Part shown: piece after piece, positions 1-64,000 of the stretch | Position numbering within the stretch: position 1 is the first letter of the stretch | Layout of the letters: every line of letters starts with the position of its first letter | Assembly (NCBI GenBank): GCA_043808325.1 | Contig: JAZDEY010000044.1 | Location: 1-64,000, forward strand | Direction: 5' to 3' | DNA length: 64,000 bases | Source of the DNA: JAZDEY01 sp043808325 [NCBI: Candidatus Eiseniibacteriota bacterium] | GTDB lineage: Bacteria > Arandabacterota > Arandabacteria > Arandabacterales | Translations under genes and position numbers: made by a program | The notes under the pieces: generated by a model | Told to the model about the DNA's origin: nothing | The model's input: the letters and a program-made list of their open reading frames with translations, nothing else | Databases searched by the model: none

Positions 1-1
1 G

Positions 2-1684
2 CGGTACGTGGACAGCGGGTTAGCCAGTGAGGAGAGTTACTACTATTACATAAGAGCGCGAGACGGGATGGGCAACTTGAGTGCGGCATCGGGGACTCTG
101 GAGGCCTGGACCGGTGCGCCATATCTTGCCGGCTGGCCCGGTGCTGCAACGAATGTAATATCGTCTTCAGTTTCGACCGCCGATCTCGATCGCGACGGTA
201 AGCTGGAAGTGATCGCAGGCTCTCGGGATGAGTGCGTCTATGTGTGGCGCTATGATGGCACAGTCGCGCCGGGGTGGCCTAAGCGAACCGGTGACGTGGT
301 TAACGCGTCCCCGGCGGTAGGGAATCTTGACAGCGATCCTCAGCTTGAAATCGTGGTAGGTTCACGCGACGGGTATCTCTATGCGTGGAATTACGACGGT
401 ACCGGCCTGATATCCCCCAACGGGGTCTTCAGGCAGCTTGGAGGTTATATAACGGCGTCCGCGGTGATCGACGATCTTGATGGTGATCACGACTTCGAGA
501 TAGTGGCAGCCAACAGCATGGGCCAGGTCTACATTTGGCATCACGACGGGACCGGTTGGAGCAGACCCAACGGATATTTCGCCGCGGCAGGCCTTGTCAT
601 CGACAGCGCACCGAGCGTGGCTGACATAGATCGGGACAATCAGGTTGAGATAATAGTGACCTCAACCGGTGTCGGCACTTACGCCTGGAATCTCGATGGG
701 ACCGGCGTGACCCAGCCCTCGGGCCAGTTTGCCACGATGGGTGCGGACGGCTCGGCGGCGATCGGTGACATCGATGGCGACGGCGACCTGGAGCTCGTGA
801 CCGGCTCAGTCTACAACACTCAGCTGGTCGCTTACAATCATCTGGGTGGCTATAAGCCGGGTTGGCCGCAAACTGTCGATAACTATATTCTGAGCTCCGC
901 GGCCCTTGCGAACCTGGATGCCGACGGCAGGTTGGATATCATCATCGGCACGACAAGACGGACCGGTGTTGACACCGCCAGTGTCTATGTCTTTTCCGAT
1001 GCCGGTGTGCTCAGGCCGGGATGGCCTAGGAGAGCAAGAGGCGATTTTATCAGCACTCCCGTGGTCGGCGACATCGACGGTGACATGCAGGCGGAGATAG
1101 TCACCGGATGCAGCGACGGCAGGATCTATGCCTGGGAGAAGGATGGAACCGACGTCAAAGGTTGGCCGCGCAACCTCACATACGAGTTCGGCTCGGCGGC
1201 CTCGATATGCGACCTGGACGGCGACGGACATGTCGACCTGGTGATTGGAGGCTACGACGCTTTGATTCACGTCTTTGAGATCAATGCACCTTACAATAAA
1301 AGTACAATGGAGTGGCCTAAGCTGCATCACGACATCTACAACAGCAATCTCTATCGCGGGCCGTCAAGATCCGATGTGCCGCCTGTTGGACCCACCGTAC
1401 CTGCGGCTCTGACCTTGATGTGTTATCCGAGTCCTGCGATCTCTTCGGTTCACGTGTGGCTCGGCGTCCCGTCAATTGACGCCGGGAAAGTCTCAGTTGA
1501 GGTTTACGACATCAGGGGCAGGCTGGTAAGACAGGTTGCCGACAGAGTATTCGAACCGGGCTTCCATGATGTCGAGTGGAACGGGGCCGATGCCGATGGC
1601 CAGCATGTGGCGAGCGGGATCTATTTTGTTAAGGTGTCCCAGATGGGCCACAACCTCAACCGGAAGATTGTGCTGGTGAGGTAG
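2..1684 (+). CDS. FG-GAP/VCBS-repeat secreted protein with FlgD-like C-terminal module (5'-truncated by window)
   Basis: The frame is open from base 2, so the first GTG at 8 is probably internal and the gene starts upstream. The visible ~560 residues hold about seven to eight propeller-type repeats, each with an acidic D-[IL]-D-x-D-G/D-x-[DE] calcium-binding-like loop followed by E-[IL]-V-x-G-S (for example GDIDGDGDLELVTGS) and a W-x-x-D-G-T strand. This is the FG-GAP/VCBS beta-propeller pattern of extracellular proteins. The last ~65 residues (VYDIRGRLVR ... SGIYFVKV ... KIVLVR) form the FlgD-like Ig/T9SS-type module seen at the end of many FCB-group secreted proteins. The likely role is at the cell surface or outside the cell, in adhesion or ligand binding; the ligand is unknown. 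The next gene starts 4 bases after the stop, so the two may be co-transcribed. Confidence 0.85.
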   Translation, partial: RYVDSGLASEESYYYYIRARDGMGNLSAASGTLEAWTGAPYLAGWPGAATNVISSSVSTADLDRDGKLEVIAGSRDECVYVWRYDGTVAPGWPKRTGDVVNASPAVGNLDSDPQLEIVVGSRDGYLYAWNYDGTGLISPNGVFRQLGGYITASAVIDDLDGDHDFEIVAANSMGQVYIWHHDGTGWSRPNGYFAAAGLVIDSAPSVADIDRDNQVEIIVTSTGVGTYAWNLDGTGVTQPSGQFATMGADGSAAIGDIDGDGDLELVTGSVYNTQLVAYNHLGGYKPGWPQTVDNYILSSAALANLDADGRLDIIIGTTRRTGVDTASVYVFSDAGVLRPGWPRRARGDFISTPVVGDIDGDMQAEIVTGCSDGRIYAWEKDGTDVKGWPRNLTYEFGSAASICDLDGDGHVDLVIGGYDALIHVFEINAPYNKSTMEWPKLHHDIYNSNLYRGPSRSDVPPVGPTVPAALTLMCYPSPAISSVHVWLGVPSIDAGKVSVEVYDIRGRLVRQVADRVFEPGFHDVEWNGADADGQHVASGIYFVKVSQMGHNLNRKIVLVR

Positions 1685-1688
1685 CCTG

Positions 1689-2222
1689 ATGCGGGAGTTC
1701 CGAGCGGTATCCTACGGCACGGGTCGCTTCGAGCGGAACCAGTTTGCATCGCTGGGCGACAATGTGGTGATCGAACAGGGCGTCCTGGTTTTTAAACCCG
1801 AGAAGATAAGAATCGGCACGAATGTATACATCGGCCACTATGCCGTCCTTCGCGGATATGACCGTAGCGAAATGGTGATCGGCGATGACACCTGGATCGG
1901 GCAGTTCTGCTACATCAACAGCGCAGGGGGAATCAAGATCGGCTCGAAAGTGGGCATCGGACCCTGCGTCAAGATCATGACCTCCCGGCATGGTGAGGAA
2001 GGTCGGTACGTGCCCGTACTTCTTTGTGATCTCGAATTTGCGCCGGTCACTCTTGAGGACGAGACCGACATCGGCATCGGGGCGATCATTTTGCCGGGGG
2101 TGACGATAGGAAGAGGGGCGATCGTCGGGGCGGGTGCGGTCGTCACCAGAGATGTTGAGCCGTACTCGATAGTAGCCGGCGTTCCTGCGCGCAAAATCGG
2201 GGACCGCCCGGCCACGGCATAA
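1689..2222 (+). CDS. Left-handed beta-helix (hexapeptide repeat) acyltransferase
   Basis: The 177-residue protein is built largely of hexapeptide repeats of the [LIV]-G-x4 type (IRIGTNVYIG, VIGDDTWIG, IKIGSKVGIG, DIGIGAIILPGVTIG, AIVGAGAVVTRDV). It ends in the classic SIVAGVPARKIG motif of the LbetaH acetyltransferase superfamily (NeuD/WcaF/maltose O-acetyltransferase-like). A His in TSRHGEE near residue 100 is a candidate catalytic base. The acceptor cannot be told from sequence; sugar O- or N-acetylation for surface polysaccharide is typical. The ATG start 4 bases after the upstream stop suggests an operon with the FG-GAP protein. There is no signal peptide, so it is probably cytoplasmic. 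Confidence 0.85.
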   Translation: MREFRAVSYGTGRFERNQFASLGDNVVIEQGVLVFKPEKIRIGTNVYIGHYAVLRGYDRSEMVIGDDTWIGQFCYINSAGGIKIGSKVGIGPCVKIMTSRHGEEGRYVPVLLCDLEFAPVTLEDETDIGIGAIILPGVTIGRGAIVGAGAVVTRDVEPYSIVAGVPARKIGDRPATA

Positions 2223-2263
2223 GATATGGTGAGCCTCCGGATCAGGCAATCACGGGCTGCAGT

Positions 2264-2301
2264 AGGGGTGCCTTACCCCTTGTAGATACTCGCTTCTTTT
2301 T
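2264..2301 (+). terminator. Possible weak intrinsic terminator
   Basis: A short stem AGGGGT (2264-2269) pairs with ACCCCT (2275-2280) across a 5-base loop, and a T-rich stretch (2295-2301) follows about 15 bases later. The stem is short and the T-run is displaced, so termination is only a guess. It lies between the acyltransferase and the dcw promoter, where a terminator would make sense. Confidence 0.25.
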
Positions 2302-2313
2302 GCAAAAAACAGC

Positions 2314-2342
2314 TTGACACGCTTCCGACTCCCTGATAGCCT
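2314..2342 (+). promoter_or_regulatory. Candidate sigma70 promoter of the dcw operon
   Basis: TTGACA at 2314-2319, a 17-base spacer ending in TGA, then TAGCCT at 2337-2342, giving a perfect -35 and an extended -10. It lies about 58 bases before the TTG start of mraZ. No tandem TGGGN-type MraZ operator was recognised. Confidence 0.55.
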
Positions 2343-2399
2343 GAGGTCCTAAGTGGGATTGAGCGGTGTCGGGCGGCATTAAACGGGAGCGAAGCAGAG

Positions 2400-2885
2400 T
2401 TGTCGGACTTCAAGGGCACATTCAAGCACGCAGTCGACCAGAAAGGACGCTTCAGCGTCCCGATTCAGGTCGTCAGCGGGCTTGCCCTCTCGGCGGATCA
2501 CACCTTCGTCGTATCCACGGGTCCCGAGAAATGCCTCGACGCATATCCCAAGGATGAGTGGACCCGGAGAGTCCAGAAGCTGAAATCGTTGCCCGGCGGG
2601 AAGCTGGGACGCTACTACAAGCGCCTGATTGTGGGCGATGCCCGGGAATGCAAGTTGGACGGGCATAAGCGCATCCTGGTCCCACCTGAGATCCTCGCGC
2701 GCGTGGGCATAACCAACATGGTCCTGATCGTCGGACAGATCGATCATCTGGAGCTATGGAAACCGGAGGATTACGGGACCTACCTCGAATCCCAGGACAT
2801 AGCTCCGGCAGACGTCTTCGACAAAATGGATTCATACTTCAACGAGCACCAGTCGGGTGCTAATGAAAGCGGCAGGGTAAGGTGA
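2400..2885 (+). CDS. mraZ: Transcriptional regulator MraZ
   Basis: The 161-residue protein begins FKGTFKHAVDQKGRFSVP, matching the conserved first MraZ/SpoVT-AbrB half (D-x-K-G-R). A second half around residues 80-100 (ECKLDGHKRILVPPEI) has the D-x-x-x-R-[IL]-x-[VI]-P pattern. Family members are ring-forming DNA-binding proteins that sit first in dcw operons and repress them. The TTG start at 2400 places the conserved motif at the family's usual distance, with GGGAG upstream as ribosome site. It is slightly longer than the usual ~145 residues at the C-terminus. rsmH follows 4 bases after the stop. Confidence 0.93.
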   Translation: MSDFKGTFKHAVDQKGRFSVPIQVVSGLALSADHTFVVSTGPEKCLDAYPKDEWTRRVQKLKSLPGGKLGRYYKRLIVGDARECKLDGHKRILVPPEILARVGITNMVLIVGQIDHLELWKPEDYGTYLESQDIAPADVFDKMDSYFNEHQSGANESGRVR

Positions 2886-2889
2886 ATGC

Positions 2890-3825
2890 TTGAGAGACGA
2901 CAAGGATACGTTGCATGTGCCGGTGATGGTCGAGGAAGTCAAACACTGGCTCCTTGCCGCTCAAACCCGGGTGATAGTCGATATGACGGTGGGCACGGGC
3001 GGTCATGCACTTGCGCTCCTAAAGGCCGCGCCGCTGGGATGCCGTCTGATTGGGCTCGATCTTGACAGCGATGCACTTGCGATTGCGGAGAAGCGGCTTG
3101 AGGAATTCGAGGATAGGGTGACCCTAAAGAAGAGCAATTTCGCCGATGTTCTCGATGCCATTCCGGCGGATATTGCCGGCGGTGTGGATGCAATCCTCAT
3201 AGATTGCGGGATATCAAAGCTGGAGATCGTCACATCAAAGAGAGGATTCAGTTTCGACAGAGACGACGCCCTTGACATGAGATTCGACGCTTCAGGCGGG
3301 ACAACCGCGAAAACATTCGTGGCGAGTGCCAGTGTCGAGGAACTGACCGAACTCTTCAAGGAGTATGGTGAGAAATCGCATGCGAGGAAGATAGCCAAGA
3401 CGATGGTCGCCCGCCGGGACCACGGCAGGATGGAATCCACGCTGGATCTCGCCGACGCGGTCAAGTCGGTCGTAAGGGGCAGACAGGCCAGTTCGCTGGC
3501 GCGGGTTTTCCTGGCCCTGAGAGCAGCGATAAACCGGGAAACCCAGAATCTCGCCGCAGCGATCGAGGCCTTTCCCCAGGTGCTTTCGGCCGGAGGCAGG
3601 GCATGTGTGATTTCCTATCATTCAGTCGAGGATAGAGTGGTCAAGACCCTCTTTAGGAGATATTCAGGCAAGTGCGTATGTCCACCCTGTAGCGTTGTTT
3701 GCAGTTGCGGAATGAAGCAGGTTTTCAAGGTTCTTACTCCCAGGCCGCTGTCGCCGACGCCTGAGGAGATTGAGAATAACCCTTCTGCAAGAAGTGCAAA
3801 ACTAAGGGTGGCAGAGAAGATGTAA
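2890..3825 (+). CDS. rsmH: 16S rRNA (cytosine-1402-N4)-methyltransferase RsmH
   Basis: RsmH (MraW) methylates C1402 of 16S rRNA using S-adenosylmethionine. The N-terminus HVPVMVEEV, the SAM-binding loop VDMTVGTGGHA and GLDLDSDAL, the motif DAILIDCGIS and the C-terminal YHSVEDRVVK are all present in order. The length of 311 residues is normal. A cluster of cysteines after residue 255 (CVCPPCSVVCSCG) resembles the Cys-containing loop of other RsmH proteins. The start is TTG at 2890; an ATG at 2886 is out of frame. It is the second gene of the dcw operon. Confidence 0.95.
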   Translation: MRDDKDTLHVPVMVEEVKHWLLAAQTRVIVDMTVGTGGHALALLKAAPLGCRLIGLDLDSDALAIAEKRLEEFEDRVTLKKSNFADVLDAIPADIAGGVDAILIDCGISKLEIVTSKRGFSFDRDDALDMRFDASGGTTAKTFVASASVEELTELFKEYGEKSHARKIAKTMVARRDHGRMESTLDLADAVKSVVRGRQASSLARVFLALRAAINRETQNLAAAIEAFPQVLSAGGRACVISYHSVEDRVVKTLFRRYSGKCVCPPCSVVCSCGMKQVFKVLTPRPLSPTPEEIENNPSARSAKLRVAEKM

Positions 3826-3884
3826 GACGACAATACAACCCAGGGGCTGAAGAGCGACCGGCTCTCGTGCGCAGGAATCCAATA

Positions 3885-4247
3885 ATGCAAGCGCCGCTTC
3901 GAAGGGGCAAAAAAGAGACACTGGGCAGGGCAAACGGAGTCAAGCGCACAGGCCGGTCGCTCCTCTTTGGGCTGCTCCTGGTCGGGCTGGTTACGATTTC
4001 CAGTCTGATTTACACCTCGGAACGGCTGCTTGTTGAATCGATGCTCAAAGAGAATCAGGCGCTCGAGAACACTCTCGAGCTGGTTGAGAAACGCACCGAG
4101 AGGCTCTCCTATGAGGTCGCCTCACTCTCAAGTGTAAAGCGCATCCAGGATGCCGCCACGGCCGGTCTCAGCATGGCCCCTCTGGACTGGAAGGACGTGG
4201 TGGTGATCGACGAACATCTCAGAGGGTCGATTGGAGTGTCCAAATGA
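3885..4247 (+). CDS. ftsL: FtsL-like cell division protein
   Basis: A small bitopic protein of about 120 residues: a basic cytoplasmic stretch, one transmembrane helix (LLFGLLLVGLVTISSLIY), then a coiled-coil-prone periplasmic part rich in Leu/Glu heptads (ENQALENTLELVEKR). Size, topology and position between rsmH and the transpeptidase gene identify it as FtsL, part of the FtsQLB divisome subcomplex. FtsL diverges fast, so sequence identity is not the main evidence. The ATG at 3885 is preferred to the upstream GTG at 3867 because AGGAA sits 7 bases ahead of it. The stop overlaps the next start as ATGA. Confidence 0.75.
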   Translation: MQAPLRRGKKETLGRANGVKRTGRSLLFGLLLVGLVTISSLIYTSERLLVESMLKENQALENTLELVEKRTERLSYEVASLSSVKRIQDAATAGLSMAPLDWKDVVVIDEHLRGSIGVSK

Positions 4248-6175
4248 AGCCCAGTGAACGAACGATCATCGTGCTGTTTGTAGGTTTCATCATACTGCTG
4301 GGCGCAATAGCAATCAGACTCTTCGATCTCCAGGTAATCAAGCACGCGCGGTACGCCAAAATGGCGGCGGATCAGCAGGTCTTCCTGAGCTCGATTCCCG
4401 CCAAGCGCGGAACCATATACGACCGGGACCTGCGGCCGTTGGCGGTCACTCTGCCGGCCTACCAGGTTTTTGCAGATCCTGAAATGGTGACCGATCCCAA
4501 AAGGCTGGCGGTCGAGTTGGCGGGGTTTGCTCTGGGAGACGTGAAGACTCTCTACTCCAAACTCACCAAGGACTCGCGTTTTGTCTGGATCAATCGCTCG
4601 CTTGATGTTGAGACCACTCTTAAGCTTCAGGCGAGGCTTAAGGAACTCAACCTTGCAGGCCTGTATTTCCAGCCCTCCGGCAAACGCACGCGCCCGCTGG
4701 AGGAACTCGCCGACAACGTGCTCGGCCACGTGTCGATCGACGATGAGCCCCTGGGAGGGGTCGAGCAGACGCTGGATGACGAATTGAGGGGCAAGCCGGG
4801 GCTCCGCCGCTACTTCAGAGATGCGCTTGGCAAGCAAAGGCCCTGCGTCGAAGCGATTGTCAATACTCCCGTAAGCGGCAACTCGGCCGTGCTCACGATC
4901 GATGCGGAACTCCAGGAGATCGCTGAATCGGAGCTAGATCTTGCGGTCGAGGAGCACAAGGCAACCGGCGGCTGCGTGGTAATAGTCGATCCCAGGTCGG
5001 GCGATATCCTTGCTCTTGCCAGCAATCCCAGGCATCTCGATTTCCCGGTCACCAGCGTCTTTGAGCCCGGATCATCATTCAAGCTCTGCACCATCTCGGC
5101 AGGTCTTGACCTGGGCAAGGTCGACACCCTCACGGTGATGGACACCTATGGCGGCTGTCTTCCGGTTGCAGGAGGCAAGCCCATCAAGGACGATCACCCC
5201 GGCGGCGTGATGGATCTCAGGGAAGCAGTCAGAAGATCGAGCAACGTATATGCCGCCCTGGTTGCCCGCCGGATCGGGAGGCGGGATTTCTTCAGATACA
5301 TGCACACCTTCGGATTCGGCTTGAAGACAGGAATCGGGCTCGAAGGCGAATCCAAGGGCCTCCTCAAGGATCCCGGCCAGTGGTCGGGGCGCTCCCTGGA
5401 GACAATGGGGATGGGCCAGGAAATCGGTGTTACGGCGATTCAGCTGGCGATGGCCTATGCGGCGGTCGCCAACGGCGGAACGCTCTATAGGCCAAGGTTG
5501 ATCAAGGCTGTGATTGATGAAAGCGGGGACGTAAAGAAGAGTTTCCCACCCAAGGTGGTCCGGACTGTCATTAGGAAGGAGACCGCCAGGGTAATGGCCG
5601 GCCTTCTCGAGCGAGTAGTGAATTGCGGCACCGGCACCGCCGCTGCGATAAAGGGTATCGATATCGCAGGCAAGACTGGAACCGGCCAGAAAGCCGTCAA
5701 CGGGGCCTACCTAAAAGGCAGTTACTGCGCAATTTTCGGAGGATATCTTCCTGCCGACGAGCCCAGCTTCGTGTGCGTCGTCGTCGTCGATGAGCCGATG
5801 GCCAACGGTTACTACGGTGGCGTCGTCAGTGCCCCCGTGTTCAAGAACATAATGGAGTATGCCCTGAAGCGAGACAAGATCCTCCTGCCAGCTCAGTGCT
5901 ATAACCTGGCTGCCCGAGCGGATAAGAAGAAGCCGGCGGCGGTGGTGACAGCGGCGTCGGCCTGCGGGAAAGATGAAGTCGTGAAAAAGCCTAAGGGCGG
6001 CGTTTACCCTCAAGTGCTGGGGCTCACCCTTAAGGAAGCTGCCGAGGCGTTGGGCAAGGCCGAGATCAAATGGCGAGCCTTTGGCTCAGGCATCGTGCTT
6101 GAGCAGAAGCCTGAAGGCGAGGCCCCGCTTGATGACACAAAGATCTGTAACCTGTTCCTGGGTGAAACGGAATGA
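4244..6175 (+). CDS. ftsI: Class B penicillin-binding protein, division transpeptidase (FtsI/PBP3-SpoVD type) with C-terminal PASTA domain
   Basis: The 643-residue protein has a single N-terminal membrane anchor (residues ~9-28), a dimerisation domain beginning RGTIYDRDLRPLAVT, and the transpeptidase domain. All three catalytic motifs are visible: SxxK in GSSFKLC (~residue 277), SxN in RRSSNVY (~332) and KTG in AGKTGTGQK (~480). After ~590 there is one PASTA-like repeat (YPQVLGLTLKEAAEALG). PASTA tails are commoner on SpoVD/PBP2x-type enzymes than on the E. coli type. It cross-links septal peptidoglycan with FtsW. The ATG overlaps the ftsL stop, and its own stop overlaps the murE start. Confidence 0.93.
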   Translation: MKPSERTIIVLFVGFIILLGAIAIRLFDLQVIKHARYAKMAADQQVFLSSIPAKRGTIYDRDLRPLAVTLPAYQVFADPEMVTDPKRLAVELAGFALGDVKTLYSKLTKDSRFVWINRSLDVETTLKLQARLKELNLAGLYFQPSGKRTRPLEELADNVLGHVSIDDEPLGGVEQTLDDELRGKPGLRRYFRDALGKQRPCVEAIVNTPVSGNSAVLTIDAELQEIAESELDLAVEEHKATGGCVVIVDPRSGDILALASNPRHLDFPVTSVFEPGSSFKLCTISAGLDLGKVDTLTVMDTYGGCLPVAGGKPIKDDHPGGVMDLREAVRRSSNVYAALVARRIGRRDFFRYMHTFGFGLKTGIGLEGESKGLLKDPGQWSGRSLETMGMGQEIGVTAIQLAMAYAAVANGGTLYRPRLIKAVIDESGDVKKSFPPKVVRTVIRKETARVMAGLLERVVNCGTGTAAAIKGIDIAGKTGTGQKAVNGAYLKGSYCAIFGGYLPADEPSFVCVVVVDEPMANGYYGGVVSAPVFKNIMEYALKRDKILLPAQCYNLAARADKKKPAAVVTAASACGKDEVVKKPKGGVYPQVLGLTLKEAAEALGKAEIKWRAFGSGIVLEQKPEGEAPLDDTKICNLFLGETE

Positions 6176-7659
6176 AGGCAAGGCTTGCGGATGCTATCGC
6201 CGGGATCGATGTAGTGGAGGTCGTCGGCTCGAGCGACGTGATTCTCACCAATCTGACATCTGATTCGCGGAAGGTATCGGATGGAAGCCTCTTTGCCTGC
6301 ATGAAGGGAACCAGGGTCGACGGAGCAGCCTTCGCCGAAGATGCGGTGAGGCTTGGGGCATCGGCTGTCCTGACCGATCGGCCCCTCGGTCTGTCCCGCC
6401 CCGTCACTCAGGTGGTAGTCGCCGATGTAAGAGAGGCCCTCGCCCATGTCGCCGCCCGTTGCTTCGGCAATCCTTCAGGACATCTCAAGGTGATCGGCGT
6501 GACGGGCACCAACGGCAAGACCACCACGGCACATTACGTGAGATCGATCTTGGAAGCATCGGGAGCCAAGGTAGGCGTAATGGGTACGCTCGGTCACTGG
6601 CTCGGGGATGCCTTTGAGAAAGACTCCTTTACCACACCCGAGGCGCCCGACGTCCAGCGCTACATGAAGCAGATGCTCGATGGCGGCGCTGAGTTCTGCG
6701 TTATGGAGGTCTCCTCGCATGCGATCGCGTTGAGGAGGGTCGATCACGTGGCCTTTAGCGTCGTGGCATTCACCAACCTCACTCGGGACCACCTCGACTT
6801 CCACCCGGACTTCGACGCTTACGGCAGAACCAAGATGGAGCTCTTCGGTCTCGGGGACACGGATCACTTCTTCGGGGCCGCCAGACAGGCGGCAATCAAC
6901 ATCGGCGACCCGACGGGACGTGAGATAGCTCGGCTCTCCCCGCTGCCCTGCCTCACCTTTGCCGTCGGCCAAGATGCCGATCTTCGTGCGGACATCACCA
7001 GTCTAACGTGGCAGGGCACTCGGCTCGAGGTCGCCTACCGGGGCAGGAAGCGGCTGATTGAGACCCCGTTGCGTGGCAGGATCAATGCGACCAATGCCCT
7101 GACAGCCTATGCGATATCACTTCTTCTGGGGACCGACGAGGATGCGATTGTGCGCGGAATCTCCGGCCTCGGCGCCGTGCCTGGCAGAATGGAGTATATC
7201 GGAGGGCCGGAGAGACAGGCGATTGTGGACTATGCCCATACCCCTGATGCCTTGAGAAGGCTCCTGGCCGGCGTGCGTGAGATTCGCGCCGGCAAGATAA
7301 TCTGCGTTTTTGGTTGTGGCGGGGACCGGGACCGCGGGAAGCGTCCGGAGATGGCACGAATCGCAGCGGAGCTCGCCGATTTCGTCATTGTCACGTCGGA
7401 CAACCCGAGGACCGAAGACCCCTTGAAGATAATCGACGACATAGTGAAAGGGCTGCCCGAGGGAGCCGCTTATGAAGTGGTGCCGGACCGCTTGCTTGCG
7501 ATCCGGCGGGCGGTCGTCCTGAGCGAGGCCGGTGATGTAATCGTTGTCGCCGGCAAGGGGCACGAGGATTACCAGATAATCGGGGAGACAAAGACTCATT
7601 TCGACGACCGCGAAGTCCTGCGGAAAGCTTTCGGGGCGGTTGCCAATGCCAAGGCTTAG
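6172..7659 (+). CDS. murE: UDP-MurNAc-tripeptide synthetase, meso-DAP adding
   Basis: MurE ligates the third stem-peptide residue to UDP-MurNAc-L-Ala-D-Glu in the cytoplasm. The ATP loop GVTGTNGKTTTAHYV (~residue 105), the central Mur-ligase motifs (EVSSHAIALRRV, FTNLTRDHLDFH) and the C-terminal GCGGDRDRGKRPEM are present. The substrate motif DNPRTEDP (~405) is the DNPR signature of meso-diaminopimelate-adding enzymes, so the wall is inferred to be DAP type. This fits the DapL-like aminotransferase at 54128. Length 495 is normal. The start ATG overlaps the upstream stop (ATGA). Confidence 0.95.
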   Translation: MKARLADAIAGIDVVEVVGSSDVILTNLTSDSRKVSDGSLFACMKGTRVDGAAFAEDAVRLGASAVLTDRPLGLSRPVTQVVVADVREALAHVAARCFGNPSGHLKVIGVTGTNGKTTTAHYVRSILEASGAKVGVMGTLGHWLGDAFEKDSFTTPEAPDVQRYMKQMLDGGAEFCVMEVSSHAIALRRVDHVAFSVVAFTNLTRDHLDFHPDFDAYGRTKMELFGLGDTDHFFGAARQAAINIGDPTGREIARLSPLPCLTFAVGQDADLRADITSLTWQGTRLEVAYRGRKRLIETPLRGRINATNALTAYAISLLLGTDEDAIVRGISGLGAVPGRMEYIGGPERQAIVDYAHTPDALRRLLAGVREIRAGKIICVFGCGGDRDRGKRPEMARIAAELADFVIVTSDNPRTEDPLKIIDDIVKGLPEGAAYEVVPDRLLAIRRAVVLSEAGDVIVVAGKGHEDYQIIGETKTHFDDREVLRKAFGAVANAKA

Positions 7660-9025
7660 AATCGACGAGATAGCGGGGACGGTCGGCGCCGAAGTACCCT
7701 CAGGCTCCGGCGAAGGCCTCGCCGCTACCGGCTATTCAATCGATACACGGCACCTGAGACAGGGCGATCTGTTCTTCGCCCTTAAGGGTGAGACGTCTGA
7801 TGGGCATCAGTTCATTGGGGATGCCTACGAGAAAGGTGGAGTCGGTGCAGTGGTGGACAGGGTGACCAGTGGACTTCCCCAGAGCTTCCCCCAGCTTGTT
7901 GTGCCGTCCCCGCTCGAAGCCTTGCAGAGGCTTGCCGGCCACGTTCGTGTCGGTAGCGACGTACCCGTGGTAGCCATCACCGGATCCAACGGCAAGACCA
8001 CCACCAAAGAGATGATCGCGTTTCTGCTCGGCACCAAGATGCGGGTCCGCAAGAGTCCGGGCAACTTCAACAACCATATCGGAGTGCCGCTCTCGATTCT
8101 TGCACTGGAAGCAACAGACAGAGTCCTTGTCATAGAGCTGGGGACCAACCACAGAGGTGAAATCTCCGAACTGTGCCGGATTGCGAGGCCTCAGGTAGGA
8201 GTGATAACCAACATAGGGCGGGCCCATATCGGTCTGTTGGGCTCGCTCGAGGCAATTGCTGCTGAGAAGACCGATCTTGCGAGAAGCCTTGATGCTGAAG
8301 GCAAAGCGGTGATCAATGGTGACGACCAGATTCTGATCGAGTCCCTCGGAGACACCAGAGCTCAGGTCACCACCTTCGGGATGACGAGGAGTGCAGCCTT
8401 CAGGGCCTCAGACGTCAGAATGATCAACGGCAAGGGTTCGGTCTTCAAGCTCAAGGGCTTGACGATAACGGTCAAAGCCCCGGGTCTTCACAACGTCTAT
8501 AACGCCCTCGGTGCGATCGCGGCAGCAAGCCTCTTTGGGGTCTCGCTGAGAGAAGCCGCGGACGCCCTTCCTGGGTTCGAGTCGATGCGCATGAAGACCG
8601 CGGCCTCGGCCGGGGTCACCATCATAGATGACACCTACAACTCCAATCCTGATTCGGTGATGGCGGCCCTTAGTGTGCTTACCGGTACCAAGGCTTCAAG
8701 ACGGATCTTCATAATGGGTGAGATGCTCGAGCTTGGGGACGCGGCCGAGGCACTTCATCGCGAGGTCGGTGCCGCAGCGGCACGGGCCGGTGTTGATATC
8801 CTGATCGCGGTCGGAGGCCTTACCCGCAAGGCGGCGGAGGGGGCGCGGGCGGCCGGCCTCAATGCACGCAACACGATCTATTTCGAGACCAAGGCCGATC
8901 TCAAGCGGTCCCTGGCGCACATTATCAAACCTGAAGATGTTGTACTTGTAAAAGCGTCCCGGATGTCGGGGCTAGAAGAGATAAGCGATTTCTTGAGGTC
9001 CAATCCAATCGCGGGGAGAATCTGA
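7646..9025 (+). CDS. murF: UDP-MurNAc-pentapeptide synthetase
   Basis: MurF adds D-Ala-D-Ala to the UDP-MurNAc-tripeptide. Visible motifs are the P-loop AITGSNGKTTTKEMI (~residue 110), ELGTNHRGEIS, NIGRAHIGLLGS and the C-terminal DDTYNSNPDSVMAAL. The ATG at 7646 is preferred (GGGGCGG 6 bases upstream); a TTG at 7640 would add two residues. The gene overlaps the end of murE by 14 bases, implying translational coupling. No ddl gene was recognised in the cluster, so D-Ala-D-Ala ligase must be encoded elsewhere. Confidence 0.95.
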   Translation: MPRLRIDEIAGTVGAEVPSGSGEGLAATGYSIDTRHLRQGDLFFALKGETSDGHQFIGDAYEKGGVGAVVDRVTSGLPQSFPQLVVPSPLEALQRLAGHVRVGSDVPVVAITGSNGKTTTKEMIAFLLGTKMRVRKSPGNFNNHIGVPLSILALEATDRVLVIELGTNHRGEISELCRIARPQVGVITNIGRAHIGLLGSLEAIAAEKTDLARSLDAEGKAVINGDDQILIESLGDTRAQVTTFGMTRSAAFRASDVRMINGKGSVFKLKGLTITVKAPGLHNVYNALGAIAAASLFGVSLREAADALPGFESMRMKTAASAGVTIIDDTYNSNPDSVMAALSVLTGTKASRRIFIMGEMLELGDAAEALHREVGAAAARAGVDILIAVGGLTRKAAEGARAAGLNARNTIYFETKADLKRSLAHIIKPEDVVLVKASRMSGLEEISDFLRSNPIAGRI

Positions 9026-9026
9026 A

Positions 9027-10112
9027 TTGTTCTATCATCTGCTCTACCCCCTGAGGGATCACATACATATTTTTAACGTCTTCAGGTACATCACCTTCAG
9101 AACGGCCTATGCCACGCTGACCGCCCTGCTGATATGTTTCATCCTGGGACCCGCGATCATCAGGCTGCTCAAGAGATACGGCGTCGTCGACGGCGTCCGC
9201 ATGGACACGCCCGAGCGCCACGCCGGCAAACAGGGCACGCCCACGATGGGCGGCGTCATGATTCTGCTGGCGGTCGTCTTGCCCACCTTGCTCTGGGCGA
9301 ATCTTACCAACAAATACATCTTGATCTGCCTCTTTGCGACCTGCTGGCTCGGGGCCATGGGCTTCATCGACGATTACCTGGGGGTCGTCAAGCGCAAGCC
9401 GACCGGCCTTGTCGGAAAATACAAGATCGCAGGCCAGGCATTGCTGGGCCTCCTGGTTGGGACCTTGATCCTCATGTTTCCGGACAATCCAGATCTTGCG
9501 ACCAAGACAACGGTGCCCTTCTTCAAGAATGTGTTCCCCGATCTCGGCATATTCTACATACCGTTTGTGATCCTGGTCGTCATCGGTGCGTCCAATGCTG
9601 TCAACCTCGCGGACGGGCTGGACGGGCTCGCGATCGGGATGTTCGCTTTTGCGGCGGTCGCATTTGCCGGACTGGCCTACGTAACGGGACACGCCAAGTT
9701 CTCCAGCTATCTTAACATTCTCTATCTGAGACAGGCAGGTGAGCTGACCATATTCTGCGGCTCGCTTGTAGGCGCATCCTTGGGGTTCCTCTGGTTCAAT
9801 GCTCATCCGGCCCAGGTCTTCATGGGGGACACGGGCTCCCTCGCACTGGGTGGGGCGCTCGGCGTGGTCTCCATCCTTATAAAGAAAGAGATCTTGCTCT
9901 TGATCGTGGGCGGCATCTTTGTCGTCGAGGCTCTCTCGGTAATCATACAGGTGGCGTCGTTCAGGCTTACCGGCAAGCGCGTCTTCAAGATGGCGCCGAT
10001 TCACCACCATTTCGAGCTCGTGGGGTGGCCCGAATCGAAGCTGGTGGTAAGGTTCTGGATACTCTCGGTGCTGCTCGCACTGGTGACGCTCAGCACTCTG
10101 AAACTGAGATGA
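9027..10112 (+). CDS. mraY: Phospho-MurNAc-pentapeptide transferase MraY
   Basis: A polytopic integral membrane enzyme that makes lipid I from UDP-MurNAc-pentapeptide and undecaprenyl phosphate. The 361-residue length matches the family. Signatures are FNVFRYITFR at the start, MGGVMILL, DDYLGVVKRKPTGLVGKYKI, NAVNLADGLDGLA, the catalytic Asp region AQVFMGDTGSLALGG, and the HHHFE motif near the end. The start is TTG at 9027, one base after the murF stop, with GGGGAGA upstream. The stop overlaps the murD ATG. Confidence 0.96.
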   Translation: MFYHLLYPLRDHIHIFNVFRYITFRTAYATLTALLICFILGPAIIRLLKRYGVVDGVRMDTPERHAGKQGTPTMGGVMILLAVVLPTLLWANLTNKYILICLFATCWLGAMGFIDDYLGVVKRKPTGLVGKYKIAGQALLGLLVGTLILMFPDNPDLATKTTVPFFKNVFPDLGIFYIPFVILVVIGASNAVNLADGLDGLAIGMFAFAAVAFAGLAYVTGHAKFSSYLNILYLRQAGELTIFCGSLVGASLGFLWFNAHPAQVFMGDTGSLALGGALGVVSILIKKEILLLIVGGIFVVEALSVIIQVASFRLTGKRVFKMAPIHHHFELVGWPESKLVVRFWILSVLLALVTLSTLKLR

Positions 10113-11524
10113 TAGCGACTCGCATGGAAAGACAAAAGGCTCTGGCCGGCAAAGATCTGAAGGGCATGCGCGTGCTGGTAGTAGGTCTCGCCAGGAGCGG
10201 ACTCGCTGCCTGCCGCGTACTCCAGGGGGCCGGCGCGATCGTCAAGGCAACAGACAAGCGATTCCCCCAGGAGATAGGTGGACTCTCGGATCTCGAGAGG
10301 ATTGGGGTTGAGGTCGAGACTGGGGGGCACTCAATGGATTTTGCCAGAGACTGTGACCTTGTGGTGGTAAGTCCGGGGGTCCCACTCGATATCGATGTCG
10401 TCGCGTGGGCCCGGAACGCGGATAAGCCCGTGATCGGCGAAGTCGAGCTTGCCTATTGTCTGAGCGATGCGAAGTTTGCCGCCGTAACCGGCACCAACGG
10501 TAAGACCACCACCGTGACTCTTCTCGGTGAGATCATGCGCCGCCATACCGACAAGGTGAAGGTGGGGGGCAATATCGGGGACCCGATCTCGGCGCTGGCC
10601 GCTGGGCTGGGGTCCGATTGGCTCTTGGTGATCGAGATCTCGAGTTTCCAGCTTGATACATGCGTGAGTTTCAGCCCTGCCGTTGCGGCCCTCCTTAACA
10701 TAACACCCGATCATCTTGACCGATATGAATCCTATGAAGCCTATGTCCGGTCGAAAGCCGGACTCTTCAGCAATCAGATTGAGGAAGACTTCGCGATCAT
10801 CAATGCGGACGATGAGGAGTCGGTCCGGGCATCGCGGGATGCCCGATCGCAGAAACTCTTCTTCAGTGTAAAACGCGAGGTTGACCAAGGTGCGTTCTTA
10901 AGAGGTGAGTCTGTGGTCGTCAGGGTCGGCAAGAAAGAGACAACTCTCTTCGCTACAGGAGATCTCAAAATCAGGGGTCCGCATAACCTTGCCAACAGTC
11001 TTGCCGCTTCCCTGGCGGCCACGGTTCTTGGCGTCGCGCCCGTGACGATCCGGGAGGCCGTAATTGAGTTCCGGGGGCTTGAGCATCGCATCGAATTCGT
11101 TGCTGAGATTGGCGGGGTCGACTTCGTCAACGACTCCAAGGCCACCAATGTGGATTCCTTGAGATGGGCTCTGGAGACAGCGGCACGCCCCGTCATTCTT
11201 ATTGCCGGGGGCCGCGACAAGGGCGGCGATTTCAGCCAGGTGATGGGGTTGGTCGAGCAGAAGGTCAAAGCGATCGTTGCGATCGGCGAGGCAAAGGAGA
11301 AGCTCCGTAGCAACTTCCAAGACCGCGTTGAGTTCCTTGAGGCCGGTGATCTGGAAGAGGCCTTGAGACTGGCAGCCGGCCTTGCCTCAGCCGGTGACAC
11401 GGTGCTGCTCTCACCGGGCTGTGCAAGCTATGACATGTTCAAGGATTTCGAGCACCGCGGACGGGTTTTCAAGGCGGTCGTCGCGAGGCTCAAGCAGGAA
11501 CGTGAGGGAAGCAGGCATGGATGA
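10109..11524 (+). CDS. murD: UDP-MurNAc-L-alanine:D-glutamate ligase
   Basis: Mur ligase of 471 residues that adds D-Glu. It has an N-terminal Rossmann-like start (MRVLVVGLARSGLAACR), the ATP loop VTGTNGKTTTVTLLGE, EISSFQLDT, NITPDHLDRY, FVNDSKATNVDS and the C-terminal SPGCASYDMFKDFEHRG. The frame is open upstream to a GTG at 10025, but that would lie deep inside mraY. The ATG at 10109, overlapping the mraY stop as ATGA, gives the normal N-terminus and matches the coupling pattern of the cluster. Confidence 0.95.
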   Translation: MIATRMERQKALAGKDLKGMRVLVVGLARSGLAACRVLQGAGAIVKATDKRFPQEIGGLSDLERIGVEVETGGHSMDFARDCDLVVVSPGVPLDIDVVAWARNADKPVIGEVELAYCLSDAKFAAVTGTNGKTTTVTLLGEIMRRHTDKVKVGGNIGDPISALAAGLGSDWLLVIEISSFQLDTCVSFSPAVAALLNITPDHLDRYESYEAYVRSKAGLFSNQIEEDFAIINADDEESVRASRDARSQKLFFSVKREVDQGAFLRGESVVVRVGKKETTLFATGDLKIRGPHNLANSLAASLAATVLGVAPVTIREAVIEFRGLEHRIEFVAEIGGVDFVNDSKATNVDSLRWALETAARPVILIAGGRDKGGDFSQVMGLVEQKVKAIVAIGEAKEKLRSNFQDRVEFLEAGDLEEALRLAAGLASAGDTVLLSPGCASYDMFKDFEHRGRVFKAVVARLKQEREGSRHG

Positions 11525-12659
11525 GCACGGAATGGACAGGTATCTGCTCTTTGCGGTGATTACTCTGACACTGGTGGGGCTGGTGATGGTCTACAGCTCC
11601 AGCTACATCATCGCCCAGGAGTCTCCCAAGGCAAGGGACGCTGCCTTCTTCTTGAGGAGGCACGTCATCCGCGTGGTGCTCGGCTTCATTCTAATGTACA
11701 TGGCAACCAGGATGAACGAGAGCGCCTTCAGGAGGATTGCCAAGGGGCTGCTGCTGCTGTCACTGGGTCTGCTGGTTCTGGTCCTGCTGCCGACCCCACT
11801 GAGACTCGTGGTCCGCGGTTCGGCAAGATGGATCAAGCTGGGCTACTTCTCCTTCCAGCCTTCGGATGTTGCAAGGATCGCTCTGATTCTTTACATAGCC
11901 GATTTCTGCGCCCGGAAGGGTAGGGAGATCAAGAGCTTTAAGCACGGTTTCCTGCCGCCCTTCATCATGCTGGTGATCGCTGCTGCTCTGGTCGCGAGAG
12001 AGCCCAACATAAGCACCGCAGCGATGCTGCTCATGATAGGATCGGTCGTCCTCTTTATAGGCGGTGCGCGGTTGGCTCATGTGATTGCAGGCTTCGGGAC
12101 CTGCGCTTCGGCCATGGCGCTCATAGTGGTAACCACGGGATACAATCTGGAACGGATCAGAACCTTCTTCAGCGGTTCCGTGGATTCCGCCGCTTCCTAC
12201 CACGTCAGGCAGTCTCTCATAGCCGTGGGCGTGGGTGGCATCAAGGGCCTTGGGGTCGGCATGAGCAACCAGAAGTACCTGTTTCTTCCAGATGCCCACA
12301 CTGATTTCGTTTTTGCGATTGCGGCCGAGGAGCTGGGGCTCCTGGGTATGCTCGGCATCATGGCCCTCTTCTTCGTGTTCGTATGGAGGGGGCTTAAGGT
12401 CGCGAGGAATGCACCCACGGTGTTCTCCTCGCTGATCGCCTCAGGCATCACGGTAGCCACGGCCGCCTACTTCTGCGTCAGCGCGTGCGTATGCACCGGA
12501 ATTGTGCCGACCGCAGGACTGCCGCTTCCGTTCCTAAGCTATGGGGGTTCGTCCTCACTGATCTTGCTGGCCTCGTGCGGCATACTCCTGGGGATTTCAA
12601 AGCGGAAACCGACGTATCTCGATTTCCAGCCGGCCAGATGGAGGAACTTGATAAGATGA
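11517..12659 (+). CDS. ftsW: Septal peptidoglycan glycosyltransferase FtsW (SEDS family)
   Basis: The 380-residue SEDS protein has about ten hydrophobic segments. Signatures are VMVYSSS near the start, WIKLGYFSFQPSDVARIALILY, the loop LPDAHTDFVFAIAAEELGLLG and the final GLPLPFLSYGGSS. SEDS proteins polymerise lipid II together with the class B PBP encoded just upstream. The ATG at 11517, with GAGGGA ~8 bases upstream, is chosen over a longer open frame; it overlaps the murD end by 8 bases. Confidence 0.94.
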   Translation: MDEHGMDRYLLFAVITLTLVGLVMVYSSSYIIAQESPKARDAAFFLRRHVIRVVLGFILMYMATRMNESAFRRIAKGLLLLSLGLLVLVLLPTPLRLVVRGSARWIKLGYFSFQPSDVARIALILYIADFCARKGREIKSFKHGFLPPFIMLVIAAALVAREPNISTAAMLLMIGSVVLFIGGARLAHVIAGFGTCASAMALIVVTTGYNLERIRTFFSGSVDSAASYHVRQSLIAVGVGGIKGLGVGMSNQKYLFLPDAHTDFVFAIAAEELGLLGMLGIMALFFVFVWRGLKVARNAPTVFSSLIASGITVATAAYFCVSACVCTGIVPTAGLPLPFLSYGGSSSLILLASCGILLGISKRKPTYLDFQPARWRNLIR

Positions 12660-13804
12660 AAGTCGCAATTGCCGGCGGTGGAACCGGGGGGCACATCTAT
12701 CCCGCTGTTGCGGTGGTCGAGTACCTACGCAGTGTGGATGACCGCCTCGACGTGATTTTCGTCGGCACCCGGCGCGGCCTGGAGTCCGGCATTGTGCCGT
12801 CACTGGGATATAAGATCCACCGCATAGTCGCGACGCCCCTTCCGCTTAAGAAGAATGTCCACTTTATCCTTGCCCTTTTCTGTGCAGCGATCGGGTTTGT
12901 GCAGTCATTCTTCATACTCCTCCTCGAGCGGCCCAACGTGGTGGTAGGCACCGGCGGCTACGCGAGCGGTCCCTTTGTTTTCGCCGCGTCCCTGGTCGGC
13001 GTGCCGACGCTCTTGATCGAACCCAACGTGATTCCGGGCAGGACAACGATGCTCCTGGCCAGGCTGGTTGACCGGGTGGCGCTGGGATTCCAGGAATCGG
13101 TGCGGTACTTCCGGAAAGGGACCAACCTGAGGGTGACGGGTATACCCGTGAGGCACGGGCTCCTCTTGCCGACGCGGGATGACGGCATAAGGCGCTTCGG
13201 ACTTGATCCCGCGAGGAAAACGATCTTCATCTTCGGCGGAAGCCGTGGGGCCCACAGCATCAATCAGGCATTCGTCGATGCTGCCAAAGCGCTTCAAGGA
13301 AAGCATGATCTACAGTTCGTGATCCAGACGGGAGAGGCAGACTACCGCTGGGCATCCCAAGCCCTGAGCGGGCTTGATCTCTCATGCAGGGCCTATCCCT
13401 ACATCGATGATATCGGCTACGCCTACCGAGCTAGCGATCTGGTGGTCTCCCGGGCGGGGGCATCGACGCTGACCGAGCTTGCCGCCTTTGGGCTGCCGTC
13501 GATTCTAGTTCCTTATCCTCATGCCACGCTCGGCCATCAGGCTGAGAACGCGAAACTGATGGAGGCCAGGGGAGCGGCCGTCGTGATCAGGGACAGGGAC
13601 TTGAGAGGCAGCGTGCTCGCAGAGGCAATCCTTTCCATAATATACGATCCGCGTAAAGGGGAGATGATGTCGAAGGGCGCGGGGGAGGTCGGCAACCGCG
13701 AGGCTTCTCGTGAGGTCGGGACCAGCCTCGTCGAACTGGCCAAGGGCAAGGGTCGGCTGTCCAAACTCGCAACGGTACTTGGTGACATATGTTCGGCAAG
13801 ATAA
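12656..13804 (+). CDS. murG: UDP-GlcNAc:lipid I N-acetylglucosaminyltransferase
   Basis: MurG makes lipid II on the inner face of the membrane. The GT28/GT-B signatures are clear: IAGGGTGGHIYPAVAV at the start, VGTGGYASGPFVFAA, FGGSRGAHSINQAF and SRAGASTLTELAAFG-LP-x-ILVPYP followed by GHQAENA. The chosen ATG at 12656 overlaps the ftsW stop (ATGA); an in-frame ATG at 12638 would add six residues. Its 382 residues are slightly longer than the ~355-residue norm, mainly at the C-terminus. Confidence 0.95.
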   Translation: MKVAIAGGGTGGHIYPAVAVVEYLRSVDDRLDVIFVGTRRGLESGIVPSLGYKIHRIVATPLPLKKNVHFILALFCAAIGFVQSFFILLLERPNVVVGTGGYASGPFVFAASLVGVPTLLIEPNVIPGRTTMLLARLVDRVALGFQESVRYFRKGTNLRVTGIPVRHGLLLPTRDDGIRRFGLDPARKTIFIFGGSRGAHSINQAFVDAAKALQGKHDLQFVIQTGEADYRWASQALSGLDLSCRAYPYIDDIGYAYRASDLVVSRAGASTLTELAAFGLPSILVPYPHATLGHQAENAKLMEARGAAVVIRDRDLRGSVLAEAILSIIYDPRKGEMMSKGAGEVGNREASREVGTSLVELAKGKGRLSKLATVLGDICSAR

Positions 13805-15171
13805 AACACATTCATCTGATCGGGATCGGCGGCACCGGCATGAGCGGCATTGCCGAGCTGCTCCTCAACCTCGGCTACAAGGTCACCGGGTCGGACCTGG
13901 GCGCCACCGATGTTACCGAAAGGCTCGCGCGCCTGGGTGGGGAGATCGTGCGGGGCCACGATGGGCGCAACATCAAGGACGCCGACGTTGTGGTGTATTC
14001 CTCTGCGGTAAAGGCGGATAACCCCGAGATGGTCGAGGCTCGCCGCAAGGGCATTCCGGTGATCCCAAGAGCTGAAATGCTCGCCGAGCTAATGCGGATG
14101 AAGTACGGCATCGCGGTCGGCGGGGCCCACGGCAAGACCACCACCACCTGGCTCGTCGGCCTTGTGATGGCCGCGGCCGGGCTGGATCCCACGATCGTGG
14201 TAGGAGGTAGGCTCAAGGCTCTGGGTAGTAATGCCAAACTGGGAGGCGGCCGGTATCTGGTCGCCGAAGCCGACGAGAGCGACGGTTCCTTCCTCAGGCT
14301 CTCACCCAGCATCGCCATCGTTACCAATATCGATGAGGAACACCTGGATTACTATGCCAACCTTGATGCGATCAAGGCGGCATTTGTGGAATTCGTCAAC
14401 AAAGTACCCTTCTACGGGGCGGCGATCGTTTGCCTCGACCAGGAGAACGTGCAGGCCATAATACCCAAGATCGCTCGCCGCGTGGTGACCTATGGTTTCT
14501 CCCCCCAAGCTGATATCCGCGGGACCGAAATCTCCCAGGATGATGCCGGGGTCACCTTTAATGTCACGATGAAGGGCCGCAAACTGGGGAGTATCTACCT
14601 GCGCATCCCCGGCGAGCACAACGTTTCCAACGCGCTCGCCGCCGTGGCGGTGGCGGCGGAGATCGACATTCCGTTTGCCGCAGTGAGCGAAGGCATATCC
14701 CAGTTTACCGGAATATCCCGCAGGCTCGAGATAAAGGGTGAGGCCGGGGGTGTGGTGGTGATGGACGACTACGCACATCATCCCACGGAGATTATGGCCA
14801 CGCTCAGAGCAGCCAGGTCGGTATGGAGGAAGCGCATCGTAGCTGTCTTCCAGCCCCATCGCCATAGCCGCACCCAGGCCCTCTCGGAGAAACTGGGCAG
14901 GAGTCTCTTTGACGCTGATTCGGTCGTCGTGACCTCAATCTATGCCGCCGGCGAGGAGGCGATTCCCGGGGTGACGGCGGAACTTGTCGTTAAAGCAGCT
15001 GTCGAGAGCGGCCACCGGGATGTTGTCATGATTGCCGACAAGAGCAAGATTGCAGATCACCTGTGCGGAATGCTCCGCGCCGGCGATCTCTTGATAACGC
15101 TCGGAGCAGGCGATATCTGGAAGATCGGGGAGGAAGTCCTGGGGAGGCTCGCAAGTGACCGACGTGTTTGA
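13789..15171 (+). CDS. murC: UDP-MurNAc:L-alanine ligase
   Basis: First Mur ligase of the stem peptide, 460 residues. It starts with the nucleotide-binding IGIGGTGMSGIAELL, then the ATP loop VGGAHGKTTTTWLVG, EADESDGSFL, NIDEEHLDYY and the C-terminal DDYAHHPTEI. It overlaps the murG end by 16 bases and the murB start by 17. All four Mur ligases C, D, E and F are in this operon. Confidence 0.96.
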   Translation: MFGKIKHIHLIGIGGTGMSGIAELLLNLGYKVTGSDLGATDVTERLARLGGEIVRGHDGRNIKDADVVVYSSAVKADNPEMVEARRKGIPVIPRAEMLAELMRMKYGIAVGGAHGKTTTTWLVGLVMAAAGLDPTIVVGGRLKALGSNAKLGGGRYLVAEADESDGSFLRLSPSIAIVTNIDEEHLDYYANLDAIKAAFVEFVNKVPFYGAAIVCLDQENVQAIIPKIARRVVTYGFSPQADIRGTEISQDDAGVTFNVTMKGRKLGSIYLRIPGEHNVSNALAAVAVAAEIDIPFAAVSEGISQFTGISRRLEIKGEAGGVVVMDDYAHHPTEIMATLRAARSVWRKRIVAVFQPHRHSRTQALSEKLGRSLFDADSVVVTSIYAAGEEAIPGVTAELVVKAAVESGHRDVVMIADKSKIADHLCGMLRAGDLLITLGAGDIWKIGEEVLGRLASDRRV

Positions 15172-16057
15172 AAAGATCGAGGGCATAACCGGGGTAGCAG
15201 CCCGCGGGAACGAGTTGCTGTCCCTTCATACGACATTCGGAGTCGGTGGCCCTTGCGACCTGATGGTGTGGGTCTCGACTGAAGAGGCCCTGAAAGAGGT
15301 GCTTGCCGCGGCCCAGGCGGGGGGACTGCCGACCTTCGTTCTGGGGCGGGGCTCCAATCTGCTGGTAAGGGACGGAGGCATAAGCGGGGTTGTCCTGAGG
15401 CTTGTGGAGGAGCTTGCCGGGATCGACGTCACGGGCTTGGGAATCCGGGCCGGTGGTGGAGCCAGTCTGGGCGAAGTCGTGAGCCGGGCTACCTCGGCAG
15501 GAATCGGCGGGCTGGAGTTCCTTGCCGGCATACCGGGTACGGTCGGCGGTGCTGCGGTGGCAAATGCCGGGGCCAGGGACATCTGGTTCGGACACTATCT
15601 GGCGGAGCTCACGATCCTCGGCAGCGATCTCGAAACGGTGAGGCTCTCGGCGGATGAGCTCAAGTTCGGTTACCGTACCTCCAGTCTCGCGCCTGACTGG
15701 ATCGTCATCGAAGCCGTGCTCTCCGGTGCGGCCGCCAGTGTTGAGGAGGTACGGCAGAAAGTTGAGACCAGCCTGGAGAGAAGGCGGCGGACCCAGCCGG
15801 TGGGCGAACGTTCGGCGGGGTGCATCTTCAAGAATCCGTCCGGCGATTCGGCAGGAAGATTGATAGAAAGCGCGGGCCTGAAGGGGCTCACCGTAGGCGG
15901 TGCCCAGGTGTCCCCGGTTCACGCCAATTTCATTGTGAATACAGGCGGCGCGACCGCCAGGGAGATCCTTGACCTGGTCGCGCGCATAAAGGATCGCGTC
16001 AAGGTCCTCAACGGGGTCGAGCTCGAGCTCGAGGTCAGTGTCGTGGGGAAGGATTAG
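15155..16057 (+). CDS. murB: UDP-N-acetylenolpyruvoylglucosamine reductase
   Basis: FAD-dependent reductase that forms UDP-MurNAc. It shows the FAD-binding LGRGSNLLVRDGG, LEFLAGIPGTVGGAAVANAGA, the substrate-binding Tyr loop FGYRTSSL and the catalytic region SAGCIFKNPSGDSAGRLIE. The catalytic proton donor position is Cys (AGCIFKNP), as in several short type IIb MurB enzymes, rather than the Ser of E. coli. Length 300 fits the short class. The start is GTG with GGGGAGG ahead of it, inside the end of murC. Confidence 0.94.
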   Translation: MTDVFEKIEGITGVAARGNELLSLHTTFGVGGPCDLMVWVSTEEALKEVLAAAQAGGLPTFVLGRGSNLLVRDGGISGVVLRLVEELAGIDVTGLGIRAGGGASLGEVVSRATSAGIGGLEFLAGIPGTVGGAAVANAGARDIWFGHYLAELTILGSDLETVRLSADELKFGYRTSSLAPDWIVIEAVLSGAAASVEEVRQKVETSLERRRRTQPVGERSAGCIFKNPSGDSAGRLIESAGLKGLTVGGAQVSPVHANFIVNTGGATAREILDLVARIKDRVKVLNGVELELEVSVVGKD

Positions 16058-16076
16058 CGGGGGAAGAGGAACGCAT

Positions 16077-16742
16077 ATGTGGAGAGCTAACCTGCATTCG
16101 GTGGTGGTCGTGGCCGTGGTGTCGATGGGGCTCGCCCTAAACGGGGCGCACGTTCGCAGTTCCAAGTGGTTCCGAGGCATCCAGGGCTTCGCCGAGAACA
16201 CCAAGGGGATGATCTTCGGCGTACACACCGGCGCCGACAACGTGGCGAGACCTCAGCCCGAGAGACTCTGCGCCGGACCGACCTGCGTGCTGGTTGCTGC
16301 CCAGGGGATGATCGTGGGGTTGGATAGCGAGGGCTTCGTCAGTTCCTGTGACTCGTCCTCGGCCCGGTCCGACCTTCCGGTACTGACCGGTTTTCTGCCG
16401 GCAACGAAGCTTGTCGGCGACCGGGTCTGCTCAGCGGAGATTGTCGTGGGACTCGAGATCATCAAAGCTTTTGAGGAAAAGCCCGAAATCATGAGGATCC
16501 TCTCCGAGGTCAATCTGGGAGATCTTGACAGCCCGAAGGTGATTCTCATCAAAGGGGTCACGGTCTACCTAGGCCAGGGAGACTACAGGCGCAAGGTGGA
16601 GAAACTCAATCAGGTATTGCTTCATCTCAACCGGCTCAAGGCGTCACCGAAGACAATAGATCTGAGATTCGCACGCCAGGTTGTTGTCAAATGTGATGAT
16701 CCCAAGCGAAGTATCGATGAGAGTGTCGATAAGGAGGTTTGA
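16077..16742 (+). CDS. ftsQ: Divergent FtsQ-like cell division protein
   Basis: Lies between murB and ftsA, the usual place of ftsQ. The 221-residue protein has an N-terminal signal-anchor (VVVVAVVSMGLALNGA, residues ~8-24) and a periplasmic part. The second half follows the FtsQ beta-domain order: LVAAQGMIVG, then LPVLTGF, a helix IIKAFEEKPEIMRILSEVNL, the strand VYLGQGDYRRKVEKLNQVL, and IDLRFARQVVVK near the end, which is the most FtsQ-like part. Only about 50 residues separate the membrane segment from the beta domain, leaving little room for a normal POTRA domain. The start ATG at 16077 has AGAGGA 6 bases upstream; an in-frame GTG at 16038 lies inside murB. Confidence 0.72.
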   Translation: MWRANLHSVVVVAVVSMGLALNGAHVRSSKWFRGIQGFAENTKGMIFGVHTGADNVARPQPERLCAGPTCVLVAAQGMIVGLDSEGFVSSCDSSSARSDLPVLTGFLPATKLVGDRVCSAEIVVGLEIIKAFEEKPEIMRILSEVNLGDLDSPKVILIKGVTVYLGQGDYRRKVEKLNQVLLHLNRLKASPKTIDLRFARQVVVKCDDPKRSIDESVDKEV

Positions 16743-16745
16743 TTC

Positions 16746-17978
16746 TTGGCTCAGCCAGTAAGAATAATGGGATTGGACCTGGGTACGACCAAAGTCTCAG
16801 CAATCATGGCCGAGATCGACGGGGGCGGCAAGCCCACGGTGATCGGGGTCGGCACCAAGAAGTGCGAGGGCGTGAGGAAGGGCGTGATTGTCGATATCGA
16901 TAAGACCGTTGCAGCGATCGAGCAGGCTGTCGCCGAGGCCGAGATCATGGCGGGCTGCTCGGTGCACGCTGCATTTACCAGTATATCCGGGGACCACATC
17001 AAGGGCATGAACTCAACCGGGGTGGTCGCGGTTTCAAGACCCGAAAAAGAGATAACCTTGAACGACGTGGAGCGTGTGGTCACTGCCGCGAGAGCGGTCG
17101 TGGTCCCCAGCGATCGCATGATTCTCCACGTGATCCCTCAGGAGTTCGTGGTCGACGACCAGGACGGCATCGACTTTCCCGTAGGCATGGCGGGGATCCG
17201 GCTGGAAGTTAGGGCCCACATCATCACGGGCGCGGCAACCTGTGTCCAGAATGTGATCAAGTCGGTGAAGAAGGCAGGGATCGACGTAGCGGGCCTCGTG
17301 CTTCAGCCGCTTGCGACCGGCACGGCGATCTTGACCCCCGAGGAAATGGATTTGGGAGTCGCCGTGGTGGATATCGGAGGTGGTACGACCGATATATCCA
17401 TCTTCAAGGACGGGGCGATCCGCTATACCGCAATCTTGGGCTTGGGCGGCAACAACATCACCAACGATATGGTGGTGGGTCTGCGCACGCCGTTTGGACA
17501 GGCGGAGAGCATCAAGATCGAGCACGGCGCTACCCGGGCCGCGGTTGCCGATGACGGGCTGGTCGGGGTTGAAGGGGTGCAGGGCAGGAGGTCTCGGGAG
17601 ATATCCAAGCGGGTGATCGCCCAGATAATCGACGCGCGGCTTGACGACATCTTCAGCCTGGTCAAGGGACAGCTGCGCAAGAGCGAATACTACGAAGTGC
17701 TCGGGGCCGGTGTTGTGCTCACTGGGGGGGCGTCGCTGCTGCGCGGCATCGAGGACTTGGCCGAGGAGGTGCTCTCGATACCGGCAAGAGTGGGCACGCC
17801 TGAGGACGTGGGCGGTCTCAGGGAATACGTAAGAAATCCAAAGATGTCAACGGGAGTAGGACTACTCCACTATGCGGGCAACCAGATTGTGAAAGGAGGT
17901 ATCGGCGTAGGCGACGAGGACCGTGGACTGGGCAACGTGGCTGGCAAGGTTAGGAGATGGTTTAGAGGATTCTTCTAG
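16746..17978 (+). CDS. ftsA: Cell division protein FtsA
   Basis: Actin-like protein that anchors FtsZ to the membrane. The phosphate-1 motif GLDLGTTKVSAIMAE, the SHS2/1C region (KGVIVDIDKTVAAIEQAVAEAE), the phosphate-2 motif VVDIGGGTTDISIF and the adenosine motif VVLTGGASLLRGI are visible. The C-terminus ends in an amphipathic, aromatic/basic helix (VRRWFRGFF) typical of the membrane-targeting tail. Length 410 is normal. Start TTG at 16746, 3 bases after the ftsQ-like stop, with a perfect AAGGAGG 8 bases upstream. Confidence 0.95.
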   Translation: MAQPVRIMGLDLGTTKVSAIMAEIDGGGKPTVIGVGTKKCEGVRKGVIVDIDKTVAAIEQAVAEAEIMAGCSVHAAFTSISGDHIKGMNSTGVVAVSRPEKEITLNDVERVVTAARAVVVPSDRMILHVIPQEFVVDDQDGIDFPVGMAGIRLEVRAHIITGAATCVQNVIKSVKKAGIDVAGLVLQPLATGTAILTPEEMDLGVAVVDIGGGTTDISIFKDGAIRYTAILGLGGNNITNDMVVGLRTPFGQAESIKIEHGATRAAVADDGLVGVEGVQGRRSREISKRVIAQIIDARLDDIFSLVKGQLRKSEYYEVLGAGVVLTGGASLLRGIEDLAEEVLSIPARVGTPEDVGGLREYVRNPKMSTGVGLLHYAGNQIVKGGIGVGDEDRGLGNVAGKVRRWFRGFF

Positions 17979-17992
17979 AAGGAGCAGGTCCA

Positions 17993-19135
17993 ATGATTCA
18001 GTTCGAAATCGAGAACAGCGGCAGCGCTAGGATGAAAGTGATCGGAGTGGGCGGGGGCGGCAACAATGCCGTCAATCGCATGATATTTGCCAATCTTCAG
18101 GGTGTTGAGTTCATTGCGCTCAATACCGATTGCCAGGCCTTGAGCAAATGCGCTGCGCCAACCAAGGTACAGATTGGCAGCCGCATCACCAAGGGCTTGG
18201 GCTCGGGTGGGGACCCCGAGGTCGGCCGCAGGTCCGCGGAAGAGGATCGCGAAGTGATCGAAGAGGTGGTCGCCGGCGCCGACATGGTGTTTATCACGGC
18301 CGGGATGGGTGGGGGCACGGGAACCGGCGCGGGGCCGATTGTGGCTGAGATCGCCAAGAAGGCCGGAGCCTTGACGGTGGCCGTGGTGACGCGCCCCTTC
18401 ATCTTCGAGGGCAAGAAGCGCATGCGGCAGGCCGAGGACGGCATAGCCGAGATCAGACGGCAGGCGGATACGGTGATCGCGATTCCCAATCAGAAGTTGC
18501 TCCAGGTGGTCGCCAAAGACACGCCACTGTTGGACGCCTTCGCGGTTGCCGACGATGTGCTGCTCAAGGCGACCCGCGGGATCTCCGATCTGATTACAAG
18601 GCCCGGAGAGATTAATCTGGACTTCGCGGACGTAAGAACCGTAATGTGCGAGAAGGGCGATGCCATAATGGGTACGGGCAGTGCCTCGGGAGAGAACAGG
18701 GCCAAGGAGGCTGCGACACGGGCCCTGAGGAGCCCGCTACTGGACGATGTATCGATCTCCGGGGCCAAGGCACTCCTCATTAACGTCACCGGCAGCCCCA
18801 TGATGACCCTGCTTGAGGTCTGCGAGGCCGCAAATGCCATTTATGAGGCGGCGGGGGCCGACGCCAACGTGATCTTCGGTACGGCGATCGATGAGTCCTT
18901 GACCGATGAGGTGAGGGTGACCGTGATTGCCACGGGCCTGGGGCAGAGACCGGATGTGGAAGGGGCTCACGCGGGCGAGAAGGCCCAGACTGTGAGGGTA
19001 ACGCCGCACCCTTTCGATCGATCTTTCAAACGCCGGGAGATCCCCGAAGTAGATGGGGAAGCCAGGATATCGGTGGAGGCCTGCCTGGATGTTGATTATG
19101 ATACGCCGGCATTCCTGAGGAGGCACAGCGAATAG
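17993..19135 (+). CDS. ftsZ: Cell division GTPase FtsZ
   Basis: Tubulin-like GTPase of 380 residues that forms the Z ring. It has the N-terminal GVGGGGNNAVNRM, the tubulin signature GGGTGTGAGPI, the T7-region NLDFADVR and the conserved C-terminal peptide DTPAFLRR, which binds FtsA. ATG start with AAGGAG upstream, 14 bases after ftsA. It is the last dcw gene recognised here. An 89-base gap follows before the TPR gene. Confidence 0.97.
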   Translation: MIQFEIENSGSARMKVIGVGGGGNNAVNRMIFANLQGVEFIALNTDCQALSKCAAPTKVQIGSRITKGLGSGGDPEVGRRSAEEDREVIEEVVAGADMVFITAGMGGGTGTGAGPIVAEIAKKAGALTVAVVTRPFIFEGKKRMRQAEDGIAEIRRQADTVIAIPNQKLLQVVAKDTPLLDAFAVADDVLLKATRGISDLITRPGEINLDFADVRTVMCEKGDAIMGTGSASGENRAKEAATRALRSPLLDDVSISGAKALLINVTGSPMMTLLEVCEAANAIYEAAGADANVIFGTAIDESLTDEVRVTVIATGLGQRPDVEGAHAGEKAQTVRVTPHPFDRSFKRREIPEVDGEARISVEACLDVDYDTPAFLRRHSE

Positions 19136-19150
19136 GCAGGTACAGGTAGC

Positions 19151-19192
19151 AAAGGAGGCATAGCGAGAGAAGGGCTAACGCGCCTCACCTTT
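19151..19192 (+). terminator. Imperfect stem-loop after ftsZ
   Basis: AAAGGAGGC (19151-19159) can pair with GCCTCACCTTT (19182-19192) if a two-base bulge is allowed. There is no T-run, so it may be an attenuator or a chance structure rather than a true terminator. It lies between ftsZ and the TPR gene. Confidence 0.2.
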
Positions 19193-19224
19193 AGAACCAT
19201 TGTAGCCTGAAACGAGGTCTGGTG

Positions 19225-20892
19225 ATGTCGCTCCTCGACAAGGTTTTCGGGGCCAAGAAGGATGATCACTACCTTAAGGGCATGGAACACTATACCAACG
19301 GCAGGTATGAAGAGGCCATCGCCGAGTTTGAGCACGTGGTTTCGGTGACCCAGGATCGCAAGAATCCGTATTACAACCTGGGGATCTTCTATGCCGCGAG
19401 GGCCCGTGCCAGCATGGGGCTCGTCCATTATAAGTGCGGCAGATACGAAGAAGCCCTCGCCGAGTTTAAGAAGGCCCTCGAGGTCAATCCTGAATTCCCC
19501 GACCTTCACTACTATCTGGGGACTGTCTATGAAAACCTCGGACGGTATGCCGAGGCCGTGACCGAACTCAAGGCGGCGATAGACCTCAACCCTGAGTACG
19601 TTGAGGCCAGGTGCCACCTGGCGATATGCCTTCACGAGACTGGGGATCAGCCGGCAGCAAGGTGCGAACTCTCCCGGGCAATCGATCACGGGCTTGAGAT
19701 CGGCAACCTGCCTGCCCATCCTGTGTCCGGGCGTTATCATCCCCAGGCTATCGAGTCCGTTCTCGCCAATCTCAAGGATGTGGTGGAGGAAAGGCGGGTA
19801 TGCAACGAGCGCACCGACCGCGGGGTCGAGGCCTACAACCGAGGAGATCTCGATTGCGCGGTCACTGAATTCGAAGGTGCCAAGGCCACAAAGCCCGCCT
19901 GGGCCGACGTAAGGCTCAAGCTCGCGATCGTCTATCTCGAAAAGGGCAGAGTCGATGAGGCCGTCACCGAGCTCAAGGCAGCGCTCGAAATCAATCCCAA
20001 CTACGTCGATGCCCTTTTCTATCTCGGTAACGCCTACATGTCCAGCGGCCACTACCCGGAGGCTCGCGAGCAATTCCAACGGGCCCGCGGCCTCGCCTCC
20101 TGCTACCCGGATATTCACTGCTGTCTGGGGCTCGCGCTTTTTAAGATGGGGCACATCGAGGAGGCGTTGGGAGAGTTTAAGGAGGCCCTGCACATTCTGC
20201 CTGCTTATTCCCGCGCGCGTTACTATAGCGCCGCGTGCCTGTATTTTCTCGGGCGCGAGGCCGACGCCAAGGAAGAGATGATCGGCGCGCTCTCGATCGA
20301 CTATGGGATTGAGAAGGAGATGGGCCTTGCGGGGCACCTGATGCTGGGGGTGGGCGATTACGATAGCGCCCTGGGACTCCTGGAGCGCGCACGCGCCGAG
20401 GATGCCGGTAACCCCTCGATGTATTCTACGCTGGGCATAGCCTATCTCCGAAAAGGCACACTTGCCAAGGCGGAGGAGCTATTTCTGAAATCGATCGAGA
20501 TCGACCCGAAGCACACCGAAGCTTTGCTTCAGCTCGGAGAGATATGTAGGAAGAGGCAGGACCTGGATGGCGCAATCGCCTATCTTGAAAGAGCCAAAGA
20601 TGCGTCCCCCGGTTTTGCCGATGTCCGGTATCGTCTGGGCGAGGCCTATCTCGGCGGGGACGAGGCCGACAGGGCGATCGCCGAGTTTGAGGGCGCCCTC
20701 CGGATCAACGCCAATTTCGTCGAGGCAAGAATCGCCGCGAGTTTTGCCCTCAGGCGGCTGGGGCGGGAAGACGAGGCCTTGAGACAGATAGATCAAGTGC
20801 TGGCAATAGACCCGCACAACGTGATTGCGCTTGCCGAGAAACAATCGTTCGTGATCGATAAGCCCGCAACCGGTAAGCAGAGTGTGCAATAG
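19225..20892 (+). CDS. Tetratricopeptide-repeat protein
   Basis: A 555-residue protein made almost wholly of 34-residue TPR units (for example YYNLGIFYAARARASMGLVHY, YYLGTVYENLGRYAEAVTEL, YSTLGIAYLRKGTLAKAEEL), roughly 12-14 of them in two blocks with a divergent joint near residues 150-205. No signal peptide or membrane segment is apparent, so it is probably cytoplasmic, acting as a protein-interaction scaffold. The ATG at 19225 (GAGG 7 bases upstream) is preferred to the adjoining GTG at 19222. The radical SAM gene overlaps its 3' end by 11 bases. Confidence 0.9.
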   Translation: MSLLDKVFGAKKDDHYLKGMEHYTNGRYEEAIAEFEHVVSVTQDRKNPYYNLGIFYAARARASMGLVHYKCGRYEEALAEFKKALEVNPEFPDLHYYLGTVYENLGRYAEAVTELKAAIDLNPEYVEARCHLAICLHETGDQPAARCELSRAIDHGLEIGNLPAHPVSGRYHPQAIESVLANLKDVVEERRVCNERTDRGVEAYNRGDLDCAVTEFEGAKATKPAWADVRLKLAIVYLEKGRVDEAVTELKAALEINPNYVDALFYLGNAYMSSGHYPEAREQFQRARGLASCYPDIHCCLGLALFKMGHIEEALGEFKEALHILPAYSRARYYSAACLYFLGREADAKEEMIGALSIDYGIEKEMGLAGHLMLGVGDYDSALGLLERARAEDAGNPSMYSTLGIAYLRKGTLAKAEELFLKSIEIDPKHTEALLQLGEICRKRQDLDGAIAYLERAKDASPGFADVRYRLGEAYLGGDEADRAIAEFEGALRINANFVEARIAASFALRRLGREDEALRQIDQVLAIDPHNVIALAEKQSFVIDKPATGKQSVQ

Positions 20893-22456
20893 GTGCCGTG
20901 CCCCGGAGGAACGCACTCCCTCCGGCAGTTCGTCCCGCGCAAGCCCGCGGCAGTTTGACCTTTCGGCGGCACTTGTCTACCCCAATTCCAAGGATGTCGC
21001 CTTCGCGAGTCTGGGCTTCCTCAAGGTCCTCGAAATGCTGAGGGCGAGGTTGCAGGTGGCGGACTTGGCCTATCTGCCACGAAGCAGCGGCGAGGACGAG
21101 GAAATCCTGTCGGCGAAGCAGCGGCTCCTCCTTGGTATGCACACCCGGACTGAAGTCAGGCGCTTCGACATCTTGGCCTTTTCGGTGTCCTACGAGAATG
21201 ACTACCTTCATGTTCCCGAACTCCTCATCGCTGCCGGCCTGGCGCCGCTTGCCGAGAAGCGTAGTGACGTCTGGCCGCTGGTGATCTCGGGCGGTTTCAC
21301 GATGTCGATCAACCCTTTGCCGATTGCCGACTTCCTGGATGCGGTGGTTGTGGGTGAGGCCGAGCCGGTACTTGATGCATTGCTTGCGACGATCGAAGAT
21401 GCCAAGGTCCGAGGTTTCCCGAAACCTGAGCTGCTGCGGGCGCTTGCCCGGCTTGAGGGTGTCTACGTGCCGTCGCTTGGGGAGACCAACGTGAAAAGGG
21501 TTTGGAGTCCCGCCGAGCGCATTGCCGATGAGCCCACATCCCAAGTGGCGTCTCACTTTGGAGAGATGCATCTTGTCGAGGTGGGCCGGGGATGTGGCAG
21601 AGGGTGCCTCTTTTGCGCGGCCGGCAACCTCTATCGCCCCGTGAGAACGCGAAGCCAGGACGTGATCCTCGATCAGGCACGTGACTTCAAGAGAGTCGGG
21701 CTGGTGGGGACGGCAGTGGGAGACCATCCTGCGCTTGAGTCGGTGCTCAAGAAGCTTGTGGCCGAAGGCCGCAAAGTCGGAGTATCCTCGCTAAGGGCCG
21801 ATCAGGTTACCCCCGAGGTTGCCAATCTCCTGGTTCGCGGGGGGATGAGGACAATTGCGATCGCTCCCGAGGCCGGGTCGGAAGTCCTGAGACACAGGCT
21901 TAACAAAGGGATTACCGATCTACAGATCTTTGATGCCGTGCGAATACTTGCCGATGCCGGCATCGCAACCGTCAAGCTCTACTTCATGATCGGCCTACCT
22001 GGAGAGACCGACCACGATGTCGAGAGCATTGTGGATCTGGTCAGGGGTCTCGCCCAACTGCGGGGCAGGTCGAAACTGAGTGTCGCGGTCGGGCCCTTTG
22101 TGCCCAAACCTCATACGGCTCTTCAATGGGCGGCCTTTGCGGATAAGGCCACCCTTGCGAGGCGCGTCAAAATCCTCCGCAGGATTTCGAAAATCGACGG
22201 CTGCTCGCTCAAGGTCGGTTCGCTTGATGAAGCCTGGACCGAGGCTGTACTCTCAAGAGGGGATAGGGCGCTCTCGCGGGCCCTGCTTGAGGCTGCCGAG
22301 AAGAAGATTCGACTCCGTACGGTGCTTAAGCGCGCGGGCGGCTATGATCCCAGTACGGCACTAGATATGGAGAAGCCCCTTCCCTGGGACTTCATCACGA
22401 GCGGGATCACAGGGAAAGGGCTTAAAGAGAGCCTACGGAAATCGCAGGCCGCTTAG
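20882..22456 (+). CDS. Radical SAM protein with B12-binding-type N-terminal domain
   Basis: The ~524-residue protein has an N-terminal cobalamin-binding-like region (VAFASLGFLKVLEMLRA ... DILAFSVSYENDYLHVPELL ... VISGGFTMSINPLPIADFLDAVVVGEAEPVL), without an obvious D-x-H-x-x-G cobalamin ligand. A radical SAM core follows, with the [4Fe-4S] motif RGCGRGCLFC (C-x3-C-x2-C, ~residue 236). Later landmarks are APEAGSEVLR and KLYFMIGLPGE. It resembles the uncharacterised B12-binding/radical SAM proteins often found near rpmB/rne-type genes; the substrate is unknown. The start GTG at 20882 lies within the TPR gene; the real start may be somewhat downstream. Confidence 0.82.
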   Translation: MCNRCRAPEERTPSGSSSRASPRQFDLSAALVYPNSKDVAFASLGFLKVLEMLRARLQVADLAYLPRSSGEDEEILSAKQRLLLGMHTRTEVRRFDILAFSVSYENDYLHVPELLIAAGLAPLAEKRSDVWPLVISGGFTMSINPLPIADFLDAVVVGEAEPVLDALLATIEDAKVRGFPKPELLRALARLEGVYVPSLGETNVKRVWSPAERIADEPTSQVASHFGEMHLVEVGRGCGRGCLFCAAGNLYRPVRTRSQDVILDQARDFKRVGLVGTAVGDHPALESVLKKLVAEGRKVGVSSLRADQVTPEVANLLVRGGMRTIAIAPEAGSEVLRHRLNKGITDLQIFDAVRILADAGIATVKLYFMIGLPGETDHDVESIVDLVRGLAQLRGRSKLSVAVGPFVPKPHTALQWAAFADKATLARRVKILRRISKIDGCSLKVGSLDEAWTEAVLSRGDRALSRALLEAAEKKIRLRTVLKRAGGYDPSTALDMEKPLPWDFITSGITGKGLKESLRKSQAA

Positions 22457-22644
22457 AGCGCCTTCTCGACGGTTCCGGACTTCAAGCATCGCGTACAGAC
22501 GTAAATCCTCTTGACCTTGCCGCCCATCTTGACCTTGACGTGCTGCAGGTTGGGGTTCCACCTTCTGGCGCTGACATTGTGGGCGTGGCTTATCTTACTT
22601 CCAAAGACCGGCCCCTTGCCGCATATCTCACATCTCTGAGCCAT
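22453..22644 (-). CDS. rpmB: 50S ribosomal protein L28 (zinc-binding form)
   Basis: 63 residues beginning MAQRCEICGKGPVFG, with VSHAHN-like SHAHNVSARRWNPNL and the C-terminal YVCTRCLKSG. Two C-x2-C pairs make this the Zn-ribbon (C+) form of L28. Start ATG at 22644 with AAGGAGT 6 bases upstream; a GTG at 22650 is also in frame but sits against the ribosome site. It is convergent with the radical SAM gene and the stop codons overlap. Confidence 0.96.
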   Translation of the reverse strand: MAQRCEICGKGPVFGSKISHAHNVSARRWNPNLQHVKVKMGGKVKRIYVCTRCLKSGTVEKAL

Positions 22645-22699
22645 AGTCACACTCCTTGCTGTTCCTTCTCGCTTCCGCGAAAGTGATTAGCACGTCACC

Positions 22700-22728
22700 A
22701 AAATAGCACTTCATCGAACTGAGTGCAA
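22700..22728 (-). promoter_or_regulatory. rpmB promoter
   Basis: On the minus strand TTGCAC (22728-22723) is followed by exactly 17 bases and TATTTT (22705-22700), about 56 bases before the rpmB ATG. Both boxes are close to the sigma70 consensus. Confidence 0.6.
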
Positions 22729-23046
22729 GCGCCAATCTGGGGGAAGGCTCGCAAGACCCCGGATCAAGCCCTTACAGTAGCGTCAAACCTGGTGGTAAGC
22801 GCGCCGATCAATGCGCCAGTCAGGCCTACTCGGTCTGGGCGCCGTTCAGACTGGATAAGGATGGCCCGAAGGATCAGATCAAGGTCTGGCGAATCACTGA
22901 GTTTCTCGGTTGTCATCCTGTCGGACATGGCCTGTGTGACCTCACCAGACTGGCAAGCTCAAGGCACTCCTTCGACCTCAAGAAGTCGCGAAAGTTGTCC
23001 TGTATGGCGTGTTTACCGCCACTCAATGGGGCTGTTGCCGATCAGA

Positions 23047-23075
23047 TTGACTCCGACAAGCGGATATAGTACACT
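23047..23075 (+). promoter_or_regulatory. Promoter of the SGNH hydrolase gene
   Basis: TTGACT (23047-23052), a 17-base spacer and TACACT (23070-23075), 90 bases before the ATG at 23166. It has good sigma70 form. Confidence 0.55.
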
Positions 23076-23165
23076 CAAGATGAATGACGTGATGATTTTC
23101 TTACCCCGCCTTTTGGGCTATTTTGGGTGAGGTGCATGTAGCATTGCTAGGATAGGAGGCACGTC

Positions 23166-24380
23166 ATGGCACTTGCCAGGGTCAAGAGAGTAGCTTTCTA
23201 TGTCATTATGTTCGCCCTCGCGATCGCGGTTGCATATGTGGTTGGTGAGTTCCTGGTCGGCAAGTTCTTTTACTCAGATGCATATGTTCTGACACGCATG
23301 GTCCCCGACTCGACCCTGGGCTGGCGACCGATGTCCGGGACGTACTGGCTCAAGCCTCCGCACTCCTTCAAGAAGCACGTGATTTCCACAAATCATCTAG
23401 GCCTGCGCAACAAAGAAGTCGAGCCCGAGGAAGAGGGTACCAAGAGAATCGTGTTCTTGGGCGACTCCATGGTTTTTGGTGAAATATGCCCTGTGGAGCA
23501 TACCTTGCCGGTGCTACTAGAATCACTCTTGAACAAAGAGTGTCCCGGTGATCGATTCGACGTAGTAAATGCGGGCCTAATAGGCGCGGGGACAGCTCAG
23601 GAGCTGCTCCTTGTGAAGAGACTGACTGCGGAGGGCATTGTCGGCGACCTCTATATTCTGCAGGTTTTCCCGAATGATATGCTGGACAATGCTGGCTTGT
23701 CCCACGAGGATCTTCAACAGAACCCACTACAGCCGGTTCTCGCTTTGGATGATAGTGGCAGCCTCTGCCTGAAGTACTCACCGCCCTACAGGCCGCCCAA
23801 TCCGGCAGGAGCGCAACCCAAGACCAAAGAGGCCAACAACCTGGGACGCCACAGCATGATAGCGGAGGTCGTTCGTTACACATTCCAGACGATGTTGCAG
23901 ACCAGGCCCGGTGTGATCCAGGCCCTGGGCAAGGTGGGTATCAATGTCAAGTGTCCCCGCATGCCGGGCACGGTCAGCGGCTGGTACAACGAGGATATCG
24001 TGAAGGACGGGATCCCCCTGATGAGGGTTCTGATCAGGGAAATCAGAGACGAGGCCCGAGCGAATGGTGCAGATCTTCTGGTTGTCTTCGTCCCGTCAAC
24101 ATTCCAGGTCTATCTCGACACCTACTTGCCGCTGCTGAGGAAGACGTTCCCCGGTTCAGAGATAGTTGAGGCCTGGGCAAAGGATCCCAACCGACCGCAG
24201 AGAGTCACTGGCGGCATCTGCAGCGAGCTCGGCATACCGTTCCTGGATCTGCTGCCCACAATGTGGGAGAACCACAGCAAGTCCGGATATGTTGCCGGAG
24301 AAGGCCATCTGAACGGAACTGGAAATAGGATCGCAGCGGACGCCTTGAGTGATTTCGTCCTCCAGCACATCCAGAGGTAG
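23166..24380 (+). CDS. Membrane-anchored SGNH/GDSL-type hydrolase-like protein
   Basis: 404 residues with an N-terminal membrane segment (VAFYVIMFALAIAVAYVVGEF) and a periplasmic or extracellular domain. The SGNH block I is IVFLGDSMVFGE (~residue 97, catalytic Ser in GDS), block II/III is probably VNAGLIGAGTAQELLLV, and block V is GEGHLNGTGN near residue 380 with the catalytic His. This fold covers esterases and polysaccharide O-acyl transfer or deacetylation enzymes of the AlgJ/AlgX type; the substrate is unknown. The start has AGGAGG a few bases upstream. The next gene has its own promoter. Confidence 0.75.
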   Translation: MALARVKRVAFYVIMFALAIAVAYVVGEFLVGKFFYSDAYVLTRMVPDSTLGWRPMSGTYWLKPPHSFKKHVISTNHLGLRNKEVEPEEEGTKRIVFLGDSMVFGEICPVEHTLPVLLESLLNKECPGDRFDVVNAGLIGAGTAQELLLVKRLTAEGIVGDLYILQVFPNDMLDNAGLSHEDLQQNPLQPVLALDDSGSLCLKYSPPYRPPNPAGAQPKTKEANNLGRHSMIAEVVRYTFQTMLQTRPGVIQALGKVGINVKCPRMPGTVSGWYNEDIVKDGIPLMRVLIREIRDEARANGADLLVVFVPSTFQVYLDTYLPLLRKTFPGSEIVEAWAKDPNRPQRVTGGICSELGIPFLDLLPTMWENHSKSGYVAGEGHLNGTGNRIAADALSDFVLQHIQR

Positions 24381-24470
24381 CAGACCCGGAGAGTTCGAGG
24401 AGGCAATACCTGGGACTGCTATGGTCAGAACAGTTTCCCGTAGGCAGTGTATCCAAGACCGCATTGACCC

Positions 24471-24486
24471 TTGGGGGCAGGTCAAG
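24471..24486 (+). repeat. Solo copy of an IS3-type terminal sequence
   Basis: The 16 bases TTGGGGGCAGGTCAAG are identical to the outer end of the IS3-family remnants at 39487-39502 and, inverted, 48390-48405. No transposase sequence adjoins it here. It lies 3 bases upstream of the -35 box of the next gene. Confidence 0.5.
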
Positions 24487-24489
24487 AGC

Positions 24490-24518
24490 TTGAAATGGCG
24501 CGTCGCGTCCGCTACGAT
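24490..24518 (+). promoter_or_regulatory. Promoter of the arylsulfotransferase-like gene
   Basis: TTGAAA (24490-24495), 17-base spacer, TACGAT (24513-24518), 29 bases before the ATG. AAGGAGG (24534-24540) is the ribosome site. Confidence 0.6.
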
Positions 24519-24547
24519 TATGTAACAAGTCCCCAAGGAGGCCTGCA

Positions 24548-25852
24548 ATGAGCAAGACTGCATCAGGGTTCTCCAAGAAGCACCTCATAATTTACGCCCT
24601 TGTTGCAGTTGGAGCCGTAACGCTCTTTGTTGTTCTTCAGGCAAACTACTTTCCCGAGTTTAGTATGCATGTTCACAATAGCGGCAGCGCTTTCCAGGGA
24701 TATACGTTGGTCGTCCCGACGGTTGATGATATCGGCGCTGACCTCGAAAAGCCCAGTGTGATATACCTGATCGGCTTGGGGGGTGAGGTTGTACATTCCT
24801 GGAGAGTCCTGGGATCAGTACAGCTGGCAAAGCTGAGCCGCGACAGCAACTTGTTCTATATCACCCGCGATCGTTCGTTCGGGGAGAGAGCCGGGCTGCG
24901 TAAGATCGACCCCTTCGGCAACGTTCTGTGGTACTTCAAGGGTCCTGTGGATCATGATTTCTGTGTCCTGCCGAACGGCAACGTTCTGCTGAACTGCATT
25001 GAAGACGGGGAAGCACCTGCAATTGCCCCTGGTAAGGTAAGCTCCCCAAAGCTGCTTGAAGTCAACCAAAGAGACGGGGTGGTGTGGGAATGGCGCGGCG
25101 AAGATCACCTGGATGAATTGACTGCGCTCGCTGGCATCAATTTCCCGAAGGACATTAGTGACGGCAAACACATGATTGATGGGGCATACGACTGGGCACA
25201 CAATAACACATCTCAGGTGATCGAGGAGAATGCGAGCGGGGCAAAGGACCCTCGATTCAGGGCAGGCAACATTTTGATCAGCTATTGCAATCTCAACACA
25301 ATCGCCGTAATCGATAGGGCATCCAGCCAGATAGTGTGGGCCTGGGGGCACAGGGAACTCGATGGTCAGCACAACCCGATGATGTTGGAAAACGGCAACA
25401 TCCTTCTCTTTGACAACGGGACAGACAGGGGATATTCGAGAGTGGTTGAACTAAACCCTATCTCCGAGGAAATCGTCTGGGAGTATTCTGATCATGGAGA
25501 CCGGCCTCCTATGTTCTTCAGCCCCTTTACCAGCGGTGTATGTCCGCTGCCCAATGGGAACGTGCTTGTCTGCCAGTCAAGCCATAGACCGCCGAGTCTG
25601 TCCACAAGACTCTATGCCGGAGTTGGTCGGCACCTGTTGAAAAAGAACATCGCTTTTGGCCGTTTGTTCGAGGTTACTCAGGCGAAGGATATGGTCTGGG
25701 AGCTTGTGACCAGCCACTGCGGCCCCCTCAACTATAGCCTTTACCAGGCAGCACGATACCCTGAGTCTTACGTGAAGCCCTTGCTTGACGTAGTCAAGCC
25801 GGACGACGTCACAAGGAAAAATCAGCTGAAGTCGTTGCCCTACCTGAGATAG
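24548..25852 (+). CDS. Arylsulfotransferase (ASST)-like beta-propeller protein
   Basis: 434 residues with an N-terminal membrane anchor (LIIYALVAVGAVTLFVVLQA). The rest is a propeller with the ASST-type blade pattern: D-F-C-V-LPNGNVLL, LEVNQRDGVVWEWRGEDH, the blade MMLENGNILLFDNGTDRGYSRVVELN, and PLPNGNVLVCQSSH. The family transfers sulfate between phenolic compounds in the periplasm. The catalytic His usual in the family cannot be assigned with certainty; the DWAHNNTSQV and DGQHNPMM His residues are candidates. It follows the SGNH hydrolase in the same direction, so the pair may act on the same surface glycan or metabolite. Confidence 0.7.
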   Translation: MSKTASGFSKKHLIIYALVAVGAVTLFVVLQANYFPEFSMHVHNSGSAFQGYTLVVPTVDDIGADLEKPSVIYLIGLGGEVVHSWRVLGSVQLAKLSRDSNLFYITRDRSFGERAGLRKIDPFGNVLWYFKGPVDHDFCVLPNGNVLLNCIEDGEAPAIAPGKVSSPKLLEVNQRDGVVWEWRGEDHLDELTALAGINFPKDISDGKHMIDGAYDWAHNNTSQVIEENASGAKDPRFRAGNILISYCNLNTIAVIDRASSQIVWAWGHRELDGQHNPMMLENGNILLFDNGTDRGYSRVVELNPISEEIVWEYSDHGDRPPMFFSPFTSGVCPLPNGNVLVCQSSHRPPSLSTRLYAGVGRHLLKKNIAFGRLFEVTQAKDMVWELVTSHCGPLNYSLYQAARYPESYVKPLLDVVKPDDVTRKNQLKSLPYLR

Positions 25853-26078
25853 ACGGCAAGCGATCTTCCCCCCCGGATAGGTGTCGGCCTTCTTGCGTCC
25901 CTAACATCCTGGCGACATGGACGCAATACAGCCTCCTTTGAGTTCGAACTGGAGACTGCCATCCCATGAGTTACCCCACACCTCAGTTTCTATTATCTCG
26001 GCCTGATGCCCCGGGGTCAGGACCGTGCTCCAAGGCCTACTCACAACCAGATTCGAGCCGACAGGAGAGTGATTCACT

Positions 26079-27095
26079 ATGTGGACCAGATTGAGGGCAC
26101 TGCCTCCGTACTTCGGTGGTAAGCGGAGGCTCCTGGGCAGGATCTTCAAGCATATGCCTAAGCCGGAGGAGTCGCCGGTCTTGGTGGACGCGTTCCTGGG
26201 GGGAGGGTCCGTGTCGCTGTTTGGGAAGGCGCGCGGCTACCGGGTCATCGCCAATGATATCGCCTTCCGGAGCTCGATCGTCGGGAAAGCCTTGATTGAG
26301 AACGACCATGTGACGCTGACGCCAGATGACGTGACCAGGCTCTTTGTGGAGAACGGTGATGGCCCCGGCTTCATCGAGCAGAACTTCTCCCGGAGCGTGC
26401 TCACCACCAAGCACGCCCGGTTCCTGGACCAGGCCTTCCCGGCAGCTCGGAAGGTTGAGGGGACGAAGCGCTGGCTACTCTTGTTGCTCCTTACGAAGTA
26501 CGTGTTGCGTATGAGGCCGATGGGCAACTTCGGAGCCAAGACGATCATCCAGCAGGCTGAGGACGCCAAGTGGGAGGAAATGAACCAAAACTACCTGAGG
26601 GACATGATCTCGAGGAGCATCGCCGGTCACCCGAAGGCCGTGGCCGAGGGGCTGCGCCGGACGGTCAATGCCGGTGTCTTCTCCAATGGCCTGAAGAACG
26701 AGGTTCATCATCTCGATGTGTTTGACTTTCTTGGGCAGGTGGAGGGCGACATCCTCTACCTGGACCCGCCGTACGCGGGGACATCGCCCTACGAGACCTC
26801 CTTGAGGGCACTGGACTGTATCCTGGAGGGGAAGATGGTGCGCCAGGAGGTGAGTGCCTTCAGCAGGGCAGACGCCATCGCCGTCCTGGAGCGGCTCCTT
26901 GAAGCCAGCCGGAAATTCCCCTTGTGGATCCTGTCCTATGGCAACGCGACGATGGGCCTCGATGGGCTCGTCGAGCTCGTGGGGAAGTTCAAGCAGGTCG
27001 AGCATGCCGAGGAGATTCCCTACATCCACCTGACCGGCCTGAGTGGCGAGGAACGAAGAAATGCCAACCGTGAACTGTTAGTTGTTGCGAGGTGA
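26079..27095 (+). CDS. D12-class N6-adenine DNA methyltransferase, phage type
   Basis: 339 residues. It has the D12/Dam N-terminal motif LPPYFGGKRRLLGRI, the SAM-binding FLGGGSVSLFGKARG followed by ANDIA, and the catalytic motif IV DPPYAGTSPYE (a DPPY motif). It methylates adenine in DNA. The two genes after it (ParB-like, small-terminase-like) match the early part of the packaging module of many tailed phages, so this is probably a phage remnant rather than a restriction enzyme partner; no endonuclease was seen nearby. The 226 bases before it contain no gene. Confidence 0.88.
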   Translation: MWTRLRALPPYFGGKRRLLGRIFKHMPKPEESPVLVDAFLGGGSVSLFGKARGYRVIANDIAFRSSIVGKALIENDHVTLTPDDVTRLFVENGDGPGFIEQNFSRSVLTTKHARFLDQAFPAARKVEGTKRWLLLLLLTKYVLRMRPMGNFGAKTIIQQAEDAKWEEMNQNYLRDMISRSIAGHPKAVAEGLRRTVNAGVFSNGLKNEVHHLDVFDFLGQVEGDILYLDPPYAGTSPYETSLRALDCILEGKMVRQEVSAFSRADAIAVLERLLEASRKFPLWILSYGNATMGLDGLVELVGKFKQVEHAEEIPYIHLTGLSGEERRNANRELLVVAR

Positions 27096-27097
27096 CA

Positions 27098-27730
27098 ATG
27101 ATGAGCAAGGCATTTGAACTGGTCGAGATAGAGGTCGGCAATCTCAAGCCGAATCCCTGGAACCCTAACCGTATGTCGGACGAGATGTACCACAAGCTTA
27201 AGGCCTACATTAAACGCGAGGGGCTGGTGGAGCCAATTGTGGTGAGGCCAAAGGGCGAGGGCTACGAGATACTGGGTGGGTTCCACAGGTGGAAGATTGC
27301 CAGGGATCTGGGATACGAGACGGTCCCCTGCGCCGTGGTGGAACTGGATGATCGCCGGGCAACGATACTCTCGATAAACCTCAACGAGATGAAGGGGCAG
27401 AGCGTATCGGCGCTGCTCTCAGAGCTCGTGCACGATCTTAGCCAGGAGCTGAGTCTTGAGGACTTGGAGACACAGCTCCCATACAGCGAGGCAGACCTCA
27501 AGGATGTCCTCGAGGTCATGAAGATCCCGGATGGGTTAGAAGCGTATCTGGATGCGGAGATCGAGAAGGCGGAGCGCGAGCGGCCCCACATCCTGTCGTT
27601 TGTGGTCGAGGACGTGGACACGGTCGAGAAGGCTCTCGAAAGCGCCTCACAGCGCAACGGTGGCCTCACCAGGGGCGAGTCCCTGGTCGAGATCGCCCGG
27701 GCTTACGTAGGTGAGGTGACTGCCAAGTGA
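27098..27730 (+). CDS. ParB/Srx-fold nuclease-domain protein, phage type
   Basis: About 210 residues. The N-terminal ~95 residues carry the ParB-N fold: IEVGNLKPNPWNPNRM, LVEPIVVRPKGEGYEILGGFHRW with the E-x-G-x-[HR]-R box, and YETVPCAVVELDD. The C-terminal half is helical and charged without a recognised DNA-binding domain. Such proteins sit next to terminase genes in phages. The start is probably the ATG pair at 27098/27101 (GAGG upstream), overlapping the methylase end; a GTG at 27092 is less likely. Its stop overlaps the next start (27727). Confidence 0.8.
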   Translation: MMSKAFELVEIEVGNLKPNPWNPNRMSDEMYHKLKAYIKREGLVEPIVVRPKGEGYEILGGFHRWKIARDLGYETVPCAVVELDDRRATILSINLNEMKGQSVSALLSELVHDLSQELSLEDLETQLPYSEADLKDVLEVMKIPDGLEAYLDAEIEKAERERPHILSFVVEDVDTVEKALESASQRNGGLTRGESLVEIARAYVGEVTAK

Positions 27731-28126
27731 AGGAGCAGGAGCATCACAAGAGAGCGTTTGAGTTCTACTACGGGCTTGGCGAGAGCAGGAACTACAATCT
27801 GGTTGCTGAGGAATTCGGGGTATCAGTCGGCGCTGTCAAGATGTGGGGCAGGTCAGGTCGCCGAGCGCAGCATGAAAGATGGGATCGAACGGGGCGTGAG
27901 GAACCTGAAGATTATTGAAATGGGCCTGCTTCAAGTGGCCAAAGCCATAGCTGATGGCAAGGTGAAGCCCACCGTTTCGGATCTGGATAGGCTTATCAGG
28001 TTGGAGGAGTTCCTGAGAGAGGAACGAAAAGCAGGTGAGCAGACGAAGTTCATCATCGAGTGGAGAGACGCCAGCAATCCGAGTGAGGGGCAAGACAAGG
28101 AGGCTGGCGAACCCTCGACCGGGTAA
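27727..28126 (+). pseudogene. Small-terminase-like HTH gene, copy A1, frameshifted
   Basis: The N-terminal part is read from ATG-like position 27727 (GTG AAG GAG): a short helix-turn-helix-type sequence (YNLVAEEFGVSVGAVKMW) as in phage small terminases. That frame runs out at 27918. The C-terminal part (ERSMKDGIERGVRN ... LEEFLREERKAGEQTKFIIEWRD) lies in another frame from about 27858 to 28126. Together they read as one gene broken by a frameshift at about 27850-27860. The C-terminal part is the master of a four-copy repeat in this window (A2 29888-30184, A3 31943-32281, A4 34945-35235). The small-terminase assignment is an inference from context and HTH form. Confidence 0.6.
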
Positions 28127-28206
28127 GCAGCAGGGCAAAACCAAATCTCCGCCGCGAGAGACTCTGCCCTGGCCCGGCTTCAGGAGATGCGAAACGTAGT
28201 TCTGCG

Positions 28207-28243
28207 ACCAGCGCCCTCACTGACGGCGGGCGCACCGAAACCC
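28207..28243 (-). repeat. 3' conserved block of the first variable region (IMH-like)
   Basis: These 37 bases match 33238-33274 with two mismatches. They cover the last codons of the SUMF1 gene, its stop and 10 bases of non-coding DNA. Conservation across a stop codon between otherwise diverged genes fits the anchor (initiation of mutagenic homing) that lies at the 3' end of DGR variable regions. This role is inferred. Confidence 0.5.
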
Positions 28244-29731
28244 GAGGCTGTAGAACGAATACGACGGGACGTCGCCGTACCGGAACGCGCATCGCAGGGC
28301 GTCGGAGCCGTAGTAGCGCCACGAGCCGCCCCGCAACACGCGAGAAGAGCCCGCGGAAGGACCCTTAGGGTCCTCGGTCTCAGTGGGGTAGCAAGTATGC
28401 CAGTCGTTGCACCACTCCCACACGTTGCCCGCCATATCGTACAGCCCCAGATAACTCTTTCCCAACTCATAACTCCCCACTGGCGACGTGCTACCCACGC
28501 AGTAGTACCCGTTATAGAAGTTGGCCCGGCTGCAGTCCGGCGACTCGTCCCCCCACGGATATATCCGCTCTCCACCATACTGCGTCGCATACTCCCACTC
28601 AGCATCCGTAGGCAATCTGTAACCCGCCGCCGTGTATGGATTGCCATTATTGCATTGCCACGTCGAATGGTTGTAGGCTTTGCCATACCCCGCCTGCAGG
28701 CTCAACCAATCACAGTAGGCAGCCGCACCATACCAACTCACCTCCATCACCGGGTGGTTCTCCTTGCCCGAATCCACAGTGAAGACACCACTACTGAATG
28801 AGATCTGGCAGTTGCTGTCGACAAGGTCCACCAGAAGCGCGGTGCTCCCATCAAGGTTGTCATGCACCGCTGAGGAGGTGGCCGCCACATAGCCGTGGTC
28901 ATAAGCCCACTGGAGGGCGTCCCGGTACTCCTTGTTCGTAACCTCATACTTGCCCAAATAGAAGCTATGAGTGAGTGTGACCTGGTGCTGATCCTCACCG
29001 CAATCTGCCACTCCGTCCCCCATGGTGAACGTTCCTGCTGGGATGTGCACCATCTCAGGCAGCGTTAGGCCCGGACCAGTGACCGTCACCACGCGCGTCG
29101 TGTCGTCGGCGAGAGATCCCGTGTCTTTGACCTCCAACTTGATCGCCTTGGGCCCAGTCGTGCCGTACTTATGGCTTGCCGTCTTAATAGTCGACCAATT
29201 AGTATCCCACCCGTCATTCTCCCAGTCCCACCGTACCTGAAGGACTGAGACTGCGTCCTGGGCATCGGAGCAGCCCGAGGCATCAAACTGGAAGACTGTG
29301 TCCGTTGTTCCTGACGCTGGACTCACCGTGAACGATGCTGTGGGGGCCGTGTTAACAGCGGAGACTGTCAGCGTCCGGGTAGTATCGTCCGCTGCCTCCT
29401 GAGTATCCTTCACCTCAAGCTTGACCGTCTTGGTCCCCACCGTCGCAAACTGGTGATCCACTGTCTTGGTAGTGGACCACTGCGTGTCCCACGTACCGTC
29501 ATTCTCCCAGTCCCAACGTACCTGCAATGAAATGGGGGTGTCCTCAGCATCCGAGCAGCCTGATGCATCGAACTGGAAGATTGTCTCGGTCGTCCCCGAC
29601 GCCGGACTCACCGTGAACGATGCTACGGGGTCGATATTTGGGCTCTCAGGGTTATCCTTGCCACAACTCAGAACGAGCAGGAACAGCACGAACATGAGAA
29701 GACCAGCCAACTCGGCACGCTTCGTTAGCAT
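28217..29731 (-). CDS. PKD-SUMF1 (formylglycine-generating-enzyme fold) lipoprotein with DGR-type variable C-terminus
   Basis: The start is ATG 29731 with GGGAGG upstream. It gives a lipoprotein signal (LLMFVLFLLVLSC, lipobox LVLSC), then two PKD-like Ig domains (ASFTVSPASGTTETIFQFD ... VRWDWENDG) at ~30-215 and a SUMF1/FGE-type domain to the end (VEVSWYGAAAYCDW-like, YRLPTDAEWEYATQYGG, GNVWEWCNDWH, RVLRGGSW, GFRCAR). The upstream frame to 29860 is unlikely to be translated. In such proteins the fold serves as a binding scaffold rather than an enzyme. The stretch between SW and GFRCAR (28244-28318) is the hypervariable part. A paralogue lies at 33248-34756. It sits between repeat copies A1 and A2. 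Confidence 0.85.
   Translation of the reverse strand: MLTKRAELAGLLMFVLFLLVLSCGKDNPESPNIDPVASFTVSPASGTTETIFQFDASGCSDAEDTPISLQVRWDWENDGTWDTQWSTTKTVDHQFATVGTKTVKLEVKDTQEAADDTTRTLTVSAVNTAPTASFTVSPASGTTDTVFQFDASGCSDAQDAVSVLQVRWDWENDGWDTNWSTIKTASHKYGTTGPKAIKLEVKDTGSLADDTTRVVTVTGPGLTLPEMVHIPAGTFTMGDGVADCGEDQHQVTLTHSFYLGKYEVTNKEYRDALQWAYDHGYVAATSSAVHDNLDGSTALLVDLVDSNCQISFSSGVFTVDSGKENHPVMEVSWYGAAAYCDWLSLQAGYGKAYNHSTWQCNNGNPYTAAGYRLPTDAEWEYATQYGGERIYPWGDESPDCSRANFYNGYYCVGSTSPVGSYELGKSYLGLYDMAGNVWEWCNDWHTCYPTETEDPKGPSAGSSRVLRGGSWRYYGSDALRCAFRYGDVPSYSFYSLGFRCARRQ
28244..28318 (-). other. Candidate DGR variable region VR-a
   Basis: 25 codons between the fixed Trp (28319-28321) and GFR. Most are NNC codons (cgc tac tac ggc tcc gac gcc; ttc; tac ggc gac gtc; ttc tac agc ctc), as expected if AAC codons of a template were mutated at adenines. 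Compared with VR-b, 17 of 24 aligned codons change the amino acid, and 15 of these keep the same third base. Confidence 0.7.
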
Positions 29732-29887
29732 CGCAATCCTCCCTCGCAGAGATTGACACGCACGTGAACCCCCATCGCTAAGAACCTTGAACCGATAATT
29801 CCTCGGGCCTATCAGCGTGTCGTGGGTCCGTCGAGACTCGCATGAAGGGCATGATAGCATACTGCCTTTCTCCTCCGCAAGCGTTCC

Positions 29888-30184
29888 GTGGCCATCTACA
29901 GCCGACCCGTGGCCGAGCGCGGGATGAAGGACACCATCGAGCGAGGCCTCAGGAACCGGAATCTGGTTGAGATGGGCCTCGTTCAGGTCGCAAAGGCGAT
30001 AGCAGAGGGCAAGGCAAAGTTCATGGTCTCAGACCTGGACAAGCTCATCAGGCTGGAGCAGTTCTTGAGAGAAGAGGGCAAGGCAGGTGAGCAGACGAGG
30101 GTCATCTTTGAGTGGAGAGACGCCAGCAAGCCGAGTGAGGGGCAAGACGAGGAGGCTGGCGAACCCGAGACCGAGGGAGAATGA
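29888..30184 (+). pseudogene. Truncated small-terminase-like gene, copy A2
   Basis: Repeats the C-terminal part of A1: RGMKDTIERGLRN, VAKAIAEGKAK, DLDKLIRLEQFLREEGKAGEQ, EWRDASKPSEGQDEEAGEP. The HTH half is missing. Upstream of the shared part, a short stretch (KRSVAIYSR) resembles that of copy A4 (KRFLPIFRHR), so both kept a little more of the ancestor than A3. A GTG at 29888 could start a 98-residue product, but with the DNA-binding half gone it is treated as a fragment. Gene B2 follows 3 bases after the stop. Confidence 0.6.
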
Positions 30185-30187
30185 ACC

Positions 30188-30481
30188 ATGGCTGTTCAAT
30201 TGTCGCAGCAGAGGAGGATCGATCTGTTCAAAGCATATTGCGACAGACGGTCTATCCAATCTGTAGCGAGGAAATGCGCAGTTTGCCCGACCACGGCCCT
30301 TCGCTACAAGAGGATGGACCATTGGGATGAGCGCCTAAGTGGCATCAAGCAAAAGACTGAGGATAAGGTAGATGATTCAATTGCCGAGATGGAGGCACGC
30401 CAGGCCAAGCAAGCCAGGGCCATACAGGCCAAGGCGTTGCAGAGGATACTGCAAGTCCCGGTGCCCTGCGCAATTCACTAA
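30188..30481 (+). CDS. Second small HTH protein, terminase-small-subunit-like (copy B2, 3' end possibly truncated)
   Basis: 97 residues: MAVQLSQQRRIDLFKAYC, an HTH-like region (SIQSVARKCAVCPTTALRYKR) and a charged helix (DKVDDSIAEMEARQAKQARAIQAKALQRIL). The layout is like phage small terminases or HTH adaptor proteins. The reading frame ends exactly at the 3' end of the convergent serpin gene (stop overlap at 30478-30481), so the original C-terminus was probably lost when the serpin segment became joined. A decayed second copy (B3) follows repeat A3 at 32285. Confidence 0.5.
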   Translation: MAVQLSQQRRIDLFKAYCDRRSIQSVARKCAVCPTTALRYKRMDHWDERLSGIKQKTEDKVDDSIAEMEARQAKQARAIQAKALQRILQVPVPCAIH

Positions 30482-31758
30482 CTACCCGGGTTCACCACCT
30501 TCCCCGTGAAAAGGATTGCACCCTCGTACCTGTCGCGGATGAAGAAAAGGAACGGACGATCGACTTTCATCCAGAAAGAAGTGGAAGTATCCGGGGATGC
30601 ACCGGCGCCAATGACCACCGTGGCTGCCGCCGCCTCTGTGCCCGCTTCGTCCACTTTGAGGTAGGTCTTATGTAGCACCTCATCTATGAACATGTCCGCA
30701 GTGCACATCTCTGAGAAATCTGCGCTCCCCGGGTCGAACGCTATCCCCATACCTAGTCGTCTCAGGGCGTCGTTCAAGGCGCAGGCGTATTCCACCCGGA
30801 ACCTCGGCATCAAGACCTCGCCCAGGCGCGTTGAGAAATCCTCCTGCCACGTATCCCAACTATCCCGATCCAACGCCGATATCACCGAATCAACACTCTT
30901 TCCGGGCTTCGGGAGCAAAATGGTCATGCTGAACCAGCCCCCACCGTAAGGCAGATCAACTGCCTGGAACAAGTCGTTGGACAAATAGGCGTATCTTAGC
31001 ATGAAGTCGTCGCCATACCCGGCCGGAACAGCAAGTTTCGTCATCATCATGCAGGGCACTCTTGAACCATTCGGCAGTGTGAACGAGTCACCCCGGGTAT
31101 ATAAGGGATCGAACGGATACTCCCACGGACCCAAGAAGTAGATTGCATTCACGAGCAGTGCGATCGTTTTCGGATCAATCGGTTTCGCGACGATGTCTCT
31201 GATCTTACCGTTGGTTTTCTCCTCCACCCAGGTGTTGACTGTGTCCGCGGCGTCCTCTCTATTGAGGTCCAGCTCGCGGACTTCAGAATGGAAGTAGGTC
31301 CTGCATCTTTCCAGAAAACTCTCTTGGAAGCCAATGCTCTCCCGTCCCCAGAACGAGTTTGCGATCCGGAATGTGACTTTGGGATCAAGTCCGGTCAGAA
31401 GCTTGATAAGAGCTTGGTAACACTCATCGGCGCTCGCCAGGCTGTAGCCATCGAAGCCAAGCGTGGCCAGCATCGCGTCACGCGTAGTACCAGCGGCTCC
31501 GTTCGCGGTCATCCCAAGCGCCATCGACACACTGAGCGGCGACGCAATGACATTACTGTCTGGCCGGTCCTTCACAATCTCCTTGAAGAGTTTGAAAGCA
31601 AAATCATTGGTTGCGGAAACCAGTGTCTTTTGAGTCAGGGCCAGGCCGCCATCGTCATTGTTCCCGTTGTCTCCGGGCGCCAGACCAGGCTTATCGCCAC
31701 AGGCGGGCAGCACCATACATATCAGGACTAGCAGGACAAATCTGGTCGCATTCCTCAT
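30478..31758 (-). CDS. Serpin lipoprotein
   Basis: The start is ATG 31758 (GAGGGA upstream). It gives a lipoprotein signal (FVLLVLICMVLPAC, lipobox LPAC), a Gly/Asn/Asp linker and a full serpin domain: NDFAFKLFKEI, SNVIASPLSVSMALGMTANGA, NTWVEEKTNGKIRDIV, LLVNAIYFLGPW, the hinge EAGTEAAAATVVIGAGAS and the C-terminal DRPFLFFIRD. The small-residue hinge (GTEAAAAT) is the form found in inhibitory serpins. By the usual spacing P1 would be near Ala, hinting at elastase-like targets; this is an inference. An outer-surface protease inhibitor may protect against host or competitor proteases. It lies between repeat blocks A2-B2 and A3-B3. Confidence 0.9.
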   Translation of the reverse strand: MRNATRFVLLVLICMVLPACGDKPGLAPGDNGNNDDGGLALTQKTLVSATNDFAFKLFKEIVKDRPDSNVIASPLSVSMALGMTANGAAGTTRDAMLATLGFDGYSLASADECYQALIKLLTGLDPKVTFRIANSFWGRESIGFQESFLERCRTYFHSEVRELDLNREDAADTVNTWVEEKTNGKIRDIVAKPIDPKTIALLVNAIYFLGPWEYPFDPLYTRGDSFTLPNGSRVPCMMMTKLAVPAGYGDDFMLRYAYLSNDLFQAVDLPYGGGWFSMTILLPKPGKSVDSVISALDRDSWDTWQEDFSTRLGEVLMPRFRVEYACALNDALRRLGMGIAFDPGSADFSEMCTADMFIDEVLHKTYLKVDEAGTEAAAATVVIGAGASPDTSTSFWMKVDRPFLFFIRDRYEGAILFTGKVVNPGS

Positions 31759-31942
31759 TTTCGGTCCCTCGCTCTCGTTTCCCTGACATAACCACGCTAT
31801 CCGAGCTTCAACCATGTATATGGTGCCACTTTCGGAGCGATTTGCAAGTCCTAATTGCCTGGTAGACATCCAGAGATCCCCAGGGCTCCTCGCCGGTTCT
31901 GGAGACCAGCCCGCCAACGCTGCGTAGCGGTGTACTGAACGG

Positions 31943-32281
31943 GTGGCACGCAAGATCCGCCTTCAGTCCCAAGCCGAGAACACGGTCCACTTCATGCGCC
32001 AGGGACATGCCCAGCGCGGGATGAAGGACAGCATTGAACGGGGCCTAAGGAACCGGAAGCTTGTTGAAATGGGTCTTCTTCAAGTGGCCAAAGCCATAGC
32101 CGAGGGCAAGGTGAAGCCCACCGTCTCAGACCTGGACAAGCTGATTAGGCTGGAGGAGTTCTTGAGAGAAGAGGGCAAGGCTGGCGAGCAGACGAAGGTT
32201 GTCATAGAGTGGCGGGATTATACCAATCCGAGCAAAGAGCAAGATGAGGAGGCTGGCGGACCCGAGACCGAGGGACAATAG
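31943..32281 (+). pseudogene. Truncated small-terminase-like gene, copy A3
   Basis: From about 32007 the sequence matches the other copies (RGMKDSIERGLRN, MGLLQVAKAIAEGKVKPTVSDLDKLIRLEEFL, GEQTKVVIEWRDY). The 64 bases before this in the open frame are unrelated to the other copies, so the start at 31943 is fortuitous. It keeps the stop position and is followed 3 bases later by remnant B3, as A2 is followed by B2. Confidence 0.6.
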
Positions 32282-32284
32282 GCA

Positions 32285-32395
32285 ATGGCCGTTCAATTGT
32301 CGCAGCAGCGAGGGATTGATCTGTTTGAGGCGCGTTGGGAGAGGTGGTCAATCCAGTACGTGGCCATGGATTGTCGAGGGATCGCGGCCACTTAG
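32285..32395 (+). pseudogene. Decayed copy B3 of the second HTH gene
   Basis: Begins MAVQLSQQRGIDLFEA like B2, but hits a stop after 36 codons. Further downstream (to about 32530) a frame reading AENAKMLMEWKPVSLTEKHIP may be more phage sequence, without clear homology. Confidence 0.6.
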
Positions 32396-32536
32396 TACAA
32401 CCGGTGATGGCTGAGGGTGGAGGTAGTCACGAAAGGATTAGGGATCGGGGGCGACCGAGCAAATCGCAGAGAATGCGAAGATGCTGATGGAGTGGAAACC
32501 CGTATCGCTGACTGAGAAGCACATCCCTCTGTATGA

Positions 32537-33139
32537 CTATCTGAACAGTGCCTTGATCATGCCCCAGGTTGATGCATCGGTTGCGGTGTTGTAGTTCAAT
32601 GTGACGCTCAGGTCATCGATCATGATGCCGCCACCGCTGAACTTGATATACAACCATTCACAGGGTTGGGGCGGTGCAAAGTGGTACTCATAGGTGCCAG
32701 GCGCAGCAATTGCCTCCAGCAGGGTCCAAAACGTTCCATCATACGATCGGTAGACGTCAATACTGCCCCAAGGGTCTGTCATCTCGGGAACCTCAAATCC
32801 AATCATAGCATCTGTTATGTCCAGCCCGGCTGAACCAACTGGGAATCTGTAGCAGAGGTGGGCGCATTCCATCTCAAACCCGCAGGAAAAGGCAAGGCAT
32901 CGATCACCAAGTGAGTCTGGCAGATAACACAGAGAGCCATAGAAGCTAAGATCCGGGCACGGTGGATCGGAAATCCCTGAGTTGCGGTAGCTGTCTTGCC
33001 GGGCCTTGCCGGTGGAGAAGTCGTCAAAATACTGATACTGCTCGAGGGCTCCCGCCGCGCTTGGGTGAAAGGCAAGCAGAATAGTAAGAGCAGATAGGCC
33101 CAGGAGAACCCAACCGCGTGTCAACCGGTATACCCGCAT
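32537..33139 (-). CDS. Small secreted protein with C-terminal TWGxIKxLF tail
   Basis: 200 residues with a Sec signal peptide (WVLLGLSALTILLAFHPSAAG) and no known domain recognised by eye. The middle has an F5/8-type or jelly-roll-like feel (FDDFSTGKARQDSYRNSG; VYRSYDGTFWTLLEAI; YIKFSGGGIMIDDLSVTLN), suggesting a beta-sandwich; this is weak. Eight cysteines suggest disulfides. The end, ASTWGMIKALFR, matches the end of the lectin-like lipoprotein at 46207 (PSTWGQIKTLFKD). AAGGAGAG precedes the ATG. Confidence 0.7.
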   Translation of the reverse strand: MRVYRLTRGWVLLGLSALTILLAFHPSAAGALEQYQYFDDFSTGKARQDSYRNSGISDPPCPDLSFYGSLCYLPDSLGDRCLAFSCGFEMECAHLCYRFPVGSAGLDITDAMIGFEVPEMTDPWGSIDVYRSYDGTFWTLLEAIAAPGTYEYHFAPPQPCEWLYIKFSGGGIMIDDLSVTLNYNTATDASTWGMIKALFR

Positions 33140-33237
33140 CTTGCACTCTCCTTAGGCTGGCAGACTCAGGCCCCGACAGGGGACCTGAGAGATTGGGCAG
33201 CCGCTAAGTCACCATGTTCGTAGGTCAGGGCTCGGGA

Positions 33238-33274
33238 ACCAGCGCCCTCACTGACTGCGGGCACACCGAAACCC
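33238..33274 (-). repeat. 3' conserved block of the second variable region (IMH-like)
   Basis: Counterpart of 28207-28243 (35 of 37 bases identical), again spanning the stop codon (33248-33250) of the SUMF1 gene and 10 bases beyond it. Confidence 0.5.
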
Positions 33275-34756
33275 GTTGAAGCTGCTCGTGGTCGACGGGA
33301 GGTAGCTGTTCCGGGCGGCGCATTGCAGGCTGCCGCCGTCATCGTACCACGACTCGCCACGCAACACGCGATACGAGCCCGAAGGCGGGCCCTTAGGGTC
33401 AGCCACAGGCCCGGTACCCAGGTCACACGTATGCCAGTCGTTGCACAACTCCCACACATTCCCCGCCATGTCATACAGCCCCAGCGACGCGGGCGCTGCT
33501 GGGTAGCTCCCTACAGGGGCCGTCGAGCCCACACAGCCAGAGTAGTTGGCCCGACTGCAATCCGGGCTCTCATTGCCCCATGGATAGATCCGCTCGCCCC
33601 CGTATTGAGTCGCATACTCCCACTCCGCGTCAGTCGGTAGGCGATACCCACTAGCCCCATAAGGGTCCCCGCTGTTGCACTGCCAGGTTGAGTGATTGTA
33701 CACACGCGCAAGCCCCTGACTCATGTTGAGCCAATCACAATACGCTGCCGCCCCATACCAGGACACGTTCACCATGGGGTAATCCTCCTTGCCCGAAGCC
33801 ACCGTGAAAACGCCCCCGCTGAAGGAGATCTGACAGTCGCTTTCAGCAAGATGTACCAACAGCGCTGTGCTTTCATCCAGATTGTCATTGACTGCCGACG
33901 ATGTGGCTGTCACGTAGTTGTTGTCATCCGCCCACTGGAGCGCGTCCCGGTACTCCTTGTTGGTTACCTCGTACTTTCCCAGATAGAATGAATGTGACAA
34001 GGTGACCTCGTGCTCATCGACACCACAATAAGCCACGCCGTCACCCATCGTGAATGTCCCCGCAGGAACGAGGACCATCTCGGGGGTCTCAAACGGGATG
34101 CCGACCGCCACCGTCCGCCTAGACTCACCTGTCAGCCCTCCGGTGTCCTTCACCTCCAACTTGATTTTCTTACTCCCCGGCGTGCCATACTGATAGATTG
34201 CTGTCTTGATAGCAGACCACCCGGTATCCCACGTACCATCGTTCTCCCAATCCCAACGTACCTGAAGGGCAGAAATTGGGTCCTCGACGTCAGAACACGA
34301 TGATGCGTCAAACTGGAATACCGTATCCGTTGTGCCGGTCGTCGGGGTCACATTGAAGGAGGCTGTCGGTGCGGTGTTCTGACTCTCCACGGTTACCTGC
34401 CGGGTTGCCGTGTCCGTGAGTCCGCCAGTGTCTCTAACCTCCAAGGCCATCGTGTTGATCCCTATGGTGCCGAATTGGACACTCGCTGTCTTCGTTGTGG
34501 ACCACTCGGTATCCCACGTACCGTCGTTATACCAGTCCCACCGTACCTGCAGTGAGGGAGTCGGATCTTCGGCATCCGAGCAGGCTGAGGCATCAAACTG
34601 GAACACCGTCAGCGTCGTCCCACTTGCCGGGGTCACCGTGAAGGATGCTGCGGGGGCTGTATCCGGGTTTTCACAACTGTCCTTACTGCAGCTGAGAGCT
34701 AATACTATCAGAACAAACATAAGAACTACAGCCGCACTACCACGTATCGTACGCAT
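33248..34756 (-). CDS. PKD-SUMF1 lipoprotein, paralogue of 28217, with DGR-type variable C-terminus
   Basis: ATG 34756 opens a lipoprotein signal (VVLMFVLIVLALSC), two PKD-like domains (ASFTVTPASGTTLTVFQFD; ASFNVTPTTGTTDTVFQFD) and a SUMF1-type domain (PEMVLVPAGTFTMGDGV, VSWYGAAAYCDWLN, YRLPTDAEWEYATQYGG, GNVWELCNDWH, RVLRGESW, GFRCARSQ). Architecture is identical to the protein at 28217. In conserved parts the two genes differ largely at silent third positions, but between SW and GFRCAR they differ in first and second positions. Repeat copy A4 lies just beyond its 5' end, as A2 does for the paralogue, so gene and repeat may have been duplicated as a block. Confidence 0.85.
   Translation of the reverse strand: MRTIRGSAAVVLMFVLIVLALSCSKDSCENPDTAPAASFTVTPASGTTLTVFQFDASACSDAEDPTPSLQVRWDWYNDGTWDTEWSTTKTASVQFGTIGINTMALEVRDTGGLTDTATRQVTVESQNTAPTASFNVTPTTGTTDTVFQFDASSCSDVEDPISALQVRWDWENDGTWDTGWSAIKTAIYQYGTPGSKKIKLEVKDTGGLTGESRRTVAVGIPFETPEMVLVPAGTFTMGDGVAYCGVDEHEVTLSHSFYLGKYEVTNKEYRDALQWADDNNYVTATSSAVNDNLDESTALLVHLAESDCQISFSGGVFTVASGKEDYPMVNVSWYGAAAYCDWLNMSQGLARVYNHSTWQCNSGDPYGASGYRLPTDAEWEYATQYGGERIYPWGNESPDCSRANYSGCVGSTAPVGSYPAAPASLGLYDMAGNVWELCNDWHTCDLGTGPVADPKGPPSGSYRVLRGESWYDDGGSLQCAARNSYLPSTTSSFNGFRCARSQ
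33275..33346 (-). other. Candidate DGR variable region VR-b
   Basis: 24 codons between the fixed Trp (33347-33349) and GFR: tac gat gac ggc ggc agc ctg caa tgc gcc gcc cgg aac agc tac ctc ccg tcg acc acg agc agc ttc aac. Fixed codons ctg, tgc, cgg, ccg and tcg coincide with those of VR-a; variable ones are nearly all NNC. Confidence 0.7.
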
Positions 34757-34944
34757 CGCGGTTCTCCTTCTGTTGAGATTGATATGCATCGCCAGCCCAC
34801 AGGCCTAAGGCCGAGTCTGACGGCACAGAAGCGACAATGCGAGCCGTTAGCTATATCAGACTCACTTGGACGTGAGCGTATCACACCGCATATCTACCCT
34901 GCAAGCGCTTCCTGCCTATCTTTCGCCATCGCGCCGAGCGCGGG

Positions 34945-35235
34945 ATGAAGGACACCATCGAACGGGGCGTGAGGAACTTGAAGATTATTGAGATGGGCCT
35001 TCTTCAAGTGGCCAAGGCCATAGCCGATGGCAAGGTGAAGCCCAGCGTATCGGATCTGGATAGACTCATTAGGCTGGAGGAGTTCTTGAGAGAAGAGGGC
35101 AAGGCTGGGGAGCAGACGAAGATTATCTTCGAGTGGAGAGACGCTACCAAGCCGAGTGAGGAGCAAGATGGGGAGGCAGGCGGGCCCGAGGTGAGAACGC
35201 TGAGAACCGCTGAACCCAAAGTTGGTTCTCCCTAG
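34945..35235 (+). pseudogene. Truncated small-terminase-like gene, copy A4
   Basis: Homology to the other copies begins a little before the ATG (GCCGAGCGCGGGATGAAGG at 34931-34949) and ends near 35190 (GEAGGPE); the last ~15 codons are unrelated. It lacks the HTH half and the B gene. It is closer to A1 in wording (RGVRNLKIIEMGLLQVAKAIADGKVKPSVS). It may be translated, but no function is expected without the DNA-binding half. Confidence 0.6.
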
Positions 35236-35273
35236 CCCGAGTCTACGGGATTCCCGAATAGCGGATTATCTGT

Positions 35274-35279
35274 TATAAT
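35274..35279 (+). promoter_or_regulatory. Extended -10 promoter of the pilin-like/PKD gene
   Basis: TGTTATAAT (35271-35279) is a perfect extended -10. The -35 position (TTCCCG, 35251-35256) is poor, as is common for extended -10 promoters. It is 51 bases before the ATG; GGAGGGG lies just upstream of the start. Confidence 0.55.
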
Positions 35280-35329
35280 GCTATCTGAGCACAGCGTAAG
35301 AGCACTGCGTGGTGAAGGAGGGGACGCTC

Positions 35330-38023
35330 ATGAAGCACCTGTCAATGGTTCTGTGTGTCGTGCTTTTCGTCGCTACTGGGGCATCAGCTCGTGCCCGGTA
35401 CGTCTGGCCGGACGGCACTGGTGATGCATCCGCTATTCGAGCAGGGATTGACTCGGCGGGGGTTGCCATGGTGGAGGCTAACATGTGCACCGTGCAGCGT
35501 GCATTCGAGGAATTCGCGGCGCAATCGGATGGCACGTATCCCGCTGATGCTGCTTCGGTGACGCCGGCCGGTCAGACCGTGGAGGATCTCTGCTCGGACG
35601 TCGATAACGACGGGAGCGGCGAGTGGCCAATCAATCCGTTCACCTGTTGCAACAGCGTGTTCAGTTGGAACGCCGACCCGTGCACCGCGGGCGATATGGG
35701 AGCTAATCCGGCGAACGTCACCGACTATAGGATCAAGGGTTGCGATGTGGACGGTAACCTGCTCCCGCTCGAGCTGACAGGTGGCAACACCCAGGATGGA
35801 GTGAAAGAAGCCATGGTGGTGGATAACATGTACACCGTGCGGCTTGCATTCGAGGAATTCGCGGCGCAATCGGGTGGCACGTATCCCACTGACGCTTCTG
35901 ACACAACACCTGGCGGCCAGACGACGGAGCAGCTCTGCCCGGATGTCACTGAGCCCCCCGACGGGATCGGCGACTGGCCAATCAATCCGTTCACAGGTGA
36001 CAACACCAACTTCACTTGGGCCGCCGATCCGAACACCGCGGGCGATATTGGAGCTAATCCGGCGACCTGCATCGAATATGTGATCAAGGGTTGTGGTGGG
36101 GACGGTAACCTGCTCCCGCTCGAGCTGACACCGTGTGGTGGGCCGGAGGCCCACTTCGTCGCGGAACCGGTATCTGGGACGTCGCCATTGCAGGTTTCAT
36201 TCACAGATGCATCATGTGGCGATATCGGTACCTGGCATTGGGACTTTGGGAACGGGAGCCAGTTTGATGGCCAGAATCCTCCCGCGCAAACCTACGAGAC
36301 CGACCTCTGTGACGAGCAGTTCACTGCGATCCTCACAGTGACGGGGCCAGGCGGGTCAGACGGTTATTTCACGGCGATTCATGTGCAGAATCATGTGCAA
36401 GCGTCATTCATGTTCGAGCATTTCCCCCCAAGCGAGCCCGGGTCTCCCGAAGTTCACTTCACTGATACGTCAGCGGGCCAGCCCGACGCTTGGCTTTGGG
36501 ACTTCGGAGATGGAAGCCATAGCACGGAGCAGAATCCAACACACATCTTTCCTGCGGGCTGCGCGGAGAACTTCCTAATAAGCCTGCAGGTGTCAAAGGA
36601 TGGTGCATGCTCTGACCAAGTTGCCATAGTCTACTGTGTCTTACCGACACCTGCCTATCCCCAGCCAAAGGCCCTTCTTGTTTCAGGGTGGGATGGGGGG
36701 GTGGAGACCCCCTTTGACGAGACACTTTCGGATGCAAGTCTTCATCTCGTCCTGGGTGGGTGGGAAACCGAACGCATCCCGTCTGCGCAGTTGTCCGAAG
36801 TGCTTAGCGCACTTGCTGATCCCTCTGTGCGGGGTCTTTATATTGTCAGCCATACGGCCGTAAACATTGACCGACGGCCCGTGGTTTTCGCTGATCAGTC
36901 TGGAGGGCAAGGTGAACTGGGTTACCCCGAAGTCCTGGCTGCTGCGACCAGCGGAAGGCGTTTCGATTTCGTAACAGTCATCGCCTGCCAGCAGGAACGG
37001 GCTGCCTGGGCGAATGCCTTTAATGTAAGAAACGAATTCGTCTTCACGGGATTCCGACCCTTGCCAGGAGGAAATGTTGAAGGTCACACTGAAGAGGCTG
37101 CCGCGTTCCTCGGTTATGGCAGCGTCTATTCTTGCCCCGGGTACCAGGCATGCAACTCCTCTGCCGTAATGAGAATCCGAGAATCCCCGTTGCCGCCGAG
37201 TGCTGCCGAAGATAGTACCTGCTACTCCTTCTCCATCTGCAATTCTGAAGGGTGTGGGAGCGACATCTATCCAGTTCACTGTTGCCACACTGGTTCAGGT
37301 GTTGCAACCCAGGGAATATTCTCGATCACAGATGATTACGGCATGTTCAGAGTTGAAGCCCATATGCCTCAATCGTATCAAGACTCACTTGTTCTGACCG
37401 CGACATATTTCCAGAGCGTTCCGGAAACCCTCAGATACAATGATGGCACGCCCATTGGCCGTTATCTCTATTTCGCCGACGTCGCGGCGGATAGCGGAGT
37501 CTTGGCTGATAGCCTTGTCGTCACCATGAAGTACTCTCAAGCGGAAGTTGATAGCGCCGGCATCCTGGATGAGACTGGACTTGAGGTGTACTGGATTACG
37601 GGGGACACCACGGGATTCCATCTGGTCGACGCAGCAATTGATACAACAGCCAACACGGTGCTGTTCTCCACTCCTCGATGGGGGCTGGCCGGGATCTATG
37701 GACAGTCTGCAGCGAGCGTGCCACGGGAGCCAGTAGGTTCTCTGACGAGACATGGTCTGGTTGAGAGTCGCCCCAATCCTTTCTCTGCAACAACAGTGAT
37801 TCAGTACGGGTTGCTGGAGGTCGGGCCGGTCAGACTTCAGCTGTACGATACACGAGGAAGGCTGGTAAGAACCTTAGTCAATGGTATGGGGCAGGTTGGG
37901 CAGTTCCAGGTCGAGTGGAATGGACTCGACGATGTGGGTCAACCCATTGCGCCTGGGTTCTACTTCTGTCGGTTCTGCTCGAACGGTCGTACAGAAACGG
38001 TACGAATCGTTTTGGCAAAGTGA
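35330..38023 (+). CDS. Secreted multidomain protein: two pilin-like ectodomains, PKD domains, FlgD-like C-terminus
   Basis: 897 residues from ATG 35330, with a signal peptide (SMVLCVVLFVATGASARA). Two tandem domains (~residues 45-150 and 155-260) share EAMVVDNMYTVRLAFEEFAAQ-type helices, then G-TYP, WPINPFTG and NLLPLEL. This is the globular part of type II pseudopilins, here without the hydrophobic pilin helix. They are followed by two PKD-like domains (FVAEPVSGTSPLQVSFTDAS; WLWDFGDGSHSTEQNPTH), a ~300-residue region without a recognised domain, possibly peptidase-C25-like or caspase-fold (LYIVSHTAVNIDRRPVVFA; VTVIACQQERAAWA), and a FlgD-like end (LYDTRGRLVRTLVNG ... APGFYFCRF). Likely extracellular. 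Confidence 0.75.
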   Translation: MKHLSMVLCVVLFVATGASARARYVWPDGTGDASAIRAGIDSAGVAMVEANMCTVQRAFEEFAAQSDGTYPADAASVTPAGQTVEDLCSDVDNDGSGEWPINPFTCCNSVFSWNADPCTAGDMGANPANVTDYRIKGCDVDGNLLPLELTGGNTQDGVKEAMVVDNMYTVRLAFEEFAAQSGGTYPTDASDTTPGGQTTEQLCPDVTEPPDGIGDWPINPFTGDNTNFTWAADPNTAGDIGANPATCIEYVIKGCGGDGNLLPLELTPCGGPEAHFVAEPVSGTSPLQVSFTDASCGDIGTWHWDFGNGSQFDGQNPPAQTYETDLCDEQFTAILTVTGPGGSDGYFTAIHVQNHVQASFMFEHFPPSEPGSPEVHFTDTSAGQPDAWLWDFGDGSHSTEQNPTHIFPAGCAENFLISLQVSKDGACSDQVAIVYCVLPTPAYPQPKALLVSGWDGGVETPFDETLSDASLHLVLGGWETERIPSAQLSEVLSALADPSVRGLYIVSHTAVNIDRRPVVFADQSGGQGELGYPEVLAAATSGRRFDFVTVIACQQERAAWANAFNVRNEFVFTGFRPLPGGNVEGHTEEAAAFLGYGSVYSCPGYQACNSSAVMRIRESPLPPSAAEDSTCYSFSICNSEGCGSDIYPVHCCHTGSGVATQGIFSITDDYGMFRVEAHMPQSYQDSLVLTATYFQSVPETLRYNDGTPIGRYLYFADVAADSGVLADSLVVTMKYSQAEVDSAGILDETGLEVYWITGDTTGFHLVDAAIDTTANTVLFSTPRWGLAGIYGQSAASVPREPVGSLTRHGLVESRPNPFSATTVIQYGLLEVGPVRLQLYDTRGRLVRTLVNGMGQVGQFQVEWNGLDDVGQPIAPGFYFCRFCSNGRTETVRIVLAK

Positions 38024-38680
38024 GGCTTCATCGGTGCGATCTTGGAGGTGGCCCGCTCGCGATTGAACGACCGGTGTAGATCAGCTCGGGATTGAAGGTG
38101 GCTGGGAGGTCCGATTCCGAAGTGGGGTCGGCTTCTATTCTTTGGAGCGCCCAAGGCCATTCGCTTCAGATATTACTTTAAGTCATTGGCGTAACTCCTT
38201 CGTATAATGCTAAAGGTTGTATCCGCAGTGGCGCGAAGCGCCATTTCGGATACAAGTTATTGAACGAAGCCGTGGGGCGGGATCTATGGGGGTTCAATTA
38301 GGGAATGGGGTTGCGGTGAGCGTCTCTGCGGTGGCCTGGTGATGCTTTTCCCCGGATCGGGCACGGCACTGGAGATACTGACTGGGCGATTCTTCGACGC
38401 GTGTCCCTTGGCTGCAGTGGCTGCTTGCAGATGATAGTGACCCACCTGGTGTGAGAGGGCAGTACTCTTCCTGTGCTTTTCCGGTCCATCAGAAGATTCA
38501 TCGTGAGAATGGTCACCTTCATGGCGGTCGCCCCACAAGGGAGGAGCCACGGCCTGCTGCCAGCGCCGGTGATGGCTCAGCATGAATGGGAAGCAGGATG
38601 CCCGTCTGCGCCATCCTTCCCATTCTACAAAGGGGACATATTCTGGGGTCTATCCCTGTGAGGCGATGCAGCAGGTCTTG
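38024..38680. other. Gene-poor region with a long hairpin
   Basis: No convincing gene. It holds a TATAAT box (38203-38208) and a long inverted repeat (38217-38255). The rest (38284-38680) lies downstream of the IS91-type transposase remnant and is probably IS-derived non-coding DNA. Confidence 0.5.
38217..38255. repeat. Long imperfect hairpin
   Basis: TTGTATCCG-CAG-TGGCGC-GAA-GCGCCA-TTT-CGGATACAA: two perfect arms of 9 and 6 bases separated by a symmetric 3-base internal loop, with a 3-base apical loop. CTTCGT (38198-38203) and ACGAAG (38262-38267) may extend it. There is no T-run. It could be a REP-like, transposon-end or attC-like structure, or an RNA hairpin. Confidence 0.55.
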
Positions 38681-39415
38681 CTAAGGGATTCTCACTGCCT
38701 TCTGCGGTTCCACGGTACCGAGCAATAGCTTTGACTGGAGGAGCTTCGTCCCTCGGTTTCGGTGACTCAGGATGCCGTAGTACCTGATCTTGACAAAGCC
38801 ATCAGGCAAGACATGTAGCAGGAAGCGGCGAATGAACTCCGTGCCCCCGAGTGTCATCACCTTGGTCTTGTTGTGCCGGGCCGAGTCACGCCAACGAAAG
38901 GTCACCTCGTCGTCCTTCAACTTAACGAGGCGATCATTGGATAACGCCACCCGATGGGTGTATCGGCCCAGGTAATCGATCACCTGCTCGGGCCTTCCGA
39001 GAGGAGCTTTGCAATAGACTACCCAAGCCTGCCGGTAGAGAGCGGTGATGAGATTGTTGAAAGCAGCGTCTGGCTCGGGCTCGTCGATCCTGCCTGGTGC
39101 CTTGAGTCGCCCTGAGTCGTATTCGTTCCCTAGATGCTCGAGAAACACTCCCCTGAATAGCTGAGACAACACCTTGACCGGGATAAACAAGCCCTTGCGC
39201 CACGAGATCCATCGTTTCTCATCCCCGGACAATCCCCCTGCGGTGACGACGCAGTGAAGATGAGGGTGGTCGATCAGAGTCTGGGTCCAGGTGTGAAGGA
39301 CGGCGATGAATCCTAGCTGTGCCTCCAGGTACTTGGGATCATTGGCAAGGGTGGCGAGGGTGCGGGAAGCAGCTCTGAAGAGGAGGGCACAGATTACTTC
39401 TTGATTCCTCAGGGC
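38681..39415 (-). pseudogene. IS91-family (Y2/HUH) transposase, 5'-truncated
   Basis: The reading frame shows IS91/ISXO8-type landmarks: LFRAASRTLATLANDPKYLEAQLGFIAVLHTWTQ, the HUH-like HPHLHCVVTAGGLS, YLGRYTHRVALSNDRL with the catalytic Tyr region, and GGTEFIRRFLLHVLPDGFVKIRYYG. The family's N-terminal zinc-binding domain is missing. The frame's apparent first ~23 residues belong to an IS3-family fragment (39416-39502), so the true 5' part has been lost. Not expected to be active. Confidence 0.8.
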
Positions 39416-39502
39416 CCAGGGCAATGACCGGGGCGCTTCACCCCTCTCAGGCTCTTGCGGAACTAGCATTATGAGTGGTACCATCGTTGGGGGCAGGTCA
39501 AG
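39416..39502 (+). mobile_element. IS3-family 3'-end remnant, left copy
   Basis: 87 bases that match 48390-48476 in inverted orientation with two mismatches. In the plus frame they encode the last residues of an IS3-type OrfB (RAMTGAL..SQALAELAL, stop), followed by the terminal sequence ending GGGGGCAGGTCAAG. It is fused directly to the IS91-type remnant on its left. Confidence 0.65.
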
Positions 39503-39537
39503 TCAACGCGATTCTTTACAGGCAGGCCAGATCCGGG

Positions 39538-39565
39538 TTGTAACTCTCCCATTTTGTGATATAAT
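39538..39565 (+). promoter_or_regulatory. Promoter of the SBBP-repeat gene
   Basis: TTGTAA (39538-39543), 16-base spacer ending TGA, TATAAT (39560-39565): an excellent extended -10 promoter 54 bases before the ATG at 39620, and only 35 bases from the IS3-type end. Confidence 0.65.
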
Positions 39566-39619
39566 GTGGCTAATTCAGGAGTGAGTTCTCGCAACATCGT
39601 ACCGAGTCAGAGGGTCGCC

Positions 39620-42600
39620 ATGAGATTGCTTTGCAAGATCCTGTTCCTGCTAATCCTTGCATGTCTATCCGCGTTTGGATGGGCCGCGTCCGCTGGTGCC
39701 TTTGGGGGCTTTGTTGAGAACCGAGGTCAAGTCGACTCGCGGGTGAAGTACTACGCTCCTGGTTCGCGCGCTGCCGTCTACTTCACCGAGGATGCACTGG
39801 TGATTGATCTGAAGGAAGAAGTGAAAAACGTGCAAGGCCGTGGCCCTCATCAGAGGCCATACGAGGAAATGATGATGGAGGCTGCCGACTCAGTGGTTCA
39901 GAGAGGTTGCGCGGTGTACGTCCGGTTCGAGGGTGCAAACCCATCACCTGTCGTTGAGGCTCGCGGCGAGATGGAGACCAAGTACAATTACTTCATTGGT
40001 AATGATCCTACCAGGTGGCGGACTGAGGTGCCTGCGTATGCCGAAGTTGTGTACCGTGATGTATGGCCAGGTGTGGACTTGCTGTTCAGGGAGGACGATG
40101 GGAGGCTCACCTACGAGGTTTTGCTTTCGCCCGGAGCAGATGTAGAGAGGGTGCAGTTCCGTTACGAGGGAGCTGATAGGGTAACGGCTATGGTGGACGG
40201 GTCGGTACGTATCGAGACCCCTGTAGGTATCTTGGCGGAGCTCATGCCTTGGGTGGGAGGGCGGCAGTGGGGCGGCTTCGCGTGGGCGGAGTTCGAGACC
40301 TCTGGAGATCCTCAGGTGACAGAGAATCCCTCCGCTCTCATGTGGAGTACCTTTCTCGGGGGCAGATCGGAAGATGTGGGCGAAGCCATTGTCCTGGATT
40401 CGTCTGGGGACATAGTTGTGACTGGGTATACACGGTCCTCCGATTTCCCAACGACACCAGGGGCATATGACTCAACGCACAGCGGTGGACAGGATGTCTT
40501 TGTTGCGAAGCTTTCTGCCTCAGGTAGCACGCTGGTTTGGAGCACTTTCCTTGGGGGCAGCTCGGACGACTCTGGCTGTGCCCTTGCTCTGGACTCGTCG
40601 GGCAACCCAATTGTGGTAGGATCGACATACTCTTCCGATCTTCCGATGACGCCAGGGGGATATGACGCATCTTTCAACGGCGGCGTCGACGTCTTTGTTG
40701 CGAAGCTTTCTGCCTCAGGAAGCGCGCTGGTCTGGAGTACCTTCTTGGGGGGCAGCTCGGGCGACTGGGGATGGGCCCTTGCTCTGGATTCATCGGGGAG
40801 CCCGGTTGTGACTGGGTATACAGGTTCTCGCGGTTTCCCGACCACACCGGGGGCTTATGACGGAGTCTACGATGGGTACGGCGATGTCTTTGTTGCGAAG
40901 CTTTCTGCCTCAGGGAATGCACTGGTCTGGAGCACCTTCCTGGGAGGAAGCAGATACGACGTGGGATATGGCCTTGTTCTGGACTCATCGGGCAATACAG
41001 TTGTAACCGGATGGACAATATCTTCCGATTTCCTGACCACGCCGGGGGCATTTGACACATCTTACAATGGCGGCACCTACGGCGATGTCTTCGTTGCCAA
41101 GATCTCTTCCTCAGGGAGCGCCCTGCTTTGGAGTACCTTCCTGGGGGGCAGCTCGGACGAGCATGGAAATGCCCTTGTTCTGGACTCATCGGGTAACCCC
41201 GTCGTTGCGGGAGTCACATACTCTTCCGATTTCCCGACGACACCAGGAGGGTATGACTCAACGCACAACGGCGGACAGGATGTCTTTGTTGTGAAGCTTT
41301 CTGCCTCAGGTAGCACGCTGGTTTGGAGTACCTTACTGGGGGGCAGCTCGGACGAAGAAGGATACGATCTTGTTCTCGACTTATCGGGTAACTCTGTTGT
41401 GACTGGAGAGACATGGTCTGCCGACTTCCCAACGACGGCGTGGGCGTATGACACATCTTTCAATGGCAGCGACTATACGGATGCTTTTGTTGCGAAGCTT
41501 TCTGCCTCAGGAAACGCGCTGGTCTGGAGTACCTTCCTGGGGGGCAGCTCCTACGACTGTGGGTATGCCGTTGATCTTGACTCATGGGGCAACCCCGTAG
41601 TGGCTGGGTATACGAAGTCTACCGATTTCCCTTCGACACCTGAAGCATATGATCAATCGAACGATGGCGGCTATGACGCCTTTGTTGCCGATCTTCAAGT
41701 CCAGCCGAAGATCGCGATCAGTCCCGACACGGTTTCGCAGTTCACGGTCAACCACATCGTGAACGCCAAGAGCGTCAGGATCTCGAACCTGGGTGGCAGC
41801 GACCTTAACTGGACTGCTGGCGTGTCACAAACCGTCCGGGCAGGTCAGGCTGCCATGCCACGGTGGTTGGACGTGACTCCGACCTCTGGCGTGATACCGG
41901 CTGGCGGCTACGAGGATATCAGCGTGATCATGGATGCGCGTGAACTTGAGGGCGGTCATTACGAGGGCCTTGTCACATTGACGAGCAATGATCCGACCGA
42001 GCCTACTGTCACCGTGCCCGTTTTCTTCAGCGTAGCAGTGACGCTGCCAGTGATGTACTTCGATACTGATTTCAACATGGCGCCGGTTTCGGCAGATGGC
42101 AGGTGGGTTATCTGCAATCTCGGGCTGCCTGCGGGATACGATCCTCATCTGGCGGATGGGGGAGCCGTTGAATTTGGAGCAGGCCAGGGGACGGTGCTTG
42201 CTGACTCGAGCAGTTATGAATACGAGGGCCCGGACAGTAGCGGTGCCTACAAGTTGCGGGTAAGGTTCGACCGGGCAGCCGTCGAAGGCATCCTGCCGGA
42301 GGGCATGGCTGTCCCGATTCAGGTCTATGGTGAGCTCGATGGTGGAGCTTACTTTGTCGGTCAGCAGATAATAGATGTGATCAGGCCTGCAATGATGAGT
42401 CCTGAGGGCGGCGAGCAGTTAGAAGCGGGCCAGAACATGCTCATCACCTGGACAGTGCCGAGTGGACTGGCGCCAGAGGACTATGCTCTTTACTTCAGTC
42501 CGGATGGTGGTGCGACATGGCAAGAGATAGCGACAGGAATCGCGGGCCAGAGCCTGGCAACCAATGTCCCGGCGAGTGTGACCAACCAGGGCCTGTTCAG

Positions 42601-42982
42601 GGTCTATGCCTGCGTTGGTGGCAAGTCGGTTGGCTATGACACTTCAGACCAGCCCTTCACCATCGTGGACCGGACATCTGGAACACCCGGCAACCTCAAG
42701 CCCACGAGCTTTAGGTTGGATCAGAACTCACCGAACCCGTTCAGGGGGTCCACGGCGATTGGCTTCGATCTGCCGAGGGATCTGAGGGCGAGACTGGACA
42801 TCATTGATGTGGGTGGACGGACGGTAAGGACCTTGGTGAGCGGTATGCTCCGTGCTGATCATTACTGCCTCAGTTGGGATGGGAAGTCGGACAGCCAGAC
42901 TGCTCTTGCCCCCGGCATATATTTCGTTCGGATGGAGGCTGGCTCCTACCGGGCGACTAAGAAGGTCGTGATGCTGAGGTGA
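39620..42982 (+). CDS. Secreted SBBP-repeat beta-propeller protein with FlgD-like C-terminus
   Basis: From ATG 39620 the protein has ~1120 residues with a signal peptide (ILFLLILACLSAFGWAASAG). Residues ~30-230 are the domain that usually precedes SBBP repeats (FVENRGQVDSRVKYYA ... WPGVDLLFREDDGRLTYEV). Then come seven ~65-residue SBBP repeats of the form L-WSTFLGGSS-D ... ALDSSGNPVVTGYT ... FPTTPGAYD ... DVFVAKLSASG (40333-41690). After these are an ASH/Ig-like domain (VRISNLGGSDLNW ... VTLTSNDPTEPTVTVP), a domain shared with the next protein, an Ig-like domain (YFSPDGGATWQEIA) and a FlgD-like end. Function: extracellular or cell-surface, unknown ligand. The upstream frame to 39566 is not expected to be translated. 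Confidence 0.85.
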   Translation: MRLLCKILFLLILACLSAFGWAASAGAFGGFVENRGQVDSRVKYYAPGSRAAVYFTEDALVIDLKEEVKNVQGRGPHQRPYEEMMMEAADSVVQRGCAVYVRFEGANPSPVVEARGEMETKYNYFIGNDPTRWRTEVPAYAEVVYRDVWPGVDLLFREDDGRLTYEVLLSPGADVERVQFRYEGADRVTAMVDGSVRIETPVGILAELMPWVGGRQWGGFAWAEFETSGDPQVTENPSALMWSTFLGGRSEDVGEAIVLDSSGDIVVTGYTRSSDFPTTPGAYDSTHSGGQDVFVAKLSASGSTLVWSTFLGGSSDDSGCALALDSSGNPIVVGSTYSSDLPMTPGGYDASFNGGVDVFVAKLSASGSALVWSTFLGGSSGDWGWALALDSSGSPVVTGYTGSRGFPTTPGAYDGVYDGYGDVFVAKLSASGNALVWSTFLGGSRYDVGYGLVLDSSGNTVVTGWTISSDFLTTPGAFDTSYNGGTYGDVFVAKISSSGSALLWSTFLGGSSDEHGNALVLDSSGNPVVAGVTYSSDFPTTPGGYDSTHNGGQDVFVVKLSASGSTLVWSTLLGGSSDEEGYDLVLDLSGNSVVTGETWSADFPTTAWAYDTSFNGSDYTDAFVAKLSASGNALVWSTFLGGSSYDCGYAVDLDSWGNPVVAGYTKSTDFPSTPEAYDQSNDGGYDAFVADLQVQPKIAISPDTVSQFTVNHIVNAKSVRISNLGGSDLNWTAGVSQTVRAGQAAMPRWLDVTPTSGVIPAGGYEDISVIMDARELEGGHYEGLVTLTSNDPTEPTVTVPVFFSVAVTLPVMYFDTDFNMAPVSADGRWVICNLGLPAGYDPHLADGGAVEFGAGQGTVLADSSSYEYEGPDSSGAYKLRVRFDRAAVEGILPEGMAVPIQVYGELDGGAYFVGQQIIDVIRPAMMSPEGGEQLEAGQNMLITWTVPSGLAPEDYALYFSPDGGATWQEIATGIAGQSLATNVPASVTNQGLFRVYACVGGKSVGYDTSDQPFTIVDRTSGTPGNLKPTSFRLDQNSPNPFRGSTAIGFDLPRDLRARLDIIDVGGRTVRTLVSGMLRADHYCLSWDGKSDSQTALAPGIYFVRMEAGSYRATKKVVMLR
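40333..41690 (+). repeat. Tandem ~195-bp coding repeats (SBBP)
   Basis: About seven near-identical units; the phrases CTTTCTGCCTCAGG, TGGAGTACCTTCCT and GATGTCTTTGTTGCGAAG recur in most. Identity at silent sites points to recent expansion or conversion, so copy number may vary between strains. Confidence 0.8.
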
Positions 42983-43034
42983 CAGACAGGCGCGGGCCTG
43001 GAGGCTTTCGGTCCATGAAGGGAGGGACTAGGCT

Positions 43035-43802
43035 ATGGAGGCGATTGTGAGGTGGGCTTGGGTCACATACTGTGCGCGGATTGTTTTGTGCGTCGGGTGC
43101 ATTCTTGCTGCACCTATCTGGGCAGCCGCAGGTATCACTAGTGTCGAAGTCATTCCAAGCGCTCCGACAGTGAATGACATTGTTACCGTTCGTGTTTCTG
43201 GCGACTTCAATGACGGTTGCTGGGATCCTGGCCTGCACGAGTGCGGTGCCGTAGCAGGTTTCACGATTACGCCGACGATATGGGCCACCGACAGCTGGCA
43301 GCCGGGCGGGGTTTGTCCAATGATGATGGTCCCCTACTTCTTCAGCTGTGAATATGGGAGACTGGAAGCAGGACACTATGTCGTCACTGTTACCGAGGAG
43401 CATCGATCCTTGAGGGATCCGTTTCCAGACGTCTTCTCGGTGGAGTTTGATGTCGTCATGCCACCAGCTATTGAGGCTGCAGTCGACATTGACCCCGGCA
43501 CCCTGAATCTCGGGAGTATGGGCAGGTATGTGACCTGCTATATAGAACTGCCTGAGGGCTATGATCCAGCGCAAATCGATATCTCCGGTGTGAAGCTGAA
43601 CGAGGCTATTCCAGCCGAGACCAAGCCAGCGGGTCTGGGTGACTATGACGGAGACGGAATCCCCGACCTAATGGTGAAATTCTCTCGTTCGGCGGTTATC
43701 GGGGCTCTTCCTTGCGAGGACAACGTTGAAGTCAGGATAAGTGGCGAGGTATCAGGAGAGTTGTTCAGGGGTTTGGACACGATCAGGGTTCTGTGCAAGT
43801 AA
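43035..43802 (+). CDS. Secreted two-domain protein of unknown function
   Basis: 255 residues with a signal peptide (IVLCVGCILAAPIWAAAG). The first domain (~residues 35-150) is Ig-like with six to eight cysteines. The second (~155-255) begins VDIDPGTLNLGSMGRYVTCYIELPEGYDP and includes DYDGDGIPDLMVKFSRSAVIGAL, a module seen in many secreted proteins of uncultured bacteria and archaea. A diverged version lies in the preceding protein (around WVICNLGLPAGYDPHLADG), so the pair may work together. The ATG has GGGAGGGA upstream and lies 52 bases after the preceding stop. Confidence 0.75.
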   Translation: MEAIVRWAWVTYCARIVLCVGCILAAPIWAAAGITSVEVIPSAPTVNDIVTVRVSGDFNDGCWDPGLHECGAVAGFTITPTIWATDSWQPGGVCPMMMVPYFFSCEYGRLEAGHYVVTVTEEHRSLRDPFPDVFSVEFDVVMPPAIEAAVDIDPGTLNLGSMGRYVTCYIELPEGYDPAQIDISGVKLNEAIPAETKPAGLGDYDGDGIPDLMVKFSRSAVIGALPCEDNVEVRISGEVSGELFRGLDTIRVLCK

Positions 43803-44190
43803 CCGCTGGCGGTAAGGCTGCTCGATAGCAATATCAAGTGTGTCTCTTTGGCTCGGAATGTGCGATCTACCGCTGACCGGGCATATGGCCTAATAGTCGG
43901 TAATGGCGATTCAGTGATGTTTACGCCATCGGTCACTTCGATGGGGAGTGGTTTGTCGCCACGCGTGCGGGCCTTATGAGCCTGGGGGCACGCTACGACT
44001 CGAGCTCTTCAGCGGAATAGGGCTCAACTGGCCCGGGAACCCCATCATATGTGCCATTGGGCAGTGCTCTGGAATCGTCTTTTCAGGCCACGGCCCTTCC
44101 CGCGCACGAGCGTCGAAACACCACGCTTGACGCCCGCGGCAGCAACTGGTACGGTTCCCGGTCGGAGCGAATGCGAGGAGGGCAAATTCC
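43803..44190. other. Intergenic region, nothing recognised
   Basis: 388 bases with only short frames lacking motifs. A good ribosome site (GAGGAGGG, 44175-44182) precedes the next gene. Confidence 0.5.
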
Positions 44191-45858
44191 GTGAAAAGTA
44201 AGCGCGATTTGATACGACGTTGCATTGCGATTCGGCTTTTTCCCGGACCGGGAGGAGCTCCGGCGGCCTTCAGGTCGCTAGCTCTCGGGCTGGCCGTCTG
44301 CGTAATCGTACTATGCCTGTTGGATCCTTCAATGTCCCTGGCCGGTTCACGATCCGAGCAAATCCAGCGGCACATAGACCGCGGATTCACCTACCTCCAG
44401 AAGGGAAAGCCCGACAAAGCCCTCGTCGAGTTCACTTCAGCGGTCGATCTGGGTCCGTACGCAGCCCGGTTTCATTGCTTCCGCGGGATAGGCTATATGG
44501 TGAGTGGCCGTCTGGACGAGGCCATGGCCGATTTCAACAAGGCCGTCGATCTTGATCCTGAGTACGTCGATGCCTTTAACCTCAGAGGCTTAGTTCATTC
44601 GATACGGCAAGAGTCGGAGGCCGCTATCGGGGACTACACCAAGGCAATTGAGCTGGCACCCTCCAAAGCGGAGGCTTACAACGGCCGGGGCAACGTATAC
44701 AAAGATCAAGACGCGTACGACCTCGCTATCGCCGATTTCAGCAAGGCCATTGAGCTCGACTCCACGCTCGCCCAAGCCTACGACAATCGCGCGAAGGCGT
44801 ACGTGGAGGCTCGAGCGTACGACAAGGCCGTCGCGGATTTCCACAGGTTCCTTGAGCTCGACCCAGGCAATATAGACGCATACGTGGATTGCGCGGAGGC
44901 CTATGAGTGCGAAGGCGATCATGACAGAGCTATTGCTGAGGTTGACCGCGCCATCGAACTAAGGCCGGATTATCCGCCTCTGTTATTGACTCGGGGCGAT
45001 TGCCAATTACACAAGGGTGATGCCGATCGAGCCATAGCGGACTATACCAGGGTGATCGAAATGCGCCCTGACGTGGCAATGGCATATTGCGAGCGTGGAG
45101 CTGCGCTCTGCAATAAGCACGATTACGATCTTGCCATCGTAGACTTAAACAAGGCGATAGAGATCGACAGTACATTCAGTCGAGCTTACGATTATCGCGC
45201 GTTCGCCTACACCAAGAAACGTGACTACGACCGAGCTATCGCGGATTTCAGCAAAGAGATTGAGTTAGGCCAGGCAGACGCCGATGTCTACTGCGCTCGG
45301 GCCGGCGCGTATGACAACATCGGGCAGTATGAGGAAGCGCTTGCAGACTACGATCGGGTGCTCGCGATGGGCCAGGGTGACTCCAGCACATACTACAATA
45401 ACCGAGGTTACTGCCGAGCAACGCACGGGGATTATCGCGGTGGCCTGGACGACACCAACAGGGCTATCGCAATAGACTCTCTCAATTCCCTCGCTTATGA
45501 CAGCCGCGGCTATGCCTATGCGGGCCTTGGTGATTACGAGCGTGCGCTGGCAGAGTACACCAAGGCGATCGAGATCGATTCCTCGAAGGCCGACTTCTAT
45601 GGCAATCGCGGCGTCGTTTACGCGAAGGCAGGCAAGTTCGAGCTCGCGCTTGCTGACTACGACAAGGCTCTCAGGATGGAACGGGACGACCCTGACGATG
45701 CTGAGACCCACTTCAATCGGGGCATCGCCTGCCAGGCCCTGGGGCGCAAGCAGGAAGCGGCCGGAGCCTTCAGGAGATTCCTGGAGCTCGCCGGTCCCCG
45801 GATGCAGACCAGGATCACCGAGGCACAGCAGCACCTTCAGGAGCTAGAGACTAAGTAG
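44191..45858 (+). CDS. Exported TPR-repeat protein
   Basis: 555 residues. A membrane or signal segment (LALGLAVCVIVLCLLDPSMSLA, residues ~30-50) is followed by about 14 TPR units of the A-x-AYxNRGxxYxxxxxYDxAIADFxKAIELD type (for example AYNGRGNVYKDQDAYDLAIADF), which is the TPR_1/TPR_8 class found in periplasmic or outer-membrane scaffolds. Start GTG at 44191. Unlike the TPR protein at 19225, it is exported and its repeats are of another subtype. Confidence 0.85.
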   Translation: MKSKRDLIRRCIAIRLFPGPGGAPAAFRSLALGLAVCVIVLCLLDPSMSLAGSRSEQIQRHIDRGFTYLQKGKPDKALVEFTSAVDLGPYAARFHCFRGIGYMVSGRLDEAMADFNKAVDLDPEYVDAFNLRGLVHSIRQESEAAIGDYTKAIELAPSKAEAYNGRGNVYKDQDAYDLAIADFSKAIELDSTLAQAYDNRAKAYVEARAYDKAVADFHRFLELDPGNIDAYVDCAEAYECEGDHDRAIAEVDRAIELRPDYPPLLLTRGDCQLHKGDADRAIADYTRVIEMRPDVAMAYCERGAALCNKHDYDLAIVDLNKAIEIDSTFSRAYDYRAFAYTKKRDYDRAIADFSKEIELGQADADVYCARAGAYDNIGQYEEALADYDRVLAMGQGDSSTYYNNRGYCRATHGDYRGGLDDTNRAIAIDSLNSLAYDSRGYAYAGLGDYERALAEYTKAIEIDSSKADFYGNRGVVYAKAGKFELALADYDKALRMERDDPDDAETHFNRGIACQALGRKQEAAGAFRRFLELAGPRMQTRITEAQQHLQELETK

Positions 45859-46178
45859 CTGCAATAGCCCGGAGGTCTCCCGCCGATGCCAACCGACGCG
45901 CCCGGGCTGGATCCGCGACCGCAGTCGCTGACGCCGGGCCAGCTGCAGTGACCCGAGCTCGATCAATCCCTCCCGCTGCCGCAGCCAGGCTTCCTCCTCC
46001 TGGCGCGTCGGATAGCCGATGATCTTCGAGGGGTGGCACACATAACAATGGGCGTGGTAGCAGCCCCCGAGCCTACGCGTCTTGCGGTACCGCCCAGGCT
46101 GGAGATCCCAAGTCGTAGGCTGGCTGCCCTGAGCCGAGCGGTCCCCGGTGGCCTTCCTGCCCCGCCAGAAGCCGTCAC
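45859..46178 (-). other. Possible fragment of a small Cys-rich hypothetical gene
   Basis: On the minus strand one frame without a good start reads RRLGGCYHAHCYVCHPSKIIG, then RQEEEAWLRQREGLIEL, a form seen in small conserved hypothetical proteins with a C-x4-C-x2-CH metal-binding-like motif. The only ATG in frame lies after the second cysteine (46041), so it is likely a fragment. The rest of this 348-base gap has no gene. Confidence 0.3.
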
Positions 46179-46206
46179 TTTCCTGACACTGTCAGATTCA
46201 TGACAC

Positions 46207-47400
46207 TCAGTCCTTGAACAGCGTCTTGATCTGCCCCCATGTGGAAGGCTGGGTTCCTAATGTAGCCGTGTCGAAGTTCCACGAGCAGCTGACAGCATCC
46301 GAAAAGTCGAATGGTCCACCACCAACTCCCGAGAGATTCATAGTGTCGCTGCGCAGACTTACGATGCAGGTGTCTCCTTCTGAGAATGCAAAGGACACAG
46401 CTCCCGCGCCGCGAGCGGGTATAGCAGCGATCTCCCCATTGAACTGTAAGGTGAATGTCTGCCAGCCGTCGTCTGGCATGTTCACATGTGAGCTTGAGTA
46501 TGACAGCTGAAACTCGCCATCCGTATCCGCAACGAACTGATAGACCCAGACGGGGGGATTATAGTCCGTGTAGGGGGTACATGCGCCTCTCACCTCGATA
46601 GCCACACCATCGCTTATCCCCATCTCCATCAGACCTGCCTCGATGTGCACGGCACCTGCGTTAACACCCGTCCACGATGCCTCGACGTGACCTGAGCAAC
46701 TCGCGGAGGCGGTCCCGTCGCCGAGCGCTATCGATACTGCAACTGCCATAGGGTCCAACGTACCGACCTGACTCTCGACCTTCAGATCGCTCGTGTCGAT
46801 ACCGGCGCCGTAAAAGTCAATCACAGCTACCATTCCGACCTCAGAGCGGAGCGGCACTGGGGCTGCCTCAACTTCGCAAATGTAGCCGCGACGGTGGGCA
46901 GTTGGGTTATCCGATTCACCGTCGTCCCACCGATCACCCATGCGCCCACCCAGATTGAAGAAGCGGAGACGATTCTGACTGCCGCCACCGCCTTCGTCGG
47001 GTTGCCCAGTCTCCCAATTGGTGTAGACGAAGGGCTCATCGGTGACCCATCGCCAGCCCCCATCCGGCTCCTCCGAACCGGGCGGCTGATATCCTCCGAG
47101 CCATGGGCCAAGCCCGTTGCCATACGCGTCAAGGTACCAGAAAGCGGTATCGCATCTAACCAAGCTGAAGACGAATGCGTTTTCCTCCGCAGAGGTGATC
47201 GTTACCAGATGACCGCCGCGAGCCTCGCAGCTATCCTGTGCCTGATCCCATGATATTCCCGGTGCCAGAACTGCCTCATAGCAATGACCGTTATCCCATG
47301 TCACGGTCCCGGTAGGACAGTTTGTAACAGGATTAGAATCGTCGCCACACCCAGCCGCTATCGAGAGGAGCAGTGCCAGGCCACAGATAGATCTCCACAT
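46207..47400 (-). CDS. C-type-lectin-domain lipoprotein with C-terminal TWGxIKxLF tail
   Basis: ATG 47400 gives a lipoprotein signal (ICGLALLLSIAAGC). A C-type lectin-like domain follows at ~25-175: WDNGHCYEAV, W-DQAQDSCEARGGHLVTITSAEENAFV, WLGGYQPPG, EPDGGWRWVTDEPFVYTNWETGQPDE, then GYICEVE. The W-x-G/N-W and E-P-D/N-type Ca/sugar loop (PDE) suggest carbohydrate binding, which is an inference. The C-terminal ~200 residues are beta-rich and unrecognised. The end PSTWGQIKTLFKD parallels the secreted protein at 32537. The upstream frame to 47439 is not needed. Confidence 0.82.
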   Translation of the reverse strand: MWRSICGLALLLSIAAGCGDDSNPVTNCPTGTVTWDNGHCYEAVLAPGISWDQAQDSCEARGGHLVTITSAEENAFVFSLVRCDTAFWYLDAYGNGLGPWLGGYQPPGSEEPDGGWRWVTDEPFVYTNWETGQPDEGGGGSQNRLRFFNLGGRMGDRWDDGESDNPTAHRRGYICEVEAAPVPLRSEVGMVAVIDFYGAGIDTSDLKVESQVGTLDPMAVAVSIALGDGTASASCSGHVEASWTGVNAGAVHIEAGLMEMGISDGVAIEVRGACTPYTDYNPPVWVYQFVADTDGEFQLSYSSSHVNMPDDGWQTFTLQFNGEIAAIPARGAGAVSFAFSEGDTCIVSLRSDTMNLSGVGGGPFDFSDAVSCSWNFDTATLGTQPSTWGQIKTLFKD

Positions 47401-47563
47401 TTCATCCCCCTTTCTTCCGGTGCATTGAACTATCCGCACCAGTCACATGAATCCGACCCTCGCCGACCGTCCTAGACATTATGACTTCCGTGAATTGGAG
47501 GCTGACCTCCATAATCGAGGGTTAGCCTCACAGAGACCAACTTTATCACGACAACGTTATCCA

Positions 47564-48298
47564 TCAATTCAGAATTATCCAGTTTTCAAGAGATCCACTG
47601 CCGATGATCGTTTCTCCGCTACAGGTAAGGGGGTCTGCATCCCTCGCTTCTCTGGAAATGATCAGCGCGTCTCGGGAGATAACACCAGCCGCTTGATAGC
47701 TCTGAAACAAAGAATCCGTCAAGACATCAAAGTACGATATCAGCTTCCATCCGTTCGGAGTACTCACACCGACTGCGATGTCGGACATGGTCTGGTCACC
47801 AAAGTGATTTCCGAGCAACTGACCCGCGGCAACTACGTCTCCGACAGTGAAGGTATTGGCCACTGCAACATGGAAGATGATGAAGTAAAAAGCGGGATAC
47901 CCGGCTGACTTTATTTGTATCTGGGTGCCTGCCCACTCTTCAAAGACTCTGGAGATTGTCCCTCCTACAGGCGAGTGTATGTCTATCGTCGCCCAGGAAG
48001 GTGTATGCGCTTGGCCGGGATCACCACCCAAGGGGCAGTAGTAATGCTTCATACTTCTGCACTGCTCGAAGTCATCCGAGTAATTGTGTCCCTCCGCTGA
48101 GCGAAATCTGGAGATCTTCTGGATTTCTGATAGCTCAATGTAGTCCGTTCTTACGAACTTCGGTATGCCGTTCTTGTCTACATCATAGGTGTCATCGTCC
48201 GGGCCAAATCCTTTGCCATCATCCTTCCCGCACCCAATTGGAAGGACTGAGAGCGAAAGAAGCAATGCTACTCCAACACACCTTGAGATGCTTCTCAT
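47564..48298 (-). CDS. M23-like (LytM-fold) lipoprotein, probably catalytically degenerate
   Basis: From ATG 48298: lipobox in LLLSLSVLPIGC, an Asp/Gly linker, and a domain resembling M23 peptidases. It has GHNYSDDF (H-x3-D), then IDIHSPVGGTISRVFEEWAGTQIQI, FYFIIFHVAVANTFTVGDVVAAGQLLG. The canonical H-x-H zinc motif is H-V-A here, so one ligand is missing. It may be a non-enzymatic binding or regulatory LytM domain. An ATG at 48316 could add six residues. Confidence 0.6.
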   Translation of the reverse strand: MRSISRCVGVALLLSLSVLPIGCGKDDGKGFGPDDDTYDVDKNGIPKFVRTDYIELSEIQKISRFRSAEGHNYSDDFEQCRSMKHYYCPLGGDPGQAHTPSWATIDIHSPVGGTISRVFEEWAGTQIQIKSAGYPAFYFIIFHVAVANTFTVGDVVAAGQLLGNHFGDQTMSDIAVGVSTPNGWKLISYFDVLTDSLFQSYQAAGVISRDALIISREARDADPLTCSGETIIGSGSLENWIILN

Positions 48299-48567
48299 AA
48301 TCCCTGCTTTCTCCATTTTCCCGCTTGCGCCCAACCGCGCCTCAGGCCGTTACCAGATAGCAGCCTTTGGGCTGCTCTGCCGGATAAAGCTTGACCTGCC
48401 CCCAACGATGGTACCACTCATAATGCTAGTTCCGCAAGAGCCTGAGAGGGGCGTAGCGCCCCGGTCATTGCCCTGGCCACCCGCCACGTCCATGCCTCCG
48501 GCGCCGGTGGCCGGTACCCCAGAGCGCTGTGCGGCCTGACCGCGTTGATCTACCGACTGTAGTGCGG
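48299..48567. other. Gap holding the IS3-family remnant
   Basis: No intact gene lies between the M23-like lipoprotein and the DUF1858 promoter; the main content is the transposase fragment described separately. Confidence 0.6.
48390..48562 (-). mobile_element. IS3-family OrfB 3' remnant, right copy
   Basis: Read on the minus strand this encodes the C-terminus of a DDE transposase of the IS3 group (INAVRPHSALGYRPPAPEAW, then RVARAMTGALRPSQALAELAL, stop), followed by the terminal CTTGACCTGCCCCC (plus-strand view, 48390-48403). The 5' side carries a stop after HYSR-like codons, so it is dead. It matches 39416-39502 inverted, 85 of 87 bases. Confidence 0.75.
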
Positions 48568-48596
48568 TTGACAACCGCTTATCAAATTGCTATCGT
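48564..48596 (+). promoter_or_regulatory. Promoter with overlapping palindrome, for DUF1858-recG
   Basis: TTGACA (48568-48573), 17-base spacer, TATCGT (48591-48596), about 105 bases before the DUF1858 start. The -35 box is inside a perfect palindrome GCGGTTG-A-CAACCGC (48564-48578), a possible repressor site. It lies at the edge of the IS3 remnant, so the promoter may have come with the insertion. Confidence 0.5.
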
Positions 48597-48701
48597 CAAG
48601 CGAAACGCTGAAAGCCGGATAGCTCAGGACGGATGTCGAGGGCGAGATATTGCCCCTGCCCTAGCACCCGGCGCGCCAGAAGCAAACGTGCGGAGGAAGC
48701 A

Positions 48702-48917
48702 ATGACGATAACCAAAGACACGATCATCGAAGAGGTCCTCAAGACGCACCCGGAGGCGATTCGGGTGTTCATGAAGTACAATCTGGGTTGTATTGCCTGT
48801 ATGGGAGCCACGACCGAGTCCATTGAGATGGGCGCCCGCATGCACGGCATCGATCCGGAGCCCATAGTGAAGGAGCTCAATGAGCTCTTCGGCGAGAAGA
48901 CCCCGGAAACCAAATGA
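48702..48917 (+). CDS. DUF1858 (hybrid-cluster-associated redox disulfide) protein
   Basis: 71 residues: MTITKDTIIEEVLKTHPEAIRVFMKYNLGCIACMGA, with the GC-x2-C motif characteristic of the DUF1858/TIGR03980 family. The family is associated with Fe-S and redox proteins; exact role unknown. ATG at 48702 with GGAGGAAG upstream. It overlaps the presumed recG start by 38 bases in another frame. Confidence 0.9.
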   Translation: MTITKDTIIEEVLKTHPEAIRVFMKYNLGCIACMGATTESIEMGARMHGIDPEPIVKELNELFGEKTPETK

Positions 48918-50961
48918 GGCTGCGCCTTCGCTCTCGTCGAGCGTCAGTTGTCTCCCCGGCATAGGCACCAAACGCCAGGAAATCCTTCAGAGCCTCGGGA
49001 TCGAGACCATAGGCGATCTCATCCTTTACCCGCCCGCGACCTACATCGACCGAAAATCGTTTGTCCGGATCGCGGCGCTGCGCCCTGGAGAGATCCAGAC
49101 GGTGGTAGCCAAAGCCGCCTCCTTCGAAACCAAGTTCATCCGCGGTAAGCGGCTCTCCTTTCTGAGCGTGACCGACGGCTCCGGCAAACTGCGGTGTGTG
49201 TGGTTCAACCAGCCCTACATCAAGAATCTCTTCAAGATGGGAAGCGAATACGTGTTTAGTGGCACGGTGCGCCCGAGCAAGCGCGGCCTCTATATGGTTC
49301 ATCCCGAGTACGAATCGGCCGAGGACGAGTTGCTCCATACCGGGAGAATCGTCCCGGTGTATCGATCCCGGGCAGGGTTGAGCCGACGGCAACTGCGAGC
49401 GCTGGTCAAATTCGCGGTCGATACCTATGCGGATCAGGTGGTCGATCACCTCCCTGAGTCCATGCGGCTGGATCTCGGTCTCACTACACTCGGACGCGCG
49501 GTCCGTGACATCCATTTTCCGCCCGATCTCTCCGATGCCGAAGCGGCCCGAAGGCGGCTCGCCTTGGATGAGATGCTAATGCTCCAGACTCTCTTTGCCC
49601 TTGCCCGCAAGAAGAAACGGGGGACAGGCCGGATCAGTCGCGCGGCAACCTCGGCGATCGAGAAGCTCGCATCGCGCCTCCCCTTTGAACTCACTCAGTC
49701 CCAGGCCAAAGCGCTTGAAGACATAGTTCGGGATCTCACCGATCCCTATCCTATGAGGCGGCTCGTCCAGGGCGATGTCGGCTGCGGGAAAACCATTGTC
49801 GCGGCGCTCGCGATGGCCGCGGTGTGCGAGGCAAAGGGGCAGGTTGCTCTGCTTTGTCCCACGGAAATTCTGGCGGAACAGCACTACGCAACCATCAGCA
49901 AGTACCTCGAGCCTTTTGGCTTCGCAGTCGGGCTGGTCCTAGGTGGCATGGCCCCTGCCGAGCGGCTTGCGGCCGAGCGAGCGCTCGCCGCCGGCGAGAT
50001 CCAGGTCGCGGTGGGCACCCATGCCCTGATCGGCGAGCGGATAAGATTCAAGAATCTTCGACTGGTCGTGGTCGATGAGGAGCAGCGCTTCGGGGTGCTC
50101 CAGCGCACCAAACTGGTGAGGGACGTTCCCAAGGCCAATCTCCTGGTCCTGAGTGCGACCCCGATCCCGAGGACGCTTGCCTTGACCGCCTATGGGGACC
50201 TTGATATCACGGTGATCGGGGAGATGCCGCCGTGTCGGGGCCGGCACACCACTCGAGTGATCAAGCAGGAGGCGCGAGCGGAGGCCTTGAAGGAAGTCGC
50301 CGCAAGCATCAACAGCGGCCTGCGGGGTTTCTATGTTTGTCCGGCGATCGAGGAGAGCTCGGCCGATCTTATCGATGTCCGTACGGCCAAGTCCGAAATA
50401 GAAGCTCTGCTTGCCGCGGGCCGAGGCGCTGAGATCCTGACGGGCAAGACCCGCCGCGACCGGCGCGCCAAGATCCTAAAGGACTTTGTGGCCGACAAGA
50501 TCGGGCTTATCGTTGCCACCACGGTTGTTGAGGTGGGGATGGACATCCCATCCGCGACGCTGCTCGTGGTCGATCAGGCAGAGCGCTTCGGGCTCTCGCA
50601 GCTTCATCAGATGAGAGGGAGGGTCGCACGAGCCGACGCCAGTTCCTGTTCTTACTTCATGGTTTCGGATTCGGCGAGCGAGAAGGCCTGGGCCCGCTTG
50701 AGGATTCTCGAGTCGACCTTCGACGGATTTGAGATCGCCGAGCAGGACCTGGTGCTCCGGGGACCCGGTGATCTCGGGGGAACTCGCCAGCACGGCATCC
50801 CCGACCTTAAGTTCGCGTCGCTGCCCAAGGACATGGACCTGATGCTGAGGGCAAGGGATGAAGCCTTCGGCGCCGTACTCGCGAAGGATCGCTCGCCCGA
50901 ATGGACGGCATGGATAGCTGCGGTAAGACGCGTTGCTGATGGCAAGACCAGCATAGTGTAG
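48880..50961 (+). CDS. recG: ATP-dependent DNA helicase RecG
   Basis: 693 residues, as in E. coli. The N-terminal wedge domain (LPGIGTKRQEILQSLGIETIGDLILYPP; OB-fold ~60-150) is followed by two SF2 helicase lobes: Walker A QGDVGCGKTIVAALA, ALLCPTEILAEQHY, DEEQ box VVDEEQRFGVLQR, LSATPIPRTLAL, and the C-terminal VATTVVEVGMDIPSATLLVV and QLHQMRGRVAR. It remodels stalled forks and branched DNA. The start ATG 48880 lies inside the preceding gene; the N-terminal SSSARRPRKP-type residues are not conserved, so the true start may be a little downstream. Confidence 0.95.
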   Translation: MSSSARRPRKPNEAAPSLSSSVSCLPGIGTKRQEILQSLGIETIGDLILYPPATYIDRKSFVRIAALRPGEIQTVVAKAASFETKFIRGKRLSFLSVTDGSGKLRCVWFNQPYIKNLFKMGSEYVFSGTVRPSKRGLYMVHPEYESAEDELLHTGRIVPVYRSRAGLSRRQLRALVKFAVDTYADQVVDHLPESMRLDLGLTTLGRAVRDIHFPPDLSDAEAARRRLALDEMLMLQTLFALARKKKRGTGRISRAATSAIEKLASRLPFELTQSQAKALEDIVRDLTDPYPMRRLVQGDVGCGKTIVAALAMAAVCEAKGQVALLCPTEILAEQHYATISKYLEPFGFAVGLVLGGMAPAERLAAERALAAGEIQVAVGTHALIGERIRFKNLRLVVVDEEQRFGVLQRTKLVRDVPKANLLVLSATPIPRTLALTAYGDLDITVIGEMPPCRGRHTTRVIKQEARAEALKEVAASINSGLRGFYVCPAIEESSADLIDVRTAKSEIEALLAAGRGAEILTGKTRRDRRAKILKDFVADKIGLIVATTVVEVGMDIPSATLLVVDQAERFGLSQLHQMRGRVARADASSCSYFMVSDSASEKAWARLRILESTFDGFEIAEQDLVLRGPGDLGGTRQHGIPDLKFASLPKDMDLMLRARDEAFGAVLAKDRSPEWTAWIAAVRRVADGKTSIV

Positions 50962-50982
50962 GATGATCGAAAGGAGGCACGC

Positions 50983-51528
50983 GTGAAGCGCGACCAAGCA
51001 CTGGAGGCTGTGAAGTCACGAGTGAAGAACGACCGGCTGGTGAAGCACATGCTGGCCGTAGAGGCAATCATGCGCGCCCTGGCGCGGCGACTGGGTGAGG
51101 ACGAAGAGGCCTGGGCGATCGCGGGCCTGGTTCATGACCTTGACTATGACGAGACTGCCAACGATCCCGAGAGGCACGGCATCCTGGGCGCGTCCTATCT
51201 TCGGGAGATGGGTGTTGATGAGAAGATAGCGCATGCCGTGGAGTCGCATGCCGGGCACCGCAACCGCGAGTCCCAGATGGATAAGGCGCTCTATGCGATT
51301 GATCCCCTGTCGGGCTTGCTTGTGGCGGCGGCGCTGATGCATCCCGCGAAGAAGCTGGCCCCGGTCGACGCCGACTTCGTCTTGAACCGCTTCAAGGAGA
51401 AACGGTTCGCTGCCGGCGCAAACCGTGAACAGATCAAGACCTGCGAAGAGATGGGCATAAGCCTCGCCGAATTCGTCGATCTTGGCCTCAAGGCGATGCA
51501 GGCGGTATCGGACGACCTTGGACTCTAG
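50983..51528 (+). CDS. HD-domain phosphohydrolase
   Basis: 181 residues with the HD signature: H in VKHMLAVEAIM, VHDLDYD (HD doublet), H in ERHGILGASYL and VESHAG. The HDIG-like fold of metal-dependent phosphohydrolases is clear; the substrate (nucleotide or other phosphate) is unknown. GTG start at 50983 with AAAGGAGG about 7 bases upstream. Confidence 0.85.
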   Translation: MKRDQALEAVKSRVKNDRLVKHMLAVEAIMRALARRLGEDEEAWAIAGLVHDLDYDETANDPERHGILGASYLREMGVDEKIAHAVESHAGHRNRESQMDKALYAIDPLSGLLVAAALMHPAKKLAPVDADFVLNRFKEKRFAAGANREQIKTCEEMGISLAEFVDLGLKAMQAVSDDLGL

Positions 51529-51542
51529 CGAGAGGGGACAAA

Positions 51543-51968
51543 ATGACGGAGCCGATTTCAGATAGTCCGCTGATTCAGGCGGCGGGCAGGTTTCATGGCC
51601 ACATCGGGCCCTTTCTGGCAATAGGCCTGAGGATGGGGCTCCTTGCCAATGAGATGCTGGGGCGCGATCCATTTGAGACAACCGCCTGCGTCACGGTCGA
51701 GCCGCGGCCGCCCAAGTCATGCCTGGTAGACGGCATCCAGTTTGTGACCGGCTGTACCTTGGGCAAGGGCAACATTGAAGTCAATCCCGATCCCAACCGC
51801 ATATCGGTCCACTTCAAGCAGGGTAAGGCCACACTCCGGGTCGATCTCAAGCACGACTTTGTCCAGCGTATGGAGCGCACGCTCGAGGGCGCCGCTGAAA
51901 AAGCTGTCGTTGACTACGCCTATAGAATAATGGATACTCCAGCGGGAGAACTCTTTGAGGTGACCTGA
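51543..51968 (+). CDS. FmdE-family protein
   Basis: 141 residues with the FmdE domain: AGRFHGHIGPFLAIGLRMG and VDGIQFVTGCTLGKGN with the conserved Cys. The family is named for a protein co-encoded with formylmethanofuran dehydrogenase, but is widespread in bacteria with no such enzyme; a molybdopterin or metal-related role is usually proposed. No formylmethanofuran genes are nearby. It starts 14 bases after the HD gene. Confidence 0.85.
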   Translation: MTEPISDSPLIQAAGRFHGHIGPFLAIGLRMGLLANEMLGRDPFETTACVTVEPRPPKSCLVDGIQFVTGCTLGKGNIEVNPDPNRISVHFKQGKATLRVDLKHDFVQRMERTLEGAAEKAVVDYAYRIMDTPAGELFEVT

Positions 51969-51997
51969 GAGACAACCGGATTGACCGAGGTAGCTTG

Positions 51998-53314
51998 ATG
52001 AGGCATAGCATCCTCGCAACCATCGTGATCTTGCTCGTGGCCCTCGCTGCCGCTCCTGCCGATCTTGCCGGGGCTCAGCGCGTCCACGTTGTGAGAATCG
52101 ATGGGGCGATCGGGCCGGTGCCTGCTCGCTTTATCGGCCAGCAGATCGATGCGGCCGAGCGCGATTCCGCGGCCTGCCTGGTACTTGAGATCGACACCCC
52201 GGGCGGGCTCGACACCTCGATGCGCCAGATAATCCAGGAGATTCTTGCCTCGCAGGTCCCTGTTGTGCTCTACGTTTCCCCTAGTGGCGCCAGGTGCGCC
52301 TCGGCGGGTGTCTTTATCGCCATGAGCGCCGACGTCGTTGCGATGACGCCGGGAACCTCAATCGGGGCTGCGCACCCCGTCACGATCGGCCAGAGTGAAG
52401 TCAGCAAAGAAACCATGGACAAGATCGTGAACGACAGCGCCTCTTATATCAAGGGGCTGGCGGCCAAGAAAGGTAGAAACCAGGAGTGGGCCGAGAAGAC
52501 GGTGAGAGAGAGCGCGACTGCGACCGCGGAGGAGGCTCTCGCGCTTGGCGCGATCGATCTGGTGGCCGACAATCTCGACCAGCTCCTCAAGGCGATAGAC
52601 GGTCGGACCGTCGATGCCGCCAAGGGCAGCCGGATCAGGACCGCCGGGGCTGAGGTCTTTCACATCAAGTTGAGCACGCGCTACAAGTTGCTCGGCATCC
52701 TCTCCGATCCCAACATCGCTTATCTGCTCCTGATTTTGGGCTTCTACGGTCTTTTCTTCGAACTTTCCAATCCCGGCTCGATCTTCCCGGGTGTAGTGGG
52801 GGCGATCTTCTTGATCCTTGCCTTCTTCTCGTTCCAGATGCTTCCCATCAATTACGCCGGCCTCGCGCTGATTGTCCTGGCGCTGGGCTTTTTCGTTGCC
52901 GAGATCAAGATCCACAGTGCCGGCTTGCTCACCATAGGGGGTATTGTCGCCATGTTCCTGGGCTCGCTTATGTTGATCGAATCGCCGGGGCCTTTCCTCA
53001 AGATCTCCTACAAAGTGATAATCCCGGCGGTCCTTACGACCGCTGCTTTCTTCATCTTTGCCGTGGGGGCCGGTATCAGGGCACAGCTCCGGAAGCCCAC
53101 CACTGGGAGCGAGGGCCTCGTGGGGGAACGCGGTGTGGCCCGGACCGACATCGACCGTGCGGGGCAGGCCTTCATCCATGGGGAGCTCTGGACGGTCTCG
53201 AGCGATCAAGTGATATCAAAGGGGGAAGAGGTCGAGGTGGTGTCCATTGTAGGACTCAAGCCACACGTCAAGCGAGCAGGCTCCAAGGATGAGCCTGGAA
53301 GGGGGGCCGTATGA
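51998..53314 (+). CDS. NfeD-type membrane serine protease (SppA/ClpP-fold, long form)
   Basis: About 438 residues with a signal peptide, a ClpP-type domain and C-terminal membrane and OB-fold (NfeD) parts. The protease signature includes [16 protein letters not shown], the Ser of [18 protein letters not shown] and a Lys in SASYIKGLA, matching the Ser-Lys dyad of the archaeal stomatin-cleaving homologue. Four or five TM helices (~235-360) precede the OB-like tail ([25 protein letters not shown]). The stop overlaps the slipin start (ATGA), a classic NfeD-stomatin operon. The start is ATG 51998; TTG 51995 would add one residue. Confidence 0.92.
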
Positions 53315-54057
53315 TGATGATTATGGTCGTAGCGTTCGTGCTGCTTTTCATACTGGGGAACTCAGTCAGGGTTTACCGCGAGTACGAACGAGCCGTGGTC
53401 TTCAGGCTCGGGCGGCTTCAGGGTGCGCGGGGTCCGGGCATAATCCTCTTGATCCCCATCGTGGACCGGCCCGTAAGGGTCAGCCTGAGGATGGTTGTCC
53501 TCGATGTGCCGCCCCAGGACGTGATCACCAAGGACAACGTCTCGGTCAAGGTCAATGCCGTCGTCTATTTCCGGGTGATGGATCCCAACAAGGCGATCAC
53601 CGACGTCGAAAACTACATGTATGCGACCTCGCAGCTCGCCCAGACCACACTGCGGAGCGTTTTGGGCCAGGCCGAACTCGACGATCTCTTGGCCAACCGT
53701 GAGAGAATAAACTCCGAGCTCCAGACGATACTGGACAGGCACACCGACCCATGGGGAATCAAGGTATCCAATGTCGAAGTCAAGCATGTGGATCTCCCTG
53801 AGGAGATGAAGCGTGCTATGGCGAAGCAGGCCGAGGCGGAGCGAGAGCGGCGGGCCAAGGTGATCAATGCCCTCGGTGAGTTTCAGGCCGCTGAGAAGCT
53901 TGCGCAAGCAGCCAAGGTCATCGGGGAATATCCTGTGGCAATTCAGCTGAGGTACCTCCAGACCCTCAGAGAAATCGCGACCGAGAACAATTCGACCACA
54001 CTTTTCCCGATCCCGATAGACTTCCTGAAGGTATTCATGGATAAGAGCAAGTCGTGA
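53311..54057 (+). CDS. Slipin (stomatin/SPFH) membrane protein
   Basis: 248 residues: one N-terminal membrane hairpin ([30 protein letters not shown]), the SPFH domain ([56 protein letters not shown]), and a C-terminal coiled coil ([16 protein letters not shown]). The partner of the NfeD protease upstream; together they are thought to regulate membrane protein quality. No other gene separates it from dapL except 70 non-coding bases. Confidence 0.95.
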
Positions 54058-54127
54058 CATCGCATCGGGCGCATCGGGACCGGAGCATGGGGATCGACAT
54101 CCGCTGAGGAGCCAAGAGTGAGGCCCA

Positions 54128-55309
54128 GTGAGACTGACTGACCGCGAAGCAAGAGCAAGCAGGCTGCGCACCCTGCCGGCGTATCTTTTCGAGGAGCTGG
54201 TGCGGATAAGGTGCCGTAGCGAAGAGCGAGGGATTGACGTTATCGATCTCTCGATCGGCGACCCGGACCTTGGGGCGCCTGTCGCGGTCGTGGAGGCCCT
54301 GAGGAATTATGCCGGCGACCCGCGCCTTCACTGTTATACTCCGCCCTGGGTAATCGACAAGTTCGCCTCGGCGGTCGGCGGCTGGATCAAACGGCGCTAT
54401 GCGGTCGACCTTGATCCGGCAGCCGAGATCTTTCCGGTGATCGGGACCAAGGAGGGCTTGGCCCACCTGCCGCTGGCGATTCTTGACCCCGGCGAGGTTG
54501 CGCTCGTGCCCGACCCCGGCTACCCCGTCTACTCGAGAGCGGTGTGGTTTGCGGGAGGGCGCGTGGAATGGATGCAGCTTAAGGCCGAGAACGGCTTCCT
54601 TCCCGACCTTGATTCCTTGAAGGGCAAGAAGCCCAGATTGATCTTCGTGAACTATCCCAATAACCCGACCTCGGCTGTGGCCACGCCGGATTTCTACGCG
54701 AGGCTGGTTGCATGGGCCCAGGACGCGAATGCCTATGTGGCTAGTGATGCTGCTTACTCGGAGATAGGTTTTGACGGCGGCCGGTCGCCGAGTATTCTCC
54801 AGGTGCCGGGAGCACGAGAAGTTGCGATCGAGTTTCATTCGTTCTCCAAGACCTTCAATATGGCCGGCTGGAGAGTCGGTTTCGTCGCCGGTCAGCCGGA
54901 CCTCGTTGGCGCGCTCAAGACCCTGAAATCGAACATCGACTCCGGTGTCTTCGGACCGATCTTGATGGCTTCGATCGCAGCCATCGAGGAGGGAACGCAG
55001 GGCCTTGAGGCAACGCTCGGGGAGTACGCGGCGAGAAGATCGCTCGTCTTTCGAGCGCTCGAGGCCTCCGGCCTTGAGTACCATCGCTCACCGGCGACCC
55101 TCTATATCTGGGCGAAAACCCCGGGAGGTGTCCCCTCGCTCGAGTTTGCGAAAAGGCTTCTGGAGCAGTGCGGGGTGCTTGTTGCTCCCGGCATAGGGTT
55201 CGGCGAGGGCGGCGAGGGCTATTTCCGGATTTCCGTAACCTGCCCGACGTCGCGTGTCAGGGTCGCTGCGGAGAGACTCGAGGAGACATGCCGGGCCTTT
55301 AAGAAGTGA
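54128..55309 (+). CDS. dapL: LL-diaminopimelate aminotransferase-like PLP enzyme
   Basis: 393-residue fold-type I aminotransferase. DLSIGDPDLGAP, the PLP-binding GTKEGLAHLPLA, NYPNNPTSA and the lysine motif HSFSKTFNMAGWRVGFV are as in LL-DAP aminotransferases (S-K-T-[FY]-N-M-[TA]-G-W). It would make LL-DAP for peptidoglycan and lysine, consistent with the DNPR-type MurE. A related aspartate- or alanine-aminotransferase specificity cannot be excluded. GTG start with GAGG upstream. Confidence 0.8.
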   Translation: MRLTDREARASRLRTLPAYLFEELVRIRCRSEERGIDVIDLSIGDPDLGAPVAVVEALRNYAGDPRLHCYTPPWVIDKFASAVGGWIKRRYAVDLDPAAEIFPVIGTKEGLAHLPLAILDPGEVALVPDPGYPVYSRAVWFAGGRVEWMQLKAENGFLPDLDSLKGKKPRLIFVNYPNNPTSAVATPDFYARLVAWAQDANAYVASDAAYSEIGFDGGRSPSILQVPGAREVAIEFHSFSKTFNMAGWRVGFVAGQPDLVGALKTLKSNIDSGVFGPILMASIAAIEEGTQGLEATLGEYAARRSLVFRALEASGLEYHRSPATLYIWAKTPGGVPSLEFAKRLLEQCGVLVAPGIGFGEGGEGYFRISVTCPTSRVRVAAERLEETCRAFKK

Positions 55310-55324
55310 TATGGGAGGCGCGTT

Positions 55325-55705
55325 CTGGACGATACCGGTGGTCTGGATAAGATTACGATTCAAGGCATCAATGTGTTGGGGCATCATGGTGTCGATGAGG
55401 CCGAGCGCAAAGTGGGGCAGCGGCTGGTGATAGACGTCGAGATGCGGGTGGATTTCACGGCGGCCATTCGGAATGACGACATCCGGCGTACCGTCAATTA
55501 CGAGGCCGTGGCAGGCCTCGTGGAGAAGGTAGCAAGCGAGGAGGAATTCCTGCTGCTTGAGAGCCTTGCCGATGAGATCGCCAGGAAAGTACTTGAGAAG
55601 TTCGCTCCTTCCACGGTGGCGGTCAGGGTAAAGAAGGTCAACCTGCCGATCGCCACAAGGGTGGCATCGGTCGAGGTCGAGGTCAGAAGAGACCTTGCGG
55701 GGTAG
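55325..55705 (+). CDS. folB: Dihydroneopterin aldolase
   Basis: Folate enzyme with DKITIQGINVLGHHGVDEAERKVGQ and the catalytic region YEAVAGLVE, VASEEEFLLLESLADEIA. Residues before the GTG at 55373 (DKITIQGIN) belong to the conserved first strand, so the protein must begin upstream, but no ATG, GTG or TTG lies in frame before the stop at 55307. The best candidate is CTG at 55325, with GGGAGG 6 bases ahead (126 residues); CTG at 55343 is the alternative. folK follows 5 bases after the stop. Confidence 0.85.
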   Translation: MDDTGGLDKITIQGINVLGHHGVDEAERKVGQRLVIDVEMRVDFTAAIRNDDIRRTVNYEAVAGLVEKVASEEEFLLLESLADEIARKVLEKFAPSTVAVRVKKVNLPIATRVASVEVEVRRDLAG

Positions 55706-55710
55706 GTTCT

Positions 55711-56205
55711 TTGGTTCTATGTTACATCGGGCTTGGAAGCAATATCGGGGACCGGGCCGGCAAGATCGCCCAGGCGGCCGCATGTCTGGTAGCCGGGGGT
55801 GACGTGGTCTTGAGGAAGCTCTCGAGCTTCTACGCCACCAGGCCCTGGGGTTATCTTGAACAGGATGATTTTGTGAATGCGGCGGCTGAGATCGAGACCC
55901 ACCTGGGCGCGGCGGACCTTCTGGCCGCAGCCAAGCGGATCGAGCTTGGTCTGGGCCGCGCGCCCCGTATCAAGTGGGGTCCGAGGGAGATCGACATTGA
56001 CATCCTGTTCTATGGAGACGAGATTCTGAGTGAAGGCGATCTTACGATTCCGCATCCTCTGGTGTGCGAACGTGCCTTTGTTCTGGCTCCTCTTGTTGAG
56101 ATAGCGCCGGATCTTGTCGATCCCCGGACAGGCATCAAGGTCTCGGCGTATCTTGAACAAATCGAGAAAGGTGGAGACCCATCTTGGACCAGCCCAGCTA
56201 CATAG
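55711..56205 (+). CDS. folK: 2-amino-4-hydroxy-6-hydroxymethyldihydropteridine pyrophosphokinase
   Basis: HPPK, 164 residues. YIGLGSNIGDRAGKIAQA, FYATRPWGYLEQDDFVNAA, the metal/ATP motif RIKWGPREIDIDILFYGD and IPHPLVCERAFVLAPL are all present. TTG start at 55711. The next gene's TTG start lies 22 bases before its stop, so the two are coupled. Confidence 0.95.
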   Translation: MVLCYIGLGSNIGDRAGKIAQAAACLVAGGDVVLRKLSSFYATRPWGYLEQDDFVNAAAEIETHLGAADLLAAAKRIELGLGRAPRIKWGPREIDIDILFYGDEILSEGDLTIPHPLVCERAFVLAPLVEIAPDLVDPRTGIKVSAYLEQIEKGGDPSWTSPAT

Positions 56206-56822
56206 CGATCGAGGGAGTGATCGGGGTCGGCAAGACCACGCTTGCTACCATACTTGCCGAGAAGCTCGGGGCGCAGCTCCAGCTTGAAGAGGTCGAGGAG
56301 AATCCGTTCCTCCATAAGTTCTACGACGACATGCAGGGCTACGCTTTCCAGACTCAGATCTTCTTCTTACTCTCTCGGTACCGGCAGCAGACCGAACTGG
56401 CGCAGGCAAGTCTCTTCAAGCAGAAGGTCGTCAGCGATTACATTTTCTCCAAAGACCGGATATTCGCTTATATTAATCTTAACGACGACGAGCTGGCCTT
56501 GTACGAAAAGCTGGTCAAGATTCTGGAGCGAGACATCGTCCGCCCGGACGTGGTGGTCTACCTTCAGGCAAGCCCCGGCGTTCTGATGCAGAGGATCGAC
56601 AAGCGGGGGCGGCCTTTCGAGAAGAACATGCCGCAAGATTACATCGAGACTTTGAACAACGCCTACAACTACTTCTTCTTCCACTACACCGATACCCCGC
56701 TGGTGATCGTGAACATCGACTCGCTCGATCTTGTGGCGTCGGCGCTCCACGTCGATAGACTGCTGGAGGCCATAAACTCCCATAAGAAGGGGACCATCTA
56801 TTATAGAGGAGGAACGACATAG
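56184..56822 (+). CDS. Deoxynucleoside kinase (dGK/dAK type)
   Basis: 212 residues: P-loop AIEGVIGVGKTTLATIL, QTQIFFLLSRYRQQ, SDYIFSKDRIFA (the DR[SI] region), and LID motif RIDKRGRPFEKN. Matches the deoxyadenosine/deoxyguanosine kinase family of purine-deoxynucleoside salvage. TTG start inside folK with GGTGGAG upstream. Confidence 0.9.
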   Translation: MDQPSYIAIEGVIGVGKTTLATILAEKLGAQLQLEEVEENPFLHKFYDDMQGYAFQTQIFFLLSRYRQQTELAQASLFKQKVVSDYIFSKDRIFAYINLNDDELALYEKLVKILERDIVRPDVVVYLQASPGVLMQRIDKRGRPFEKNMPQDYIETLNNAYNYFFFHYTDTPLVIVNIDSLDLVASALHVDRLLEAINSHKKGTIYYRGGTT

Positions 56823-56823
56823 C

Positions 56824-57654
56824 GTGGACTGTAAGAAGATGACGGTTCCGGGACTTCTCGCTTTGAAGAAGAAGGGTGAGAAGATCGCGATGATCTCCGC
56901 TTACGACTTCCCGACCGCCCAGATCGCCGATCGCGCCGGCCTGGATGTGATTCTCGTGGGCGACACCCTCGGCATGGTGATGCTCGGCTATGAGACCACC
57001 TTGCCGGTCACCATGGAGGAGATGCTGTGCCACGTCAAGGCGGTTTCCCGGGCCAAGCCGCGCGCCCTGGTGGTGGCCGACATGCCCTTCATGTCCTTCC
57101 AGATCTCCAAGGAAGAGGCCATAAGGAATGCGGGCAGGATGATCAAGGAGGGTGGGGCCGAGGCCGTGAAGATCGAAGGGGGCAAGTGCATAGCGGAGAC
57201 TGTGCAGGCAATGGCCGCGGCCAAACTCCCCGTGATGGGCCACGTGGGCCTCACGCCCCAGGCGGTATGCAAATTCGGGGGCTACAAGGTTCAGGGGCGG
57301 ACCGAGCCGTCGCGGGCGGCGATCCTGGAGGACGCCGTCGCGCTTGAGGAGGCCGGGTGCTTCTCGATCGTGCTCGAAGGAATCCCCTGGCGACTTGCCA
57401 AGGACATCACCGCGAAGCTCCGGATTCCCACGATCGGCATCGGCGCCGGCCCGCATTGTGACGGACAGGTCCTGGTGAGCCACGATCTGCTGGGTCTCTA
57501 TGAAGGCTGTCAGCCCAAATACGTCCGGAAATACGCCGACCTCGCGACGATTATGGAAGGCGCCTTCTCATCATACGTCAAAGACATCAAGGCAGGCAGC
57601 TTTCCCTCATTGGAGGAGAGCTACGACGATGCTCAAGATCGTAAGAAAGACTGA
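56824..57654 (+). CDS. panB: 3-methyl-2-oxobutanoate hydroxymethyltransferase
   Basis: First step of pantothenate synthesis. AYDFPTAQIADRAGLDVILVGDTLGMV, DMPFMSFQ, EGGAEAVKIEGG, MGHVGLTPQ and GIGAGPHCDGQVLV are the family motifs; 276 residues. GTG start one base after the kinase stop. The end overlaps the panC start by 26 bases. Confidence 0.96.
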   Translation: MDCKKMTVPGLLALKKKGEKIAMISAYDFPTAQIADRAGLDVILVGDTLGMVMLGYETTLPVTMEEMLCHVKAVSRAKPRALVVADMPFMSFQISKEEAIRNAGRMIKEGGAEAVKIEGGKCIAETVQAMAAAKLPVMGHVGLTPQAVCKFGGYKVQGRTEPSRAAILEDAVALEEAGCFSIVLEGIPWRLAKDITAKLRIPTIGIGAGPHCDGQVLVSHDLLGLYEGCQPKYVRKYADLATIMEGAFSSYVKDIKAGSFPSLEESYDDAQDRKKD

Positions 57655-59239
57655 GGCCCTCAGGCGCGAGCTCGCCGGACCGAAGAAGAAGGGAAAGCGG
57701 GTCGGCTTTGTTCCCACGATGGGCTATCTCCACGAAGGCCACGTCGCGCTCGTCAGGGAAGCCCGCCGCAGGTGCGACCTCGTCGTGGTCAGCATATTCG
57801 TGAACCCTAAGCAGTTCGGACCGGACGAGGACTTCGACCGCTATCCGAGGGACTTGCGGAGAGACCGCGCCGTGCTTGCTCGAGCCGGCTGCGATATCAT
57901 CTTTGTTCCCACGGTGGAAGAGATGTACCCGCCGGGTTTTCGGACCGTGGTCGGCGTAGCGGGCCTGCGGGGGGTGCTTTGTGGCGAGGCGAGACCCGGG
58001 CACTTCGATGGCGTTACCCTGGTGGTCTTGAAGCTTCTCTTGGCGGTGATGCCGGACGCAGCCTTCTTCGGGGAGAAGGACTACCAGCAGTTGGTGGTGA
58101 TCAAGCGGATGGCCGGTGATTTGGGCTTGCCCGTTGGGATCGTGGGAGTCCCGACCGTGCGCGACAAAGACGGGCTTGCCTTGAGCTCCCGTAATTCCTA
58201 CCTCTCCAAGGAAGAGAGAATCGTTGCGACTTCGCTTTTTAGATCGCTTGAGCTGGCGAAGCTGCTTGTGGCCGGCGGCGAAAGGCGATCCCACCTCGTG
58301 AGAGAGCGGTTGACCTCGCTTCTTGTTGATGCCGGTGTAAGCAAGGTGGAGTACGTTGCCATTGTGGATCTGGAGACCCTTGAACCGGTCCCATATATCA
58401 GGAACGACGTTCGGGTGTTGGTTGCCGCCTGGGTGGGAGAGACGCGCTTGATAGACAATGTCCTGGTCGGCGCAGGCGCGTTTACGTCTCTCAAGCCTCT
58501 CAAGCAGGACGTGGTGGGAGTGATCTTGGCGGCCGGGGAAGGCAAGAGGATGAAGTCCGACCTGCCAAAGGTGCTCCACCCCGTGGGTGGCAAGCCGATG
58601 GTAGCACACGTGGTGAGTGCGGCCAGGCGCGCCGGTGTCGGAGAGATGGTGGCCGTGGTCGGCCATGGCAGTGCCAGGGTCGTGCCCCTGATGAAGCGCC
58701 TCGGCGTGCACCAGGCGGTCCAGGACGTTCAGCGCGGGACGGGGCATGCGGTGCTTCAAGCGTTTCCAATGCTCGCCGGCTTCAGAGGCAATGTTCTGGT
58801 GGTCTCGGGGGATACCCCACTGGTGACGGCCGGTACGATCAAGAGCATCCTCGCCGCCCACAAGCGGCACTCTAACGCGATCACTTTCGGGACGGCAGTG
58901 GTGCCCGACCCCAGGGGCTATGGCAGGATCGTTCGCGATCCCGACGGCGCATTCGTAAGAATCGTGGAGGAGAGGGACGCGGATGCCGAGACCCGCAGAA
59001 TCGACGAGGTCAACGGCGGTATATACTGCTTCAGGGCCTCGGCCCTTTTCGACAGCCTGCTGCTCCTGACTGCCGACAATTCCCAGATGGAATACTACCT
59101 CACGGAGGCTGTCGACATCGTGAAAGATAGGGGTGGCCGGGTGGAGGCGGTCACGATCGATGACCACACGGAGCTTCTGGGAGTCAACACGCCGAAGGAG
59201 CTTGCGCTGGTCCGCAAGCTCTACACAGGGAGACAATGA
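57629..59239 (+). CDS. panC: Pantothenate synthetase fused to GlmU-type sugar nucleotidyltransferase
   Basis: One 536-residue frame with two complete enzymes. Residues 1-~285 are PanC: VPTMGYLHEGHVALVREA, SIFVNPKQFGPDEDFDRYPRD, CGEARPGHFDGVTLVVLKL, FGEKDYQQL, DGLALSSRNSYLS, DNVLVGAGAF. From ~293 is the GlmU/RmlA-type pyrophosphorylase domain: GVILAAGEGKRMKSDLPKVLHP, QRGTGHAVLQAF, SGDTPLV, GYGRIVRD, EVNGGIYCF, SQMEYYLTEAVDI. There is no hexapeptide acetyltransferase domain, which is normally the C-terminal half of GlmU. No stop or frameshift is seen at the join (~58500). ATG 57629 has GGAGGAG upstream, at the end of panB. Confidence 0.9.
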   Translation: MLKIVRKTEALRRELAGPKKKGKRVGFVPTMGYLHEGHVALVREARRRCDLVVVSIFVNPKQFGPDEDFDRYPRDLRRDRAVLARAGCDIIFVPTVEEMYPPGFRTVVGVAGLRGVLCGEARPGHFDGVTLVVLKLLLAVMPDAAFFGEKDYQQLVVIKRMAGDLGLPVGIVGVPTVRDKDGLALSSRNSYLSKEERIVATSLFRSLELAKLLVAGGERRSHLVRERLTSLLVDAGVSKVEYVAIVDLETLEPVPYIRNDVRVLVAAWVGETRLIDNVLVGAGAFTSLKPLKQDVVGVILAAGEGKRMKSDLPKVLHPVGGKPMVAHVVSAARRAGVGEMVAVVGHGSARVVPLMKRLGVHQAVQDVQRGTGHAVLQAFPMLAGFRGNVLVVSGDTPLVTAGTIKSILAAHKRHSNAITFGTAVVPDPRGYGRIVRDPDGAFVRIVEERDADAETRRIDEVNGGIYCFRASALFDSLLLLTADNSQMEYYLTEAVDIVKDRGGRVEAVTIDDHTELLGVNTPKELALVRKLYTGRQ

Positions 59240-59782
59240 ATGAGGATCATCAGCGCGGGCTGGAGGATGGCATATGTCGGCAAGGGCAGCGGCAAGAACT
59301 GCATATTCTGCGGCCGGACCCGTTCGGGTACCGACCGAAAGAACTTCATAGTCTTAAGGGGGGAACACGCCTTTGTGATGATGAACCGCTTCCCTTATAC
59401 CACGGGGCACCTGATGGTCGCACCCTATCGTCACGTCTCCTCGCTCGCTCGGCTCACCCCTGAAGAGGCCTGCGAGATCATGGGCCTTCTTGCCGAGTGC
59501 GAAGCCCTACTGACCAAGGCGATCGGTCCGCAGGGCTTCAACTTCGGTATCAACATGGGGAGATGCGCCGGAGCGGGCTTCCCAGGCCATGTCCATGTTC
59601 ATGTGGTTCCGCGGTGGGAGGGGGACACCAATTTCATGCCCGTGGTATCTGAAAGCAAAGTCCTGCCGGAGACCCTGACCGATACCTACCGGAAGCTAAT
59701 GAAAGCCGGGAGCGTGCCGGGCAAGACCGGCAGACCTAAGCGTGCGCCTCGCGGGCGCAGTCCGAGCCGGGGCAAGCGATGA
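59240..59782 (+). CDS. HIT-family nucleotide hydrolase/phosphorylase
   Basis: 180 residues with the histidine triad GHVHVHVVPRW and the upstream NCIFCGRT zinc pair typical of Ap4A-hydrolysing HIT proteins. The last ~30 residues are a basic tail (KRAPRGRSPSRGKR). ATG 59240 immediately follows the panC-glmU stop; the next gene starts at 59779 by overlap. Confidence 0.9.
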   Translation: MRIISAGWRMAYVGKGSGKNCIFCGRTRSGTDRKNFIVLRGEHAFVMMNRFPYTTGHLMVAPYRHVSSLARLTPEEACEIMGLLAECEALLTKAIGPQGFNFGINMGRCAGAGFPGHVHVHVVPRWEGDTNFMPVVSESKVLPETLTDTYRKLMKAGSVPGKTGRPKRAPRGRSPSRGKR

Positions 59783-60177
59783 TCTGGACTGTAGCAAGAG
59801 TGGTCGGCTTTCTCGTGTTGCTCTTGGCCGGCTATTTTGCCTATCACACTGGTCGACAGCTGGATCAAGTCGATTCGGTCAGTGAAGTCTCGGTCATAGT
59901 TGAGGTCCTCAACGGCTGTGGCAGGGGAGGGATCGGGGACCGCGCAAGCGAGTTCCTGACCGACAAGGGATTCGATGTAATGTTTGTCGGCAATGCGGAC
60001 GATTTCCAGTATGACCAGACGCTCGTTATCGAGAGATCGGGTGACCGCACCAAGGCGACCGCGATCGCCGAGGCGCTGGGGGTCGGCCAGGTGATTCTGC
60101 AGTCCAACAGATCCTCCTTTGTGGAAGTCACCGTGGTGCTCGGCAGGGACATCGCGACGCTCTGGGCGAGGTACTGA
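59779..60177 (+). CDS. Membrane-anchored LytR C-terminal-domain protein
   Basis: 132 residues: one TM helix (VGFLVLLLAGYFAYH) and a LytR_C domain (VEVLNGCGRGGIGDRASEFLTDKGFDVMFVGNAD ... VILQSN). This is the domain found at the C-terminus of LytR-CpsA-Psr proteins, here on its own; the cell-envelope role is unknown. ATG at 59779 overlaps the HIT gene stop. Confidence 0.82.
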   Translation: MIWTVARVVGFLVLLLAGYFAYHTGRQLDQVDSVSEVSVIVEVLNGCGRGGIGDRASEFLTDKGFDVMFVGNADDFQYDQTLVIERSGDRTKATAIAEALGVGQVILQSNRSSFVEVTVVLGRDIATLWARY

Positions 60178-60192
60178 GAGGTACTGAAGAAT

Positions 60193-60402
60193 ATGTTCGG
60201 TGGGGTAGGCGGTTCCGAGGTTCTGCTGATAGTGCTGTTTGTATTGGTGTTCTTCGGTTCGGCGCGAATGCCGGAATTCGCCCGCGGCTTCGGAAAGGTG
60301 ATGCGGGAATTCCGGAAGGCCGTCAATCAGATCAAGTACGAGATCGAGAACCCCGGCCGTCCCCCGGACCCGCCGGATAAGCACGAGCCCCCGGCAGGAT
60401 AG
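60193..60402 (+). CDS. tatA: Sec-independent translocase protein TatA/E
   Basis: 69 residues. An N-terminal hydrophobic helix (EVLLIVLFVLVFFGSARMPEFARGFGKVMREFRKA) with the F-G-x-x-[KR]-[ML]-P-E hinge, then an amphipathic helix and a Pro-rich tail, is the TatA pattern. It forms the pore subunit of the twin-arginine pathway. tatC was not seen in the window. Starts 15 bases after the LytR_C gene. Confidence 0.9.
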   Translation: MFGGVGGSEVLLIVLFVLVFFGSARMPEFARGFGKVMREFRKAVNQIKYEIENPGRPPDPPDKHEPPAG

Positions 60403-60413
60403 CAGCCTTCGGT

Positions 60414-62255
60414 CTAGTAGCCCGTATAAAGGTAACCTGTGCTGGGCTTTCTGGCCTTGCCCCCGGTTTCGGCGGACCGACTGTCCGTAATCTTAGCCTT
60501 GCTCAGCAGCTCGGTATACCAATCGGTGACGAAGGCCTGCTGCTTTGTGCCGAGCAGCGACATCTTGATCTGTCCAATGCTGCCGCCGAGGTTCTGCGGA
60601 TCAGGAGCTTGTCTGGCATCAAGCCTGATCACGAAGAAGTCATTGCCACTCTCCACGGCGCCGCTTGTCTGGCCGAGGCTTAACGCGAATGCCCGGGCCA
60701 CCACGGGGTTATCCCTGCCTATTCCCGGCACGTTGGAGGTTCTTGTGAAAGGCTGGGTCTTCTCGACTGAGAGATTCCAAGCGGATGACGCCGCCTCAAG
60801 AGTCTTTCCCCGAGCGGCCTCCTGGGCCACTGCAGCGGCAATCGTGCGAGCCTTCTCCTTCTTGAGACTGAAGAGATAGGCCTGCTTCACACGGTCCTTT
60901 ATCTCCTCAAGCGAAGGCACATGAGACGGGGCCACCTCAACTGTCTTGGCCACATAGAAAGCCTGTGCGCCGTCCAGTACACTGGCGCCTTCATTCTTCT
61001 CCTGCTTGAAAACAGCATCAGCGTCCTCCTTGCCGATCTTGAAGAGACCCGGTACCTGCTCCGCGGCAAGCTGAGGGGAGTCAATCACTTTGAGTGACTG
61101 CTCGGTCGCGGCCTTCTCGATGCCCTCCTTGGAGGCCAGTTCTGCAAACGAGCGCGCCTCACTGCCAATCTCTTCTATGGTCGATGGGCTAGGCTCGACC
61201 CTGGCCAAAATGTGGCGCACCTTGACTTCCGGGATGCCGCTCGTCTCACGCCTCTCGTCCACCTTAAGCAGGTGGTAGGAGTATGGCGTCCGGATTACGG
61301 GACTGACTGTACCCGGTTCGAGCGAGAAGGCCACGGAGTCCAGCTGAGGAGTCAACTGGCCGCGCTTGATCCAGCCGAGGTCGCCGCCCTTGGCCCCTGT
61401 GATCTCATCGTCCGAGTATTCCGCCGCGATCTCTTCGAAGGAGTCCCCCTCGGATATCAGATCGGAGGCCTCCTCGATCCGTTCCCTGGCAAACCCTTCA
61501 TCCTCGGCACTAGCCCGCTCAAGGAATTCGACATACTTGAACTTGCGCATCTCCGGGAGCTTGAAGTCCTCGGTGTGGCTAGAGTAGTACGCCGAGATAT
61601 CGGAATCGCTGGGATCCGCGAACACGTCTCTGACATCTGTGACCGGACTGACCCTGGCGTAGGATATCGTCGCCTTGTCGTCCAGCATCGCCAGCATCAT
61701 TCTCACTTCCTGATCGGTCACCCGGACGCCGGAGACCAAGTAGTCCTGGAGCTTCTGCAAAGGCAACGCTGCCCGGACATAGGCCTCGAGCGGGCGGAAG
61801 TCATACTGGGGGTCCTCGAGAGCTGCCATATACTTGTTGGGGTCGAATATACTGTCGGTTTGAAAAACGGGCTGGGATCTGATGAAGGCCGGAGGGTTGG
61901 CCTGGATCTCCAGAGCGACCTCATCATCGGAGATCTGGAGCTCCTCCCGCTGAACCTCTTGAGAGAGCAGGTGGTTCTGGACTATCGCATCCCAGGCCTT
62001 CTGGTTTACCTCCTCCTCAGCTTGCGCGCCCCGCCGCTGACCCTTGTCCTCGTAGTAGGCGGCCCGCTGGTTCGCGACCTCGTTGCGGTACTCCTCGACC
62101 GTGATGCGCGTATTGCCGATCTTGCCGATGAACCCCGCCTCGACGCCGCCCGATCTCTTGAGGTTCATACCCCAAACCACGAAGATCAGGCCGACGAAAG
62201 CGACGATGACAATCCACAGGACAATCTTCGTGTTTTGCCGCAGTTGTGAAAGCAT
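60414..62255 (-). CDS. ppiD: PpiD/SurA-type periplasmic folding factor with PPIC domain
   Basis: 613 residues. N-terminal TM anchor (TKIVLWIVIVAFVGLIFVVWG), a SurA-N-like helical region (GFIGKIGNTRITVEEYRNEVANQR), and a parvulin domain around residues 240-345 (GDSFEEIAAEYSDDEITGAKGGDLGWIKRGQL, FSLEPGTVSPVIRTPYSYHLLKV). A second helical half and a short basic C-terminus follow. Anchored on the periplasmic face of the inner membrane, it assists folding of exported proteins. ATG 62255; convergent with tatA, divergent from the M23 gene. Confidence 0.88.
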   Translation of the reverse strand: MLSQLRQNTKIVLWIVIVAFVGLIFVVWGMNLKRSGGVEAGFIGKIGNTRITVEEYRNEVANQRAAYYEDKGQRRGAQAEEEVNQKAWDAIVQNHLLSQEVQREELQISDDEVALEIQANPPAFIRSQPVFQTDSIFDPNKYMAALEDPQYDFRPLEAYVRAALPLQKLQDYLVSGVRVTDQEVRMMLAMLDDKATISYARVSPVTDVRDVFADPSDSDISAYYSSHTEDFKLPEMRKFKYVEFLERASAEDEGFARERIEEASDLISEGDSFEEIAAEYSDDEITGAKGGDLGWIKRGQLTPQLDSVAFSLEPGTVSPVIRTPYSYHLLKVDERRETSGIPEVKVRHILARVEPSPSTIEEIGSEARSFAELASKEGIEKAATEQSLKVIDSPQLAAEQVPGLFKIGKEDADAVFKQEKNEGASVLDGAQAFYVAKTVEVAPSHVPSLEEIKDRVKQAYLFSLKKEKARTIAAAVAQEAARGKTLEAASSAWNLSVEKTQPFTRTSNVPGIGRDNPVVARAFALSLGQTSGAVESGNDFFVIRLDARQAPDPQNLGGSIGQIKMSLLGTKQQAFVTDWYTELLSKAKITDSRSAETGGKARKPSTGYLYTGY

Positions 62256-62349
62256 AGCTTCATTCCTCCCAGATGACTTGATTTCTCACAGCATAGTAAC
62301 AATTCGCCACCGGTGCAACAAGGGATTTTTGATCCGCGAGCCCGGCGGC

Positions 62350-62379
62350 TTGACACATGTGGCAGATCAGTGATAGATT
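62350..62379 (+). promoter_or_regulatory. Promoter of the M23 peptidase gene
   Basis: TTGACA (62350-62355), an 18-base spacer ending TGA, TAGATT (62374-62379). It strongly resembles the mraZ promoter (TTGACAC ... TGATAG) in both boxes. 21 bases before the ATG. Confidence 0.55.
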
Positions 62380-62400
62380 CGGCCATATCTTAAGGAAGAG

Positions 62401-64000
62401 ATGAACAGAGGTCGCTCACGTATCAGGTTCTGCATATTTGTCTTCTCGTTGGTCTGTTGCCACCTGGCCGGTCCTCTGGCCGTGGGGACCCGGCCGATGC
62501 ACCCGCCCTTGCCGGGGGAGCTTTGCCCGACCTCCTCATTCGGCAGCAGACGCACAACTCACATCCATGCTGGCCTTGACTTCTCGACCGGGGGCCGGAT
62601 CGGCATCCCGGTACTGGCGGTTGATACCTGTTGGGTCTGGAGAGTAAGCGTCGCGAACGCCGGCTACGGCCGGGCTCTCTACGTAGTCCTTCCCGATGGT
62701 GGGGTCGCAGTATACGGTCATCTCTATCGGTTCGCTTCTCCAATCGAGAGAGAGGTCGAAGCGGAGCAGAACCGTGAGGGAGCTTATGAAGTCGAAATCT
62801 ACAAAGAGCCCAGGGTCTTCGGATTCATGCCCGGGGACACTATTGCCTTCAGTGGGGATACGGGGGCCGGGCCGCCCCACCTGCACTTCGAACTGCGCTC
62901 GGGGAAATTGGATCATGATAAGATCAATCCTATTCCTGACCGTTTGGACCTGAGAGATAGTGTCTCTCCCAGGATCACAAAGGTTAGGATCACACCGCTT
63001 GAGGCGGATGCGGCCATCGACGGCGGCTACGACGCCATAACCCTGGTCCCGGGTGCTCAGCCTCCGGTCCCAAGGCTATCCGGAGCCTTCGGGATGAGCG
63101 TTCATGCCCTCGACACCGGCCTTTGCGGGCGGAGTCTTTCACCCACCGGTTTCGAGGCCCGGATCGACGACCAGGTGATCTGGAGACTGTCCTTTGACGC
63201 CTTCCCTTTTGCCAAGGGTCACTTTGTTAGGGCCATATACCATATGGTCGGCGGCACTTCCTACGTCAGACTCTATGATCCGTACGGCCTGGATCTCGAA
63301 GGCTTCGATTATTATGCCCCTCGCAGTTCCCGCTTCTTTAAAGGCCTCGCTGCCGGCAATCACAAGCTGGTGGTCAAAGTGAGCGACGCGTGGGGCAATT
63401 ATGACCAGGCCGAGCTGCCGTTCTACTACGGGACTCTGCCCGATTTCGAGACGTGTACGCTCTCTCAAGACGCCTCCGGCGTCGGCGTCAAGGTCAGGCC
63501 GGCCGTGAAGGCCTGCGCCGTCAGCATTTCATATCGCAGGAGCGGCGGCGTCTGGCAGGCGGTCGAGGTGCGTGACGTTGGAGAGTCGCAGCAAGGTCGA
63601 GTGCCGGGTGCAGCTTCGGGACTCGAAGTGTCGTGCAAACTGACCGACCCCTCGGGCCTCACCAGGCAGGTTGTCCTTTCACCCGGCGGCAGCGCGTCCA
63701 CGGGGGATGGCACCCGCATCGAAACGAAGGTTCGCTTCGATTATGTCGAGGTCTGGGCTCGCACGCTCGCCGCCCCCAGCTCGCTCCCCCGCGCAGAGAT
63801 AACTGAGGGAGAAGGTCTCGCCCTGTGCGTGCTCCAGCCGGTCGAGAAGAACGTCTTCAGGGGCTGCTATTTCCCTCATGAAGATGCCACGGCCCTGCAC
63901 CTCAGAGTGGTTCTCCAATTTGGCCAGACAGAGGTTGAGCGGACCCGGGATCTGATGCTCGGGCTGATCGATCGGGGTCAGGAAGTCCGCTTTTCGGGGG
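62401..64000 (+). CDS. Secreted M23 family metallopeptidase (3' end outside window)
   Basis: ATG 62401 (AAGGAAGAG directly before) opens a frame that is still open at 64000 (533 codons visible). An N-terminal hydrophobic segment (FCIFVFSLVCCHLAG) is a probable signal peptide. The M23 domain is complete: THIHAGLDFS (H-x3-D) at ~residue 58 and the H-x-H motif in PHLHFEL at ~160, preceded by AFSGDTGAG. The remaining ~360 residues (beta-rich; LHLRVVLQFG) are an extension of unknown role, unusual for LytM-type endopeptidases. Function: peptidoglycan hydrolysis or sensing. Confidence 0.85.
   Translation, partial: MNRGRSRIRFCIFVFSLVCCHLAGPLAVGTRPMHPPLPGELCPTSSFGSRRTTHIHAGLDFSTGGRIGIPVLAVDTCWVWRVSVANAGYGRALYVVLPDGGVAVYGHLYRFASPIEREVEAEQNREGAYEVEIYKEPRVFGFMPGDTIAFSGDTGAGPPHLHFELRSGKLDHDKINPIPDRLDLRDSVSPRITKVRITPLEADAAIDGGYDAITLVPGAQPPVPRLSGAFGMSVHALDTGLCGRSLSPTGFEARIDDQVIWRLSFDAFPFAKGHFVRAIYHMVGGTSYVRLYDPYGLDLEGFDYYAPRSSRFFKGLAAGNHKLVVKVSDAWGNYDQAELPFYYGTLPDFETCTLSQDASGVGVKVRPAVKACAVSISYRRSGGVWQAVEVRDVGESQQGRVPGAASGLEVSCKLTDPSGLTRQVVLSPGGSASTGDGTRIETKVRFDYVEVWARTLAAPSSLPRAEITEGEGLALCVLQPVEKNVFRGCYFPHEDATALHLRVVLQFGQTEVERTRDLMLGLIDRGQEVRFSG

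What the first reader, a model, noticed from the sequence alone, without database searches (positions are those of the whole stretch)
28217..28321. SUMF1 lipoprotein at 28217 ends in a DGR-type hypervariable region
Seen directly: compared with its paralogue (33248), codons between the invariant SW and GFRCAR differ at 17 of 24 aligned positions, and in 15 of those the third base is the same. The changes are concentrated in first and second bases of NNC codons. In a conserved block ~230 bases upstream (YRLPTDAEWEY..., about 25 codons) the proteins are identical but ~16 codons differ silently. This reversal of the normal pattern is what mutagenic retrohoming from an AAC-rich template produces. 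Established: DGR target proteins often carry exactly this SUMF1/C-type lectin fold with the variable stretch next to the C-terminus.
Basis: partly seen in the sequence, partly recalled or inferred. Interest (0 to 1): 0.92.

Follow-up and report, generated by a model that had tools for sequence, protein, structure and literature searches.

The report
Hypervariable surface proteins, retroelement-written
Two neighbouring bacterial surface-protein genes carry a stretch that looks rewritten by a diversity-generating retroelement, a gene-copying machine that makes errors at A's on purpose, although the machine itself lies outside this piece of DNA.

Summary
Between SW and GFRCAR, 17 of 24 aligned codons of the two SUMF1 lipoproteins differ in amino acid and 15 of these 17 keep the third base; elsewhere 56 of 138 do. 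Codon usage predicts 5.3 of 17; 0 of 50,000 draws reach 15. I found no template repeat, reverse transcriptase or Avd in the window, and its genome is not held. But a Ca. Eisenbacteria MAG (G002) has a whole DGR cassette with a homologous target, Avd, AAC-rich template and RT. That foreign template is in codon register with the window: the two window copies differ at 24 of 37 positions where it has A and at 6 of 59 elsewhere (p = 2.5e-8). Orthologues at one locus in two related genomes show the same pattern. The predicted head fold is that of FGE enzymes and of the Treponema DGR protein TvpA. Best reading: two remote DGR target lipoproteins, rewritten in trans. Whether the machinery is still present or active in this organism is not shown. 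New member of a known kind.

The parts
28217..29731 (-). SUMF1/FGE-type lipoprotein gene A (listed ORF opens at 29860; likely start is codon 44, ATG at 29731, behind a GGAGG-like site)
   Evidence: Pfam FGE-sulfatase 5.4e-55, PKD_4 1.3e-11 in two stretches; start chosen by eye
29663..29665 (-). lipobox cysteine of A (LVLSC)
   Evidence: read from the translation; no signal-peptide program was run
28226..29062 (-). FGE / C-type-lectin-fold head domain of A
   Evidence: Pfam residues 267-545; model pLDDT 92
28223..28318 (-). variable region of A
28207..28351 (-). block of A that is unusually alike between A and B outside the variable bases, running 10 nt past the stop
   Evidence: (family D14)
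33248..34756 (-). SUMF1/FGE-type lipoprotein gene B (listed ORF opens at 34789; likely start codon 12)
   Evidence: Pfam FGE-sulfatase 5e-50, PKD_4 5.6e-9 in two stretches; start by eye
33254..33346 (-). variable region of B

Best explanation
Both genes are target (variable-protein) genes of a diversity-generating retroelement (DGR) that lies outside this window and acts in trans. A reverse transcriptase with Avd copies an AAC-rich template RNA with errors at A; the cDNA replaces the 3' end of each gene, so AAC codons become NNC (never a stop) while the other bases, silent ones included, are reset to the template. The product is a lipoprotein with PKD domains as a stalk and a C-type-lectin/FGE-fold head whose variable residues make a binding face: a diversified surface receptor or adhesin. 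Shown: the sequence pattern, its register with a real template in a relative, the predicted fold. Inferred: RT and template in this genome, surface display, ligand binding.
For: Pattern and significance. Complete cassette in G002: target L107:38-1024, Avd 1198-1584 (NF033474 over its cut-off), template about 1600-1720, RT 1940-3007 (phrog_1423, 7.7e-126). Window A against B: 24 of 37 at template-A positions, 6 of 59 elsewhere (A's extra codon left out). Orthologues G006:C42 and G007:C17: 13 of 24 codons of the region differ in amino acid, 12 of 13 keep the third base; rest 58 of 273 and 28 of 58. Within-genome SUMF1 pairs: p < 0.01 in 8 pairs from 6 of 15 genomes or records (window included), p = 0.034 in one virus record, p >= 0.08 in 8 genomes. 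Of the 5 positive genomes other than the window, 3 have an RVT_1 match, and an A-substituted template beside it is clear in 2 (G002, G024) and weak in 1 (G025). Fold: TvpA 2y3c first of 446 compared chains, Z 29.9, 2.1 A over 235 residues.
Against: No RT or Avd match in the window (tblastn best E 6.4 and 0.33) and no template (best unrelated full-length scan score below zero, best 50-nt piece 9.0). Two of the 5 positive genomes, G007 and G023 (its locus on a 5.0-Mb contig), have no RVT_1 match, so the signature does not guarantee an RT in the same genome. A and B differ at 6 of 59 non-A positions, against 0 of 59 in the G002 target-template pair: the last rewriting may not be recent, or the copies use different templates. 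G006 has an RT and template, but that template fits its C42 target poorly (60 match, 19 A, 29 other of 108). By sequence and by Foldseek E-value ordinary FGE enzymes score above TvpA, so the fold alone does not single out a DGR protein.
Confidence: 0.93

Rival explanations
1. Orphan targets: the regions were written by a DGR, but RT and template have been lost from this lineage or the genes were acquired alone, so they are fossils now. This is a variant of the best explanation and shares its probability.
For: No machinery found in 64 kb; 6 of 59 non-A differences; positive pairs in G007 and G023 without an RVT_1 match; T. denticola isolates with targets but no core DGR are described (PMC4891356, passages).
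Against: Targets far from the RT are described often (76 of 121 DGR-diversified cyanobacterial genes, PMC7517822, passage) and G002 has two further target genes on other contigs. Third bases differ at 3 of 24 codons in the region against 241 of 478 elsewhere, so the rewriting is much younger than the A/B split.
Confidence: 0.25
2. No retroelement: fast change of a surface loop under selection, with strong preference for C at third bases, makes changed codons keep their third base by chance.
For: In FGE-type proteins at large this stretch varies (consensus of 36 sequences).
Against: Own codon usage gives 5.3 of 17, never 15 in 50,000 draws; 8 other genomes' SUMF1 pairs lack the pattern; differences follow the A's of a real template from a relative.
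Confidence: 0.02
3. Gene conversion: A and B, or further paralogues, exchange 3' segments by recombination, which equalises silent sites, without mutagenic retrohoming.
For: Other target genes of G002 share an exact 141-nt stretch upstream of the region, so such exchange may occur in these families.
Against: Conversion would equalise the amino acids too; here 17 of 24 differ while the silent bases agree, and the differing bases match template A's.
Confidence: 0.03

Closest known systems
Treponema denticola DGR variable proteins (TvpA and remote lipoprotein paralogues)
   Same: Same predicted head fold (2y3c); many targets are lipoproteins and some lie far from the RT or in strains without one (PMC4891356, passages)
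   Different: PKD domains between lipid anchor and head here; RT and template not seen in this organism
Remote variable proteins of cyanobacterial DGRs
   Same: C-type-lectin heads with a variable region at the 3' end, away from the DGR locus (PMC7517822, passages)
   Different: Those are mostly predicted cytosolic (same passages); these have lipoboxes
DGR of Ca. Eisenbacteria MAG Dive96_bin2.117 (G002, contig C36)
   Same: Homologous SUMF1 target; template in codon register with the window's regions
   Different: Cassette complete in G002; target next to the RT; the target ORF there is short at a contig end, so its N-terminus was not compared
Sulfatase-modifying-factor (FGE) enzymes
   Same: Pfam FGE-sulfatase; Z about 27 with human FGE
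   Different: Hypervariable stretch at the C-terminus; no NCBIfam model of this fold reached its cut-off; catalysis not tested

Membership tests
DGR target (variable-protein) gene | Differences fall on template A positions and spare other bases | tested here: met
   24 of 37 against 6 of 59, with the template of a relative, not its own
DGR target (variable-protein) gene | Variable region at the 3' end of the gene, NNC codons | tested here: met
   region ends at the next-to-last codon; third base C 28 of 34 in changed codons
DGR target (variable-protein) gene | C-type-lectin-type head | tested here: met
   predicted model matches TvpA Z 29.9 and Mtd Z 13.8 among the 446 chains compared
DGR target (variable-protein) gene | Matching template and RT in the same genome | not testable with these tools
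Complete DGR cassette in this window | RT, Avd and template near the target | tested here: not met
   tblastn and template scan of the 64 kb; the window is therefore not filed as a DGR cassette
DGR target (variable-protein) gene | IMH and 3' stem-loop behind the variable region | tested here: inconclusive
   A and B share about 35 nt through the stop; no conserved hairpin: z 0.71 (A), -1.52 (B)
Formylglycine-generating enzyme | Copper-binding catalytic cysteine pair | not tested
   cysteines listed but not mapped onto a solved enzyme

The most novel reading that the evidence does not exclude
The region is an exchange platform: four copies of a small gene segment (R) space lipoprotein or secreted-protein genes (SUMF1 A, serpin, a 200-aa protein, SUMF1 B), so DGR targets without their own RT spread and duplicate as modules by recombination between R copies and are diversified in trans by whatever DGR the host carries; slippage on AAC runs also changes the length of the binding loop by whole codons.
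Probability: 0.15. Interest if true: 0.65.

Novelty: new member of a known kind. Interest (0 to 1): 0.5.

Why it matters
It shows that remote DGR targets can be suspected from two paralogues alone, without RT or template, by kept third bases in changed codons. A large survey says its approach would not detect remote targets on fragmented contigs (PMC8144416, passage), so such genes are undercounted. It adds a DGR in Ca. Eisenbacteria (no paper in the held library has both terms) and PKD-stalked lipoproteins as targets (neither of the 2 papers holds 'PKD domain'; one search lists 3 papers with 'PKD', not opened for that term). The orthologous pair that differs by one codon is a natural case for slippage in AAC repeats, which a 2026 paper says was posited earlier (PMC12875486, passage).

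Tried and rejected
Template in the window: A-tolerant scan of both strands with both variable regions, whole and in 50-nt pieces; outside the regions themselves the best full-length scores were below zero and the best 50-nt piece scored 9.0. Variable-region pattern over viral contigs: 0 matches; the 3' flank motif of the window: no match in 179 loci. Origin of the R repeats: no relative in viral contigs, phage records or the 7 genomes (that tool warns that an empty answer without a positive control shows nothing). The adjacent ParB-like protein has distant phage relatives, best row 31% identity; it and the methylase gave no relative in viral contigs, and those scans find close relatives only. 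Host group by FtsZ: 53-59% in 6 of 7 genomes of the phylum set of G002 and 36-62% in 13 of 15 others, not decisive. Stem-loop behind the region: A z 0.71, B z -1.52; behind the G002 target z -4.35, behind its template z -0.65. The RT of G001 looks like a group II intron type by its frame (by eye) and no template fitting its SUMF1 genes is near it. An inherited 7-codon class instead of slippage: the tree joins the 6-codon gene of G006 with the 7-codon gene of G007 (99/97) and needs at least 2 changes, but 8 of its 13 inner branches are open and only 7 rows were labelled.

Limits: 65 distinct stretches passed my motif filter in the loci then held; pairs with under 100 aligned codons or under 35% identity outside the region were dropped; no correction for multiple tests; G002's second gene is partial. 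Weak Avd-family matches below the cut-off occur in 9 of 18 genomes in all, negatives included, so only the over-cut-off ones (G002, G025) were used. NCBIfam's best model for the G002 RT is the group II one, at 156 bits under its cut-off of 300; the DGR reading of that RT rests on phrog_1423, Avd and template.

Full report
What was claimed and checked. A codon alignment gives the same numbers: 24 aligned codons between SW and GFR, 17 amino-acid differences, 15 of 17 with the third base kept. In the rest of the pair 56 of 138 changed codons keep it (Fisher p = 1.8e-4), and third bases differ at 241 of 478 codons against 3 of 24 here. A test with no position chosen beforehand finds the best 24-codon window near the C-terminus, score 14, reached by 0 of 20,000 shuffles. 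Codon preference does not explain it: drawing codons from the pair's own usage gives 5.3 of 17 matches and never 15 in 50,000 draws.

Where it ends. The changes reach the next-to-last codon (28223-28225), and A and B stay nearly identical to 10 nt past the stop (28207). Upstream the likeness begins near 28351 (3 third-base differences in 11 codons), which is also about where template and target homology begins in the relative below (read). Copy A has one codon more than B between SW and the LR/LQ that follows.

The window alone. I found no template and no match to the G002 RT or Avd (tblastn best E 6.4 and 0.33). The genome is not held.

A relative with the whole machine. The two best were a MAG named 'bacterium LQ108M_Bin_12' (G001, 56%) and Ca. 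Eisenbacteria Dive96_bin2.117 (G002, 73% over a partial gene). Contig C36 of G002 has, within about 3 kb, a SUMF1 target gene, an Avd (NF033474 over its cut-off), an AAC-rich template encoding GGSWNNNENNLRSANRNNNNPNNTNNNNGFRVARN, and an RT (phrog_1423, 7.7e-126; NCBIfam offers only a group II model under its cut-off). That target differs from the template at 19 of 37 A positions and 0 of 59 others. Two more genes, on C43 and C55, both end in the same exact 141-nt overlap with C49, which carries a 3' end: read as an assembly fork, this means two further targets away from the RT (the fork being my inference).

The foreign template tested on the window. With A's extra codon left out, 32 codons line up without gaps. 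A and B differ at 24 of 37 positions where the G002 template has A and at 6 of 59 where it does not (p = 2.5e-8). The template's one ACG codon is TCG in A and ACG in B: a change at its A and nowhere else. Of the 6 exceptions, one is at a codon where the template has GAG and one at CGC (window CGA/CAA); both would be explained if the window's own template has A there (inference). The other four are at third bases.

Controls. Among 17 within-genome pairs in 15 genomes or records (window included), 8 pairs in 6 genomes have p < 0.01, a virus record has p = 0.034, and 8 genomes have p >= 0.08 (uncorrected). Of the 5 positives other than the window, G002, G024 and G025 have RVT_1 matches; G007 and G023 have none. 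A matching template beside the RT is clear in G002 and in G024 (68 match, 22 A, 18 other of 108) and weak in G025 (58, 20, 30 of 108); in G025 an Avd over the cut-off lies about 290 bases from that RT match. Of the 8 negatives, 4 have an RVT_1 match (G001, G027, G030, G033), none with a template near it that fits its own SUMF1 pair (best score 2.0); G030 has an AAC-rich stretch near an RT match that its SUMF1 genes do not fit. So the signature goes with being a DGR target, imperfectly.

Same locus, two genomes. G006:C42 and G007:C17 lie in matching surroundings (90% identity over 6,688 columns). Their SUMF1 genes differ at 13 of 24 codons of the region, 12 of 13 keeping the third base, against 58 of 273 and 28 of 58 elsewhere, and by one codon in length. 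In the tree the two are sisters (99/97), so length changed between orthologues. G002's C49 also has one codon more than the G002 template (its placement within the AAC run is by eye). Slippage in AAC repeats has been posited before (PMC12875486, passage).

Fold and job. The head domain of A is predicted with pLDDT 92 from a 36-sequence alignment. In the VIA comparison of 446 chains TvpA of the Treponema DGR comes first (Z 29.9, 2.1 A over 235 residues), PorK and FGE enzymes follow at about Z 27, and Mtd of BPP-1 is at 13.8. Foldseek by E-value puts FGE enzymes first and TvpA 15th, and by sequence too FGE is ahead (7.7e-34 against 7e-22). Both genes have a lipobox-like LSC motif and two PKD stretches. 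The likely job, by inference, is a surface-displayed binding protein with a renewable face.

What remains open. No RT or template has been seen in this organism, so the system may act in trans, may be lost, or may never have been resident. The 6 of 59 non-A differences mean that the copies are not fresh products of one template. Remote targets and strains with targets but no RT are both described (PMC7517822, PMC4891356, passages), as are SUMF1-type targets (PMC6642488, passages).

Noticed in passing
window 27872-28126, 29924-30184, 32021-32281, 34945-35235 (+): Four copies of a gene segment of about 85 aa (74-85% identical to the copy at 34945), alternating with opposite-strand genes (SUMF1 A, serpin, a 200-aa protein with SUMF1 B). 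Weak hits to phrog_1476 (unknown function). No relative found in viral contigs, phage records or 7 related genomes.
   Followed up: partly
window 26079-27730 (+): D12-type adenine methyltransferase followed by a ParB-like protein (phrog_723), just before the repeats; possibly a decayed prophage piece.
   Followed up: partly
window 30478-31953 (-): Serpin (PF00079, 6.4e-108) in a lipoprotein-like gene between two repeat copies.
   Followed up: no
window 38681-39484 (-), 39416-39502 and 48390-48476: Y2_Tnp transposase, and an 87-nt inverted repeat (98%) whose arms lie 8.9 kb apart.
   Followed up: no
window 46207-47439 (-): Lipoprotein-like gene with a C-type lectin domain of Pfam PF00059, a different family from the SUMF1 heads.
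   Followed up: no
L145 about 7900-9600 (G006:C8): Another DGR-like locus in the phylum set: RT followed by a template encoding GGSWNNNAQNCRSANRNNNTPDNRNNNLGFRLAST, with an Avd match just under the cut-off (79.5 bits, one TGA); the template does not fit that genome's C42 target well.
   Followed up: partly
L027 (Poribacteria; SUMF1 genes at 4628, 9835, 12692): All three pairs of SUMF1 genes show the kept-third-base signature (15 of 15, 13 of 14, 12 of 15), yet the genome has no RVT_1 match.
   Followed up: no
L089 (IMGVR_UViG_3300032177_000002), 10271 and 11965: Virus record with two SUMF1 genes 1.7 kb apart that differ in a DGR-like way (10 of 11 keep the third base, p = 0.034); no RVT_1 match in the record.
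   Followed up: no
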